A DNA stretch of 64,000 nt from Cordia subcordata (Eukaryota; Streptophyta; Magnoliopsida; Boraginales; Cordiaceae), in contig JAPTOF010000020.1 in NCBI GenBank assembly GCA_028554755.1, positions 3,353,001 through 3,417,000 on the forward strand, given 5' to 3'. The notes below the pieces were generated by a model. That model was not told the DNA's origin. It made no database searches and was given only the letters and a program-made list of their open reading frames with translations. Both the position numbers and the translations under genes were made by a program. Each line of letters opens with the position of its first letter. The first letter of the stretch is position 1. Positions 1 through 64,000 of the stretch are shown here, piece after piece.

Positions 1-1190
1 ACTTTTATTCAATAGCACTTTTACCCAAAGCTCTACAGCTCAACAGTTGAAATCTTACAACTACACCAAACAAAACCTAAAACCTACTACCAAGTAAAAT
101 TTTGAAAACATTTACAATGAGAAAGAAAAATTTTGAAATAGCCTCTTGTCAAGAAAATGTCTAGAGTTTACTATTTATGTTCGAAGACTCTAGATCTAGC
201 TTGTAGAGAAAGTGTGAAACGTGTACAAGAGAGTAAAAAGTAAAAACTTAACATTTTCTTATATGGAGATAAAATACTTGGAGTTTGTATCGAATTTTTT
301 TTTTCAACGTAAGTGAGTTTTTTATTTGAGTTTTGCATCAAATGTTATTTTAATTGATTTTAAAATTTTGACTCAAGAAAAAACACTAGTTATAAAAAAA
401 ATGCGTGACCATTTCGAACGGTCGAATCTCAACAGTAACTTGGAACATTAATTTCTAGACTGTGCTTTAAATCATATAGCTTGAAAGATTTTAATTTTAG
501 ACATATATATATATATATAACTTCACATTAATGCTATTATTATTCTTTTATAATTTTCCTAAAACCCATTACAATTGTGCCACTTGTGAAAATAATGCAG
601 CAAGCAAGAGCACTACATAAATGCACCACCAGTGTACTTCACAATCAAAGACAGGGCCAAAACTCATTGAAAAGAAAAATAATATATAACATCACACCGT
701 TCCCCTTGCATGTATTGACATACCAATAAAAAATTAACACAATAATGTCAAGTAACACGTGAAATGAGAAACCACATACAACATCCTACCATTCCCCATT
801 TATGTGTTAACATATCAATCCAAAATTAACACAATAATACTAAATAAAAATTGCTATTAGTTGAATCCTAGCATCCCTACGTGAAATTCATTTTAAATCT
901 AAAAAAAGGGAAAAAGACGAACCCAAAATCAATGAATCGGTAAATAGATAAATAAGGGATAACAAAGAAAGAAACACTAACCATAATCATCTTTCTTGGA
1001 GCACCAACAATCTAGCCTTTACACTCTACGGAAGCTCATTACCAGTTCCTTAGCAGAATTTGCTTTACTTTTTTCACACAACCCCTACTTCCCCTTCTTA
1101 GCCATATGGCACTCAATGCCTTTAGCATTAGCACGACCCTTAAATTGCTTCAAGTTCACAAATCGTCCCCTACAACCACCATCAAATTAG
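1..1190. other. AT-rich intergenic DNA
   Basis: No open frame with recognisable protein similarity is seen on either strand. The stretch is AT-rich with homopolymer tracts and a short TA run near 505-520. The frames that open at 996-1360 lie antisense to the coiled-coil fragment that follows and look like its shadows. Confidence 0.6.
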
Positions 1191-1191
1191 T

Positions 1192-1470
1192 CTATATAGC
1201 TCGACTGAGATATTTTATGCCTCTAACATCCTCCAGGTTGTTACACCACACCCTAACAGTCTTTGCCCTTCTAGCAAATTTATGTATTCTTCTACTCCAA
1301 GCATTGAACTCGGCGTCATACTTATGCAATTTCATTTTAATTTTCGCTTTTGCTTCTTGATAAGATTTTAGAGCCAGTTCTCTCTTCTTGCTGTTCTCCA
1401 ATAGCAGCTCACCAATTCTTAACATTTTATGTTTCTCGTGCTCCATTTCATTCTCAACCTTCATGTACAT
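1192..1470 (-). pseudogene. coiled-coil protein fragment (92 aa, unrecognised family)
   Basis: The frame is open for 92 residues, very rich in Lys/Glu/Arg/Ala in the first 50 residues (predicted helix or coiled coil), then carries a segment around residues 62-80 with the core ARRAKTVRVWCNNLEDV. That core resembles the segment VREAKAIGVWFNVLNIL read at about 18,055-18,120 on the other strand, so the two are probably fragments of one dispersed family. I do not recognise the family and cannot assign a function. No flanking exons, signal peptide or membrane segment are visible, and the surrounding DNA is ordinary intergenic sequence. It could be a captured gene fragment left by a transposon. Calling it a gene rather than a fragment is not supported. 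Confidence 0.35.
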
Positions 1471-1944
1471 ACACTTAAGTTGAATCCATTTCGTATCTAT
1501 ATACCATGTCTAAATTTTTATATTTTCTTTATAGACATATCACTCATACATTTTACAATTTCTTTTTGTTTCTTTTTTTATGCCAACTAAAATGTTACTT
1601 TTTAACAATGAAAGAGGATAAAACCCCTATGTTTTTTATACTTTTTAAAAAAAATTTCCTATTTGAATAATTACTCACAGTGAAAGTAAGCTAATCAAGC
1701 GATAGATTTTCTTGGAAATGAAGTGGCCAAATGTTAGGGTTTGAAAATGGTGTACGATTCAGTGTAACATATATGTTTGTGTCTGCAATGTATGTAAGTG
1801 TACTATGTGGCAAAGTGTGTGTAATATATGTATGTAAGTTTAATATGTGTAGTATGACGAAATGTGTGTAGTGTACGCTTAATTATTGTAGTAAATATAA
1901 CATATGTATAGTGTGCATAATTTTTGTATACTGTGCGTGCACAT
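1471..1944. other. intergenic, GT/AT-rich
   Basis: Low-complexity sequence dominated by tgtgtg/gtatgtaa words from about 1750 on. No coding or RNA gene is seen. Confidence 0.5.
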
Positions 1945-2250
1945 TGTATGCAATATGCGTGTGCAGTGTGTATAATGTGTGTAGTGAGTGCATTGTGTGT
2001 ATACAGTGATGAAGAGCTCGACGTGCAGTTGATTAAAGAGATGGAAAAATATCAAGAAAATGATGATGATGATTATGGTTGATATAGAGATCAAGTAATA
2101 CTAAGATATAACAAATAAAATAAAATGTCATGTAAGTGAAAAATTAACATCAAGGTCTCAAGAAAGGAAAAAGATTTCACATCTGAGGATGAGAAGGAAG
2201 AAGAGAAATTAAGAATTTGCATTGTGGCAACAGTAATCAAAATATTCTAT
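1945..2250. repeat. diverged direct repeat, copy 1
   Basis: About 300 bp that recur at 3880-4213 in the same orientation. Both copies start in GT-rich sequence, contain the words gctcgac, gattaaagaga and gaaaatgatgatg in the same order, then an aaatgtca...gtgaa segment and the phrase ttcacatctgagga, and end at caaaatattctat. Differences and small indels are scattered throughout, so the duplication is not recent. No coding capacity. Confidence 0.65.
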
Positions 2251-3879
2251 TTTTTTATATAAGGATAAAAGAGTCAATGAAGGCTATCAGGTTAGTTGAT
2301 AGTTGAGCAAGGGCATAGATGTCTTTTGATAAGGACAAGAGAGGGCATAATTGTAAATAACGAGTGTCAGTTAGCTGGTTAGGGCTGCTAGGCGGTTAAT
2401 GAGTTGGATATAAGCTCAAATCAGCTAAAATCTAAAAGCATTCAGTATCAAATAAAGAGTTTTCCCTCCTCTCTCAATTAGCTTTCCCTCTAAGCAATCA
2501 ACTCTCTTATTCCATCAATAACAAGGCTTGTTCAGAGGACTTTCCTCTTCAGCTCTATTACGGTTTTATGAATAAGGTTCCTCCATTAAAGGACCTTGAT
2601 ATTTTATTTTTGTCATGTTTGAATCAATAGAGTATTAGTACAAAGTTTTTCATCATGTTTGAATCAATAGAATAGTACGAAGTTTTAATGCGTAAAGTCT
2701 TGCTTGTTTTTTGGAAGATGAGTTAGGAGTAGTAACACTGTGAATTAGGGCAAATATGTGAAGCTAGCTTTTGGAGTTAGACCATTCTTTTCCACAAAAA
2801 AGAATGTAACAGTACAAAGTTGCTTCACTATATTGTGCTAATTAATATGATTAGTTGACCCAATTTTATTTTAAATTTTATTTTAGTGAAATAACTGAAT
2901 TCCTATATTTATTATGATTAATGAAATTAGCTCAAAAATTTTTTGTTTGATTTGGATTCCTATGGTAAATAAGTGTGTGCAGTGCTCCTTTATATATAAA
3001 GAAATGTTTATTGGTTCTTTCTATACTAGATTCAAGCTAGACGTTGGAAAGATCTTCTTAATCATCCTCCAAGTCTTTCTGATCACTTGGAAATGACAAA
3101 TGAATTGTAGACAAAAAAAAAAAAAAAGGTTTTACTCCCCAAGAACTGTAACAACTATTTTTATTTTGAAAAGAAATGGTATTTTGTTTCTTTAGAATTG
3201 TAGCATTAGTTTCTTGCTTCTTCAGCTCAGGTCTTTGTACAGATGTCCTCATAATGCAGCAGAGATTTCACAAATTACAGAAGAAGAAGAAGAACTGGGG
3301 ATAGAAAGATGTGGCTGTTGGTATTTATAAAATTATTGGACGAGAAATATGATATTTGGTTATTAGGTAATTCTAAGAATACAAAAAAACAGTTGTTTTT
3401 ATATATGCATGGCTGGAGAAAGTGAACCAATACGAGATAAAAATATGATATATATATATATATGTAGATACACATACATACATACATACATATAGCTTTT
3501 TATTAATTGCTAGTTGATGGTAGCTTGATACATTGCTTTACAATTAATGAGCACTATACATGTTTATATCGTTGTGCTTTGCAAATTTTCTGTTTAGAAT
3601 TTTAAAATTAGTGACTAAAATAATTAGAAAACTAAGGAGTGATTGATGATTATTATGTGTAATAGACTTTTCAAGATAGACTTTTAATTGAATTTTACAT
3701 ACTTAAATCATAGTAAACTGGAGAATTTTTAACCCCAATCAAAAAATATATATATTTCTAGCAAAAGGAAAAGAAAAAGAAAATTCTCTTCAACCTAAAA
3801 GTTCAAATCTGTAACTTTTTGTTTTTTCATTGAATGTCTCTGTAATGGAATTGTATGTTTGAATTCCTAAATAAATAGT
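2251..3879. other. intergenic, with possible LTR-like and dispersed repeat pieces
   Basis: The segment 2270-2590 has the flavour of an old LTR (a U3-like AT-rich part, then pyrimidine-rich ctctctcaattagctttccc) but no partner LTR or internal domain was found, so it is not called. A short phrase around 2600-2690 (atgtttgaatcaatag ... gtacaaagtttt, twice) recurs at about 18,535-18,600, so it belongs to a dispersed repeat. A TA and cata microsatellite lies at 3449-3492. No gene is seen. Confidence 0.45.
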
Positions 3880-4213
3880 GTGTGTGTGCAATATGCGTGC
3901 ATAATATGTACAATATGTGTAATGTGCTTAGATAGTGTATGTAACGAGTGTACAATGTGTATAGAGATAAAGGGCTCGACAAGCAGATGATTAAAGAGAG
4001 GGAAAAAGATCAAGAAAATGATGATGATTATGGCTAGTATAGAGATAAAGTAATATCTAAGATAGAAAAAATAAATAAAATGTCACGTGAATGGAAATTT
4101 AACATTGAGCTCTTAAGAAGGGAAAAAATTTTCACATCTGAGGAGGAGAAGAAGAAGGAAGAGGAGAAATTAAGTATTGCCTTGTGGCATCAGTAATAAT
4201 CAAAATATTCTAT
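3880..4213. repeat. diverged direct repeat, copy 2
   Basis: Second copy of the repeat at 1945-2250, same orientation, about 1.9 kb downstream. The common 3' edge is the phrase caaaatattctat; the 5' edge is blurred by GT-rich low-complexity sequence. Confidence 0.65.
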
Positions 4214-5534
4214 ATTTTCATTTTTTATTTTATTTTATTTAGATAACTATATAATAAAAATTCAATTATTTTTTATAAATAAAACACTTTATTATTAATA
4301 TAGTCAACAATATGCTTTTTACATTCCTGTGGGAAAAATAGAAAGTGAAAAGTTTATTTTGTTAGTTAGAAATATTTTTATCGACTTGTAAATGATAAAA
4401 AGAGTGACATTAGTTGTTAAAAATTAAAGAAACAATCACATATGGTATGGTATCTATTCCAAGCATTAAACAAAAACAAAATGAAAAAACACACAACCTA
4501 ATCATCAAACTAAAAAATAAAAAAGAAAACACTTATATGGTACCAACTTCTTAAAAATGAAAAAATAAAAATAAAAAATAAAATAAAATGAAAAGGAAGA
4601 AGGAGGAAACACAAGGAATGTTATACTTAGCAGTATAACAAGGAAGAATCATGTTCTAGGTTGCTCTTCCATCTATCTGATTGATGACAATCAAATGGAT
4701 CGAAGCAAAATCAATAGTCACCAAATCAATAGTTGATATATAGACTAACCAAAATCAAAGATTGATATTTGGACTATGTTGGAAAAGTAATCCTCATGTT
4801 CTATGTGAAATTCTAACATAGGTACTAGTTTACAAGACATAAAAATAGTTCTTCATGTCATTTTAAATGTTTTGACTAAACCAAAATACTTCTTTGCAAA
4901 ATTATTATTGATTTAGTAAAATATTGCTCAATATCTTTCAACCTTTAAACTAACTTTTATAACAACGTTTAGCTTTTCAATTTTTTTTTCCTTTGGGTCA
5001 ATTCCACCTTTAAAGCTATTCATCTCAATCTCAGTTTTTCTATCTTCCTAAGTATATTTATTTCTTTTAAACATAAATTTAGAATAACATAAAAAATAAT
5101 TTAAAGTTCTACCAACTCATTGTACCTTTGCAAAATCTATTTGAAATATGCTAATTTTATTGGTCCATGTATTACTTTAATTATTTGATTAAAAAAAACT
5201 TTGAAGCTATCAAAAGAAGTATCTTTTATACAATTTTTTTTTCAAAAATCAATTTACTATGCTTTAACAATAAAATACTATTTCCATAAGCATATATCTC
5301 AAATATCTAACTATAAAATAATTTATCTTAGTATAATAATAGTAATAAAAGTTATATTCATCATAACAACAATAACATACTACTTTTGTCCTTTCAAGTT
5401 ATTTTGTTAATCATAACACTGAATCAAAGACAATCTTTGTCAAAATTTTTAAATGAGGTCAGAGTAGTAGAAAACAATCACCAAAGTTTTCCATAAAAAA
5501 TTTGGAGAGTTTTTTAACATTTTTCTTTTCTTTG
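4214..5534. other. AT-rich intergenic DNA
   Basis: Long A/T tracts and short chance frames only. No similarity to known proteins is visible in any frame. Confidence 0.55.
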
Positions 5535-5935
5535 TTTTGAGAACTTCTCTTCTAAACTTAATGGAGAATAGGGTACGGGGTAAGCCATGAAATGAAAAAC
5601 ATAAAGTCAAGCAGTTTAAAAGCCCTTTCCTTTCCTTACTTCTACTACTCATTTCGTTTGTTGTTCTTGTACACTATAATGTAGTAGCCTCATGCTGGAC
5701 GTATTATAAATCTCTATAGCAAGACTAAATGAAATTCTAATAATGATATTGTACGTTTAACCATGAGAGAGACAATAAGGCCAAGTGTCCTTTCTCCTAA
5801 GTGGAAAATTTTGTGAAATTTTTCACGGGATAAAATTCAATCTCTTATAATATCTTTTGGAGACCACATTGACCCCTATGCACTCGACTTGAATGACATG
5901 GTTAATTTATGTTAGTGACTTTTAACATTTTAAGT
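5535..5935 (+). pseudogene. F-box gene relic 1 (internally deleted)
   Basis: This is a shortened copy of the F-box gene at 38,674. The upstream block (cttaatggagaata ... gtagcctcatgc ... ttataaatc) matches the intact gene's 5' flank at 38,495-38,673. The coding start is present (atgaaattctaataatgat) but decayed: the first ATG codons and the gtcacg phase are damaged. After the words cctaagtggaaaatttt and tttttcacggg the sequence jumps almost directly to gcactcgacttgaatgacatgg, which in the intact gene is the end of exon 1, about 700 bp further on. Nearly the whole leucine-rich region is therefore missing. Relic 3 (43,170 onward) has the same internal deletion, so the two share a deleted ancestor. 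Confidence 0.7.
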
Positions 5936-5959
5936 TGGTGAAAATATTATTTTGTTAAA

Positions 5960-6475
5960 GGAGTCGTGTTCGATAGATTAGCTTTCCATATTAGTGTTTA
6001 GCGTTTCAACCAACATTCTCAAAAGCTAAAAATTTTAGTGTTTTAGGTAGCTTTTAGTTTTTTGTTTTTTTGGCGATTTTGTCCATTCTTCATTTTTTTT
6101 TGGTCAATTCTACTCTTTTTCCAATCTGTCTTTATATTTTTACCTTTTCTCCACAAAATATAAATAAAAAATAAAAATAAATTTCAAATTCTATCTAATC
6201 AACATATACTTAAAAGTATAAGTTTTATTAGTTATTTTCTTTGACAAAATAAATTTTGAATATATTAAAATTAATTTTTATAATATTGGTACAAATATTT
6301 TATCAAAAAATTAGTTATATTTTAATATTAGAGTATTATTCTAAAAAATAAATATCTAACTATAAAATTTATTATCGCATTCTTATAATAGTAATAATAA
6401 TTATAATTACTATAAAAATAATAGTAGTAACATAATATCAATATCGTTTTGTGTCATTTTACATTCATCAACTAA
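5960..6475. mobile_element. MITE-like element related to the insert at 39,988-40,740
   Basis: The start (gtgttcgatagattagc) and the words agcgtttcaacc, caaaagctaaaa and taggtagcttttag match, on the opposite strand, the end of the roughly 750-bp element in intron 2 of the F-box gene. The other end keeps cattttacattcatca, which corresponds to tgatgaatgttaaatg inside that element, so this copy seems to lack the outermost part. It has no coding capacity. It sits directly downstream of F-box relic 1. Confidence 0.55.
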
Positions 6476-6489
6476 AGTTGAAGTGGAGT

Positions 6490-7145
6490 ACGCTTAGAAG
6501 TCTTGTAAGTGTGATCATTGCAAAATGGTTGGGCATGTTAAAGACTATTGTCCCATGAAACTAAAGCCCCAACCTATGCAAGCTAAAGTTGTCCTAAATG
6601 CTTCTGGGCCTAAAATGCAAGATGAATGGATTATTTTTGTAATAAGCATGCTACTCAAGAAAGCAAAATGTTGAATCTTGCACTCAAGCCAACTTGGCCT
6701 CTCAGCCTTCATCATCTAAGAAGGCATCTCATTCTATGGTCTCAGGCCCAAAATTGCAAGAAAGCGACCCTTTCAAAGTGTTAAGAAGTGATGATCTAAT
6801 TGAAGTGAAAATGAAAGCATTAAAGCATCGGTTGACTCCGTTGGCAAGGATAAGGAAGATGCTCGAGACATGGATTATCCAGGACTTCAAAACTCATTTT
6901 AGTGATGTTTGATCCATTTCTTTGATTGTGCATTGTCTTCTTCTTTGGTTTCCCCTCTTTCCTTGTTTTGTAGGACTTTGTTTAGTGGAAAGATGGGCGA
7001 AAATCTCATCGGGACTTCCCCAACTTTTTTCTTTTTTCTTGGCCCCTCAGTCCTTAGATTGTAGGACTACTGTTACTGGATTGAGGGGCTTGAATTGAAT
7101 TGTACCATATTTGTGTTGAATAAAAATCTCACTTACCTCGCAAAA
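6490..7145 (+). pseudogene. zinc-knuckle retroelement fragment (LINE ORF1-like)
   Basis: One frame reads a CX2CX4HX4C zinc knuckle (CDHCKMVGHVKDYC) at about 6507-6550. It continues past a stop near 6672 into a Ser-rich linker and a segment with FKVLRSDDLIEVK. In plant LINE ORF1 proteins of the DUF4283 type a zinc knuckle is followed by a similar F-x-VL segment, which is the basis for the assignment; it is an inference from motif order only. The downstream part (6900-7140) is non-coding and ends close to an A-rich stretch (tcgcaaaaagaaaaac), like a retrotransposed 3' end. A second copy lies at 42,711-43,155. Both are followed immediately by an F-box relic, so fragment and relic were duplicated as a block. 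Confidence 0.5.
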
Positions 7146-7154
7146 AGAAAAACA

Positions 7155-7475
7155 GATTGTTCTTCTAGATTTAATGGAGAATAGGCACGTGGTAAGCCTT
7201 AAAATGAAAAACATAAGGTAAAGCAGCTTAAAACCCCTTTCCTTTCCTCACTTTTACTCCTTATTCGATTTGTTGTTCATGTACATTACGTCATGTGGTA
7301 GCCTTATGCAGAATTTGCTATAAATCTCTATAGCAAGACTACATGAAATTCCAATAATGATATTGTCACGTTTGACCAAGAGAAAAACTATAAGGTCAAG
7401 TGTCATTTCTCGTAAGTGGAAAATTTTGTTTAAATTTTTCACTGGTTAAAATTTACTCTTATTATAACTTGAGTG
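7155..7475 (+). pseudogene. F-box gene relic 2
   Basis: Another copy of the F-box 5' region: ttaatggagaatagg, the cacgtgg motif, atgaaaaacataagg, then a decayed start region (atgaaattccaataatgat, tgtcacgtttgacc) and gtaagtggaaaattttg. Reading frame and start codon are lost. The copy stops before the (AT)n tract that carries the Copia insertion, so its 3' part is missing or lies beyond recognition. Confidence 0.65.
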
Positions 7476-7510
7476 TGATACCCAGTAAGCAGAAAAGCTA
7501 CATGGGTTGC

Positions 7511-7511
7511 A

Positions 7512-7552
<41 letters not shown>
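7511..7552. repeat. (AT)n microsatellite, left flank of the Copia insertion
   Basis: An uninterrupted AT/TA run immediately before the 5' LTR. Its last five bases (TATAT, 7548-7552) are the left copy of the target-site duplication. A similar TA-rich array continues after the 3' LTR, so the element landed inside a microsatellite. Confidence 0.85.
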
Positions 7553-7557
<5 letters not shown>

Positions 7558-7897
7558 AATGTGGCCCGTATTATATAATTAATATGTGTCCTTTTCCTTG
7601 TAGTATACTGTTTACTTTTCCTAGTAGTATACTGTTTCCTTATCCTTGTAGAATACGGATTAGGATACTTATGTACTATAAATAGGGGCTAGACATTATA
7701 TTAAGGGCCTTAGGTTCATACCTCTTGTGGTATGTGGTGTGAGAGAGAAACTAAAGTGAGAGCCTTGTAGCATTCGTGATCAGTAATAGAATTATTCTCT
7801 GCTGCCCGTGGAAGTAGGCTTCAAAGCCGAACCACGTAATTTTTTGTGTCCGTTATTTCTTCTCGTATTCTTCGTGTTTGCATGTTTTTTCCCAACA
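7553..7897 (+). repeat. Copia 5' LTR
   Basis: TG...CA ends. A TATA-box-like ctataaatag lies at about 7675-7685, followed by the probable R region. A tandem of the word agtatactgttt occurs at about 7600-7640. The downstream end joins the primer site after the trinucleotide aac. Confidence 0.95.
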
Positions 7898-7900
7898 AAC

Positions 7901-7912
7901 TGGTATCAGAGC
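7901..7912 (+). promoter_or_regulatory. primer binding site, initiator tRNA-Met type
   Basis: TGGTATCAGAGC is the standard plant Copia primer site, complementary to the 3' end of initiator methionine tRNA. It starts three bases after the LTR. Confidence 0.95.
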
Positions 7913-8438
7913 TTAGGTATTAATCCGCTGCTTGAGAGAAAAAGGAAAAATCAAAACTCACTGTGAAACCAAAATTTCTCAAACCAAACGGTGCCTAACC
8001 AAACAAAGGTCTTTGTTCGGCGAGGAGTGCTCCGGTGCTGTCTACGTTGAGCATTGGTGGCTGGAGTGGAAGCTTGCGTCGGCGGGTCGTGGTTCGTGTT
8101 TGGGTTTGAAACGAAGAAGATAGAGTTCGCGTGCTCTTGAGGTTAGTTTTTGGGTATTTAGGAATTTTTGGAAATTGGTTCAAGTTTGTAAAGCAGATTT
8201 AGGGTTAGTAGGCTTTGGGTCTTTGGGTTTATTTGGATTGGGCCTGGTTAATGGCCTTGTCCAATTTTGGCTAGGTCTTGGGTTAATTAATTTTTTGTCA
8301 GGCTTGGGTTCTATGCCAGAAAAATAATAAATTTCTTTTTTGGGTTTGGGCTTAGTTTAGGCCAAAAAGAATTAAAAAAAAAAAAGAAAATTTTATTTGG
8401 GCTTAGATTTAGTCCTGAAACAAAAAAAAAAAAAAGAC

Positions 8439-8671
8439 CAGTTGACCTGTTTGACCACGTTGACTGGGGTTGACCAGGGTTTGACTTTGACCGTTGATCA
8501 TTGACCAAGGGTTGACCGGGTTTGACCAAAGCCTTACCCCACGTTTTTTGACATGCTGAGTCCGTTTTTGGGCTCTGTTTTTCCAGATTCTGCTCCGAAG
8601 TACGTGTTTAGGGACGGTGTTGACTTTGACCAACAGGTTTGACTTTGACCAGTGTTGACCAAAGTTGACCA
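8439..8671 (+). repeat. TTGAC-core (W-box-like) cluster in the Copia leader
   Basis: I count about 16 TTGAC cores, mostly TTGACC or TTGACT and all on the plus strand, in roughly 235 bp between the primer site and the gag start. TTGAC is the core recognised by WRKY transcription factors. The cluster looks like an expanded short tandem repeat (gttgaccagg / tttgactttgacc). It could be regulatory or simply a repeat expansion. Confidence 0.75.
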
Positions 8672-8765
8672 GGGGTGTTCCTAAGGTTTTTCGACGTGCT
8701 GAATCCGTTTTTGCGATCCATTGAGCCAAATTCCATCCCGAAATGTGAGTTTTGTGCAAACGAAA

Positions 8766-11700
8766 ATGTCTTCCACAGGTGGAAAGTTTGAAATCGAGAA
8801 GTTTGACGGGAGAATGAGTTTCAGTCTTTGGAGGATCAGATTCAAGGCATTTATGACAATGCAGGGACTTTGGAAAGTCATTGAAGAAGTGATCCCAGAA
8901 AAGATAGAACCGACAACGAGAGAAGAACTCGGCGAAAGCCTTGAGTGCAATACATATGTCCGTGACAAATGAAGTATTCTTTGGAGATTCTTGAGAAGGC
9001 AGCGATTGAGGCTTGGAATACTTTGGTGGATTTGTATGCATCTAAATCTCCCACAAATCGCCTCTACTTGAAGAAGCGAATGCATCATCTTAGAATGAAA
9101 GAAGGTGCCTCACTAAAACAACACCTTGATTAGTTTACCTCTTGTTTTATAGCTTTGAAGGATGTGGGTGTTAAAATTGATGACGAAGATCAAGCTATGA
9201 TCGTATTATGCTCCTTACCACCTTCATATATGAACTTTGTGGACACTATGTTGTATGCAGGAGGATAAAATTACTTTTGAAGATGTGATTACTTCATTAA
9301 AATCGAAGGATCTTTAAACACATATTAGGGACATAGGGAAGAAGTTCATGGGGAAGGTTTAGTGAGTAGAGGAGATCGGAGAATAGAGGTGGATCTTGGA
9401 TAGAAAGAAAAGCAAGTTAAGGTCAAAATCAAGAGCAAGGAAGCTACGCTGTTTGAGTGTGGCGAAAAGGGTCACATTAAGAAAGAATGTCCAAGGCGAG
9501 AAAAGGAAAGAAAAGGTGGAGAATTCAGCTAATGTGGTGGAGAGTCTTGTGATGATGGAGATAACTCGAGTAGTACGGGAAGTCTTGATCGTGAGTGGAT
9601 CACGATGGCAAAATCAATGGATTCTTGATCGGTGCAACGTTCCATATGTGTCCTAGACGTGGTAGTTCTCTTCTTATTCCAAAAGAGAAGGGAAAGTCTT
9701 TCTAGGCAATGATCTTTCGTTAAAGGTGGAGGAATGGGCATCGTAAATATCAAGATGTTTGATGGTATTACAAGATCTCTCGAGTGTTGGCATGTACCGG
9801 AGCTGAAGAAAAACTTGATTTCTCTTGGGCGTTTGGATTCTCATGGATACAAATTCCGAAGTGAGAATGGTGTCTTAAAGGTGACCAAAGTTGCAATTGT
9901 GCTCTTGAAAGGAACTTGGTAGCGGCCTATATGTCTTTCAAGGTAGTACGATTCACAGTGTTGCACATTACATCCGAGGAGAGTGATAATGACACTCTGT
10001 GATTATGGCACAAAAGGTTGGGCCATATGAGCGAGAGGAATAACCGAAGTGAGCAATAGGGATTTGCTTTGTGGACAAAGAAGCTGAAAGCTTGAATTCT
10101 GCGAGCATTGTGTCTTTGGAAAGCAAACCAGGTGAAGTTCGATGAGGCAGGAGAACACCAAAGGCACATTTGATTATATTCATTCTGATCTTTGGGGTCC
10201 TAATAAAGTTCCTTCCAAGAAAGGTGCCAGGTATTACATCACTTTTATTGATGCATACTCTCGGATGGTGTGGGTATATTTCTTGAAAACTAAAGATGAG
10301 GCGTTTCCAACATTTGTCGAGTGGAAGACGCTAGTTGAAAAGCAGACTGGTAAACAAATTAAGCGTCTTAAGACTGACAATGGGTTGGAATATTGCAACA
10401 AAGAGTTTGATGAGTTCTGCAAGAAACATGGCATTGTGAGACACCGCACATGTGTAGGGACACCACAATAGAATGGAGTTGCAGAACGCATGAATAGAAC
10501 TCTGGTGGAGAAAGCTCGTTGTATGCTCTCCCAATCTGGTTTGAGTCAAGACTTTTGGGTTGAAGTCGTCAATACGGCATGCTACTTGGTGAATAGGTCT
10601 CCATCTAAAGCTATTGAATTGAAAACTCCTTTTGAGTTATGGTCTGGTAAGCCTACTGACTACTCTCGATTGAGGGTGTTCGGTTGCCCTGCATACGCTC
10701 ACGTGAAGGATGGCAAGTTGAAGCCGAGGGCAAAGAAATGCATATTTTTAGGCTATGCGTCCGAGAGGAAAGGTTACAGGTTATGGTGCACAGATCCAAA
10801 GTCTCCAGGTTTCCTCATCGAGGATGTCACGTTCAATGAGTGCGCTTTATTAGACCAAGAAAAGGAGAAAGCGGTAGTGATTTAGACCACGGTGTCAAAG
10901 AAGCGGTGGAGGTATTTTACGATGTACCAAATGTTCCATCTAGCAATAGTAGCGATCAAATTCAGCCGACTCAACCAACCGAGGCACATGATCAAAATAT
11001 GCCGAACAATGTATACTGATGTGCCACTAGGCGAGAAAGGAGACAGATTAGAGAGCCTCAAAGGTATGGATACGCTGATCTTGTTACTTATGCTTTGACT
11101 GTTGCCGAAACAATTGAAGGACATAAGCCGAATTCATACAAAGAGGCCATATCTGGGAAAGATTCTGCTCAGTGGGTGGGTGCCATGAGTGAGGAGATTG
11201 AGTCTCTTCATAAGAATCAAACATGGGAGCTTGTTGAATTGCCTAAGGGACAGCGAGTTGTCGGTTGCAAATGGGTTTACAAGAAAAAGGAAGGTACTCC
11301 AAGGGTTGAAGGTCCTCGATACAAGGCACGGTTGGTGGCAAAAGGCTATACACAAAGGGAGGGTGTTGACTTCAACGAAGTGTTCTCTCCGGTTGTGAAG
11401 CATACTTCCATCGGGTTTTACTTGCCTTGGTTGCTCTTCATGACTTAGAGCTTGAGCGGTAGATGTGAAAGCGGCGTTTTTGCATGGTGATCTTGAAGAG
11501 CAAATTTACATGAGTCAGAAGGGTATGTAGTTCTGGTAAGGAGAACCATGTTTGCAAACTGAAGAAGTCATTGTATGGGTTGAAGCGATCACCTCGGCAA
11601 TGGTATAAGAGATTTGACACATTCATGGTAGGTCTTTGGATACACAAGGAGTGCCTACGACGGTGTGTATATCTCAAGAAGCTTCCAGATGGTTCGTTTG

Positions 11701-12681
11701 TGTACTTGTTGTTGTATGTCGATGATATGCTTATTGCTGCTAAAAGTATGTCTGCAATCGACGAATTAAAGAAGCAGCTAGGTGATGAGTTTGAGATGAA
11801 TTAAAGAAGATTCTTGGCATGGAGATTCACAGATATAGAAACGCTGGGAAGCTATTCTTGTCTCAACAAAGTTATATTGAGAAGGTGCTGGAGCGTTTCG
11901 GGATGCTTAAAGCTAAGCCTGTGAGTGTCTTTGCTTCGCTCACTTCAAATTGTCTGCAGATTTGTCACTTAAAAGCGAGGAGGAGGTGGAGCATATGTCT
12001 CATGTTCCATACTCGAGTCTTTGTTGGTAGCTTGATGTATGCTATGGTGTGCACTCGTCACGATATTTCACATGCAGTTAGTGTTGTGAGCAGGTATATG
12101 GCATCACCTGGGAAAACACACTGGGAAGCGGTGAAATGGATAATGAGATATTTGCGTGGCACTGCGAATATAGGATTGCTATTTAGCAAGATGACTGGAG
12201 ATTGCGCAAGGTTGGTGGGTTATTGTGATTCAGACTTTGCGGGTGACCTTAATAAGAGAAGATCTCTGACGGGCTACATGTTTACTCTCTCTGGATGTGC
12301 TATCAGTTGGAAAGCAACATTACAGTCTACTGTGGCATTGTCGACTACTGAAGCGGAGTATATGGCAATTGCAGAAGCTGTAAAGGAGGCCATATGGTTA
12401 CAAGGCCTGATTCGTGATCTTGGACTGCAGCAAGATACAAGTACAGTCTTTTGTGATAGCCAGAGTGCAATCCATCTGACGAAGAATCAGATGTATCATG
12501 AGAGAACTAAACAGATTGATATCAGATATCATTTTATCAGAGATATTATATCACAAGAAATCATATCGGTGCAGAAGATTTCTACCCATGAGAATCCAGC
12601 AGATATGATGACTAAGGTGGTTCCAGTCAGCAAGTTCAAGCATTGTTTGGACTTGGTTGCTATTTGCGGTGCGGAGCATTG
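8766..12681 (+). pseudogene. Copia gag-pol polyprotein, multiply frameshifted
   Basis: The gag start at 8766 (MSSTGGKFEIEKFDG) fits the Copia gag family. The frame is lost near 8940 and resumes in another frame with a stop at about 9132. The gag zinc knuckle at about 9448-9490 reads FECGEKGHIKKEC, with the first Cys replaced by Leu. The protease motif near 9625 (WILD followed by the usual SGAT) is broken by a net loss of two bases. The integrase has HSDLWGP, TDNG and NGVAERMN (the D-D-E triad) but a stop at 10,469-10,471. The reverse transcriptase has KARLVAKGYTQ near 11,325 and YVDDM near 11,717. RNase H has [11 protein letters not shown] near 12,340, and the last frame (11,819-12,681) is open to the normal end. 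At least two stops and several frameshifts make it non-functional. Confidence 0.9.
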
Positions 12682-12737
12682 AGCCCTTAAGGGCAGTTGG
12701 CTGCAAGGATGATGGTGTATTGATTGGAGCGAATACG

Positions 12738-12753
12738 TGCCAAGGTGGAGATT
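12738..12753 (+). promoter_or_regulatory. polypurine tract
   Basis: The purine-rich sequence ccaaggtggagatt directly precedes the 3' LTR and is the usual plus-strand primer position in plant Copia elements. Confidence 0.85.
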
Positions 12754-13098
12754 TGTTGAATGTGGCCCGTATTATATAATTAATATGTGTCCTTTTTCTT
12801 GTAGTATACTGTTTACTTTTCCTAGTAGTATACTGTTTCCTTATACTTGTAGAATACGGATTATGATACTTATGTACTATAAATAGGGGCTAGACATTAT
12901 ATTAAGGGCCTTAGGTTCATACCTCTTGTGGTATGTGGTGTGAGAGAGAAACTAAAGTGAGAGCCTTGTAGCATTTGTGATCAGTAATAAAATTATTCTC
13001 TGCTGCCCGTGGACGTAGGCTTCAAAGCCGAACCACGTAATTTCTTGTGTCCGTTATTTCTTCTCGTATTCTTCGTGTTTGCATGTTTTTCCCCAACA
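12754..13098 (+). repeat. Copia 3' LTR
   Basis: 345 bp, the same length as the 5' LTR, with about 8 single-base differences. Ends at CCCAACA, followed by the TATAT duplication. Confidence 0.95.
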
Positions 13099-13107
13099 TA
13101 TATTGTG

Positions 13108-13138
<31 letters not shown>

Positions 13139-13195
13139 GTATATATATTTATGTATGTATATATATGTATATATATGTATGTATATATATATGTA

Positions 13196-13228
<33 letters not shown>

Positions 13229-13240
13229 GTATGTATATAC
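13099..13240. repeat. TA/TATG microsatellite array
   Basis: Imperfect tatatata/tatg repeat that continues the target microsatellite to the right of the Copia element. The Tyr/Ile-rich frames that read through it are translation artefacts. Confidence 0.9.
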
Positions 13241-14494
13241 TTTTTTGTTGGTGTGTGCTTGACTGTTTTGACTTGGGGTTATGTTATAAATAAGTAAAGC
13301 TGCAGGGACTTATGAGGTAAACAAGGTAACATACAATCAAATGAGCATAAGAATAAGAAAGGAAAAAAAAAAAAGACAGGATGACAAAAAAACCCACGCT
13401 CTTTTCCTTGTTTCTTCTCTGCCGAACCAATCTTCCCTCTTTGAGCTCTTTATTCCTTCTTCTTTTGCAAAGAATTGGAAGAAACTAAGGATAATATCAA
13501 GTTGGGCGATTTAGGTATGATCTTATGAACTTATTTGAGCTATATATATATATATATTGTGTAAATCTGTAGATATGTATGTGTGTGTGTGCTTTGATGT
13601 GGATTTATGATGATTATGTGGAACATGAGTGAATTCTTGGTGTCAAGGGCTTATGCTAGAAAGTATGAGGTGAATTGCATGCCTATATATAGTAAAATTA
13701 AGGAAATTGAGGTAGAAAATGATTGCACCAAGAATAGGGCTCTTGAGTACAACGTGTTTAGGTTTGAAATGGCTTTCTTTTGAGTTGATTATTAAAGTAT
13801 ATGCATGTATGGATCTCTGATTTCATTTGGTAGTTTAGGGAAATTGATGAGTTAGGAATCTTGCTAGAAAGTTTGAAATTTTCATGTTGTTTGGATGGGT
13901 TGTTTGTACAGTGGGATTAAAGGATGTTCATGTAGGATAAATTTAAAGTTTTGCTAGAAAATGCAAGGGAAAGCACTGTTAGACGCCGCAATCTGAGGCA
14001 CATGCGACCCATGCATTAGCCACACAACCACAGGCACATGAGCCTTTACGCCGTCAGACACGTTCATCCAGAAAATGCAACGCACCATCCCCTGTTAGGC
14101 GTCAGTTACCTGATTGCACTAACAGGGGGAAGGGGCCTGATCATTACACACCTGGATGATGTATTCAGTTTTGGAGCACTTTTTTGTTTCATATGTATTT
14201 GTGACACATTATTTTTAGTTGATTGGACTTTCATTTGGTTTTTTTATTTATTTATTTTAGACTACGTTATGTTTTTTATGGTCCACTGAGTACTTAATGT
14301 TTCCAATTGACTATGTTGTGCACGAGTAACCCAAGGTTAAAGTAGACATGACAATGTTAATTAGACAATAACATTACAACGTCACAACAAGTACTCGTTC
14401 ACAACTTTAATTGCATAATAACATTACAACGTCACAACAAATAAACATAAAATGATTACATATAACACTTGCGACAACTGGTAAACATAACGGA
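13241..14494. other. intergenic DNA
   Basis: Mixed composition with a pyrimidine-rich stretch at 13,380-13,460 and a short TA run near 13,545. It may contain the unrecognised left end of the MULE whose transposase starts at 17,006 on the minus strand. No terminus matching the right end was found. No gene is seen. Confidence 0.4.
14089..14128. other. perfect 10-bp inverted repeat (hairpin)
   Basis: CCCCTGTTAG at 14,089-14,098 and CTAACAGGGG at 14,119-14,128 form a perfect 10-bp stem with a 20-nt loop. The surrounding 13,980-14,110 region is GC-richer than its neighbours and includes two copies of ggcacatg. It may be the subterminal region of the MULE to its right, but this is unproven. Confidence 0.5.
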
Positions 14495-17006
14495 TTACGT
14501 ATTTTGGTTGTTGGGGCAAATTGTAACAGTGTGACCTGGTTGACCATATGCTGTACATTTTCGTTGTCCACGGCGATCTGAGTGATCCATCTCGTTTGGG
14601 ATACGCCGGCCTCTGGCTTGTCCTTTTCTTTGTCGAACATGAATTAGGTTCGGATGCAACGTCCATGTAGGCACTAAAGGCCAATAAAATTGGTGTCCAA
14701 GAGGCTCGAATGTCCGCCAATAGGTATCTTTGTACGATTTCATTGTCAGCTGTTGAGGTATCATATTCTCCATATTAAACTCCTTAAACTAAGCAAGAGT
14801 TTGCGCATGCAAGCATGGCAAGTGATATTCAACCCACTTACCGCAAGTACACGTATTTTCTTCCCAAATGACAACCTGGTTTGGCGGATTCTTGTTCCAT
14901 CGCACTGGCAATCGACCGACCTGGTATCTGCCATCCTCTCTGAAACTAAGTACATGATGGCGATGTGACAAGGTCTCCCACTTCTCAAAGAGCTCCCTCA
15001 CACTAGGAGGGAGCTGATGGCCTTCACTTTCCAACTGCATAGCATAGACCAATCGATCATGAAAGTAACCTTTTATCTTCATAAAAGTATTAGTAACAAG
15101 GGTCGTAATGGGTAACCCCCTTGCACCGACGAGGACACTGTTGAAGCATTCGACATTATTTGTGGTCATCACACCCCATCTGATTCCCCCATCAGCGCTC
15201 ATGGTCCATGTATCGGCAGGGATATCGGATAGGAACTTGTGTACTCGTCTGTCAACACCATTCTGACTAGGGTCTACAGCAAAGATCATGTTCATTGCAA
15301 GCACATGTTTGCGTGCTTGACATTCTCGGCCAGCTATCCAACATATGTCTTTAATGAATTGATTCCGCCATCTTTTCATCACATTACTTTTCAGATGTCT
15401 CAAGCAAATGCGATGTTTTATTTCAAGTTGACCGTCACGTATAACTCGTTTGATTGCAAATGCGGTGCCTGCATGCCTATCTAAAATGATACATACTTGG
15501 GGCATCCTAGTGAAAAAGTTCTCACGTAACTGCTGTAAGAATCACGACCAAGTACGAGTTGTCTCTGTATCTACAACTGCAAAAGCTAACGGCAACACTA
15601 GGTGTGTGCCATCTAGCAAAACCATGGGTTTACAATGCCTCCACACCGTGATGCATGGACTGAACGGCCAATAAACCATGTCGAAAATTTTTTCAACCTG
15701 TGTTGAACCTTCGGCGAACCTATATCTCACAACACTACCTGGATTTTTGGCTATCACAGCACAAAGAAACTATGGGAGCACTTGATACGACATGTCCCAA
15801 TTGCCATACACTAGTTCAATTGCTTTATTCTGGCCGTTCCATGCTTTTCTGTAACCGACTTCGTAATCAGCCTTCTTAGCTATGAAATGCCTCACCAAAT
15901 ATCCAACCAAACCTGAAGTCAAATTTCTGTGGCCCGACGCAGTTATTTGCACCATACATACATATCTAACGTCATACTGCGTGATCTCCCACTGTTTGTG
16001 CGTTGCTTTCTTTATGACACGTACATACCATGGGCATGCTACACTTCTATTGTGTGTTTCCCTGCATCGTACCTTCCACGGGGTCTTACTTGACTTGACG
16101 ACCCTATATTCCTTTTGTATTTTTATTGCGTTCTGTTGAATAGCCCTTATCCTATCCACTTTGGATGGGAACACCATTCCTTTGGCCAATTCCATCCTGT
16201 CGGGGTCTCATATTGGACGTTTGATGACCTCGTACCTGCTTGTCGTGTAGAATTTAGTCATAGCAGTATGGAACTCCACTGCTTCCTCCTCATCTACCTC
16301 CGGCTCTGCATCGACATCCAATCCTTCTACCTCGTTCTCAATTTGGTAGTTCAAACTTGCTTCTGAGACTGCATCTTCTTCTTGATCGTTCAATTCACCG
16401 TTCTCATTTTCTTTGTTTGCTTATGACAAAACAGTATCTGCTGCGATATCACATCTCTCCTCTGTGCCATTGCCATGATGAGAGGGTTGTCAGACTTCAA
16501 AAGTGGACTGCAGTTGCGGGAAAAGAGAAAAAGTGGCAAACTCTGACGCTGTTGTTGCAATATTGATATGTTCATCTTCTTCATATGATGGTGCTGCATT
16601 TAGGTTCAGCATGTTAGACTGGTACGGGACATCGGGCATTTGTTGCAGCACATACACGTCATGAGACTGAATGTCCACTATGACGTGCGCCACAACGGTT
16701 CCAATCACGGCGAGCTGTGCCATACATCTCTCGCATATCTTCATCATCAATTATTGCACTTGGATAATAATAAATCTGCTGCAATGTAGCATCCTATCTA
16801 GTGTCACGATAGCATAAGTTAACCCTATCACTGGTCGGACGCCACCTTAGTTTTCTAATTACACGAGAAACAAATTGATTGTAAGTTGTATCGGGATGAA
16901 TTTTGATTTTGCGTGGTATATTTGGACTTCTATAATCAAGACCATAATCGGTCATTATTGTGTGACCGCCATAATATAAAAGAATAGTAACCTCGGTTGA
17001 ATTCAT
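14495..17006 (-). pseudogene. MULE (mudrA-like) transposase, copy 1, decayed
   Basis: Collinear fragments across frames reconstruct a mudrA-type transposase. The N-terminal ubiquitin-fold-like segment (17,006-16,797, LLYYGG...) is followed by an acidic linker (to about 16,210), the MuDR/MULE N-domain (to about 15,770) and the catalytic core. The presumed catalytic residues are the Asp of LLDGTHL (about 15,635), the Asp of LDRHAG (about 15,480) and the Glu of NNVECFN (about 15,150). A CLRHLKSN (C-x2-H) motif is also present. A SWIM finger CTC...CLH lies at about 14,851-14,807, and a C-terminal zinc knuckle at about 14,540 has its second Cys changed to Tyr. Lesions include stops near 16,796 and 14,789, several frameshifts, and an in-frame loss of about 20 residues after LLDGTHL compared with copy 2. 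It cannot encode an active enzyme. Confidence 0.88.
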
Positions 17007-17565
17007 TCTTTTAGGTGCTTTGGTAGAAACTTATACTGACAAATGGAATGAATTTGGTAGAAAGTTTATTTGGTGGAAAGTGGAATGATGGGTAATGGAT
17101 TCAATGAGTCGGTGGAGGAAGGGGTTGGGGTTTATATAGGCAAAAAAACGTATTCCGGGAGTGCGATTTCTAAAATTTCCCATGACATGAAGTGACTAGA
17201 GCATGATAGATGGCAGGGTATATATTTCAGATACTGCAAACGCACTCCCAGAATGCGCTGCTAAGAATAAATTCTCTTCCCCGCAATCAAATCAAATCTA
17301 GCAAATCTGAAATCAAATCAAATCTGCTAGGGTTGCAGGGAAAACCTAGAAAATGGGTTCCAAAAGTGCGGAACGTACTTCCGGAATGCGGGCGCACTCC
17401 AAGAGCACGGGTGCACTTTGGGAGCGAGTTCCGCCTTCTAGGAAGGCGTGAAGCACATTTTCAGAACCAGTTTGGGTTATTTTTGAAAACTTAATACGAA
17501 TTGGGTTAGTTTTGCATGGTATTTTAAAAATTGGTTCAAAAAAATAAAAAAAATCCCCCATACAT
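17007..17565. mobile_element. MULE copy 1, right terminal and subterminal region
   Basis: Upstream of the transposase start lie inverted motifs of one theme: cgtattccgggagtgcg (about 17,149), cgcactcccagaatgcg (about 17,240) and a longer array of ttccggaatgcg/gcgcactcc words at 17,365-17,440. The probable tip is aaaaaaaatccccc near 17,550-17,565, which read outward-in is GGGGGATTTTTTTT, like the A/T-rich tips of MULE copy 2. The arrangement (palindromic subterminal words, then an AT-rich tip) parallels copy 2 with different words. No matching left terminus was found, so the element may be truncated. Confidence 0.5.
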
Positions 17566-17879
17566 GAGTACCATATAAATTTTATCTCAGGCAGACGGGT
17601 CACTGTTGCATCTCTGGATGAGTCGCACTCAAACCTATACAAGGAAAATCAAGTATTTTTAACCAAAATTTGGCTCAATTATCGTGTGTAACTTGTTGTA
17701 ATAATGTGTTATTCTGGGACTGGTAGATTTCAAAAACATTAGATTATATATATCTTGTTATAATCAGCCTCTACCACTACAAATATCTTCACCAGCCATT
17801 GTTACGTAAGATTCAACCCAAAAAAGTTCCAACACTTTGCAAAAGAATTTCAACAGCAACGAAAGAAAAAACTTGGTAG

Positions 17880-18307
17880 AAGAAGAAAAATGGATTTGAA
17901 CCCTATGTTAGGGAGACAGTGGTTCAACTTAAATGCATGCAAACTGAGCAAAAGGCTGCAAAGGAAGAGGCTCAAAAGAAGTTACACCAATATGAGGCTG
18001 CATAGGAAGAGGCTCAAAACAAGTTACACCAATATAAGATTGCAAAGAAACTTTATGAGGACAGAACTCGTAACTTTGTTAGGGAGGCGAAGGCTATTGG
18101 GGTGTGGTTTAACGTGCTAAATATCTTGGCCAACTTCATAAAGCTGAACTCATGGTGGTTGTCGAGGAGGATTGTGCTCATCTTGCAGATATGAAGAGGG
18201 GTGTTGATACCGAAGGCATCGATGAAGAGGGGTAGGAGGAGTGGCATGAAAGAAGAAAGGCACAAGGTGTTGCGGAAGAAAATGAGAACTATCTGAGCAG
18301 ATTATAA
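17880..18307 (+). pseudogene. coiled-coil protein fragment, second copy
   Basis: Read in the frame beginning QTEQKAAKEEAQKKLHQYE, the sequence is a Lys/Glu/Ala-rich coiled coil with an internal duplication of EEAQ(K/N)KLHQY. It has one in-frame stop (about 18,003), then KKLYEDRTRNFVREAKAIGVWFN. After about 18,115 the frame shifts and continues with acidic sequence (ELMVVVEEDCAHLADMKR). It resembles the minus-strand fragment at 1192-1470. The family is unknown to me. It lies just outside the MULE copy 1 terminus, so capture and later loss by a transposon is possible but not shown. Confidence 0.35.
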
Positions 18308-18406
18308 AGGGGGAAGTGGGACGTATGGATGGCGAACAAGGAATGAGGTTAGTGCTTTTGTATTGGTTTGCTCATGCATGTTGTTTGGATGATCATGGAC
18401 ATGAGC

Positions 18407-18409
<3 letters not shown>

Positions 18410-18450
<41 letters not shown>

Positions 18451-18484
18451 TATATACATACACATATATATATATATATATATA
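18410..18484. repeat. (TA)n microsatellite
   Basis: Long ta/tatac run. The Tyr/Ile-rich frames on both strands here are artefacts of the repeat. Confidence 0.9.
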
Positions 18485-18489
18485 TTGAC

Positions 18490-19133
18490 TGTGTAACACC
18501 CTCTAAGCCTATCACTTTTTATTTCTAGTGCTAGATTTTATTTTTGCCACGTTTGAATCTAGAGAACAGTAGTACAAAGTTTTCCTCATGTTTGAATCAA
18601 AACTAACTAATTACTTCCTAAACTTCTTAAAAGTGTGCAAAATATCCTTGAAATATACAAAGGAGTATTTAGCATACTTTTAAAAACTTTAAGGGGATAA
18701 TTAACTAGTTTTGATACTACAGAAGTTATGGTGTACATAGGTCAGAGTATAAGGAAGTAATTAGCTAATTTTGATACTTCAGAGTCTATGATGGAAATAG
18801 GTCAAAGGACAAGGGTTAACATGTAATTTACTTTTTTATATATGTTTTAGTGAATACCATTTCATGATCTACTTAAGATAAAATTTATATGGTACTCGTG
18901 TATTGGTTGTGACACACAGTAGTGGATAGAGGCTACAAGACGATGACAGTGTACATGAACAAGAAATCGAGTAAAATTATTCAAAGTATCGTTCTTGACC
19001 TGTTTCCTTTGTGCATCACTTTCCATTTTTAACCTTTTCTTATGTATTTAGCCTCCACTTTTTCACCTGTCCTTTTACTACCTTTGACCCCTATCTCTTT
19101 TTCTTTTCTATTTTCTCAGTGTTTGTGTGGTGA
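18490..19133. other. intergenic DNA with a dispersed repeat piece
   Basis: The segment 18,535-18,605 repeats the phrase seen near 2600-2690. No coding sequence is recognisable. Confidence 0.45.
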
Positions 19134-19141
19134 GGTGGCGC

Positions 19142-22100
19142 CAGTGGCGGAGTCAAGACCCAGGTTCAGCGGGTGCACATTTATATATGTATAACTAGAT
19201 TTATACTTGTACGATTCATGGGATAATTCTTTAAAATTAGCAAATATATATTTTTTTTAGAAAAATAGAAAAAAAGCTTTTAACACGTGCTAAGTATAAT
19301 TGATTATTGAAAAACCGATTTGAAATTGGACAAATTCTCAATCATAGATTTTATATAAGAATTACAAAAGTAAAAAAAGGATAAGATTCATCCAAATGTA
19401 AATTAAAAATGAGACTTAAGTATATTATCATATAATTAATATTAATTATTTATTACTTTGAAATAATAGTTAAAATGCTACAATATATTTTTAAAAATGT
19501 TTTATAACAAATATACATAGAATGTCATATATGTCTATTTCTATAAAAAAGAATATTTATTTTATCTCCCAAAGCCATGTATGTTTCTATTGCAAATGCA
19601 AAACACATTAAATCTCAATATTTTATTCTAAAAAGAGACCAAAATTTTTTATAAAAAATAAAAATAAAAGGGTATGAATTGAATTTATCTAATCATTGCT
19701 AAATTACTAACAATTTAAGTTTAAAATAGATCATTCATATTATTTAAAACTAATATTTTCAATCTATTAAGTGGTAAATTATTTATTAATAGCTCATTTA
19801 CTAATATGCATGTTTCACTTGGCAAGAAATCCTAAAGAGTAGAACTGATATTTTTTTTGGTAAAGACATGAATGACAAAAAATTAAAAAATAATGAACAG
19901 TACTTTTTTTTTCCCCTTTCACTTAGTATCTAGATAAAAAACAATTCTACTGTATACACTTACAAATATATATATGTGACTCTCATTAGAAATTAAAATT
20001 TTCTTTAAAACTAATAGTGTTTAAATAACACTATCTTTTAATTTCTCAGATTATATAAAGTTTAAATTTAAAATTGGATAATCAAAAATTTTCAAACTTG
20101 ATGCTTATATTTAGTAATTACAAAATTTGCTAATGTAGAAATGCCACTTGACATTCAATGCTTAAAGTGAAACTATTTTAGTGTATGCATACGAATCGAA
20201 TAAGAGAAATGAGACAACTATCCAAACAAACTACGAGTACTAACATATAAAGTTATTTACAAAACTCCTATATGAAATGGAATTGTAATTATGTAAGCTT
20301 TATAAACGATTATGATTTAACAATTGACCTAATTCATTATTAGTGAAACCAGTACAATTGCAGAAGATGAAGTAAAAATTAACAAAATCTAAAGGAATTT
20401 ATTTTTATAAAAAAATTTTGGCTTAAAGAAAGTTTTAAGGAGAAAATAAAATAGAAGTCATGAATTTGAGTATGAGAGTATTTAATATATAATTTTTAAT
20501 TATTTCTTATTAAATAATTTATATTAATTTGGTACAAACTTGACTGCAAAAATTTTGTTGGACGAATATGATTTACAATTTGAATTAATTAGGAATTAAA
20601 ATATATTTTTGATAATAAGTTTTATTTGGATAGAAATAATATTTATTCGAATTTTAAAGAACTAAATGCTTTGTTGAAGGACTTAGAAAACTAATACGTG
20701 CAATAAACTTAGAAGGCGTATATCTTCTTTTATAATATATATAGATTTTTAATATAAATTAAAAATAAATTATAAAAATATATAATATTTAATATAATAA
20801 TGGCATCTTAATATACATAAGAAATATAAATACATATCTGTCATTGTTGTGAATAGAATTATATTTTATAGTTGTCCTAACTTGATTGTTGATTTTGAAA
20901 ACATTAAATATTCAACTTATTAAAATTATTTCTATACATAAGTGACCAACCAGCCATTTTTCTTTTATTTTCACTTTCTTTACCTCATCATATCTATATA
21001 TTTTTTATTTTTTACTTATTTTTTTCATTTTGAATTATTTTTTGGTTGAAAAATAAAATAAAAGTATTGATATTACCTTTATCACAATTTTGAGAGGGTG
21101 CACTCTTGTCATGAATGATGCATTTCATATTAATTGATCTCCTATAATAAAAAAATTAACAAAAAAATAACGATGAATAGAACAACACCCCTCCATGGTT
21201 GACTAATATGCACAATATTCTCCTGTGATTAGGAAATTAGTAGATTGCTCCCTCATGTTTTTTGAAAAAGTGCACACGTCCCCTTAAAATTAGAGGTCGT
21301 TAGTTTTTTGACGATTTTTAAGAAAATGTCAATTTTGCCCTTATTTAATCCAATAAAAAGTCTATTTTACCCTTATTTTATTTAAAAATAAAAAAAACTA
21401 AACTAAAAAAAAAAAAAGAAAGCTAGTCATCAGTACCACCCCCACCCCTCATCCCCGTCACCTCCAGCCACTTCTCCACCACCCAAACCTTATCCCCAGC
21501 CACCTCCATTGCCCAAAGACCCATCCTCGCCACCCTCCTTACTGCCCAACCCCCATCCCACGCCACCCTTCACCACCCAAATCCCTATCCCTACCACCCC
21601 TATCCCTATTAATTAGCAAACCAACTTCACCATTTTCACCATCACAAAAAACCTTCATTAAACACTTTATCAATATCAACATCAACATCATGATTTCGCT
21701 CATCAACACGATTTCTCTCATCAATCTCCGCTTTTAATTTATGGTTTTTCCTCACGTCAAATCTGATATATGCGTCAGATTTAGTCATCACGTCAAATCT
21801 GGTTGGTTAATCCATGGGTGCACTGTATGTGTTTATGCGATCATGTGTGTGTGTTTTTGCGGACGCATGTGTGTTTGTGTGTACAAGGGTGGCGAAGAAT
21901 GGGGTTAGGGATGGGGGGTGGTGGTGGGGATGGGGGTGGAGTTGATTGCTATTTTTCTTTTTCTTTTTTAATTTTTATTTATTTTCTATTCTTTAAATAA
22001 AATAAGGGCAGAAAACCCATTTAATATATTCATTAGAAAAAAAAAGTCAGCATCTCTCGAGCCACACGTGTATCTTAAATCTCGTTATCTTGAACGGAAA

Positions 22101-22303
22101 GTATACGGAAGGGGTCTATATGTACTAATATTAAAACTATAGGGGGTGTTTTATCTAATTTCATAACCGCAGAGAGTATTGTATGCATTAATCAAATCAT
22201 AGTGGTGTTCAGCTCTTCACCCAAAAAATAATGATAACTTTTTTTTCTTTAAAGAGACAGGGAGTGCACAAGCACCCGTGGAGTCTCTGTGGCTTCATCT
22301 ATG
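19142..22303. mobile_element. hAT-like DNA transposon, non-coding
   Basis: The left tip is CAGTGGCGGAGTCAAGA. The right tip read inward is CATAGATGAAGCCACAGA, an imperfect terminal inverted repeat, and both ends share a nearby cgggtgc word. The 8-bp sequence GGTGGCGC flanks both ends exactly (19,134-19,141 and 22,304-22,311). An 8-bp target duplication is diagnostic for hAT. The interior is very AT-rich and has no transposase frame. The element is 3162 bp including a nested 1052-bp MULE-type insertion, so about 2.1 kb on its own. Confidence 0.75.
21171..22222. mobile_element. MULE-type non-autonomous element A, nested in the hAT element
   Basis: A perfect 9-bp target duplication AAAAAATAA flanks it (21,162-21,170 and 22,223-22,231). 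The ends are inverted over about 100 bp: left gatgaatagaacaacacc and cctgtgattaggaaattag; right, read inward, gggtgaagagctgaacacc and ctgcggttatgaaattag. The interior includes a C-rich, CCACC-rich stretch (21,430-21,610) and its G-rich counterpart (21,890-21,945). It belongs to the same family as element B at 56,360-57,156. There is no coding capacity; the small frames inside are composition artefacts. Confidence 0.85.
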
Positions 22304-22311
22304 GGTGGCGC

Positions 22312-22653
22312 TATGATGGGAGAAAACGACCACTTGATAAAATAACAGCACTAAGAAATCTGATTCTAGTAAGTCCAATATTTTAGAACCATCTTCAAAA
22401 TCTTACGCTAGTGTGTCTTATTTCCTAGACCAACCAAAAAAGGGGAAAAAGAGGGTGTCTCATCTCCTGGCATGTAGTCCAAAACAAGAACAACATTGCT
22501 TGTGTCCAGAAGATTGGGCCTTGCAAACGAATTACAAAAGAGTCATGCAATGATGCAAACGAGTTACGAAAGGGTGGAGAATGGAGATCGACTAGGAGTC
22601 TGATATTGATATTGAAAGCTACTTTGTCACACACTTGCCCTTTTCTAAGTAGT
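22312..22653. other. short intergenic spacer between two transposons
   Basis: Ordinary composition, with no gene seen. Frames on the minus strand at 22,425-22,634 have no recognisable similarity. Confidence 0.4.
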
Positions 22654-22662
22654 ACTCGCTAG

Positions 22663-23650
22663 GGAAATTTTTTTTTTTACCCTTATTTTAAATTTTTATA
22701 GCAAAAATATTTTATTTTTTAAATTGTTTTCAAAAATACTATTTTCGGCTGTTCGCAGATACTGAAATGTAAAAAAAAATTAAAAAGAGTAATTTAAAAA
22801 AAAATTTTAAAAATACAAATGTATTTTTAACAAAAATAATAAGTCCCCTGCCATAGATCGAAAATGGTTAATTTGCATGAATGGGTGCGGTTTGGGGTTG
22901 GGCGTGGGGGTGAAGGTTGGAGGCGTGAGAGGGGGAGAATTTTTATTTTTAACCCTATTTTTTAATTTGCTTTCAAAAGTAACCCAGTTTTGAGGGGGGT
23001 TGCAAAAGTAGACTTTTCGAACTTATGAAGTTCGAAAACGAAGTTACAAAGTTCGACTATGTTAAGGAAAAAAAAAAAGAAATTATAATAAAGTTCCACT
23101 AAGAATTCAAAATTCAGAAGCTTGGAATTGAACTTCTGAAGTTCGACTGCGTGGATCTCGAAAACCGGATAAGCAAGCTGGTCGTTTTCGAAATTTGAAA
23201 GTTCGAATGCGCGCGTCTCTGAGTCACTATCGCTGCACGTAATAGACAGGGCATTAAAGCAGAATCTCGAAACTCGATTTCGAAATTCTGAAATTCGAAA
23301 TACATAAAATCGAACTTCAAAAGTTCGAATACCTATATACTCGAACTTCAGAAGTTCGAAAACTAGCTTTTGTTCCTTGATGTCGAACTTCTAAAGTTCG
23401 ACTCCTCGGAAACCCCATAAGGTAGCTGGCCGTTTTCGAAATTTGAAAGTTCAAATGCGCGCGTCTCGGAGTAACTATCGCTGCACGTAACAGACAGGGC
23501 ATTAAAGCAGAACCTCGAAACTTGATGTCGAATTTCTGATATTCGAAATACATAAAATCGAACTTCAGAAGTTCGATAAGCCTGTATACTCGAACTTCAG
23601 AAGTTCGAAATCTAGCTTTTGTTCCTCGATGTCGAACTTCTGAAGTTCGA
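22663..23650. repeat. PMD-MULE left terminal inverted repeat with palindrome array
   Basis: The outer 360 bp match the right end in inverted orientation. The inner part (23,015-23,650) carries at least six near-identical 19-bp palindromes of the form tcgaacttcagaagttcga (for example 23,310, 23,341, 23,383, 23,558, 23,590 and 23,632), embedded in two tandem units of about 248 bp. Each unit also contains the word cgctgcacgtaa (23,231 and 23,479). Frames through this region only translate the repeat. Confidence 0.85.
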
Positions 23651-23656
23651 CTCCTC

Positions 23657-23667
23657 TAGTATTTAAA
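23657..23667 (+). promoter_or_regulatory. TATA-like box for the PMD gene, inside the terminal repeat
   Basis: The sequence agtatttaaacc follows the last palindrome and precedes a pyrimidine-rich leader (ccctcctcttccatcc). It would start a transcript reading into the PMD gene, probably through a 5' leader intron, since the coding start is about 720 bp further on. Confidence 0.5.
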
Positions 23668-23868
23668 CCCCCCAGCCCAAACCCTCCTCTTCCATCCGAA
23701 ATCTCACCTCTTTTGCTCTCTCCAGTGCTCTCTGATCCCTCTCTCATTTTTCTCCCACCCAACTCAAAAATTTAGTACAAATTTTCCACATCCTAGGATT
23801 TTGCCTAAATCTTGAAAGTTTTCTCTTTTTTTTTTTGGTACCGAATTTATATGTTTTAATGTGTTTGT

Positions 23869-24115
23869 TTGTTTAATTTATATGATGTTAAATTTCGAAA
23901 TTATATGTTAATTACATGTTGCCTACGTTTAATTTGAAAATTAGATTATTGTTTAGTTTAGTGGAATATTAATCATATTGGTTTATTTTATATGTTAATT
24001 ATATGTTGCTTAATACGTTAAATTTTAAAATTAGACTATTGTTTAGCTTAGTGGAATATTAATTTTGTTGGTTTAATTTATATGTTAATTATATGTTGAT
24101 TTATTTTTGGAATAT
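23869..24115. repeat. diverged tandem repeat in the PMD leader
   Basis: About two and a half units of roughly 95 bp with the words ttatatgttaatta, atgttg, aaaattaga, tattgttta and gtggaatattaat. AT-rich and probably part of a leader intron. No coding sequence is seen here. Confidence 0.55.
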
Positions 24116-24390
24116 TAATCATTTTATGATGATGGCATGTATTAATCATTGTGTATATAATTTGTGTGCATATAATCAATATGCATATAATTAGTGTGAA
24201 TTTATAATTTATGATGATGGGATGTATTAATCACTGTAATTTTAATTAGTATGAATGTAGAAAAATTAAAATATTATGAATTTTACAAAGTTAGCAAAAT
24301 TAGTTAAATATTAAAGTTGCAGTTCTAAACTAATTAGTAATAATTAGTACTTTTACATTTCTTTTAATTTACTTAATACTCGTAGGATCT

Positions 24391-26681
24391 ATGGCTCATA
24401 GACCAGCTCCTAGCGATAGTTCAGTGTTATGCTATTACTATGACCACCGGGTGAATTATTTGTCGTCACCACATCAGTTAGAAGAACACAAGATTTATAG
24501 GAGTGATAGAGAGTTATTTCTATGGACGGAGCATCCTGCTGTGCAGACGGCTTTATTGAGAGCCGGATTTTTTGGATGTTATGCGGCGCGCTTCCATCAG
24601 GTTGACAATCCTCTTATTACTGCCTTGATTGAGAGGTGGCGACCAGAGACGCATACATTTCATTTGCCTGTAGGCGAGGCCACGATCACACTCCAGGATG
24701 TCGCTGTATATTGGGGATTACCGATTGTTGGTCAGGTTGTCCCGGTGCTCGACGATACTAGTCGAACTCCGGAAGAGTGGCGGACACATATTCATCAGTA
24801 TATGGGGGTATATGTATCTTTGGACAAAATTAGTGAAAATTCGATTAACATACCCCATTTGAGGGAATTGTACGTAGCCCAAGGCACTCCGGAGAATCCT
24901 GAGGTGGAGGAAGCGAAACGGCGGGCCCGTTTGTGGAATTTTTTGTTATTTGGCACCCATATGTTCACTGATACGACAGGAAATAAATTATCGTTATATT
25001 GGTTAGACTTTTTGATTGACTTTGATCATATCAGTGAATATAATTGGGGGGCAGCATGCCTAGCGCATCTGTATAAATGGCTTTGTAAGGCTTGTTGCCG
25101 TGATTGTAGAGGCATGTGCGGGGCCGTCATGCTCATTCAGGTAGCACACTTAATCATCTCATTGTTGTTAATGATATTTGAAGACGTATTATTACTTATA
25201 ATATAATTATCTTGTACAATACAGTTTTTTGCTTGGGACAGACTCACGGCTTTTAGGCCAACACTGTGTAAGCAGACGGATAGGCACCATCAAAAGAATG
25301 GGCACGCTGCTCACCCTGATTTCCCGTTGCCAGGCCCACCACGCGGCTACATGTTCTTTGCCAGGAAGGATCTGAAGTGGGTTGCGGGCCAGGCTGGTTT
25401 GAACGAGGCGCGGGACATGATTGACCGTTTGCAGCCCGGCGAGGTTTGAAAAAATTTACATCTCACATTTATTACTCTCCCTTGTTAATTTACGTTGTAT
25501 ATTTTATAAACTAATCTGCCGTTATTGTTGTGTTCCCAATTTATTTGGCAGCCATTCGAGCATGCAATGGGTGGTTTGCCACAGTATTGTTTGCAAATGC
25601 GAAAGAGTGGCGAGCATGTGTACCCTTCATCGTTGGTAGGCGGGTTGAGTGGCACCGTCCTGATCGAGTACTTCGGCAGTTCGGCATACGGCAGACGATC
25701 CTCCTTAATCCACCAGCGTGGCAGAAGCACCTGGACGGGAAAGAGAAGATTACAGTCAAACAATATAATTCGACAGTCGACATGTGGGTCAATTGGGAAA
25801 ACACTATTGTGGCGACGGAGTTAGAGGACTTTCCTGATCCTGGGGCTTTGAGGACGTAGATGAGATGGTACCGAGGGATAACCATACTACATGCTGGACA
25901 CCCTTGGACTAGTTATACAGACGACGGTTATGTTGCGTCGGCCCACGATGAGAACAGTCTGGTTAGTGCAATATAAATGTTTTCCCATAAATTCGAATTT
26001 AGTATGCATTGATGCAATACCTATTGACAGTGCCCGTAAATTTTTCTTTAGGAGGTATACGCTCAGCATGTGGTTAACCACAATGGGAGTATTATACGGC
26101 AGTACGAGGCGGGAGACTTACGAGTAGATGCGGCTACTCTTGATTTTATGGTGAGTCATCTGCAGGTCCTGCACATCAGAGGCCAGGCCGTACTTCAGCA
26201 GACCCAGCATGAGCACCTGTTGGACAACACGACAGCCATGTATGACGTCCAACGTCCGCAACCGCCTCCACAAATGTTATATCGGTCGGGACAGCGGGGC
26301 CGTTATCATCATCCTACTCAAGAGCCCAGCACTTCGTACACACCGCCGCAGCCTGGTAGGTTTAGCAAGTTCGAGTATGGCGGTCCGTGGGTCGATCCCA
26401 GCACTTCATACATGCCGCTACATCATGGTAGGTTTAGCCAGTTTGAGTGTGGCGGTCCGTCACATCAGGAGCCCAGCACCTCGAACACGCCACCGCAGGC
26501 GCCATTATCTACCAATGATTATCTGATAGATGATCAGACTGCTGAGCTGGTGCTCGAGGAGGACCATCTACTGCGTCGTACTCGTAGACGCACACAGTCA
26601 CCGCATCCACCACCACGCGTTTTACCCTACCGGACCAGCAGGGGTCGGAAGCCCGATTATTACACGCCTTCTCAGTATTGA
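24391..26681 (+). pseudogene. plant mobile domain (PMD / MAIN-like) gene, 4 exons, two lesions
   Basis: Exon 1 (24,391-25,140) carries the PMD hallmark order: LLRAGFFGCYAAR, ERWRPETHTFHLPVGEATITLQDVAVYWGLP, then the Trp/Asp-rich MFTDTTGNKLSLYWLDFL. Exon 2 (25,225-25,443) has FFAWDRL. Exon 3 (25,552-25,961) has EWRACVPFI and VEWHRPDRVLRQFG. Exon 4 (26,052-26,681) reads into a Pro/Ser/Thr-rich tail with two repeats of (P)STSYxPxxxGRFSxFExGGP and a basic C-terminus. All introns are GT-AG. PMD proteins of the MAIN/MAIL type act in the nucleus in gene expression and transposon silencing, and the domain is also known from transposons. Two lesions: exon 3 starts in the right phase but changes frame between about 25,590 and 25,615, and codon 25,857-25,859 is TAG where the family has an aromatic residue. 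It lies inside a MULE and converges on its transposase. Confidence 0.88.
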
Positions 26682-26917
26682 TGTAGTTGAATAAACATTT
26701 TACATTTCAAACTTATTTTAGTAATTCTATGTAATTGAACTTTCATTTTTCATTATTTTTTTGTACTTATTATCATGTCTCGATATAAATTGTGTTGATG
26801 TTGACAATATTTTGAGATGGAAAGATTTAACAATATCTTTTATTGAAAACATTACATACCATAGTGGAAAAGACCAATTAGCTTCACATGTGACAACTTC
26901 GTGATAACCATTCGAAG

Positions 26918-29550
26918 CTACGTATCTATTCTTAGAGGGCAATTTGGTGCAATATGCCCAGGGTTACGGCAATAACCACACTTTCTTCTGCCTACTTGGT
27001 TGGAATTGTCCATCTCATTTGGTATATGCCGAGCTCTTTCCCGTCCACATCTTCTGTCGCGCACTTGTAAAGCATTCGGGAGTAACGTCCAACTGGGTCC
27101 TGGAGGCCAGTAAAATTCATGTCCAAGGGGTTGAAATGTTATATTATATGTTGCCTTGAATGACTCTACCGTATAATGAAGATCAACCATGGTTGAAGGG
27201 TTTCTACCCCTATAACGGGCAACATATTGGGCATGAGAGCATGGCATATGATAGGCTGTCCACTTGCCACATGTACATGTTCGTCCCACCCAATCTACCT
27301 CTTGTTCGTTGGGAACATCGTTCCATCGTTACGCATTCGATCGACACGTACCACTCATCTAGTCTGAATGCATGCAATCGCATCCAGTGTGAAGACGTCT
27401 CCCACTTTTCATATTTTTCTCTCGCTCGATCTGTCAGAATACGACTATCTCTATGCATGTGCATCACGTTTGCCAACCTATCGTGGAAATATCCCTTTAG
27501 CTTTAAAAAAGTGTTATTTACTAGTGCTGTAATGGACAATCCCCTGGCTCCGACAATCACACCATTGAAGCATTCAACATTATTTGTTGTCAACACTCCC
27601 CATCTATAACCCCTATCGTGGCTCAATGTCCATGAATCTGGACCGAGGTCGGCTAACATCTGGTGCACCTGTGTACCAACGCCAGTGGGTCGTGGGTCGA
27701 TATTACGAATAATGTCCATGGCGGCGATGTGCTTCCGTTTCTGGCTTTTTTTTCCAGCTATCCAACACATGTCTTTTGCGAATTGGTTGTGCCATCTTTT
27801 CATCACATTGCTTTTTAGATGTCTCAAGCAAATGCGATGCTTCACTTGAAGTCGGCCGTCGGATGTTATTGTATTGATGGCTGCCGCGATTCCTGCGTGC
27901 CGATCAAACAGAATGCAAACTGTTGACATGTCGTTTAAAAAACACTGACTTACCTTCTCCAGGAACCACCTCCAACTATTTGTACTTTTGTCATCGCCAA
28001 TGGCAAATGCCAACAGTAATATATGGTCGTTGGCATCTATTGCTAAGGCGACGAGCAGGTGGCCCTTGTACTTCCCATGCAGATGTGTTCCGTCCAACGA
28101 GAGTACAGGTCGACAGTGCCTCCATGCCATGATGCACGGACCAAAAGCCCAAAAAACACAGTGGAAACTTTTTTCTGTTTCAGTTGAACCCTGGACGAAC
28201 TTGTAGCGGACAACGGTTCCAGGATTCTTTGCAATTACGGCGGCAAAAAAGCGCGGCAGCATCTTGTATGACATGTCCCAGTCTCCAAAAACTAGTTGGA
28301 TTGCCTTATTCCTACCATGCCAAGCTTTCCCGTATGTTTTATCAACATTTAAAGTCTTCTTTACGTGGGCTTGGACAAGACGTACCTCGATATCAGGCTT
28401 CTCTACAACAAAATGCCTAACCATGTAGCTGACGGACGGATGTTAGATTTCTATGGTTTGGCCCGCATTTATCTCCCATGCAAATATGCATGCTTTGGTA
28501 CCTCGTAATCTCAAACATCTTGTGTGTGCATTTTTTTACTGTATGAACCTTCCACTTGCATGGTGTCCTAGGATTGCTTGATTCGTAGCAACGTATGTCC
28601 CACAAGACTTATTCGACTTCACCACCCTGTATTCTCGTTTATGTTTGATCACGTTTTGTTGGACAGCCCGTATAAGATCAACCTTTTTCGGGAACACCAT
28701 GCGTTTGGCCAACTCCATCCGTCTCTCGTCCCACATTGGTCTCTCCATTAAAGGCTCATTTGAAGTGATGTAATACTCTGTCCTAGCTGTGTGGAAAGCT
28801 ACTGGTTCTTCCTCCTCTAGATCCGGCTCCAGCTCTTCGCCATTGCTTGGCCCCACATCAACCTCTTCGTTTTCGTAGATTAAACTTTCTACTGACACAA
28901 CATCTTCCTCCTCGTTTAACTGGACGTCCTCATCTACTTCTTTCAGTTTAGATAAAATAGAATCTAATCCCATCTCGAACATATCCCGAATGTCACTAAC
29001 TTGAGAAGGTCCTTCAACTTCAAATGTGGGGCATGACGGTGGAGAAAGGGAAAATATGGCAAACCCTGCTTTTGTGGTTGGAATGTTGACTTCCGCATTG
29101 ACATAATAAGGTGGTTCCATATTCAAATCTGGCAAATCACCAACAACTTCTTGTAGTGTTGCTTCTTCATTTGAATGCTGTGGATTGTACACGACATCAC
29201 TTTGCACGTCTACGACAACGTGCGCACATCTCCTATTCATATTCATGCAAGTCGCTTTCGTACATGTCCTGTACATCTTCGTCATCCTTAATGCCACTGG
29301 GGTAATAATATATTTGTTGTAGGTTTGTGTCCCATTTGGGATCACGATAACACAACTCAACTCTATCGATAGTAGGCCGCAATTGGAGCGTCGTGAATAT
29401 ACGAGATACAAACTGATAGTATGTCGTTCCGGGAAAAATTTTTATTTTATGTGATAAGTTTGGACCTACATAGTCGAGCCCATGATCTGTTTCAATTTTG
29501 TTGCCACCGTAATATAAATATACGTTAACTGCATCAACATTTGCATTCAT
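26918..29550 (-). pseudogene. MULE (mudrA-like) transposase, copy 2, frameshifted
   Basis: From the start at 29,550: a ubiquitin-fold-like N-terminus (VYLYYGGNKIETDHGL), then an acidic Glu/Asp-rich linker, and from about 28,770 the MULE N-domain (MELAKRMVFP...). The core is open in one 404-aa frame (28,424-27,210), with Asp-111 (SLDGTHLHGKYKG), C199-x2-H202 and Asp-174 (FDRHAG), and Glu-284 (NNVECFN), fitting the D-D-E scheme. A SWIM finger (CTCGKW...CSHA) and an intact zinc knuckle (CGYCRNPGHIAPNC) follow in the frame 27,289-26,918. Frame changes occur near 29,240, 28,605, 28,430 and 27,290, so no active protein can be made. The first frame change lies at the same place in MULE copy 1. The reading direction is toward the PMD gene, with about 240 bp between the two 3' ends. 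Confidence 0.92.
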
Positions 29551-29738
29551 CTTTTTGGGTGAAAAAAAAATGTATAACGTGACTTAGATGTGAATGAGTT
29601 GCAGAAGGGAGGGAAGTGGAATGGTTAGTGGTATAGCAGCAAATCCCAATTTTGAAAATGCTACATAATGTGACTTATCGTGTGAACGTGTGTAGGGTTA
29701 GTGATTTTGGAACGAGATGATGAAGGGAGAAGTGGGGT

Positions 29739-29755
29739 GTGCATTATATAGTAAC
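29739..29755 (-). promoter_or_regulatory. TATA-like box for the transposase, inside the right terminal repeat
   Basis: On the minus strand the sequence gttactatataatgcacacc lies about 190 bp upstream of the transposase start at 29,550 and just inside the palindrome array. It mirrors the TATA-like box at the other end. Confidence 0.5.
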
Positions 29756-30688
29756 AAATTCGAACTTAGAAATTCGGATTTTAAACTTCTGAGTTTCGAC
29801 TTATAACCTAACTCGAATTTTAAAAACTCGAAACAACAAAAATCACACGTCAGAAGTTCGAAAGTGCGAAAAATTTGAACTTCAAAAGTTCGAACTTTTC
29901 ACAACTTCGAACTTCAAAAGTTCGAAAAAGGACATCTCTGACAAAAATTTTATTCTCTGCTCTGCTCTGCCCTCGATCACGTCGAAATCTTATAAACTCG
30001 AACTTCTAAAGTTTGAAACACGAAATTATTGTCTCCCTTCTAATATTATTCTCTGCCCTCCGTCACATCGTCGCAACATCGTCACAGAAGGAATTCTGCA
30101 AACCCTAGCACCCTATTTTCGAACTTCATAAGTTCAAAGTTGTTACTGTTGATAATTTCGAACTTTTGAAGTTCGATATTGTAGTTCTGTTATTCGAAAA
30201 TATTTTCGAATTTTCGAAGTCTGATATCGAGTTTTCATCATTCGTGATCGGGCTTCTGAACTTCAAAAAGTCTACTTTTACAACTCCTCTTAAAACTGGA
30301 CTATTTTTTGAATTAAATTAAAAAATAAGGTTAAAAATAAAAATAATCCCGTGAGAGGGTGTAATGCATTAAATTTGTCTGCAGAATTTGTTGGCTGGCT
30401 TGTTTGCATTTAATGCATGTACCTTTGCTTTATTGATTAGTCAACCGCCATGCTTTATTGATTAATCAGCCGCCACTCATTCCCTCCCTTTTTTTTGCCC
30501 CAATTTTGGTAAGTCACCTATCCAATTGTTTACGTTAAAAACACAATCATTTTTTTTAAAATTATTTTCAAATTTTGAGATATGTGGATGATGATAGGTG
30601 ACTTATCAAAAAGAGTATTTTTAAAAATAATTTAAAAAGTAGAGTATTTTTGTTATAAAAATTTAAAATGAAGGTAAAAAAAAATTCC
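29756..30688. repeat. PMD-MULE right terminal inverted repeat with palindrome array
   Basis: From 29,757 to about 30,260 it carries gaacttcaaaagttcgaa-type palindromes (clear ones near 29,874, 29,906, 30,000, 30,118 and 30,158), more decayed than on the left. The outer part (30,262-30,688) matches the left tip in inverted orientation, with an extra segment around 30,360-30,560 that has no left counterpart. Confidence 0.8.
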
Positions 30689-30934
30689 ACTCACCAACTG
30701 TACTTTAATGTTACTTTTTTGACTAGTATTCCGTGCATATGTAATATAGAATTTAGAATATATTTTTAATGTTTTTTATTATGAGCTAAATAAATTATAA
30801 ATAACAAATGGCATAAATTATATATTTTTATTATGCTAATTAGAATGTAGCGCTTATACTAAAACAACTAAATTATATTTTAAAAATTTTCTTGGAAAAC
30901 TATATTTTCAATACTAGTTGAACACAAACCATCC

Positions 30935-31314
30935 TTATCGTGAAAACTTACCGTACTTGTAATCTTGAATGCATGAACCGCCATTTATCCCTGATCGCGT
31001 TGATAACGTAAAATTAATTCTATATGCATGACTCGTAATCTTGAATGAACCACTATCCATATCTAATGCGAAATAACAGTGTCCCTCTATGATATGTTCT
31101 CTCAACCATCCAAGCAATGACTTTCCAATAGTAGCTTGAATTTTGTCACTCTATAAACAACAAAAGAAAAGGTTGATTAGATAATATTCTTGTAATTTAA
31201 AATTTTTTTACAAAATATCAAATAACAAATAAATAGATACATATTTACATGTTCATCAAACAATAGCATATCAATGATATTGATTTCATTTGGGTTGTTT
31301 AAATTCAATGACAT
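30935..31314 (-). pseudogene. RPA70-like OB-fold fragment, 2 exons
   Basis: Two segments join across a GT-AG intron in phase: 31,314-31,249 (NEINIIDMLLFDEH) and 31,150-30,935 (SDKIQATIGKSLLGW...IIEGHCYFAL...SGSFKITSHAYRINF). The order I-x-MLLxDEx / xKIQATI / (I)EGHxYxxxx / SGSxKxTxHxYxINF matches the first DNA-binding OB fold of plant RPA1-like (DUF223) proteins, single-stranded-DNA-binding subunits also found in Helitron elements. Only about 93 residues remain. The usual remaining OB folds and zinc finger are not seen, so this is a fragment or relic. It lies just outside the PMD-MULE right end. Start and end are arbitrary: the ATG at 31,314 is simply the first in frame. Confidence 0.6.
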
Positions 31315-31407
31315 GCTTTAGTAGAGTAACCAAAAATTAAATAAATTTATAAGAGAATAATGTAAAGTTATTTTCAAATTTATACTATAGATAGCCAGTG
31401 ATTTTTA

Positions 31408-31440
31408 GGGGACAATATATATTAAGGAACACAAAATTTT
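31408..31440 (+). repeat. 33-bp direct repeat, left copy
   Basis: This 33-bp sequence (core attaaggaacacaaaatttt) recurs at 35,857-35,889 in the same orientation with two mismatches. It lies immediately before a CACTA-like tip, cagtacaagaaatg (31,441). The two copies bracket about 4.4 kb. Confidence 0.75.
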
Positions 31441-31705
31441 CAGTACAAGAAATGATACTAGTAGTTACATATATTTTGATCTCTAGTTACATTTGAAAAC
31501 ATAATTAAAAAAATTTGTTGCACTTGTTACAAGTATAACTAATATTGATGCAACAAAAAAATTGCTACACTTAAAAATGTAGCTAATATTTGCTACATTT
31601 AAAAGTGTAACTAAAATTTGCTACACTTTCAAATGAAGCTAATGTTAGTTACACTTTGAAGTGCAAATAACATTTGTTACATATTAAGATGTAACTAAAA
31701 GAGTA
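31441..31705. repeat. tandem palindromic repeat, CACTA-like subterminal region
   Basis: About six diverged units of 35-40 bp with the theme ttgctacacttaaaagtgta or its variants, each containing an inverted tacactt/aagtgta word. The block begins with cagtacaagaaa, one base off the cactacaagaaa tip of many plant CACTA (En/Spm) elements, whose ends are followed by such subterminal repeats. No transposase and no opposite tip (tttcttgtagtg) were found. Confidence 0.5.
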
Positions 31706-34700
31706 TTACAACATCTATATATATATATATATTACAAAATTAGAATTTATAAAATTTAAAAAATATCAAAATCCTTTATAATTACAAGCTACAATATTGT
31801 ATTCATAAATCAAAAGACAATTATATTTCATATTCTAATTTCTTTCGAACTAACAAAATACCACTTCTAATACAAAAAATATAGACAAAATTACAAACTA
31901 ATACAACATTTTCTTAAAAATAGATAAAAAAATTCAAAATTTTGAATCAAAATCTCAACTTCTACCAAGTTGTAATCCTCTTATCAAGATTTCAAACCAA
32001 ACATAACCACAATCCACAAAATCTCTCCCAAATTCAGGACCTGCACCATCAAGAACAACAACATGGGCTAATAGAAACACCTTAACAAAAGCCAAAAAAT
32101 AAACCAACTTTAACCACAGAAAAACAATTTGGATTTCTAATTTAACAATTAAAAGATTGGAAAAAAAACAAGAAGATAAAAAATAAAAAAAGAAGAAAGA
32201 ACTTTGTGTTTATTAAATACAAGGATTGTAAATGGCCATACCTACTAGTATGGCATCAGATAGACTTTCTTAATATAAAAAGAGAATTCTGATATCCTAT
32301 CTTGACAGTAAGACGATCGGCATGAAAATAAAGTTTATAATCGAGGCCTATAACACATTATTGCGGTTTGGGGAAAGAATCATCTTCTTAGTCTTTTCTC
32401 CACGGATAGGGCAATTCATAACCAACAACAGTTTTTATTCAACTCCTACGTTCTCCACTGCTCTTTCTTAGCTCAAATCAGGTCTAATAGACACATCGCA
32501 TGAGAAAAGGCCATAAGGGAAAAGGAAAAGGACATACGAGTATAGTGCCTTTTTCCCCCTCATGAAGTAAAGAAGAAAAGAAACGAACCAAAAGAAAGAA
32601 ACGCATGCTCTAAGGTTCTGAATTACACGAGTGAACAACTGCAGGTCATTTATCAATGGTTACCTTTCAGCCTTATATTCAGAGCTGAATATCATGCTTC
32701 CAAGTTGTGTTTTTCATAACTGACTTCTGTTACTTGCAGAAGTTTGCTTCTAGATGGTCTTGTAAACTAACTTCTAGTGTAGACACTATTATTGGTGTAG
32801 ACACTATTATTGAAAATCTAAGGAATGTTTCTAGGTAGAGATTACAGAGGTCACCTGCCAAAACTTCTTGTGAATGCTCCAGTACTTGCAGCCAACAAGT
32901 ATTCCGTTCTTTTTACAAGTAAAAGCGATTATGTTTTGCAAAAGTATGGACAAAAATACTTTTAAATGATGAACCTATATTCAGTGTGTTTTAGTCACAC
33001 AGATTTGACAGAATATCTGATGCCCTTACATTGTATCATAGATATTGTTCTAGGTAACTCTATCAAATTATATGATTTTAAGAGAGGTTGTTTCAGCAAA
33101 TATAACTATACCAAAGCTCAATTTTATCGGACTTTTAACTATAGATATATAAAAACATAAAATAGCTAAGCAATTCATGGACATGATTACAGATAGCTAG
33201 TTGCATTTAAAGCAACAGAGCATAGATTACTAGCAGAGAAGAACGCACAATAAACTTGTAGGAGGTAGATACTTCAATCAACTAACGTAGAAATGTAAAA
33301 TTGCAGGCAGGTTTACTAGAACACACACTTAATGTAGAATTTCACATATTCATCAGAAAAATAAGAATGAATTAACAAATAAAGCTCTAGAAAACCTGCA
33401 CATAAAGCTTGGGGACATTGCGACTGGTTCAAGAAATATTTCATGCATGTGACTCATTATCTTGAAACCTGATAATCTGAAACAACAAAAACATCAAATT
33501 TTATCAGGTCCAAAAGTATATTATGACAATTGTCAAGTCATATGGTAATAATCTCCAGAAGCATCAAGTAACTGGAGTAGTGCACTTTAGAAATGTCAAC
33601 TAGAAGAGGCAACTGTCTTTGTCACTTATGTTTATAATTAACATAAGTGAGGTGTTGTAATAATGTGGGAGAGTGACTTAACCTTTTCAGTGGCAAAGTA
33701 GTAATGTATGTATATTAGCAGTGATAAGAATCAGAAGGACAAGGGGAGAGTGCTTTCGACCAATTGGAAGGGCTAGATTTTTGGGAAGGACAATCATGCT
33801 CAATGGGGATTAAAGGCTAAGATAGTGTCTACAACTTTTCTACATGGACCTTTTCTTTGACCTCATTCACATACATCAATATTGCTGTTAGTTTGGAGCA
33901 ACTGTTCCATTAGTGATAAACTCATAGACAAGCAGAAGTTCTTGGACACTGCAGAAATCATAAGGTAAGAAGAAACTAAAAGTCAGTGAGAAAACTTTTA
34001 TTAGAATGCAGAAATGAGAAGGAACTTTTATTATTGATAAACTCATGCACTGATAGGCAGGTTTACCAAGTATCTTAACATGGAAAACAATGAACTATGC
34101 AAAATTAAGACAATGCTTAAGCATGATGTTGTAAAGTAAGCAGATAATTTAATCACAATAGTGAGAAAGTAAATAAGAAGCTAAGAATTAACCCCTTAAA
34201 TGCCTTGTTGTCTATCCTAAAGCTGATGCATGGAACATACTTTAGCCAAACTGGAATTCCTTAGAAAACACACATATTGAGAGTAAGTATATAGAAAAAG
34301 ATAACACCTTTATGGTCAATTTTGGGAGTGCAAATTCCACAAAAAAGAAAATAGTGCATATTGTGTGTCTATGTATGTGTGGGATAGAGTAAAAGAGAGA
34401 TTCATGGATGTTTTTAGATCTAGAGAAGAAAGCAGAGAATGGCAATTACCTAAATTTCCACTTTGCACAAACATAAGGGCTAATTCTAAGATAACTATAA
34501 AGCCTTGCTTTCGGAATGGTCTTAAGGAACCTCACCAAATACTATTTCCCTTCAAAATTATAGTGAAACCACACAAAACATATAATAAACAAAAGAATTT
34601 TGAGATAATAGTTATACCAAAACGAGCCAAACTAAAAGCAAAGAAAAAACTTTGAAAGATAATAGGAACACCAAAGTGAGCAAAACTTCCAAACAGAGTA

Positions 34701-35856
34701 AAATGCAAATAAAAGACTATAAGGAAAGAAAAACAAATGTACATTTCCAAGAGAAGGCTCATGAACATTCTAGAAGACATAGGTCTCAACCGCATCTAAT
34801 CCTCCTTTAGCCTTATTTATTAGATCATCCTATATCCACACCAACATAGAGCACAAAATAGCCACTATGCAACACAACAATACCAACTTGGAAACTAACT
34901 TAACTCCCATGTTTCTTACTTTGTATTCTCTTCAAGACTTATGTACAGTACCAATACATGTGGTTAACTCTACAAACAGGTTCATTTTACAGAAAAGTTA
35001 GAAATATCAATACCAAATTATAAGGGAGAAAGGAGGGGGGGGGGGGGAAGAAGGGAGAGGGATTGAGAACTCAACCTTCTAATAGGGTAACTAAATTAAA
35101 TGAAGTCAGGTTTATTTTAAATCTACAAAAATAAAGAAGTTACTAGCTTTCTCTTTATATATACTAGGAACCACAATCATTTACTTCAACTTTTAGGAAA
35201 TGGTTCTAGAGTTTCTGTTCCTTTAGGTGCAGCTAATCAAAAATCTATTTACAGCCTATGATTTTGTTTTCAGATTAACTGCTAAATTATGTTGACCATC
35301 TCACAGAATGCTCTTAAAAACGACTTTATCTGCATTTCTCTTTCATTTTTTCTTTCTCTACCAAGCCTTGAACCACTGAAGTTGAGGTTCTAACCATATA
35401 AATGAACCATCAAACTCAACAAAACCTAGTATCTACACTTAGGACTAAAAACTACTATCCAAGAACAATAGAAAGGCAACATTGCATCATCTTCCAACTG
35501 TGATCTTTGAACCTACAATAGAATGCATAATTCTAAATGAAAAGTTAACTTCAAATATATATCGTAATAGGTTCAGAAGAAAATTAATTAATTCAATTTC
35601 AGCATTACAAAATGAAGAAAATTAATAAATTCAATTTCAGCATTACAAAATCATAGAATAAAAAGCAATACTCTGCAAACTGATCATTAAAAGCATAGCG
35701 GCAAGACATTCCATTCCACAACACAGCTTAAAATACACGAATATTTTATTCTTTGAATAAAAAAAAGTTGAAACTTGAAGCGAGAAATGCATAGCACAAA
35801 TACGCATGATAAATGCTGAATAAGAAATATATAAAACTTAAAAAGCAGAAAATTAA
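31706..35856. other. no recognisable gene; less AT-biased, intron-like sequence
   Basis: Sequence quality resembles transcribed non-coding or intronic DNA (pyrimidine tracts, few long A/T runs from 32,000 to 35,500), but no exon with recognisable protein similarity was found on either strand. A run of 13 G residues lies at 35,035-35,047. The phrase aattaattcaatttcagcattacaaaa is nearly repeated in tandem at about 35,583-35,650. Confidence 0.4.
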
Positions 35857-35889
35857 GGGGATAGTATATATTAAGGAACACAAAATTTT
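35857..35889 (+). repeat. 33-bp direct repeat, right copy
   Basis: Matches 31,408-31,440 at 31 of 33 positions. After it the sequences diverge completely (ccataattaagg here, the CACTA-like tip there). Confidence 0.75.
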
Positions 35890-35997
35890 CCATAATTAAG
35901 GGGTGTGGTAAACATCCTACAAGCATTGCAAGTACTTATAATTCTAAGTGTAGCACGTCTTTCTTCTTCTTCTTCCTTTTCGTTTTATTTTATTTGT

Positions 35998-36003
<6 letters not shown>

Positions 36004-36036
<33 letters not shown>
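36004..36036. repeat. (TA)n microsatellite
   Basis: Uninterrupted ta run of about 33 bp. Confidence 0.9.
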
Positions 36037-36039
<3 letters not shown>

Positions 36040-36462
36040 TTAAGAAGTTGGCGCCATGAAAGTGTTTTCCGATTTCTTTTTTGGTTTGATGATTAAATTG
36101 AGCGTTTTTCATTTTGTTTTTGTTTAATGCTTGAGTCAGATATCGTACAACACATGGTCGTTTCTTTAATTTTTAAGAACTAATGTCACTATTTTTATCA
36201 TTTACAAGTTGATAAAAATATTTTTAAATAACAAAAATAACTTTTTGGCATTTTTAATTTTTTTCTTAAATTTAAGGAATGTCTAGACTAAAAGAATTGT
36301 TCAATATATTAATAAAGTGCTTTACTTTTAAAAAACTAATTAAATTTTGATTATATAATTATCTAAATTAAATAAAAATAAAATAAAATTTGCAGTATCA
36401 TAATCTACAATGAGAGATTTTTTTTTTTTTTTGGGTAAAAAATCTACAATGAGATCATCAAG

Positions 36463-36940
36463 GGCCTGTTTGGATTTTTTTTAAGAATTTTTTTTCTTGT
36501 AAAAAGTACATTATTTTTACAATAACTATTAGGCTTGATTTCTAAATAAATTATAATTTTATTTTATTTTTATTTTTTAAAAAAGGAGCTCGAATACACG
36601 TTCTTTTACAAGCTAAAACTTATCATAGTGCGCCTATCATTACTTTGGCGCATGTGTCGTCTTGTAAAATTTTTACATTACACTGTCTTTTATACTTTAT
36701 TTCCTGCTTATATAGACATGATAATAGATCACTTTGTATGCATGTAAGGATAATATTCTCCAACTTCCTTCATTGGGAATTATATCTATATATGTGTAAT
36801 TTCTTTTGGAAGGAATAAAGTTTTCAGGCTCCAGCTTTTGAAGGAAAAGAAAAATAAGCTAAAATTTTTAATTTCTTAAAAGAAAATTTTTTTAAAAATT
36901 TCTAAAAAAATACTTCGAAAAAAAGTTAATCCAGACAGGG
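36463..36940. mobile_element. MITE with inverted ends
   Basis: The left end is GGCCTGTTTGGATT. The right end read inward is CCCTGTCTGGATT. The inner flanks are also complementary (tttttttaagaatttttttt / aaaaatttctaaaaaaatac). About 480 bp and non-coding. Related word pairs (gagctcatttggat at about 42,471; gggctcg...ttggctttttt at about 38,130) suggest several members of similar families nearby. No clean target duplication was identified. Confidence 0.5.
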
Positions 36941-37084
36941 TAACACGATCAAGAGACCAGGATATTTTACACGTCAATGACTCCAAAAAGTAGCCATGTA
37001 GCAACTGAGGTCTAAACGTAGCAAATACAATATGGCCTCAAAGTTCCGGGACGTAGCCAATCATAACCCCAACACTCGTAGAGT

Positions 37085-37270
37085 AGTATAGAACAAACGA
37101 CATGGCATCGTATTGGAAAGAGCCCTTCTTCCTCGTAAAACGACATCGTGCCGGTCGAAACGACGTTGTATCCTGTTCAGCGCTCCAGTTTTTCAATCTT
37201 TCGCAGTCTACTCGACACATGCCGCTTCTCTTACACCTGGTAATGCTGCTTTCCAGCCACATCGTATTGG
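37085..37270 (+). other. possible first coding exon of an unknown gene
   Basis: A GC-richer island (36,960-37,270) contains a frame from 37,113 rich in Arg, Lys, Ser and Thr with few acidic residues (MERALLPRKTTSCRSKRR...), the composition of an organellar targeting peptide. It runs to a plausible donor (cgtattg|gtaaatc, about 37,271). A second overlapping frame starts at 37,102. No downstream exon with recognisable similarity was found, so this may be a gene start whose body is lost, or non-coding. Confidence 0.25.
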
Positions 37271-38673
37271 TAAATCTCTTCTTGCTGGAACTGGGAATAT
37301 ATATATAATAATGTTGTTAACGGGATAATTATTCTTATGAATCTATGTAAGTAGCCCAACATATGAAAGAAATAAAGCAAGCTTTCCGTAATGCTTTTAC
37401 ATTTATGTCCTCCATCTGAAGTTTCTGGATTTTCTACGCAAAAAAAATCTGAAGTTTCTATATCTTGCTTGTGACATCTTCATCAACTACGTTTGTTTAC
37501 GCATGTCAATGCTAATTTTCAATTATTTCAATGAAATTTTTTTGCACTCCACATTATGTTATCTGTATTTAAACTACTAATTATCTGCATTATGTTTAAG
37601 ATGGAAAAGCTAACATCTTCATAGCAACGCTTAATGCATGCAATATATCTAGGGCTTTAGTTGGAAAAGTAGGTCTTACATCTCCACTTGGAAGCTTCTA
37701 TGCATCTTGAGATTCAAACACTGCTTAATGTGAATTTAATATGCAACACCACTGTTAGGATCTCCAAGGTAACATTTTTGAAGTGTGTGGTGCATTAGTA
37801 TTTTCGTGTGTCCTTTTAGAAGATATGCTGAGGTAATATTCCAAGTTCTTGCTGTAGAACTTGAGCATACACATAAGGGGCTTGGGACTCGATCTCGAAT
37901 GTTTGCTTGACCAGTGGTTGATCTCACGGTGAAAGTGCCTAACATTGCATCTGGAGGAAAATTCACTTGTTAAGTTATAGATATATATATATATATATAT
38001 AACTCAAAAGGGGATCTCTTTTTAGTTATTTGTTTCATGTTCCGTGCTTCTGATTTTATGTCTCAATTATCAAGTAATGCAATTTTTACATGCCCTTGCT
38101 CATCAAGTTATGTTGATGTTCATTGAGGGCTCGTCTCCATTGGCTTTTTTTTTTTTTTTTTTGCATTTTGTTTTAACTTTTGGAAAATTTTGACTTCTAA
38201 AAAACGTTCCATTTGATTTTTTTTTCCTTTTTTAATAAAATAAAACCTTTTTTTTGTAAGGGTTTAGGGCTTTCATTCAGCCCTTTTTGAAGTCAATACA
38301 TATTCTTATTGCAAAATCAAAGTGCTTTTTTTTTTTTCATGAAAAAAGCCAAATTCAAACAAGTCCATAGTTACATGAGGTAACAAATTGTTGATATTTT
38401 TCAACTTTTTGGCTTATTTAGGTGATTTAGCAAAAAAGTCAAAAGAAAAAGGAAGAAGAAAACTTGTTTAATTTTCAGGATTGCTCTTGTTAACAGAATG
38501 GAGAATAAAGGCACGTGGCAACCCATCAAATGAAAAACATAAGGTAAAGTAGTTTTAAAAGTCCTTCTGTTCCCTCACATTTACTAGCTATTCAATTGTT
38601 GTTCTTGAACATTATCATCAGGTAGTGGCCTCATGCTCGGTTTGTTATAAATCCCTGTACTAAGCAGGACTGG

Positions 38674-41277
38674 ATGAGCAAACTACCAGATGAAATTCTA
38701 ATAATGATATTGTCACGTTTGCCCATGAAAGAGGCAATGAGGACAAGACTGCTTTCTCGTAAGTGGAAAAATTTTTGGAAATTTTTCTCCGGGTACATGG
38801 ACTTTGACGCAATGAAAACGATGTCCCTTGTGTATTGGGGAAGTAAAAATGCTAAAATTGACGCATGTAAGTTTAGGGACTGGGTAAATCGAGTCTTGGA
38901 TGCTCATCAAGAAACATCCGTACAAGGACTAAGAGTTCCATATGATATGGGTGTGTATTTTGTTAAGGACATTGATAGATGGATAGACTATGCAATGACG
39001 AAAAAGGTTCAAAGGCTTGAGCTGGATTTGTCTCATCATATTAGTTGTCATAAGCATCCTGAGGATATGTACACATTCCCAGCTTCGTTGTTGGAGTTGC
39101 CTCGCAGTCATTCAAACTTCGACAATCTAACTTCCTTAGGCTTCAAGTCTGTAAACGTGACTGAACAAGTCCTCGCATATTTCTTATCCAATTGCCCGCT
39201 CCTTAAGCATTTGTGTGTGCATGATGTACCAAATATAGGCTGTTTTAGTGTTACTGGTCCAAGACTCAAATTGAAGGAGTTGGAGATCTTGTATTGCCAA
39301 CATTTATACGATCTCAAGATTTCAGCTGCGGAACTTGTCGTTTTCAATTATGCAGGCCGGTGGATTACTACGTCTCTAGAAGATGCTCCTCGCCTCTCTT
39401 CCATTTCCCTTGGGGGTGATTACTGTAGAAGCTTCTTTCCTAGATTTAGATTGCTTCCGTTCGACTTCTCTCAACTTGAGAAATTGGCACTCGACTTGGA
39501 TGACATGGTTTGTTTGTTTTATAATTCTTTACTCTATCAGATCTCTCTCTCTCTATATATTTCTATTGTATTTAAGTTTCACTACAATGTCTAATTTATT
39601 ACATCTAGGTTCTTGAGGAGCCTTGGAGTTTTCTTATGTTGCCAGATTTTAACAATTTTAAGCAATTGGAGATAAGATTCAGAGATTATGATAACCAATG
39701 CATCCTCTTCCTAAATACATTGGTGTGGTCATTTCCTCAGTTATGTAAGTTTGTGCTGAAGGTACGTCAGTGCTTGAAGGAAACTTAAAGTTGTCTTCTA
39801 ATTTATTTTTGAGTTTTTGTATAATTTAATCCCCTTGCTCTTTGTGTGTGATTAAAGTTGTCTTCTAATTTATTTTTGAGTTTTGTATAATTTTATCCCC
39901 TTGCTCTTTGTGTGTGATCTCCCTCATTTTTTCCCATTACTATTTATTCCTGATATTGTTAAACCCACGTTTTGCTCCACCATACTAAGGGCTTGTTCGG
40001 CAAATTTAGCTGTTAGCTGATAGCTGTTTGAGTAGCTGATAGCTGTTTAGGTAGCTGATAGCTGTTGTATTTTAACTGTTAGCGGATAGCTGTTTAACTA
40101 GCTGATTGAACAAAATATGTTCAGTAAAATTAGATGTTAGATTAGCTGATGAATGTTAAATGACGTAAAAGGACATTGATATCCTGTCATTATTATTATT
40201 GTTATTATGATAATTGTAATTACTATTACTATTATAGGAATAAGATAATATATTTCATAATTAGATATTTATTTTCATAATCATATTTTAATATTAAAGT
40301 GTAACTAATTTTTTGATAAAACATTTATATCAATATTAAAAAAATTAATTTTAATAGATTCAAAATTATTTTGTTAAAAAAAATTTACTAATAAAACTTA
40401 TGCTTTTAGTAATGTTGATTATATAGAAATTGAAATTCATTTTTATATTATTTCTTATTTATATTTGTAAAAGAAAAGGTAAAAATATAGAAAGAGATTG
40501 GAAAGAGAATAGAAAAATCAAAAAATACAAAAGGGTAGAATTGCCAAAAAAAAACATGAAAAGCTAAAAGCTACCTGAAACGCTAAATTTTTTAGCTTTT
40601 GAGAAACGCTAGTTGAAACGCTAAAAGCTACCTAAAAAGTTACTTAAAACGCTAGTTTATCGAACAACAATAATTTATCAAAATAGCGTTTTGACTGGTC
40701 AAAACGCTAAACGTTACTTGAAAAACTGTTGCCGAACACTAAGAATATATTTTGTCCTAATTGACATTTTCTATTGTTCTCATGCCTCACTTTTCTCTTT
40801 TCTCTTTTTTTTTTTTCACCCTCCACATTGTGATTGATAGTACAATATCGACGAGAGTTTTCTGAAACATTGGCCACAGGTACATAATATCTTAAACTTT
40901 TGTTGATGTATTGTTCTTATTTGTTGCAAGCAAATGATACATTAATAAATTACAAACTGTTGCAGTCATACGTAGAATCATTAAAGAGGTTAGAGAAGAG
41001 AAATCGAGATTACTGGCTAGAAGTGATAAAACACGAACATCTTAAAGTGGTCGAGTTTTCAGGCTGGGTCGGGCTGAAAACTGATCTTGAGCTTGCCATG
41101 TTTCTGCTTGAAAAAGCAATCTCTCTTGAGAAGATGATCATTGATACTCGTGATCCATTTCGGTTGAAGAACGAGTTGGATTTGGGTTCGACCGAGAAGA
41201 GGAAAGCTGCCAGAGAATGTGCTGCCAACAAGCTAGCCCCAAAATTACCTCAAGGAGTTAGTTTAGATATAATTTAA
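38674..41277 (+). CDS. F-box protein with leucine-rich and FBD-like C-terminal region
   Basis: Four exons join in phase: 38,674-39,507, 39,609-39,761, 40,841-40,879 and 40,966-41,277, giving 445 aa with GT-AG introns. Residues 1-40 form an F-box (LPDEILIMILSRLPMKEAMRTRLLSRKW), which in this family binds SKP1 in an SCF ubiquitin ligase. Residues about 130-280 have leucine-rich repeat-like segments (NLTSLGFKSVNVTEQVLAYFL, LKHLCVHDV, LKELEILYC). The end (EHLKVVEFSGWVGLKTDLEL, LLEKAISLEKMIID) is FBD-like and probably helps choose the substrate, which is unknown. The length fits the F-box/LRR/FBD class. Intron 2 contains a MITE (39,988-40,740) and a 66-bp tandem duplication. A ttataaat word lies only 28 bp before the ATG. 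The copy at 47,027 is broken, so this is the surviving member. Confidence 0.88.
39785..39917 (+). repeat. 66-bp tandem duplication in F-box intron 2
   Basis: Two adjacent copies of a segment with cttctaatttatttttgagt and ccccttgctctttgtgtgtg. The homologous intron of copy 2 (about 49,140-49,205) has only one, so the tandem arose after the segmental duplication. Confidence 0.85.
39988..40740. mobile_element. hAT-type MITE in intron 2 of the F-box gene
   Basis: The left end is gggcttgttcggcaaa, and the right end read inward is agtgttcggcaac. The flanks atactaag (39,982) and acactaag (40,736) match at 7 of 8 positions, an 8-bp hAT-type duplication, although the exact tip cannot be fixed to the base. 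The homologous intron of the duplicated copy (about 49,555-49,575) lacks the insert and reads straight through. An imperfect tandem gtagctgatagctgttt array lies near the left end. A truncated relative lies at 5960-6475. Confidence 0.75.
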
Positions 41278-41280
41278 TAT

Positions 41281-41735
41281 TTGAATTCTATATACACGCT
41301 CTTTGTGATTAAATTATGCTTGAACCATGCATAAATTCGCTCAAGTTAAAATATTATCAGTCTTTCAATCTTCATCTGTTACCTTTTGTTCTCTTTTTTC
41401 TCTCTTTCTCTTTTCACATCGCACTTTGCTTGTGATATTCATTGTCATGTGCTCGTCTTTTTGTCCAAATTTTAATGTCAAATCAACAAAAGGACTAACC
41501 ATTAGAAAAAGTAAGGGACTAAATGGTGTTACTTATAAAAATGGGGACTAAATTGACAAACATGCAGAAAAGCGGAAACTACCGCGGTGGGTAACCCAAA
41601 GAAAAGGCAATTAAAGAGTTGTACTATAAAATCAGGGTTAAGGCCATGAAATCATTGCACCATCGCGCAGATAGCATAACAACTTAAATATACAAGAAGG
41701 GTAGTAGTATACTTGAGAAAAGTAAAACCATGGCC
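41281..41735. other. spacer between F-box gene and GASA remnant
   Basis: 3' flank of the F-box gene, shared with copy 2 (49,953-50,500). No separate gene is seen. Confidence 0.5.
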
Positions 41736-41740
41736 TAGAT

Positions 41741-41980
41741 TCATTCTAGAAAAACATTTTGCAGCAGATTGAGGTTTTGATTTAGGCTTAAGAGTAGTAG
41801 TATACTTGGTTTGGTTGCATGAGTGGTCTTGTCGGTGTAGCATTTCCCGCAAAGTTCTCTGTTGCCTGAAGTGCCCGAAGGCACACTTTTGCATCTGGCG
41901 CAGCTTGTCCCGCATGCCCTCGCGTACAAATTTGGCTTGCGAATGTAAGCTGCATCTCACCTCGCATAATGCTCCACAAT
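41741..41980 (-). pseudogene. GASA/Snakin last-exon pseudogene
   Basis: Homologous to exon 4 of the GASA gene at 50,559. It begins at the same splice acceptor (ctgcag at 41,981-41,986) with DCGALCEVRCSLHS. A single-base indel near 41,930 then shifts the frame, after which YARACGTSCARCKSVPSGTSGNRELCGKCYTD can be read in another frame. Three of the twelve Cys are replaced or lost (the fourth by Tyr, two others by Ser), including the final KCP. The three upstream exons are absent, because similarity to copy 2 stops at the acceptor. It cannot make a folded GASA peptide. Confidence 0.85.
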
Positions 41981-41999
41981 CTGCAGAAATTTTGGTATA

Positions 42000-42710
42000 C
42001 TCAACACAAAATTTATTATGCTTTTCTTATAGTTTCTCTCCTAGGCTCTAGCCTTACCACATTGAGGTGATTTAGTTACAGAAGACACTTTTATCATTTT
42101 ATCAAACATTTTACAAGCTCAATCTACCTTTTCAGATTATACAAGAACATAATTAGAAAGATGAAAAACAGAAAGTTGTTGGACAGTCGACCCAAAGGTG
42201 TAAGTTTAATTATTGAAGGTGGGAAATATATTATGAAGGATTGCGAGTTATATCGCAGAACAACTTATGTAGGCACATCAGAAGTTGTTTTAGTTAGGAT
42301 GTGGAATATTTATGGTAATCCATCCCTTTGTCAAGTCATTCTTGAACTTCATGTTTTAACAAAGTAGTCATTTAAGATATTGATGTTTAGGATCATGATG
42401 TTTTCAGGAAAGCGTTTTCTTATTTCATAACATTATGAAAAGTCGAGCAATTTATCCAATTTTAAAACTAAGAGCTCATTTGGATTATTTTTTGAATGTG
42501 TTTTTTTCTATTTATTTTAAAAAAGGCATTTTTTTTTCAAAACTAAATCTAACTTTTGGAAAAAAGAACTTATTTTGAATTTTTTTAGAGTTTTTTTTTT
42601 TCCTTTGAAATCAAGTTAAATACTTATTGCAAAAATAATGGGATTTTTTTAAGGAAAAATACTTTTTATAGTATAACCTAAAAAATGAATTTTAAGATAT
42701 ATAAACTTAT
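42000..42710. other. intergenic, AT-rich, MITE-like words
   Basis: Contains gagctcatttggattatttttt (42,469), typical of a MITE end, and long T runs. A 68-aa frame at 42,161-42,367 has no recognisable similarity. Confidence 0.4.
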
Positions 42711-43155
42711 ATGTCCGTCAAATTAAATGGAAATTTCGTATTCTTGGATGATGTTAAGCAACCAAGCAACCACTTTGAAGTGTTAAGCAATGATGATTCG
42801 ATTGAAGTGAAAAAGAAAGCACATAAAGCACCGGTTGACTCCATTGCCAAGGATAAGGAAGATGCTCGAGACATGGATTATCCGGGACTTCAAAACTCCT
42901 TTTAGTGATGTTTGATCCATTTCTTTGATTGTGTATTGTTTTTCTTTTGGTTTCCCCTCTTTCCTTTTTTAGGACTTTGTTTAGTAGAAAGAGGAGCGAA
43001 AATCTCATTGGGACTTCCCCAACTTTTTTCTTTTCTCTCGGCCCCTCAGTCCTTGAATTGTAGGACCATGGTTAGTAGATTGAGGGGCTTGAACTAGGTT
43101 GTATCATTTTTGAGTTGAATAAAAATCTCACTTACCTCGTAAAAAAAAAAAAGGA
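42711..43155 (+). pseudogene. retroelement fragment, second copy
   Basis: Matches the 3' half of the fragment at 6760-7145: a short frame with FEVLSNDDSIEVK, then the shared non-coding tail (tgatgtttgatccatttc ... ctcattgggacttcccc ... aataaaaatctcacttacc) ending in an A-rich tract at 43,140-43,153. The zinc-knuckle part is missing here. The A-rich 3' end suits a retrotransposed sequence. Confidence 0.55.
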
Positions 43156-43169
43156 AAAAGAAAAAGAGG

Positions 43170-43812
43170 ATTTCTCTTCTAAACTTAATGGAGAATACGA
43201 CATGTGGTAAGCCGTAAAATGAAAAATATAAGGTAAGCGGTTTAAAAGCCCCCTCCTTTCATCACTTCTATTCCTAATTCGATTTTTTGTCCGTCTACAT
43301 TATGTCATGTAGTAGCCTCATGCAGAATTTATTATAAATTTCTATGAGAGAATGAGTTAAATGCCTCATTTTTAAAAAAGAAAACTAAAATATCATGTGT
43401 TTTAAACTAATGAATAAAATGTCCCAAAATTAAATTTGAAGATTAAATTCCAATAATGATATCGTCACGTTTGACTAAGAAAGAGACATTGAGGCCAAGT
43501 GTACTTTCTCATAAGTGAAAAATTTTGTTTAAATCTTTCACGGGTTGAGGCCATGTCCTCTCCCATAAGTGGAAAATTTTGTTTAAATCTTTCACGGGTT
43601 AAAATTCAATCTCTCATTATAACTTTACAGACCACAATAAATCCTACAGCACTCGACTGAATAACATGATTAGTTTATGTTAGTGATTCTTTATTTGATT
43701 GAATATCTCTCTATATTTCTATTGTATGTAAGTTTCAGTTCAAGGTTTTTGAGAAGCCTTGGCAATTTCGGTAACAATTCCCAGAATTTAGCAGCCTCAA
43801 GCAATTGGAAGT
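43170..43812 (+). pseudogene. F-box gene relic 3 (internally deleted)
   Basis: F-box 5' flank at 43,176-43,350, a decayed start region with atatcgtcacgtttgac, then a local tandem duplication of a 60-bp segment (taagtg-aaaattttgtttaaatctttcacgggtt, twice). It then jumps, as in relic 1, to actcgactgaataacatg (end of exon 1), an intron-like segment, and an exon 2 start (ggtttttgagaagccttggc, 43,742). The shared deletion and the preceding retroelement fragment tie it to relics 1 and 2. Confidence 0.65.
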
Positions 43813-43962
43813 AAGTTTCAAATATCTCTCTATATATTTCACTTAAGTTTCACTATAATCTCTAATTCCTATGTAGTTTTTGACAAGCCTTTTCCACTCC
43901 TGCATGGTAATGTGTCTAAGTGAATAAGCTAACTTAACTACTTCTGCATAAAAAAAAGTGCA

Positions 43963-44333
43963 CAAGAGCAATTTCAATAAATTCCCCAAACGCCCTTTTT
44001 TCTCCACGTATAAGGAAGCATTTAAGGAAAAGCATCTCCAACATATTACCTATAGTTGACCCTACACATGGAGATATTCAACTTATCTCCTAAATCGATT
44101 TTGAACATCTCCATATGTAGGAATAGCAACCACATCTCCTAAGATAATATTAAGGAAATCTTGAAATAGGAAATTGTTGCAGTGAAATTGATATGGATTT
44201 CTTAAATAAGAGTTTGGTTAAATATAAAGAAACTATTCGAGTAAAACTAAAATAAGAAATCTCTACATATAAAACAATGGTATATATTTTCTAAATATAG
44301 GGTAAAAAAATAAAGAAACTGATGGAGATAGCC
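43963..44333. mobile_element. possible MITE
   Basis: The left end gagcaatttcaataaatt and the right end, read inward, ggctatctccatcagtt are imperfectly inverted. The interior carries ggagat/atctcc words (44,058, 44,102, 44,120). About 370 bp, with no clear target duplication. Confidence 0.35.
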
Positions 44334-44757
44334 TAACAACCCAACATAGCACTTGGAAAAGGGCAAGGGCGTGACAATTAGCCGCCAAAGCCATAGCAAA
44401 CCCTATTTTCCTTGTTACTTTGAGTAAATGATGCCAACAGAGGCCGAAAGCAGAAAATATTCAGCTAGACTGCGTAGTCGACTTCCACCACTTCGTAACT
44501 CGTTTGCACGACTTGAGAACAACATCGACATATACCTGAAACCTTAGTCCTGGTAACAATCCCACAAAATAATGTAAAAACCACATACATTAACGATAAA
44601 AAATGTGAATGCAACGAAGTCAAATCATAGAAATCACCCACAAATCTACGACTAGTCTGATTGTATATATACATGCATCTAAATAAACAAAAATTATTTT
44701 AAAAGACAAAATATCAATGAGAAAAAAAGAAAATTACCTTACCACACTCGAGAGATC

Positions 44758-44883
44758 AGTATGTCTCCTGATTAATTCTATGCAATGCAACATTTTCTTT
44801 TCTGGGATACTCCTCAAAGCCGGCCGTGACGGCGTCGGGTGAATCCTCCACCAAAATAGCCTTCACACGCGTCGCGGCCATTT
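44758..44883 (-). other. short ORF in a CpG-rich island (41 aa)
   Basis: The frame starts at 44,883 (MAATRVKAILVEDSPDAV) and stops at 44,758. The first 60 bp are unusually CpG-rich for this window (acgcgtcgcggcc, gacggcgtcggg), as at the 5' end of a transcribed gene. A donor-like gtaagg follows about 20 bp after the stop. No family is recognised. It may be a first exon, a short peptide gene or a leader. Confidence 0.25.
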
Positions 44884-44920
44884 GGGGTTTAAATACTTGA
44901 GAGCTCTGAGATCATTAAGA

Positions 44921-45118
44921 TTATGGCAGCGTAAGCCAGTGTCCTGCATGCGTAGAGCATAGTGACATATATAATTTAATGGCCCAATCGTTAAATGCTT
45001 GAGAATAGGCATGGTTTGCTGCATTCCTCCTCAGGCGTGCTGCGTGATCCTCTTTTTGGGCCTGTTCCAATTCAGGATTTGCAAATTGGCTTCTTCGGAG
45101 CTGACTACTAGCGGCCAT
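44921..45118 (-). other. short ORF, 65 aa, unrecognised
   Basis: The frame reads MAASSQLRRSQFANPELEQAQKED followed by an Arg/Asn/Ala-rich helix. It is hydrophilic with no signal peptide. It lies about 40 bp upstream of the CpG-rich ORF on the same strand, so the two may be parts of one transcript. No function can be assigned. Confidence 0.25.
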
Positions 45119-45813
45119 TTACATTCTATCCTTCTAGTCTTTGAGTCATCTATTTAAATACATAAAACTGAATTTGTTGAACCATATTCGTTCTCTGTAA
45201 AATTTTTATCCTTACTTAAAGCTGTCACATGTCATTTGTCTTTAAAAAGAAGAAGAGTACTATACACATTAAAAAAGAGAGGCTAATCTGTTACATTTAA
45301 AAAAAATGTTCAATAAATGATGGAAATATATCAATTTACATTATTTATGATTTTTTTTCTAAAATTATTTGATTTAAAAAAATATAAAAGTTGTGATTAA
45401 TTTTGAAAATTTAATATGAAAAATATATTTATATTTTATTTCTCACATTAATTGTCAAAATTGACCATTAACATTAATAAAAATATAAAAATACTTATTT
45501 TTTTTTCGGTTGTATCATATGGCACTACAATATTTAAAATACAGACTATAAATTCAATTAATATATTGTGTAATTATCTTTCCTTATATGATTGAATACT
45601 TATATTATTTATCTAATAATACTTATTTAATTATTTTATATATTACATGTACATAAAATTATATTTATTTTTTTCGTACGCCACACGGGGGAAAGACTAA
45701 TGGATACTATACTTATTAATAAGAATCTATATAAAAAAAAATCCCAAATGCATTTTGCATCAAATTAACGAAACGAAGAATATATTGCCTTGACAACAAC
45801 AACAACAACAAAG

Positions 45814-45855
<42 letters not shown>

Positions 45856-46419
45856 CACTATGTTTTCAATTTTGGAACCGAATTAATATCAGTTGTTATT
45901 TTAATTATTACATTATAACCTTCTAATGAAGATTTATTTTTGTGCCATTGATCCTATACTTAGTTAGAAAATCTTTCAATTTAAAATTTATAGCTACATA
46001 GTTAAATTTAGTATGGAAGACATTTTATATAATATATACATATTTATATATAGGTAATATAAAGTTTTTTTTATAAGTAGGTAGTATATAATTAATTAAA
46101 TTTATAATGCTAAATTGACATTAAACTTCGTGGATCGCACTGGACAAAAACTAGTTTGTCATTGACCAAAGCATCATAAAAAGATAAGTGTATTTTATCT
46201 TTTTATATTTTCTATTTTCCTATAAAACCATTTTCTATTTTCAGGAAATGAAAACAAAAATGATTAACTAAACGAGTTTGCTATCCTAATATTCATTTTC
46301 CATAAAAATAAAAACAGAAAACAGACAAACCAAACGCACCCTTACCTTTCTCAAGCTTCCTAATTCAGGTTCCTATCTATAACAGCAGCCTAGCCGGGGA
46401 AGGGTGTCCCATAAATTGT
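45119..46419. other. AT-rich intergenic DNA with a (GA)n microsatellite
   Basis: A GA run of about 34 bp lies at 45,819-45,852, preceded by (caa)n. The segment 46,200-46,340 contains MITE-like words (aaaacagacaaaccaaacgcacc). No gene is seen. Confidence 0.5.
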
Positions 46420-47026
46420 GGAATATATAACTTAAAAGGACTTTTCCTCTTAGGTATTTGTTTCATGTTTCGTGCTTCTGATTTTATGTCGTAATTATCA
46501 AGTAATATAATTGTTTTCTTGTCCTCATTCATGGAGTCATCTTATTGTTACGCTCGTTTTAATTAGCTTTTTTCTAGAAATGCTTTTTGTATAATATTTT
46601 GAAAAGATCTGCATTCGGGAAAAAGTTCCATTTCAGTTTTCTTTTAAGGGTTTAGCATCAATACTTCTTCTAATTGCGAAATCAATGTGCTCTTTCATTA
46701 AAAAAAAAAAAGCCAATGCAAAGGAAACCTTAGTTAAATGTGTTAATGTACTGTTGATATCTTTCAACTTTTGTGCTTATTTAGGTGATTTAGCAAAAAA
46801 GCCAAAAGAAAAAAAGAAGAAGAATATTTGTTTTCAAGATTGCTTTTCTAAACTGAATGGAAATAAGGCGTGTAGTTACCCATCAAATGAAAACCAAAAG
46901 GTAAAGCTGTTTATAAAGCCTTTTATTTCCTCACACCTTTTCCTTATTCCATCGTTGTTCTTGTACATTATCATGATGTAGTGGCCTTATGCTCGGTTTG
47001 TTATAAATCTCTACAAGCAGGATCTG

Positions 47027-49952
47027 ATGAGCAAACTGCCACATGAAATTCTAATAATGATATTATCACGTTTACAACGAAAGAGGCAATGAGAACAAAG
47101 TGTCCTTTCTCGTAAGTGGGAAAATTTGTGGAAATTTTTCTGTGGTTACATGAACTTCGATGCAGTCAAAACGATTTCCCTTGTGTACAAGGGAATGAAA
47201 GTGCTAAAACTGAAGCATGAGAGTTTAGGGACTGAGTGAATTCGAGTCTTGGATACTCATCGAGATTCATCTGTACAAGGAGTAAGAGTTGCATATGATA
47301 TGGGTGCGTATAATTCTTTTTCAATTATTCAGGCCGAAGATTCATATGCCTTTAATCGATGCTCCTCGCCTCTCTTCCACTTCCCTTGGGGGTGATCATT
47401 GTAGACATTTAGTGACTAGACTTGAGTCATTTCACCATCTTTCGTTCTAAGTCTCTCAACTTGAGCAACAGGTACTCGACTTGAATGACATGGTCAGTTT
47501 GTTCCAGTAATTTTTCGCTAGATCAAACCTCTCTCTCTCTATATATATTTCTATTGTGTTTAAGTTTCATTACAATTTCTATTTTATTGGTTAGGTTCTT
47601 GAGAAGCCTTGGAGTTTTCCCAAAAAATTTCCTAAGTTTATGTCATGCCCCCAAGTTTCCCCCACTTGAACTCGGGCTTGTGATCGCCGTGTGCCTGAGA
47701 AGATCGCTCCTTCTAAGTCCGTAAGGCTCTAAAACATAGAATAGAAAACTAAAACTTACAAATTTTCCATCAGAGCACTAATACTTTCAAGGCTAGTTAT
47801 TTTACATGTTCAAATTAACTACATATAATCCATGCTATAAAGGAATAACGCTAATTAAATTACATTAACAATGCCAAAAAAGGTCCTCTCTTCAATTCCC
47901 CTACTATTGCCCCTGTAAAGCAAATAAAAGAATAAGCAAGAAAGCTTAGTAAGCTAGACACCTGGAGTCAGGCTCGAGGTAGTCCTAGAATAACAAGCAA
48001 GATTGACCATAATGCAAGATTTACCATTATGCAATAAACATAAATGAGACATAGGACATACACATAATATGTTATCCACATCTTATATCACACCACCATG
48101 TAAAAGGCACAACTCAGACTCGTATCGCTCTCACCACTTACGCCTTTCACAACGTTTACACGAGCATGTCTCCCACTATACCACATGCCATACACAGAGT
48201 ACATCACGTATTAATTTACAGAAATACCACCTAGAGCCATAATAGATGATATACTGCCACACCATTCGCGTAAAATACTAGGCCACCATGGCCTCTTCCT
48301 GTCACGATAAATCATCTCCTATCGATCAGGGCACACAATGACCACCCGCAACCCTACACCTTCGTGCAGTGAACCATGTCCTACCCACAGGCACATAGAT
48401 CACGTCACGTTCTAAAATAGCAGGTATTCTCACTCGCCAAGGTGGGTGTCATGGCTCTAGAGGTTCTCATACATCACAAATAATATCCATTTCCCAAGCA
48501 CAAGCACAAAGTATGATCTCAATCACACATGTCTTCAGGTAACAGTTACATAAAATATAGTAACAATATCAAGTGAAATGTATAGAAAACGAGGATAACA
48601 CTTTGGGTAGCTTTTAGAAGGTGGTTTGGGATGGAATGTCCAACTACAGTAACAAAATCAAGTGAAATATTCAGACACAAAATAAAGTGATAGTACTTAA
48701 TTAACCAAAGATGATGCTCCTAAACCTTGAAATCTCGATTTCTTCTTCTTTTCATGGCTAAAAACATGTGCGCTGCTGTGAGGGTTTTGGGAGAACAGGA
48801 GCAAATGGGTTTGTGTTTTGTTTTAATCAGATAGATATATAATTTTTGGCCTTCTTTGCATTTTGCCCCCTTAAAGTTTAGCTTATTCTACAAAGCACCC
48901 CAACACCTGGCAACCTTAGACATGCAGTAAGTACACTCATGCACACACGTGGCATACCAAAAATTGAAAGAGGGGTGTGTGTTGTATGTGGGTATTAACA
49001 GTTCAGCAATCTCAAGCAATTGGAGATAAAGATCAGAGCTTATGATAAGCAGTGCATCCTCTTCCTAAATTCATTTGTGCGTGCATCTGCTCGGTTACAT
49101 AAATTTTCGTGCTGAAGCTGTGTGAGTAATTGAAGGAAACTTAGTCTTCTGATTTATTTTTGAGTTTTTGGACAATTTAATCCCCTTGCTCTTTGCGCGC
49201 TATCTCCCTCGTTCTTTTCCATGAGTTCATATTGTTAATTGTCAAGTATGAGTAAGTAAAACTTCGGATAAACAACTGTACGGCTTGGATGACTTCGTTA
49301 ATGCAAAATGTGCTTTTAATGGCCCACTATATTTTATTTAACGGTTAATAATTAAATCAAGGAAATTATTGTGTTAATGTTCAGTCGAAGTGATATGAGA
49401 TGTGTTCTGTTTTTTACATACAAAATGTAGCAATCCTCTTTTTTCCTCTTAGTTGTCCAGAATGTAGAAATCAGAATTACTTAATTTTGTTTCAGTTAAT
49501 TGCTGAGACAAAGATGGCAAGTAATGGCTCCTTACATGTTGAAAGACCTAGGTTTTGCTCCGCCATATTATAAGAACATTTTGTCCTAGATGACATTTTA
49601 TATTGTTCTCATATCACTTTTTTTTTTTTTTCTTTTTTCCTTCCCCTTCTCCAAATTGTGATTGATAATATAATATCGAAGGGGGTTTGCCGAAAGAACG
49701 GCCACAGGTACGTATATGATATCTTAGGCTCAACATTTTCCTATGGTGTTTGGTTGTAAAAATGAAAAAAGTCAACGAAAATTATTTTACTGGTCAATGA
49801 AAAATCAGCTGATATTCGTGAAAAATGTTTGGTGTTTGGGTGAAGTATGGTTTGGATTTGGGCCCGACCGAGAAGATGAAGGCTGCCAGAGAATGTGCTG
49901 CCAACAATCTAGCCCCAAAATTACCTCAAGGAGCTAGTTTAGAAATAATTTA
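47027..49952 (+). pseudogene. F-box gene, duplicated copy, broken
   Basis: It starts atgagcaaactgccacatgaaat, as in the intact gene, but loses bases within the F-box (tcacgtttacaacgaaag for tcacgtttgcccatgaaag) and reaches a stop at tga (47,091). A deletion then joins the early region (gcatatgatatgggtg, 47,291) to the exon 1 end region (attattcaggccg, 47,325), removing most of the leucine-rich part. Exon 2 is split by a solo LTR at 47,641-49,000. Exon 3 (about 49,668-49,708) and the last part of exon 4 (about 49,848-49,952) are still visible, with gaagatgaaggctgccagagaatgtg-type conservation. It is non-functional. Confidence 0.85.
47641..49000. mobile_element. solo LTR (probably Ty3/Gypsy type) in the F-box pseudogene
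   Basis: The 1360-bp insert begins TGTCATGCCCCC and ends GGTATTAACA, the TG...CA ends of an LTR. It is flanked by gttta (47,636-47,640) and gttca (49,001-49,005), a 5-bp duplication with one mismatch. Both flanks join up as F-box exon 2 when it is removed. There is no internal domain. TGTCATGCCCC-type starts are common in plant Gypsy LTRs; the superfamily is inferred from that alone. Solo LTRs arise by recombination between the two LTRs of a full element. Confidence 0.75.
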
Positions 49953-50558
49953 ATGTTTGTGTTCTATATATATATGCTCTTTGTGATCAAATTATGCTTC
50001 AAGTATGCAAAAATTATTAGCTCAGGTTGAAACATTCTGCTTGTGATATTCATTCTGATGCTAGGGGAGATTTGGGGTTACCGATTTGGATCGAAAAAGT
50101 GGGGAGAAAATGCGAGTTTAACGGGTTACAAGGACTATGAGGTCATTTTTGCTCTCGCAATAACGTCCATGACCAGCTATCATGTGATATGTCCGTGTCT
50201 TTTCGTCCGAAATTTAGTGTCAAATCAGAAGGAGGACCAACAGTTAGAAAATGTAAGGGACTGAATGGCGTTATTTATAAAATTAAAGGACTAAATTAAC
50301 AAATACGCAGAAGATCGGGAACTACAGCGGTGGTTAACCCAAAGAAAAGGCAAGCAAAGAGTGGTACTATAAAATCAGGGTTAAGTGAAGATCATGAAGT
50401 CATTGCACCATTATGCAGAAGCATAACAACTGAAGTATACAAGAAAAGTAGTATACTCGAGGAAAGTAAAAGCATGGCTTAGATTCATTCTAGAAAAACG
50501 AACCCCTTTCGCGCTCATGTCACGTTGGGGTACTTCGGAGCACATTGAAGTTTTAGGC

Positions 50559-51757
50559 TTAAGGGCACTTGGTCCTGTTGCCATGAGTGGTCATATCCGT
50601 GTAGCATTTCCCACACAGCTCTCTGTTGCCTGAAGTGCCCGGTGGCACACATTTGCATCTGGCACAGCATGTCCCGCAAGCCCTCCAGCACAAATTTGGC
50701 CTCGAATGTAAGCTGCATCTCACCTTGCATAATGCTCCACAATCTGCAGGAAAAAAACAAATGAAAATATGTATCAGTAAAACAAATGCACAACCACAAT
50801 AAAGTAGAGAAGATATTAGCAATGCTCATGTTCATATAACAGTTGAACATCAAGAAAAAGCGTACCCATTAATAGCATAAGCCTTCTGTTACCACCTCTC
50901 ACCACCTATGTTGAAAAAATGTAAACAAATATATATCAGAAATTAACGATATAAAAAGCAGCTTGGTGTATAAAGTTTGCTTATGTGGAGGTTGCATTTT
51001 TGAAGAAAAACTGTTCTTACATATTAAACCATGATTTTCAGGACAAACTTTGTCTAACAAGAACTATGACGTTTCAATTGCGTTCTTTTAAAAAGGTTTT
51101 GTTTTTTTAATAATTTTTAAGAAAAGTGTTTGTTTCCGACAGCTAAAATTTCTAGTTTATGAAAAAAAAAAAAATGAATTTGAGCTCTCTTTCAAAATTT
51201 TGATTACTTTTGAAGGCAAATACTTCTTTCAAAGAAGTATTTTTTCATGAAAAAGAAAAGCTTAACCCAAACAAACTCTATATATGCTATGGACGTTGTT
51301 TAAAAGTTTTACCTGTGTTCGGTGATCTTCAAACTCCACATCAGATGATACCTGAAAATTCAACCGGCTCAAACCAAATAAGAACTAATCCTTCTACATA
51401 GGGTTGGCAAATTGGCAAAATTAACCATAACAAGATACATAAGCAGCTACCAACATATGAGAGAAGCAAGTGTCACGTCTTAAGTTTAGAACTCCGAATC
51501 CAAAAGTGCTACTAATATTAGAGGTTTAAGCAAGAATTATATAAATTTCAAAAAAAAAAAAAAAACAATTTGTCACTTAAACTTGCAACATTTACTTATA
51601 AACCGAACAATTAAACTCACAGCATTTACTTATAAACCAAATAATTTAACACTGATTTCACTAATGTGAACGTTACAAAAAGAGGAAAGTACCAGTAATT
51701 TACCTGGGCAATGCAGACAACAAAAAGGGCCACTAGAAGAAACAACCGTGAAGCCAT
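50559..51757 (-). CDS. GASA/Snakin cysteine-rich secreted peptide
   Basis: Four exons join in phase on the minus strand: 51,757-51,704, 51,351-51,313, 50,905-50,866 and 50,743-50,559, giving 105 aa with GT-AG introns. Exon 1 is a signal peptide (MASRLFLLVALFVVCIA), exons 2-3 a short variable linker (VSSDVEFEDHRTQ...), and exon 4 the complete GASA domain with all twelve Cys (DCGALCKVRC, ACGTCCARCKCVPPGTSGN, CGKCYTD, TKCP). The GASA family are small secreted peptides, often gibberellin-regulated, acting in growth, redox or antimicrobial defence. The start is supported by signal-peptide quality and exon phase. A decayed second copy of the last exon lies at 41,741 in the duplicated unit, so this is the retained one. 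Intron 1 holds a short tandem repeat (cagcatttacttataaacc, about 51,585-51,660). Confidence 0.92.
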
Positions 51758-51759
51758 AT

Positions 51760-53900
51760 TGCTATTTGAAATTTTGAATTGCTATATAACTCTCTTCCAA
51801 CTTTCTTCGGTTCAGTATTGAGGGCAGCAAATGTTTAGTGTTTTTATAGGCGAACTACACCACTTGCTGATTACCAAACTGCCCATCCTTGTGAGTTGTG
51901 CCATCCACAGTTCATGAATCACGGTAAACCAAATTTTCTCTCATGACAACAAGTTTAACTCCAGCTGTAACTATTTGTAGTTCTTTTCTTATTTAATTCT
52001 TTTGAGACTTTGTAGCTTCTCCAAGCGATTTGATATACCAGTATATTAACCAATGCACGAGTTCAAATTTTTAAATGAGATTATAACTTATATAAAATTC
52101 TGGTTATGATTCAAGTACAACAACCACTCATTTAAAATTTTTTATGTAAATGTAGTCTGTTGAATGATGATATAGTTTTTTATATCATCTAGTAACATCA
52201 CGCTATCTCAATGTGCTATGAATTTAGGTTTATTAATTAGTGGTCAAGTTGTATCGGTTGTTTTGATGGTCAAATTACGCCAATTGTATTTCTTTTATTA
52301 TTACCAAAAAGGTAAAAAAAAAAAAAAAAGAGAGATCACTGCTATATCAAAAGTAATTAAAAAATCCTTCCTCTTATCTCATTTTGAGATAGGGAAAACT
52401 ATGTACCGAATGACTTCCCATATAGAAATAAATTCATCATTGTACTCTTTTCTATGTAATCGCATTATTTGTCCGATTGCCAACGTTTTTCAGATCAATT
52501 GTTTAGTGGGATTCATGGTTGGCGGGTGTCAAAAGTTGTCTCTTATTTAACTCCGCTCTCTGCCAGGTACTTATGTAGGCCACTACAATTTTTCTGCTCA
52601 AAGAAAAAATATGGGTTGATGCTAATAATCATAATGCTTATGCGTACTACATAAATTAAATTAAACGTATCAGAAGAAAGCGATGTCCTACTTGATGATA
52701 TTCCCTTCTTGTTTTTCCGTCGTTTCTCACGTGTTGCCCCGAGCTGTCTCCATTATTTCACCATGTTCGAAGCAATTGAGCCGGGGTGGTGGAACCACGC
52801 TGAAATCTAATGTTTTTTGTGCATTTTGGTAATAAGCATTTGAATTAATTTTAATAAATTAAAATTTTAAAAAAGTTTAATTTTAATTTTTTCCTCCAAA
52901 ATTTAAAAAATTAAATTTTCAAAAAAGTTTTTTTTTTATAAAAAAAATCAATCTAAACGAAGATTGAGGAGCGAATCCACACAGAATATTTCCTTTAAGG
53001 AATTCATATAAGTTTTCGACGGCTGTCTACAATTAAAAAAATGAGGTGCTCCTATAATTTTATAGAAGTGTATAAGAGCCAACCGGGACTGTAGAAGTTA
53101 CAATCTTCTACTCTTCTTTATTAAGTATTTAATATTTTCAATTTATAAAAGTATTTATTTTTCAAGATTTTATTTTAATTTTTAAAATGACTTCACTCTT
53201 TCTTAGCAAACATCTTAAATTTGTCAACCCCCCCCCCCCGGGGGGCTCCCCATTCCCATTTTCTCAACCCCCGACACCACCCCAATTTATAGATTATTAA
53301 TTTTTTTTATATAAAAAAAATCAGTGATTAAAGAGCTAGGTATGGTGTTGATATATCACACGTACAGAAAAGTAGACAGCCGCATTTTGTGTGGTGCATC
53401 AAAGTGAAGTCATCAAGGCAACGAAACTAGGCAATAAAACATGCCTCTTCCCCAAACAAGGATGAATTATGTAATACTAAAAATGTCGTGACAAAGAATC
53501 GTAATCTAGTGGTTTTGTAATGTGGTTTTTCATCTAAGAGATTTATGAATCAATTATTAATAAATACAAAGTATTCTATGTTTTGTGAAAGAAAAAATGT
53601 TAGTATCGTACTCTTTGTTCTAAAATCGAATATGGATTCGATACAATTCAAAATTTTAACAAATGTCTTAAAGAACGTAAATATAGGTGGTAAATGATTA
53701 TCGTCAACCCTTGCTATAAGTATTAGGCCAAGTCGTGCAACAAGCGAAAATTCTCCTAGTCTGTTGCCTACCATAGGTTTTGTTATATAAACAGGCAAAT
53801 GCTTTGTTCTTGCTCAAGTATTGGCCGATTATTGGGGGCTCCTATATATTAGACTTGGAGTTGCTCAAAGGACTTGGGGGGTATGGCGAGATAGCCCGAG
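51760..53900. other. intergenic: GASA promoter side, MITE-like words, C/G runs
   Basis: The GASA promoter should lie within the first few hundred bases; tttttatagg at about 51,840 is TATA-like only on the plus strand, and no clear minus-strand TATA was fixed. A run of 11 C followed by 6 G lies at 53,228-53,244. MITE-like AT-rich palindromic words occur at 52,820-52,960. No recognisable coding sequence is present. Confidence 0.4.
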
Positions 53901-53903
53901 GCT

Positions 53904-54516
53904 GTGGAAAAAATCATGTATCAAAATTTTTTTTTTTTATTTACGTTAAAAAAGAAATTGTCGAAGAAGCCAGTTACTATCCAGTTGGATAGATCACGGA
54001 CATGTGAGAGACAAGACACATTAAGCAGAGTGGATTGGAAAAGGCAATATAGAGTTCTGAGATCAGATAGCTGCAGTTCAATGCAATTCTTATCCTTCCG
54101 CACTCACATTCTCTCTCATTTAGCCGGAGGCAACCCCAGCGAAAATGAAGTAGAAGACAAAGATTGTTTCCCTTCATTTATTTATAATTTATATACAGAG
54201 CTAAAAGACACTGCCATGCCTTATCGTGCCACTCCGCACTTGGAAAGCTGCAAGCATCCAAGCTGAGGGCTTGTATCGTCTTCTCCACATTTTCAATGTG
54301 CAGACAATGCGGCACAAATATCTGTTTACTGCGCATATATAGGTTAGATTTGCTGATATAAGAGCTGAGTTCAGTATCTCGGGACATCGTTGTAAGATAA
54401 GTATTGATCATTTTTTCAGAAGAGACGTCCCTTGCATCATTTTTCGGTAGTTCTTTAATCAAACGTGGTGTATCATCGACAATGTATATTCTTATTGGTA
54501 GCGTAACTCTTAACAT
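53904..54516. other. overlapping unrecognised ORFs on both strands
   Basis: A 120-aa frame on the plus strand (53,904-54,266) and a 112-aa frame on the minus strand (54,178-54,516) overlap at their ends. Neither shows a motif, signal peptide or family that I recognise. The region is less AT-rich than its surroundings. The plus frame has an A/T-rich low-complexity start. They may be remnants of an old gene or chance. Confidence 0.2.
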
Positions 54517-54519
54517 TCA

Positions 54520-56350
54520 CTAGTCAATCTATACATTTATTAGTTTCATCCTAAATGTGTTAAAATCAATAGCCCTAGTGTCAACATCATTTTACATTCC
54601 TAAACCAAAGGTGTGGTACGCTAGATTACTGAGTAATACCATTAACCCAATGTGTGAGCACCTGAGAGTCTATCTCTATCCGAGCCCTGTATCCCTCTCT
54701 TTATAACCCTTTTTTTTTTTTTTTTTTTGGCTTGGCAAATGAGGCATTTCATTCCAAATCAAAAAAAAAAAAAAAAATCATTCCAAATCAAATTCTTTGC
54801 AGCTGCATGTCCTAGGTTTCCTCTGGAAAGGAAAAACTTTCAATTCGAATTTCTACCGAATATGGCTGGAAGAGAAGGGTGGATCTATAAGCACGAAAAA
54901 TCCATTGTACGTGATCCATTTTTTATGAGATCTAAATGTGTTACGCCCAATATTAAATAGAAAATTCTCTCCTAAACTGATTAATTACTGACTTGGCTCA
55001 ACCTCCTTTCAAGAGGAAAAAGAGAAGTAACTAGACAATTCTTTAAGCAATTTGGCTTGAATAATTTCGTGTACTAGAATAATACAAGCTCAACTCAAAT
55101 TAAAACTTGAGCCTGATTGTGAACCCTTTTCCTTGGGTCATATAAGTGCGAACACTGAACATACTATACTGATCGAGTGATTTGGGCTTTAGCCCTTAAT
55201 TTGAGGCCCGGGAGAGAGGCTTTTGGTTAGATCAGTCCAATTTTATAGTCCAAATAGAGAACAAAGTTTTACCTGTCAAGCCACTTGTGCATAATGACTC
55301 CACATACGGTCATTGATGCATCTCGCATTGGTTAGCAATTATATACAAGTCATTGATGCATCTCACATATAAGTAATTTTTCCACTGGGTCCTTTTTTTT
55401 TTCTTTTTTTCTCTTTGCCTAAAAATACCTTTAAATTACTTATATTTTCAATTACTTGTTAATAAATTCACATTCGAAGTAGCACTAATACTTTTTCCAA
55501 TAGAAACTAATTTATTGTTTCAATACAACTCCCATTAGCACACTGTTGTATCCACCCTGACGTAAAGTGGGTAGTTTTAAAGCAATAACTGATTAGGTCA
55601 TTTTTAAAATTAGTGAGCAGCTCAATGGATTGAATTCATTTTCTAGGAATAGGAAAAAAACGGTTCTCTATGTTTTCTTTTTACGTAGGGATATGAAATA
55701 GATTTTTTTAGTTTATATAACTCCTTATTTTAATATTAGTAGTTTAACCGCAGTTTTTGTTTTAGCTAGCAGAATAATTTCTTATTCTTTTTATTTTTTT
55801 AAATTTCAATATTTGACTCATATGATTATTTTTTAGTGATTTCTTTCTAATGGCCGAGTTTTCCAAGGTATAAATATTTTCATTTTCTTGGAAAGATCTT
55901 CCTTAAAAGAAAAAGATTTTAACGGAATCATCAATCAAGAAGTTTCATAACTTAGAAATAATAAAACACAATCACACACTTCTATGAATAATCCAAACTG
56001 GGATTATACATGATATATCAAAACCTAATGATAGAGAAGAGAGTAAAACTTCATAACAAACATTATTGCATCCTACAACTAAACCGGAGAAGATCCCACT
56101 TGGAGAAGATGCTCAACTGACCAACTACCTGATCAAAACCAGCCCCTACCAGACCCAAATTCATGTATATCGGGTGCATTAATTCATTATTATTTGATCT
56201 CTCGGATCCGGAATTCCCGAATACATTAGTTCACTAACATTTGATCTCTTGAACCTTCCTTCATGCTAAGTTTCTAATAAAAGTTACCAATACACTTAGA
56301 ACACGCTTAGTTGTCCATTCATAGAAGGGACAACACCGTAGAGATGGCAA
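54520..56350. other. AT-rich intergenic DNA
   Basis: A-rich and T-rich tracts at 54,712-54,777. No recognisable gene or transposon end is seen. Confidence 0.45.
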
Positions 56351-56359
56351 TAATTTAAA

Positions 56360-57156
56360 AGGTGAATTACTCAACTTCCTCCTGTGATTTGACAAATGTG
56401 CACAATAATATCTTGTGGTTACGAAATTAGCTAAGTCACCCCCTGTAGTTTCAATGAGGGTGTACATAGACCCCCTCCGTTAATTTTTTCGTCCAAAATA
56501 ACGTGTTTTGACATGCACGAGCGCCTTGTGCAATTTTGCTTTGTTTTTTTATAATAAATACATTAAATAAACTTTTTCATCTTTAATTTGTTAAAAAAAT
56601 AAAAAAAAGCAATTAAATTAAAAAAAAAAAAAGACACCACCCCTGCCACTCCACCCTTACGCCTAGCTAGCCCCTACCCCACCAACCCCCACCACCCCTG
56701 CCACCCCACCCCTACCCCCCACCACTCCCATCGCCCACCGCAGCAGCCCCCCACCCGCGCCCCCCCTCTTACCCCAAAGAACTCCCACCTCACGCCCCAC
56801 CCCAGAGCTCACCCCGCTGCCCCAACCGCAGCAGTCCCCACCCCCGTTGCCTCTACCCCCAGGAGCCCCCACCCCCCATCCTTCATGTTTTCTTTTTCTT
56901 TTTTGTATTTTTTCTAATTTAATTTTTAATTTTTAATTTTTAAATAAAATAAAAGTAAAATAGATATTTTATCTAATAAGTTAAGGGCAAAATAGAATTT
57001 TTTACTAAAATCCGTTAAAAAACTAACGATAGTTAGCTTTTGGGGATCGTGTGCACTATCGTTGAAACCATAGGAGATCAAGTAACTAATTTGTAAAACA
57101 CAGAAGAAAGTTGTGAATATTAGTCAAACTACGAGAGGGAGTTGAGCAATTCACCC
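56360..57156. mobile_element. MULE-type non-autonomous element B
   Basis: A perfect 9-bp target duplication TAATTTAAA flanks it (56,351-56,359 and 57,157-57,165). The ends are inverted: left ggtgaattactcaacttcc, and right read inward ggtgaattgctcaactccc; similarity extends about 100 bp inward (gtgcacaataatatcttg / attcacaactttcttctg). The interior has a C-rich CCACC stretch at 56,635-56,880, as in element A (21,171-22,222), so the two are one family. No coding capacity. Confidence 0.88.
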
Positions 57157-57167
57157 TAATTTAAATA

Positions 57168-57355
57168 TTTACCATCAAAATACTAATAAGAAGTCATTCA
57201 AAGACTACAAAGGATTGAAATAAAAACGAGTAGGTCTAAAAGACATAAATTTTACATATTGTCGATGTAATTATCATTTGTTTATTTCTTTATTTTTTTA
57301 AATTTCGGGTGTTTATATGAATCAAAATAAAATTACATGTTAAATTTCATACTTT
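57168..57355 (+). repeat. direct repeat, left copy
   Basis: About 185 bp starting atttaccatcaaaatacta that recurs at 58,132-58,315 (shared words agtcattcaa, taaaagacata, tttacatattgtc, tgtaattatcatttgttta, gtgttta). It lies directly right of element B. Confidence 0.75.
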
Positions 57356-58131
57356 CAAGAAGATTGTTGCCATCACTGCCATACTATACTTACTGTTTTT
57401 TTCTTTTAATAGCAGCTATGGCTCTGTTGGAACTCATTAATCAATCATTTTTAATGTATTGATTACTTTTAAATGATTGGAAATTAATTTTTTAAATTAA
57501 AAAAATTATGTAAACATTCACATCTCTCAAAATTTTTAAATATAAAAAATCATAATATACTTTCTTATTCATAGAAGTCTTAATTTGTCTTTTGTATTTT
57601 GTGATTTTCATGGAATTATTATTAATAATAGCAAATAAAAAATAGAATTATGAATCTTTTGGCATTCAAAATAAATATTATTTTAAATATTAATTCATTG
57701 AAAATTAAATTTTTATATTAAAAATGACAGTATTTATAAATAATGGATAGTATATAATAGATAATACATAAATAATAATAAATTAATGAATGAAAAGTCT
57801 CATATAATTGGTGGAGTGACACATCTAAAAAATTCTTAGATAAAAAGAAAACTATATATATTTAAAAGATAGATAACCAGGATAACATAGTAAAGATACC
57901 GTGTGAAGAATCAATTTTTGCATAACATTAGTGTGCGTATTGAAATTCCACAATGAATAAAGAAATACCAACGGTCCTAAGCTCACCTTTTAATTGACTA
58001 GGATAATTTCTATTCTTTACAAAAGTTTATGTCTCGCTCAATAATCAATATGTTTTTTCTTTTTTCTTTTTTTTCTTTTTTTTTTTTGTGGCTTAGAAGG
58101 TGTATTGTTCTCTTATCCAATTAATTTAGTA
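57356..58131. other. AT-rich spacer between the direct repeats
   Basis: No coding sequence is seen. The two repeats plus spacer form a unit of about 965 bp, either a tandem duplication with a diverged spacer or a very degraded LTR-type element. No TG...CA ends were seen. Confidence 0.4.
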
Positions 58132-58315
58132 ATTTACCATCAAAATACTACTTCAAAGTCATTCAAGACTGAAAAGGAATAAAAGAAAAAAATAGGGCTA
58201 AAAGACATATATATTTTACATATTGTCAATGTAATTATCATTTGTTTATTCCTTTACTTTCTATATTTTAGGTGTTTACACGAATCAATATAAAGTTAGA
58301 TGTCAAAATTTTCTC
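58132..58315 (+). repeat. direct repeat, right copy
   Basis: Second copy of 57,168-57,355 with scattered substitutions and short indels. Confidence 0.75.
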
Positions 58316-59815
58316 TTATCAAATTAGTTATTATTTTATTATTTTTTATAAACAAAATTATAAAAGGAAGATAAATAGACTAGCCCATAAAAAGGCAAAA
58401 GCAGAGAGCATATGAAGAGAATAAGTGTCATTTATGTTATGTGACATATCTCATTGCTAGCCAAAAAATTTTTAGCTAATGTGATGTGTCTCATTGAGCT
58501 CCAAAAAGAAGAAATTTAACCTATATGAGAAATTCAAGGCTAGTGCTTTGTAGGAGTGAATTTTTTATTAGATAATTTTTAAATTTTAATTTTACATTTG
58601 AGATGAGTGCTTTATTCAAAAAATAAATTCAATCTATTTTAATTTTGTCTTATTTAGATTATAGATTGTAATTCTAAATAACAATTATATTCTAATATTC
58701 AAACTTATTTACAATTCTAAATTAGATTTTATTTCTAAATTTTAATTCCAATTTTAAATTAGAATTTTTATAATTGTAATTGAAAAAAATTGAAATAATA
58801 TAGCTAAACATCACATTAAGAAAATAAAAATTCCACCTCTAAGTTAATTAATGAATAGCATGATGAGGCATAATAAAAAGAATTGGTCATATAATCTTTT
58901 CCAAAAAAGTTTCATTTACTTATCATTCAAGTGTAGTAGATCAGATAACTCATTACCATAACTTCACAGTACGAAATTTCTTTCAAAACAAAAGTTTAAA
59001 CTTTAAGGATGATAAAAAAAATGTTGGACTCAACTAATGCGCCCTTAACTACATACATAAACTAGCCAACATCTTCTAATAAGGAGAAAATTAAACATAA
59101 TTAGAACGACCATTATTAGCCACCAAATACTTTGTATAGAAACTCCAACATACATGCACACATAGCAACACAAAAGAGAATAATTTTTAAATATGTCAGT
59201 CAAACAACAAATTATCACAAGAAAAAGTCCAACACCTTGGTTAGTAGGTCTGAAAATTTGTATTACTTATGCCAGTGAGGTTGTAAATATTAATATCAAA
59301 TATAGTATAGAAACGAAAATTAGAGTTACGAAATTAAAAATAAAACGAAAATGTTAAAATACAAACTTAAATGAAATAAATTTATAAGCAAATGAAATAA
59401 ACTAAAAGTAAGCCAGATTACAATTTGATTTGATTGAGGCTTGCATTTGAGTCAATGTCCTTAGAACTTTAAAGCTATGCTATTGGCTCTGATTTTTCTA
59501 AGCAAATCTCCCATGATAAAATGATTACACTATTGCAATAGTAGCTCATTAAATTTCAAAAATACTACAAAATGATAATACAAAAACTCTCACAATATAA
59601 ACTAAAGTTTTTTCCTTTCTTTGTTAAATACAATATAAAATAAAGTTATACAAAAATGCTAATGCCAAAATAACCAAATCATGAGTTGCGCAAATGAAAA
59701 CCAACTATATTAGGAAGTTTTAGTTTTAGGCTTATATTTTATTTTATTTTAGTTTAGAGTTTGGTTTTAATTTAGTTTAGGTTTAATTTTTTATGGATTG
59801 CACCCAAAAATTAAA
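58316..59815. other. AT-rich intergenic DNA
   Basis: Very AT-rich, with aattctaa/ttagaatt-type simple words at 58,650-58,790. No gene is seen. Confidence 0.5.
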
Positions 59816-59819
59816 ACTT

Positions 59820-60345
59820 TAATTGGCTAAAACGTACAAATTGTTATGGTAATAAAAACATGGCCATAAATGATAAAATTAAAAAGATGGTTTTAACACC
59901 AAATAATTGCAATTAAGATGGAATCAGCCGAAAAACGTAACTCTACAAAAACATGGCCAGAAACGATAAAATTGAAATCATGTCTTTAACACTTAATAGT
60001 TGCAATTATGCCGGAATCAATCAAATACATAAACTTGCAAAGACATAACTATAAACGATAAAATTGGAATCATCGCCATAAATGATAAAACTGAAATTAG
60101 TGGCATCCTAATAGAACATTATATAGTTGATGTGTCAAACATGGCCATATATGATAAAATTGAAATAGTATGTTTAACGCCAAACAATAGCAATTAAGAG
60201 TGAATCACTCAAAAACGTAAATCTTACAAAAACATGGCTATAAACAATAAACTCGTAATCATTGCCATAAATGAAAAAATTGAAATTATCACTTTAAAAC
60301 TAAATAATTGCAATTAAGACGGAATTGGTTATAACACTAAATAAA
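59820..60345 (+). repeat. degenerate tandem repeat (catgg-ccataaa-gataaaattgaaat family)
   Basis: At least five irregular copies of a unit with acatggccataaatgataaa, attgaaat, a (c/t)tttaac segment, caat(a)attgcaattaa and (g/c)ggaatca. Two copies are separated by ttatatagttgatgtgtca, which recurs at 60,390 as ttatataattgatgtgtca. Spacing varies between about 60 and 130 bp. Non-coding. Confidence 0.65.
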
Positions 60346-60720
60346 TATTTCATTAAAAAAAAAAAGTGATGCGGCTTCTTTGTAAAATATTATATAATTG
60401 ATGTGTCATCTTCTGGAGCATGCATTCTAAGTTGAGGTATAATTTATAATATGTATATAGATATAGATTTATTTTCTTCTAATTTTTAATTTCTAATTTT
60501 TAAGTTTCAATTTTAAACATTTTGATATTTTAATTCTTTAGTTTTTAGTTTTTAACTTAGAATCTTTTACTTTTGTGTGTAATGGAGAACAAGAGGTTAA
60601 CGTCTACATTTAATTGAGAAAAGAGAGAAAGAGGAGTAATTACTCGACAGATGAATCGATATATACCTAAATAAGAACATTCATCTCTTAATTGTTAATA
60701 CAAAGACCTCTGAAGAGATA

Positions 60721-60730
60721 ATATATAAAA
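60721..60730 (+). promoter_or_regulatory. TATA box of the cysteine-rich peptide gene
   Basis: atatataaaa lies 82 bp upstream of the ATG at 60,812, a normal distance for a plant TATA box with a leader of about 50 nt. Confidence 0.6.
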
Positions 60731-60811
60731 TCTTATTTCTTTCATCTCTATGTAATTAAGCCCCTACACAACACTTTGATTTGCTTCTTCTCTATAGCAT
60801 ATACTTCAACA

Positions 60812-61141
60812 ATGGCGAAATCCACCATGGCAATACTTTCACTTCTCTGTGTTTTCGCAATTTGTTGCTACCTTGGAGATTCTGCAACCTATATATCAAA
60901 AACGAAGATGCCAAGCGATTTGCAGAGAGCAGAAGAAGCTATTCGTCCAACAGATATCTCCAAAACAGCTGCTGGGCTTCAGCACAACGCAGGAAATATG
61001 TTCTCAAGAAGAATATTGTCATCTCTACCGTGTTGTCCCTGGTGTGAACTGAAGGATGACTGTACTCCTAGGTGTATCCGTCAATTTTGCTTGCAACTTA
61101 GCGCGAAGGAAGGTTCAGGAGATCAAATGATAGTGAACTGA
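60812..61141 (+). CDS. secreted cysteine-rich peptide, unrecognised family
   Basis: A single exon encodes 109 aa. Residues 1-25 (MAKSTMAILSLLCVFAICCY...) are a strong signal peptide with likely cleavage near GDSA. A hydrophilic propeptide-like region follows. A basic site FSRRILSS is followed by a compact Cys module, CC-x2-C-x5-C-x3-C-x4-C (residues about 74-93). The ATG at 60,812 is preferred over the upstream in-frame 60,776 because the signal peptide begins there and the context aaca-ATG-GC is favourable. The layout (signal, propeptide, basic site, C-terminal six-Cys module) is that of many plant signalling or defence peptides. The spacing does not match GASA, defensin, RALF, EPF or LTP as I know them. 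No neighbour suggests a role. The stop region is partly duplicated downstream (61,164-61,199). Confidence 0.7.
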   Translation: MAKSTMAILSLLCVFAICCYLGDSATYISKTKMPSDLQRAEEAIRPTDISKTAAGLQHNAGNMFSRRILSSLPCCPWCELKDDCTPRCIRQFCLQLSAKEGSGDQMIVN

Positions 61142-61199
61142 TGTATATGATACATGGAAATCCGAGTTAAGGAGATCAAATAATAGTGAACTGATGCAT
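61112..61199 (+). repeat. short tandem duplication across the stop codon
   Basis: The stretch ggagatcaaatgatagtgaa ctgatg around the stop (61,112-61,147) is repeated 52 bp later (61,164-61,199) with a few changes. The second copy is in the 3' UTR. Confidence 0.8.
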
Positions 61200-61814
61200 C
61201 CATCTCAGTTGTGGGATGCAATATTGTTTCTTATGAAGTTTTACTCGCTTCTATATCATTAAGTTTTGATGCATCATGTATAATCCCAATTTGGAATATT
61301 CATAGAAGTGCGCGATTGTGTTTTATTATTTCTATGTTATGAACTCCTTGGTTGATGATTCCATTAACTTTTCTTTTCCTTCTAAGAAGATTTTTCTGAG
61401 AAAATGAAAATATATAAACCTTGGGAATTCAGCCATTAGAAGCAATTCAATGAAAATAATCATAAAAATCAAATATTGAAATGTAGAAGCAAAAGAATAA
61501 GAAATTTTGTCTTTTTAGGTGTCTAATACATTCCCCTAACTAGGCCATGTAGAATTCCCACCCTCTCTCACAAGAATGAAAATGGAGAAATTCATGAGAA
61601 TATTGAATTTTTAGAAACATGATATTTCCAAAAATATCAACGAATCTTGACCATTGATTGAAATATCTTACCTATATCAAAAATAATTTTCCCTCTTGTT
61701 ATTCTCAGTCTTCTTTCCTAGCAGTGCAAACAATATTTGCTATTCTCATTTAACTAGTTATTTTTCATGTTAGAAATGTTGTGAGTAACTTTAAACATAT
61801 CAATTTTTTTATAG
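61200..61814. other. 3' flank of the peptide gene, then intergenic
   Basis: No laccase N-terminal exon and no other gene is seen here. Confidence 0.45.
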
Positions 61815-62934
61815 ACACATTCAAGTTGAATGTAAAACAAGAAAAAACATATCTACTCCGTGTGATCAATATTGTAATGTACAACATCTCTTTTTTAAAA
61901 TAGCCAATCACGACTTGACGATTGTTGTAGTTGATGCTTGTTACACTGATCCTCATGTGACACACATAGTTGCCATTGCTCCAAGTCGAAGTGTGGATGC
62001 ACAGGTTCAATCTTTGTGGCATATGATAAAAAAACGACTACTACTATAGTTGCATATAATAATGCCACATCCTCAACTCTTACAATGCCAAGTCTACCTA
62101 CATTTGATGACAATTCAACAGCCCACCAATTTTTCACTTATTTAACCGGGCTTACTACTGCACCTTTTTGACTCCTGTTCCACAAGACGTGGATGAATAT
62201 ATTTTTATAACTATTGGGCTAGGCCTTAGCTTGTTTATATGATTTGTTAGGGAATCAAACTTGTCAAGGCCTAAATGATCAAAGAATGGAAGCAAGTACG
62301 AGTAATGTGTCCTTCGAGTATCCTACAAGGTTGTCAATGCTTGAGGCATTCCTCTCTAGTGTCAATGAGATTTGCACAACTAATTTTTGAGATAACCACC
62401 TGTGTCTTCAACTATATAAATGAAGCTAATGCTTTTAATTTGTCGCTCTTAATGACCACAAGAGGGAGAAAAGTGAGGAAATTTAACTACAATTCTACTA
62501 TAGAGATTGTCTTTCAAAATACTACTTTAGGTTCAATTGAAAATCATCTTGTGCACTTGTATGGGTTTGATTTTCATGTGTCGAATCAAGGTTTTGGCAA
62601 CTATGACTCTGCTAAAGCAAACTTGAGTCTGGTAATACAAAACCACACAACAACATCACTATCTAATAGAAGGTTAGGCTGTTGTAAATTTTCGAGCAAA
62701 TATCTTTGCTTTGCCATTGTAGTAAGATATGATCTTATAGTTAAAATTTGTGATCTTGTTTTCAAATTTCTTTTAACCTAGAAAATCTTGTATGCCTTTA
62801 TAGGTGTATGGTTTACACATCGTCCTTTAGAAGTTCATGTATCGTGGGGTTTAGCAAGTGCTTTTGTGGTTAAGAATGGGCCAACTCCTTTGACAAGTCT
62901 GCCTCTACCTCTAGCTGATCTTCCAAAGTGCTAG
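61815..62934 (+). pseudogene. laccase (multicopper oxidase) pseudogene, 5'-truncated
   Basis: After an acceptor at 61,814 the sequence reads FKLNVKQEKTYLLRVINIVMYNIS, then (frame changed) ANHDLTIVVVDACYTDPHVTHIVAIAPSRS, the conserved second cupredoxin domain of plant laccases. A part with TMPSLPTFDDNSTA follows. From about 62,300 it has FEYPTRLSMLEAF, then KVRKFNYNSTIEIVFQ and LVHLYGFDFHVSNQGFGNYD, and the last exon (62,804-62,934) has [17 protein letters not shown] and ends DLPKC. Laccases oxidise monolignols in the cell wall. The first domain and half the copper ligands are absent. The type-1 copper site is ruined: HRPLEVH replaces the family's HCHLEVH, so the Cys ligand is gone. Stops and frameshifts are frequent (for example near 61,900, 62,045 and 62,388). 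Confidence 0.85.
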
Positions 62935-62939
62935 TGTCC

Positions 62940-64000
62940 CCGAGTGTAGTCTATATGACATTAATATGGATTATGATTTGTGGTAAGTTTATATATATGG
63001 GTTATTGTCTACTATTATTTTGCATGGCTTATTAGTGTAGACTATGTTTTGTAGTAAATTTCATATTTAGTGAAATGTGTTATTCTTTTTCTTATTCAAT
63101 ACAATTTAATATTATTATAGTTTGAATGGTACTAAATCTATGTTATTTTAATGTTGTGTACGTAGTAAAATATTGAATGAGAAATTCAATATTTTTTAGT
63201 TTATTAAATAAATTCGAAAATTCGACTATCCTAATTTGAAAATATCTAATATCTGAACATCCAGTATCCGGCCAAATAGGTACTTTTCAACTATCTGATC
63301 AGATAATTAATTTTTCAACCCGATATCCAAATATTCGATTATCGAATTATCCGTTCCAATTCTCATCCCTATTTTTGGGGCAAAAAATACTTTTGTTCTC
63401 TTAGCTTATTCTCAAACATATATAATTCATCTAGCTTGTCACTTGAACTTCTTTTCAAGAGTAATTATAAAATGTTTGAGATTTGCTCCTATCTATAATC
63501 TATCTATTTATTATCTATCTATCTATCAAACAAACTGCATTAGATTTTCTAGAATTGGAATTAGTAATCGATTTCTTTTCGTTTTTCCAGCCTTTTTAGG
63601 AGAAAAGTTTAGAGCTGACGCATGTTTCCAAACTATCTAAAATAGCAAATATTTTGGGTAGTTTTTTTAGTTCAAATTTGGTGCATTGGTATTATTGGCA
63701 TACAATTTTAAAGTAATAAAATTAATAACGTTGTAAAAGTAAAATGATTTTTCAAATAGGACACATTAGATATAATTTAAAGCCATTTTAAAGTATTTTG
63801 TCAAATATAGTGAAGTTTATGACTCCACCACCCTATTATAAATCCATCTCTTCCTATATGTGTTGAAATATAGTTGTATTTTGAGTAATGAATGAAATTT
63901 TTTTTATGAGAAAGTTGAGAAGTCAACTTTGAAGATAAATTGGCAAAGTGGGCTTGTCCTTTGTCAAAATAATAATACCTTATTTGATTGTTACCAATTG
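62940..64000. other. intergenic DNA with a (CTAT)n microsatellite
   Basis: A short ctat/tatc run lies at about 63,490-63,528. Gatatccaaatattcgattatc-like words at 63,220-63,345 form an AT-rich palindromic patch. No gene is recognised. Confidence 0.45.

What the first reader, a model, noticed from the sequence alone, without database searches (positions are those of the whole stretch)
22663..30688. A MuDR-like transposon that pairs a plant-mobile-domain gene with a mudrA-like transposase
Seen: matching inverted tips and subterminal blocks at both ends, a PMD gene reading rightward from the left end, a transposase reading leftward from the right end, and 3' ends about 240 bp apart. This is the layout of maize MuDR (mudrA and mudrB convergent from long terminal repeats), with a PMD gene in the mudrB place. 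Known: PMD proteins of the MAIN/MAIL type act in gene expression and transposon silencing, and the domain also occurs in transposons. Inference: the PMD gene was cargo or an accessory gene that helped this lineage transpose or evade silencing.
Basis: partly seen in the sequence, partly recalled or inferred. Interest (0 to 1): 0.85.

Follow-up and report, generated by a model that had tools for sequence, protein, structure and literature searches.

The report
Nested plant Mutator-like transposon carrying PMD gene
This is one decayed copy of a repeated plant jumping gene of the Mutator type that carries, beside its transposase, a second gene related to plant silencing factors; the two genes have been inherited and constrained together, but that kind of pairing is already described.

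Summary
The gene pair is real, but the boundaries are wrong: the reported span is two nested Mutator-like elements (MULEs). The inner one, 22934-30349, carries both genes (a four-exon plant-mobile-domain (PMD) gene reading right, a MULE transposase reading left, stops 236 bp apart) between perfect 10-bp target-site duplications. Both genes are broken here. Of 21 genomic copies compared, 12 cover PMD >=97% and transposase >=99%, and 14 of 17 two-ended copies have perfect 8-10 bp duplications. Of 102 scored transposase places, 73 have a scored PMD place within 8 kb, 72 of them convergent. PMD and transposase trees agree across subfamilies; corrected dN/dS is about 0.4 for PMD in five of six divergent loci (near 1 within the family). 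So PMD looks like a retained, constrained part of the element, not cargo. Its function is unknown; interference with MAIN/MAIL1-type silencing is my likeliest guess. Antisense PMD genes are already tabulated for several plant MULE groups (PMC6446971). The least familiar feature is a set of GAACTTC-N-GAAGTTC palindromes confined to both subterminal regions, comparable in layout to VANC target arrays.

The parts
22665..22933 (.). left part of the outer gene-less MULE-like element (tip GGAAATTTTT...); its last 10 bp are the inner element's duplication
   Evidence: 22670-22745 pairs with 30609-30684, 88%; tip pattern 2 hits, shuffle mean 0.00; nesting from the inner duplication
22924..22933 (.). 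10-bp target-site duplication of the inner element, left copy (CGTGAGAGGG)
22934..23042 (+). left terminal inverted repeat of the inner MULE (GGAGAATTTTTATTTTTAACC...)
   Evidence: 80% over 110 nt with 30241-30350; left end recurs in the genome
23019..23648 (.). left subterminal array, 8 GAACTTC-W-GAAGTTC palindromes (<=1 mismatch)
   Evidence: 12 in the window, shuffle mean 0.00; in 12 copies examined only near the two ends
24391..26681 (+). PMD gene, exons 24391-25140, 25225-25443, 25552-25961, 26052-26681; one single-base deletion and one in-frame stop in this copy
   Evidence: Pfam; splice sites kept in most of 14 aligned copies; the column majority of 14 copies reads open to the last codon
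26918..29550 (-). mudrA-like MULE transposase gene, broken by frame changes and a stop in this copy
   Evidence: Pfam; the column majority of 13 aligned copies reads open to the last codon
29877..30174 (.). right subterminal array, 4 palindromes
30241..30349 (-). right terminal inverted repeat of the inner MULE
30350..30359 (.). 10-bp target-site duplication of the inner element, right copy
30360..30687 (.). right part of the outer gene-less MULE-like element

Best explanation
Shown: 22934-30349 is a decayed copy of a repeated plant MULE with inverted ends, a 10-bp target-site duplication, a MULE transposase and a convergent PMD gene, inserted in a smaller gene-less MULE-like element. Shown for the loci compared: the two genes have the same branching order across subfamilies and both carry a signal of constraint between subfamilies. 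Inferred from that: the lineage was once autonomous and PMD belongs to its working gene set. Inferred: the PMD protein acts for the element by mimicking host MAIN/MAIL1-type PMD proteins and disturbing the silencing step those proteins serve, so that the transposase can be expressed. Inferred with less weight: the subterminal palindromes are where the transposase, or the PMD protein, binds.
For: Ends and duplications. Repeat family: 41 listed matches to the left end and 150 listed to PMD exon 1 (loose first-look candidates 687, 1655 and, for the transposase, 2386; only 40, 150 and 102 scored). Of 21 copies, 12 cover PMD >=97% and transposase >=99%, 14 cover both >=60%. 73 of 102 scored transposase places have a scored PMD place within 8 kb, 72 convergent; about 0.5 pairs expected at random. 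Trees of the two genes give the same subfamily groups, distance correlation 0.98, 9 rows. Transition-corrected dN/dS between subfamilies: PMD 0.35-0.46 in five loci, transposase 0.42-0.56 in four; own-family copies 0.58-1.23 and 0.97-2.10. Host MAIN/MAIL1 act in TE silencing, and counter-silencing by TE-borne PMD is proposed in PMC5418596 and PMC8616336 (passages).
Against: No expression, methylation or binding data. Among the aligned copies (14 PMD, 13 transposase) every one has at least one in-frame stop, so no working copy was seen. In L032 dN/dS does not differ clearly from 1 (PMD 0.76, 0.53-1.14; transposase 0.97). The divergent loci are all compared with one family majority and share branches, so they are not independent. 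Without the transition correction the same-family controls fall to 0.40-0.73 for PMD, close to the between-family 0.24-0.45. Within the family, variants look neutral (PMD transitions 1.04 for singletons, 1.07 for 2-3 carriers; transposase 0.93 and 1.10). The PMD tree leaves this gene unplaced (branch 3.6, no supported set), so kinship to MAIN/MAIL1 in particular is unproven. Seven of 21 copies lack most of at least one gene in the fetched stretch.
Confidence: 0.6

Rival explanations
1. The PMD protein is a direct helper of transposition (for example of integration), in the role assigned to maize mudrB, and has nothing to do with silencing.
For: Same convergent position as mudrB (layout recalled); PMD about as constrained as the transposase; mudrB is said to be apparently required for integration (PMC6446971 passage).
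Against: No link between PMD and mudrB was tested; host PMD proteins are silencing and expression factors.
Confidence: 0.25
2. The PMD gene is a passenger captured from the host and merely carried (Pack-MULE cargo).
For: MULEs capture gene pieces, and capture of genic PMD by MULEs is proposed in PMC5418596 (passage). Within-family changes are neutral.
Against: PMD is covered >=97% in 14 of 21 copies; 72 of 73 scored pairs convergent; constraint between subfamilies and same branching order as the transposase.
Confidence: 0.05
3. One single MULE spans 22663-30688 with long composite ends.
For: Both tip pairs are inverted repeats and the two left tips align over about 36 bp.
Against: Perfect 10-bp duplication at the inner ends; other copies end at the inner ends with their own duplications. 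Of 34 fetched loci only L001, the window's own place, holds the outer left half; the other matches are 81 bp or less.
Confidence: 0.03
4. The PMD is a sequence-specific anti-silencing factor that binds the subterminal palindromes of its own family, a PMD counterpart of VANC.
For: In 12 copies examined the palindromes lie only within 1.1 kb of either end, none in the middle or in the flanks held; AAGTTCGA is the top or joint top 8-mer (of those with at least 3 G or C) at the ends of all five two-gene divergent loci; VANC targets are short motifs in non-coding parts of their TE, partly terminal (PMC5735166 passages).
Against: Such arrays may simply be transposase sites. Pfam found only the PMD in the PMD gene's pieces, no DNA-binding domain; the exon-1 model has no PDB match at E <= 0.001. 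With 2 mismatches allowed L030 has only 2 palindromes, both on the left, and L033 none.
Confidence: 0.15

Closest known systems
Plant MULE groups 47-50 with PMD (MULE-Monocots, MDR, MUDRAVI2, MUDR; PMC6446971, Table 1 seen as a passage)
   Same: Flowering-plant MULEs, 9-10 bp duplications where indicated, SWIM or CCHC finger, PMD in most members, sometimes to mostly antisense
   Different: Which group this transposase belongs to was not tested; palindrome arrays and nesting are not mentioned in the passages seen
Maize MuDR (mudrA/mudrB; layout recalled)
   Same: Convergent two-gene layout, mudrA-like transposase, inverted ends, duplications of about 9 bp
   Different: PMD gene in the place of mudrB; here the ends match at 80% over about 110 bp
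PMD-MULE fusion genes of grasses and Amborella (PMC5418596, passages)
   Same: PMD and MULE transposase in one element
   Different: There fused in one protein; here separate and convergent. Gene models that join the two on one strand also turned up in Senna (P0091: PF10551 and PF10536) and Actinidia (P0030: SWIM and PMD, with transposase-like sequence by eye)
VANDAL/Hiun with VANC (PMC5735166 passages; PMC10398659 abstract)
   Same: MULE with an accessory gene and motif arrays in non-coding parts
   Different: VANC is another protein (no comparison run); VANDALs lack terminal repeats or have short degenerate ones (PMC6446971 passage); no anti-silencing shown here

Membership tests
Mutator-like element (MULE) | MULE transposase domain | tested here: met
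   PF10551 E 7.8e-18, 65.2 bits, cut-off 27.6
Mutator-like element (MULE) | 8-11 bp target-site duplication | tested here: met
   10 bp here; of 17 two-ended copies 14 perfect at 8-10 bp (shifts of a few bases allowed), two with one mismatch over 8, one none
Mutator-like element (MULE) | terminal inverted repeats, commonly long | tested here: met
   110 nt at 80%
Plant MULEs with antisense PMD (PMC6446971 groups 47-50) | PMD gene antisense to the transposase | tested here: met
Plant MULEs with antisense PMD (PMC6446971 groups 47-50) | transposase falls in one of these clades | not tested
   reference sequences of that study not at hand
Maize MuDR | mudrB as second gene | tested here: inconclusive
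   the second gene is PMD by Pfam; mudrB itself was not compared
PMD-transposase fusion MULE (PMC5418596) | one fused protein | tested here: not met
   opposite strands, stops 236 bp apart
PMD-C (MAIN/MAIL) clade | branching inside PMD-C | tested here: inconclusive
   47-row tree leaves it unplaced, branch 3.6; no Arabidopsis reference rows in it
VANDAL with VANC | VANC gene and anti-silencing | not tested
   no VANC comparison run and no methylation data

The most novel reading that the evidence does not exclude
A PMD protein borne by the transposon is a self-directed anti-silencing factor: it recognises, alone or with the transposase, the palindrome arrays at both ends of its own family and keeps host MAIN/MAIL1-type silencing off those copies. 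It would be an independent counterpart of VANC and would explain why PMD is constrained about as much as the transposase.
Probability: 0.15. Interest if true: 0.75.

Novelty: new member of a known kind. Interest (0 to 1): 0.4.

Why it matters
PMD proteins connect plant silencing factors (MAIN/MAIL1) with transposons, but what the transposon versions do is unknown. This genome offers a natural experiment: many copies, several subfamilies, PMD and transposase constrained to a similar degree, and a clear candidate target sequence at the ends. That makes the proposed counter-silencing role directly testable. The layout itself is already described, so the find is mainly a test system and a correction of the element's limits.

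Tried and rejected
Rejected: one element 22663-30688; PMD as chance neighbour or host gene at this locus; PMD as passenger. Led nowhere: viral-contig scans with transposase and PMD, no relatives; PMD tree, unplaced; PDB by sequence, best E 0.73, and by fold for a model of exon 1 (mean pLDDT 81), best E 0.76. The transposase protein search gave 6 hits, best 33% identity over 59% in Dendrobium. A stretch of 592 bp in L017 has similar tips, but against the joined outer halves only 376 positions agree over about 600, so it is at best a distant relative. The first dN/dS estimate (no transition correction) gave PMD 0.24-0.45 and transposase 0.28-0.47, with same-family controls 0.40-0.73 and 0.60-1.00; because those controls should be near 1, I recomputed it with transitions and transversions apart and use that. 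An uninterrupted outer copy and the second MULE's family could not be sought in the genome because the tool did not complete.
Full report
What is there. The two genes are as described. PMD reads right in four exons (24391-25140, 25225-25443, 25552-25961, 26052-26681) and the transposase reads left (29550 to 26918); 236 bp lie between the stops. Pfam gives PMD at E 1.5e-39 for exon 1, MULE transposase at 7.8e-18, SWIM at 2.6e-4, and a CCHC knuckle under its cut-off. Splice sites are kept in most of 14 aligned genomic copies, not in all. In this copy both genes are broken: PMD has one single-base deletion and one in-frame stop, neither seen in the other 13 aligned copies; the transposase has frame changes and a stop.

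Two elements, not one. The inverted repeats fall into two pairs: outer 22670-22745/30609-30684 (88%) and inner 22933-23042/30241-30350 (80%). A perfect 10-bp direct repeat, CGTGAGAGGG, abuts the inner pair at 22924-22933 and 30350-30359 and occurs nowhere else in the window on either strand. With shifts of 3 bp allowed, 11 of 20,000 random position pairs gave 10 bp or more. Hence the gene-bearing MULE is 22934-30349 (7416 bp). It sits in a gene-less MULE-like element with similar tips, about 597 bp without the insert. At the outer ends no perfect duplication of 4 bp or more was found, and an uninterrupted outer copy could not be sought because the genome search did not complete. The outer element is therefore less certain than the inner one.

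Other copies. Its left end gave 41 listed matches; 687 loose first-look candidates, 40 scored. I fetched 20 of those places and compared them with the window copy. Of 21, 17 showed both ends in the stretch held; with shifts of a few bases allowed, 14 have perfect duplications of 8-10 bp (12 of 9-10 bp), two have one mismatch over 8 bp, one has none. By tblastn coverage, 12 of 21 have PMD >=97% and transposase >=99%, 14 of 21 have both >=60%, and seven lack most of at least one gene in the stretch held. Coverage is not integrity: each of the 14 aligned PMD and 13 aligned transposase copies has at least one in-frame stop.

Are the genes together? Of 102 scored transposase places, 73 have a scored PMD place within 8 kb and 72 of these are convergent; about 0.5 pairs are expected at random. 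The one same-strand case pairs the transposase of L016, whose own PMD is mostly gone, with the PMD of the next element.

Divergent subfamilies. Six loci were picked for low identity, not sampled. Five carry both genes convergently; L033 shows only PMD exon 1. Nucleotide trees of PMD and transposase for nine rows (five divergent loci, four of the window family) give the same groups: L030+L034, L029+L031 (weaker for the transposase, 87/90), and L032 next to the window family; distance correlation 0.98. With transitions counted apart, and codons with one difference only, PMD dN/dS against the window family's column majority is 0.35-0.46 in L029, L030, L031, L033 (exon 1) and L034, and 0.76 (0.53-1.14) in L032; for the transposase 0.42-0.56 in four loci and 0.97 in L032. 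Copies of the same family give 0.58-1.23 for PMD (5 copies) and 0.97-2.10 for the transposase (5 copies). So both genes show constraint between the deeper subfamilies and none clear in the shallow ones. The loci share the same reference and some branches, so they are not independent tests. The uncorrected first run gave lower numbers, with controls also below 1. Variants within the family look neutral for both genes, and the class carried by four or more copies is too small to use (10 and 9 variants).

Subterminal arrays. GAACTTC-W-GAAGTTC palindromes (<=1 mismatch) occur 12 times in the window, all in the element's ends, against a shuffle mean of 0.00. In 12 of the 17 two-ended copies, those I gave to the script, they lie only within 1.1 kb of the ends: 4-8 on the left, 1-5 on the right, none in the middle or in the flanks held. 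With two mismatches allowed the divergent loci have 9 (L029), 2 (L030), 7 (L031), 14 (L032), 0 (L033) and 5 (L034). The AAGTTCGA core is the top or joint top 8-mer, among words with at least 3 G or C, at the ends of the five two-gene divergent loci, weakest in L030. The right end of the second MULE in the window has a different commonest word, CGCACTCC, with only 3 copies.

A second MULE with a PMD trace. At 14513-17003, minus strand, lies a transposase 47-62% identical to the first. Convergent to it, a stretch at about 14046-14153 matches the last part of the PMD protein (score 81; best separate place apart from the PMD gene itself 50; 0 of 2000 shuffles reach it). So a distant relative probably had the same arrangement. 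This rests on one short remnant.

Mechanism. Shown: a two-gene MULE whose genes branch together and are constrained between subfamilies. Inferred: PMD serves the element. Host MAIN and MAIL1 act in TE silencing, and counter-silencing by TE-borne PMD has been proposed (passages of PMC5418596 and PMC8616336). A transposition helper in the place of mudrB is the main rival. The VANC-like reading rests on layout alone (passages of PMC5735166; abstract of PMC10398659). The PMD exon-1 protein has no significant solved relative by sequence or by fold of its model.

Known or new. Table 1 of PMC6446971 (seen as a passage) lists PMD, often antisense, for several plant MULE groups. PMC5418596 (passages) describes PMD-MULE fusions in grasses and Amborella. 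MULEs inserted in other transposons are described too (PMC3903597, passages). The element is a new member of a known kind. I did not search the literature for palindrome arrays in PMD-bearing MULEs.

Noticed in passing
13960-17560: Second, more distant MULE: transposase pieces on the minus strand (17003 to 14513), a right end near 17558 that looks like the first family's tip, and a short convergent remnant matching the PMD C-terminus. No left end was found by eye.
   Followed up: partly
7552-13098: Perhaps a copia-type LTR retrotransposon: 346-bp direct repeats (7552-7897 and 12753-13098, 97.7% identical) around a frame at 11795-12682 that reads like copia polyprotein (by eye, no search).
   Followed up: no
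37995-50752: Several direct repeats 74-82% alike around an F-box-like frame at 38626-39594 (by eye, no search), suggesting a tandem gene cluster.
   Followed up: no
23130-23656: A block of about 275 bp is duplicated in tandem (89%) and doubles part of the left palindrome array; many of the fetched copies match the same way.
   Followed up: partly
L017:8992-9583: A 592-bp stretch with tips like the outer element's, next to a copy of the PMD-bearing MULE; the interior is at best distantly alike.
   Followed up: partly
P0030, P0091, P0119: Gene models from Actinidia and Senna join transposase sequence and PMD on one strand; one from Paulownia begins with a scrap that reads like transposase (by eye). 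Fusion models thus occur in eudicots too.
   Followed up: partly
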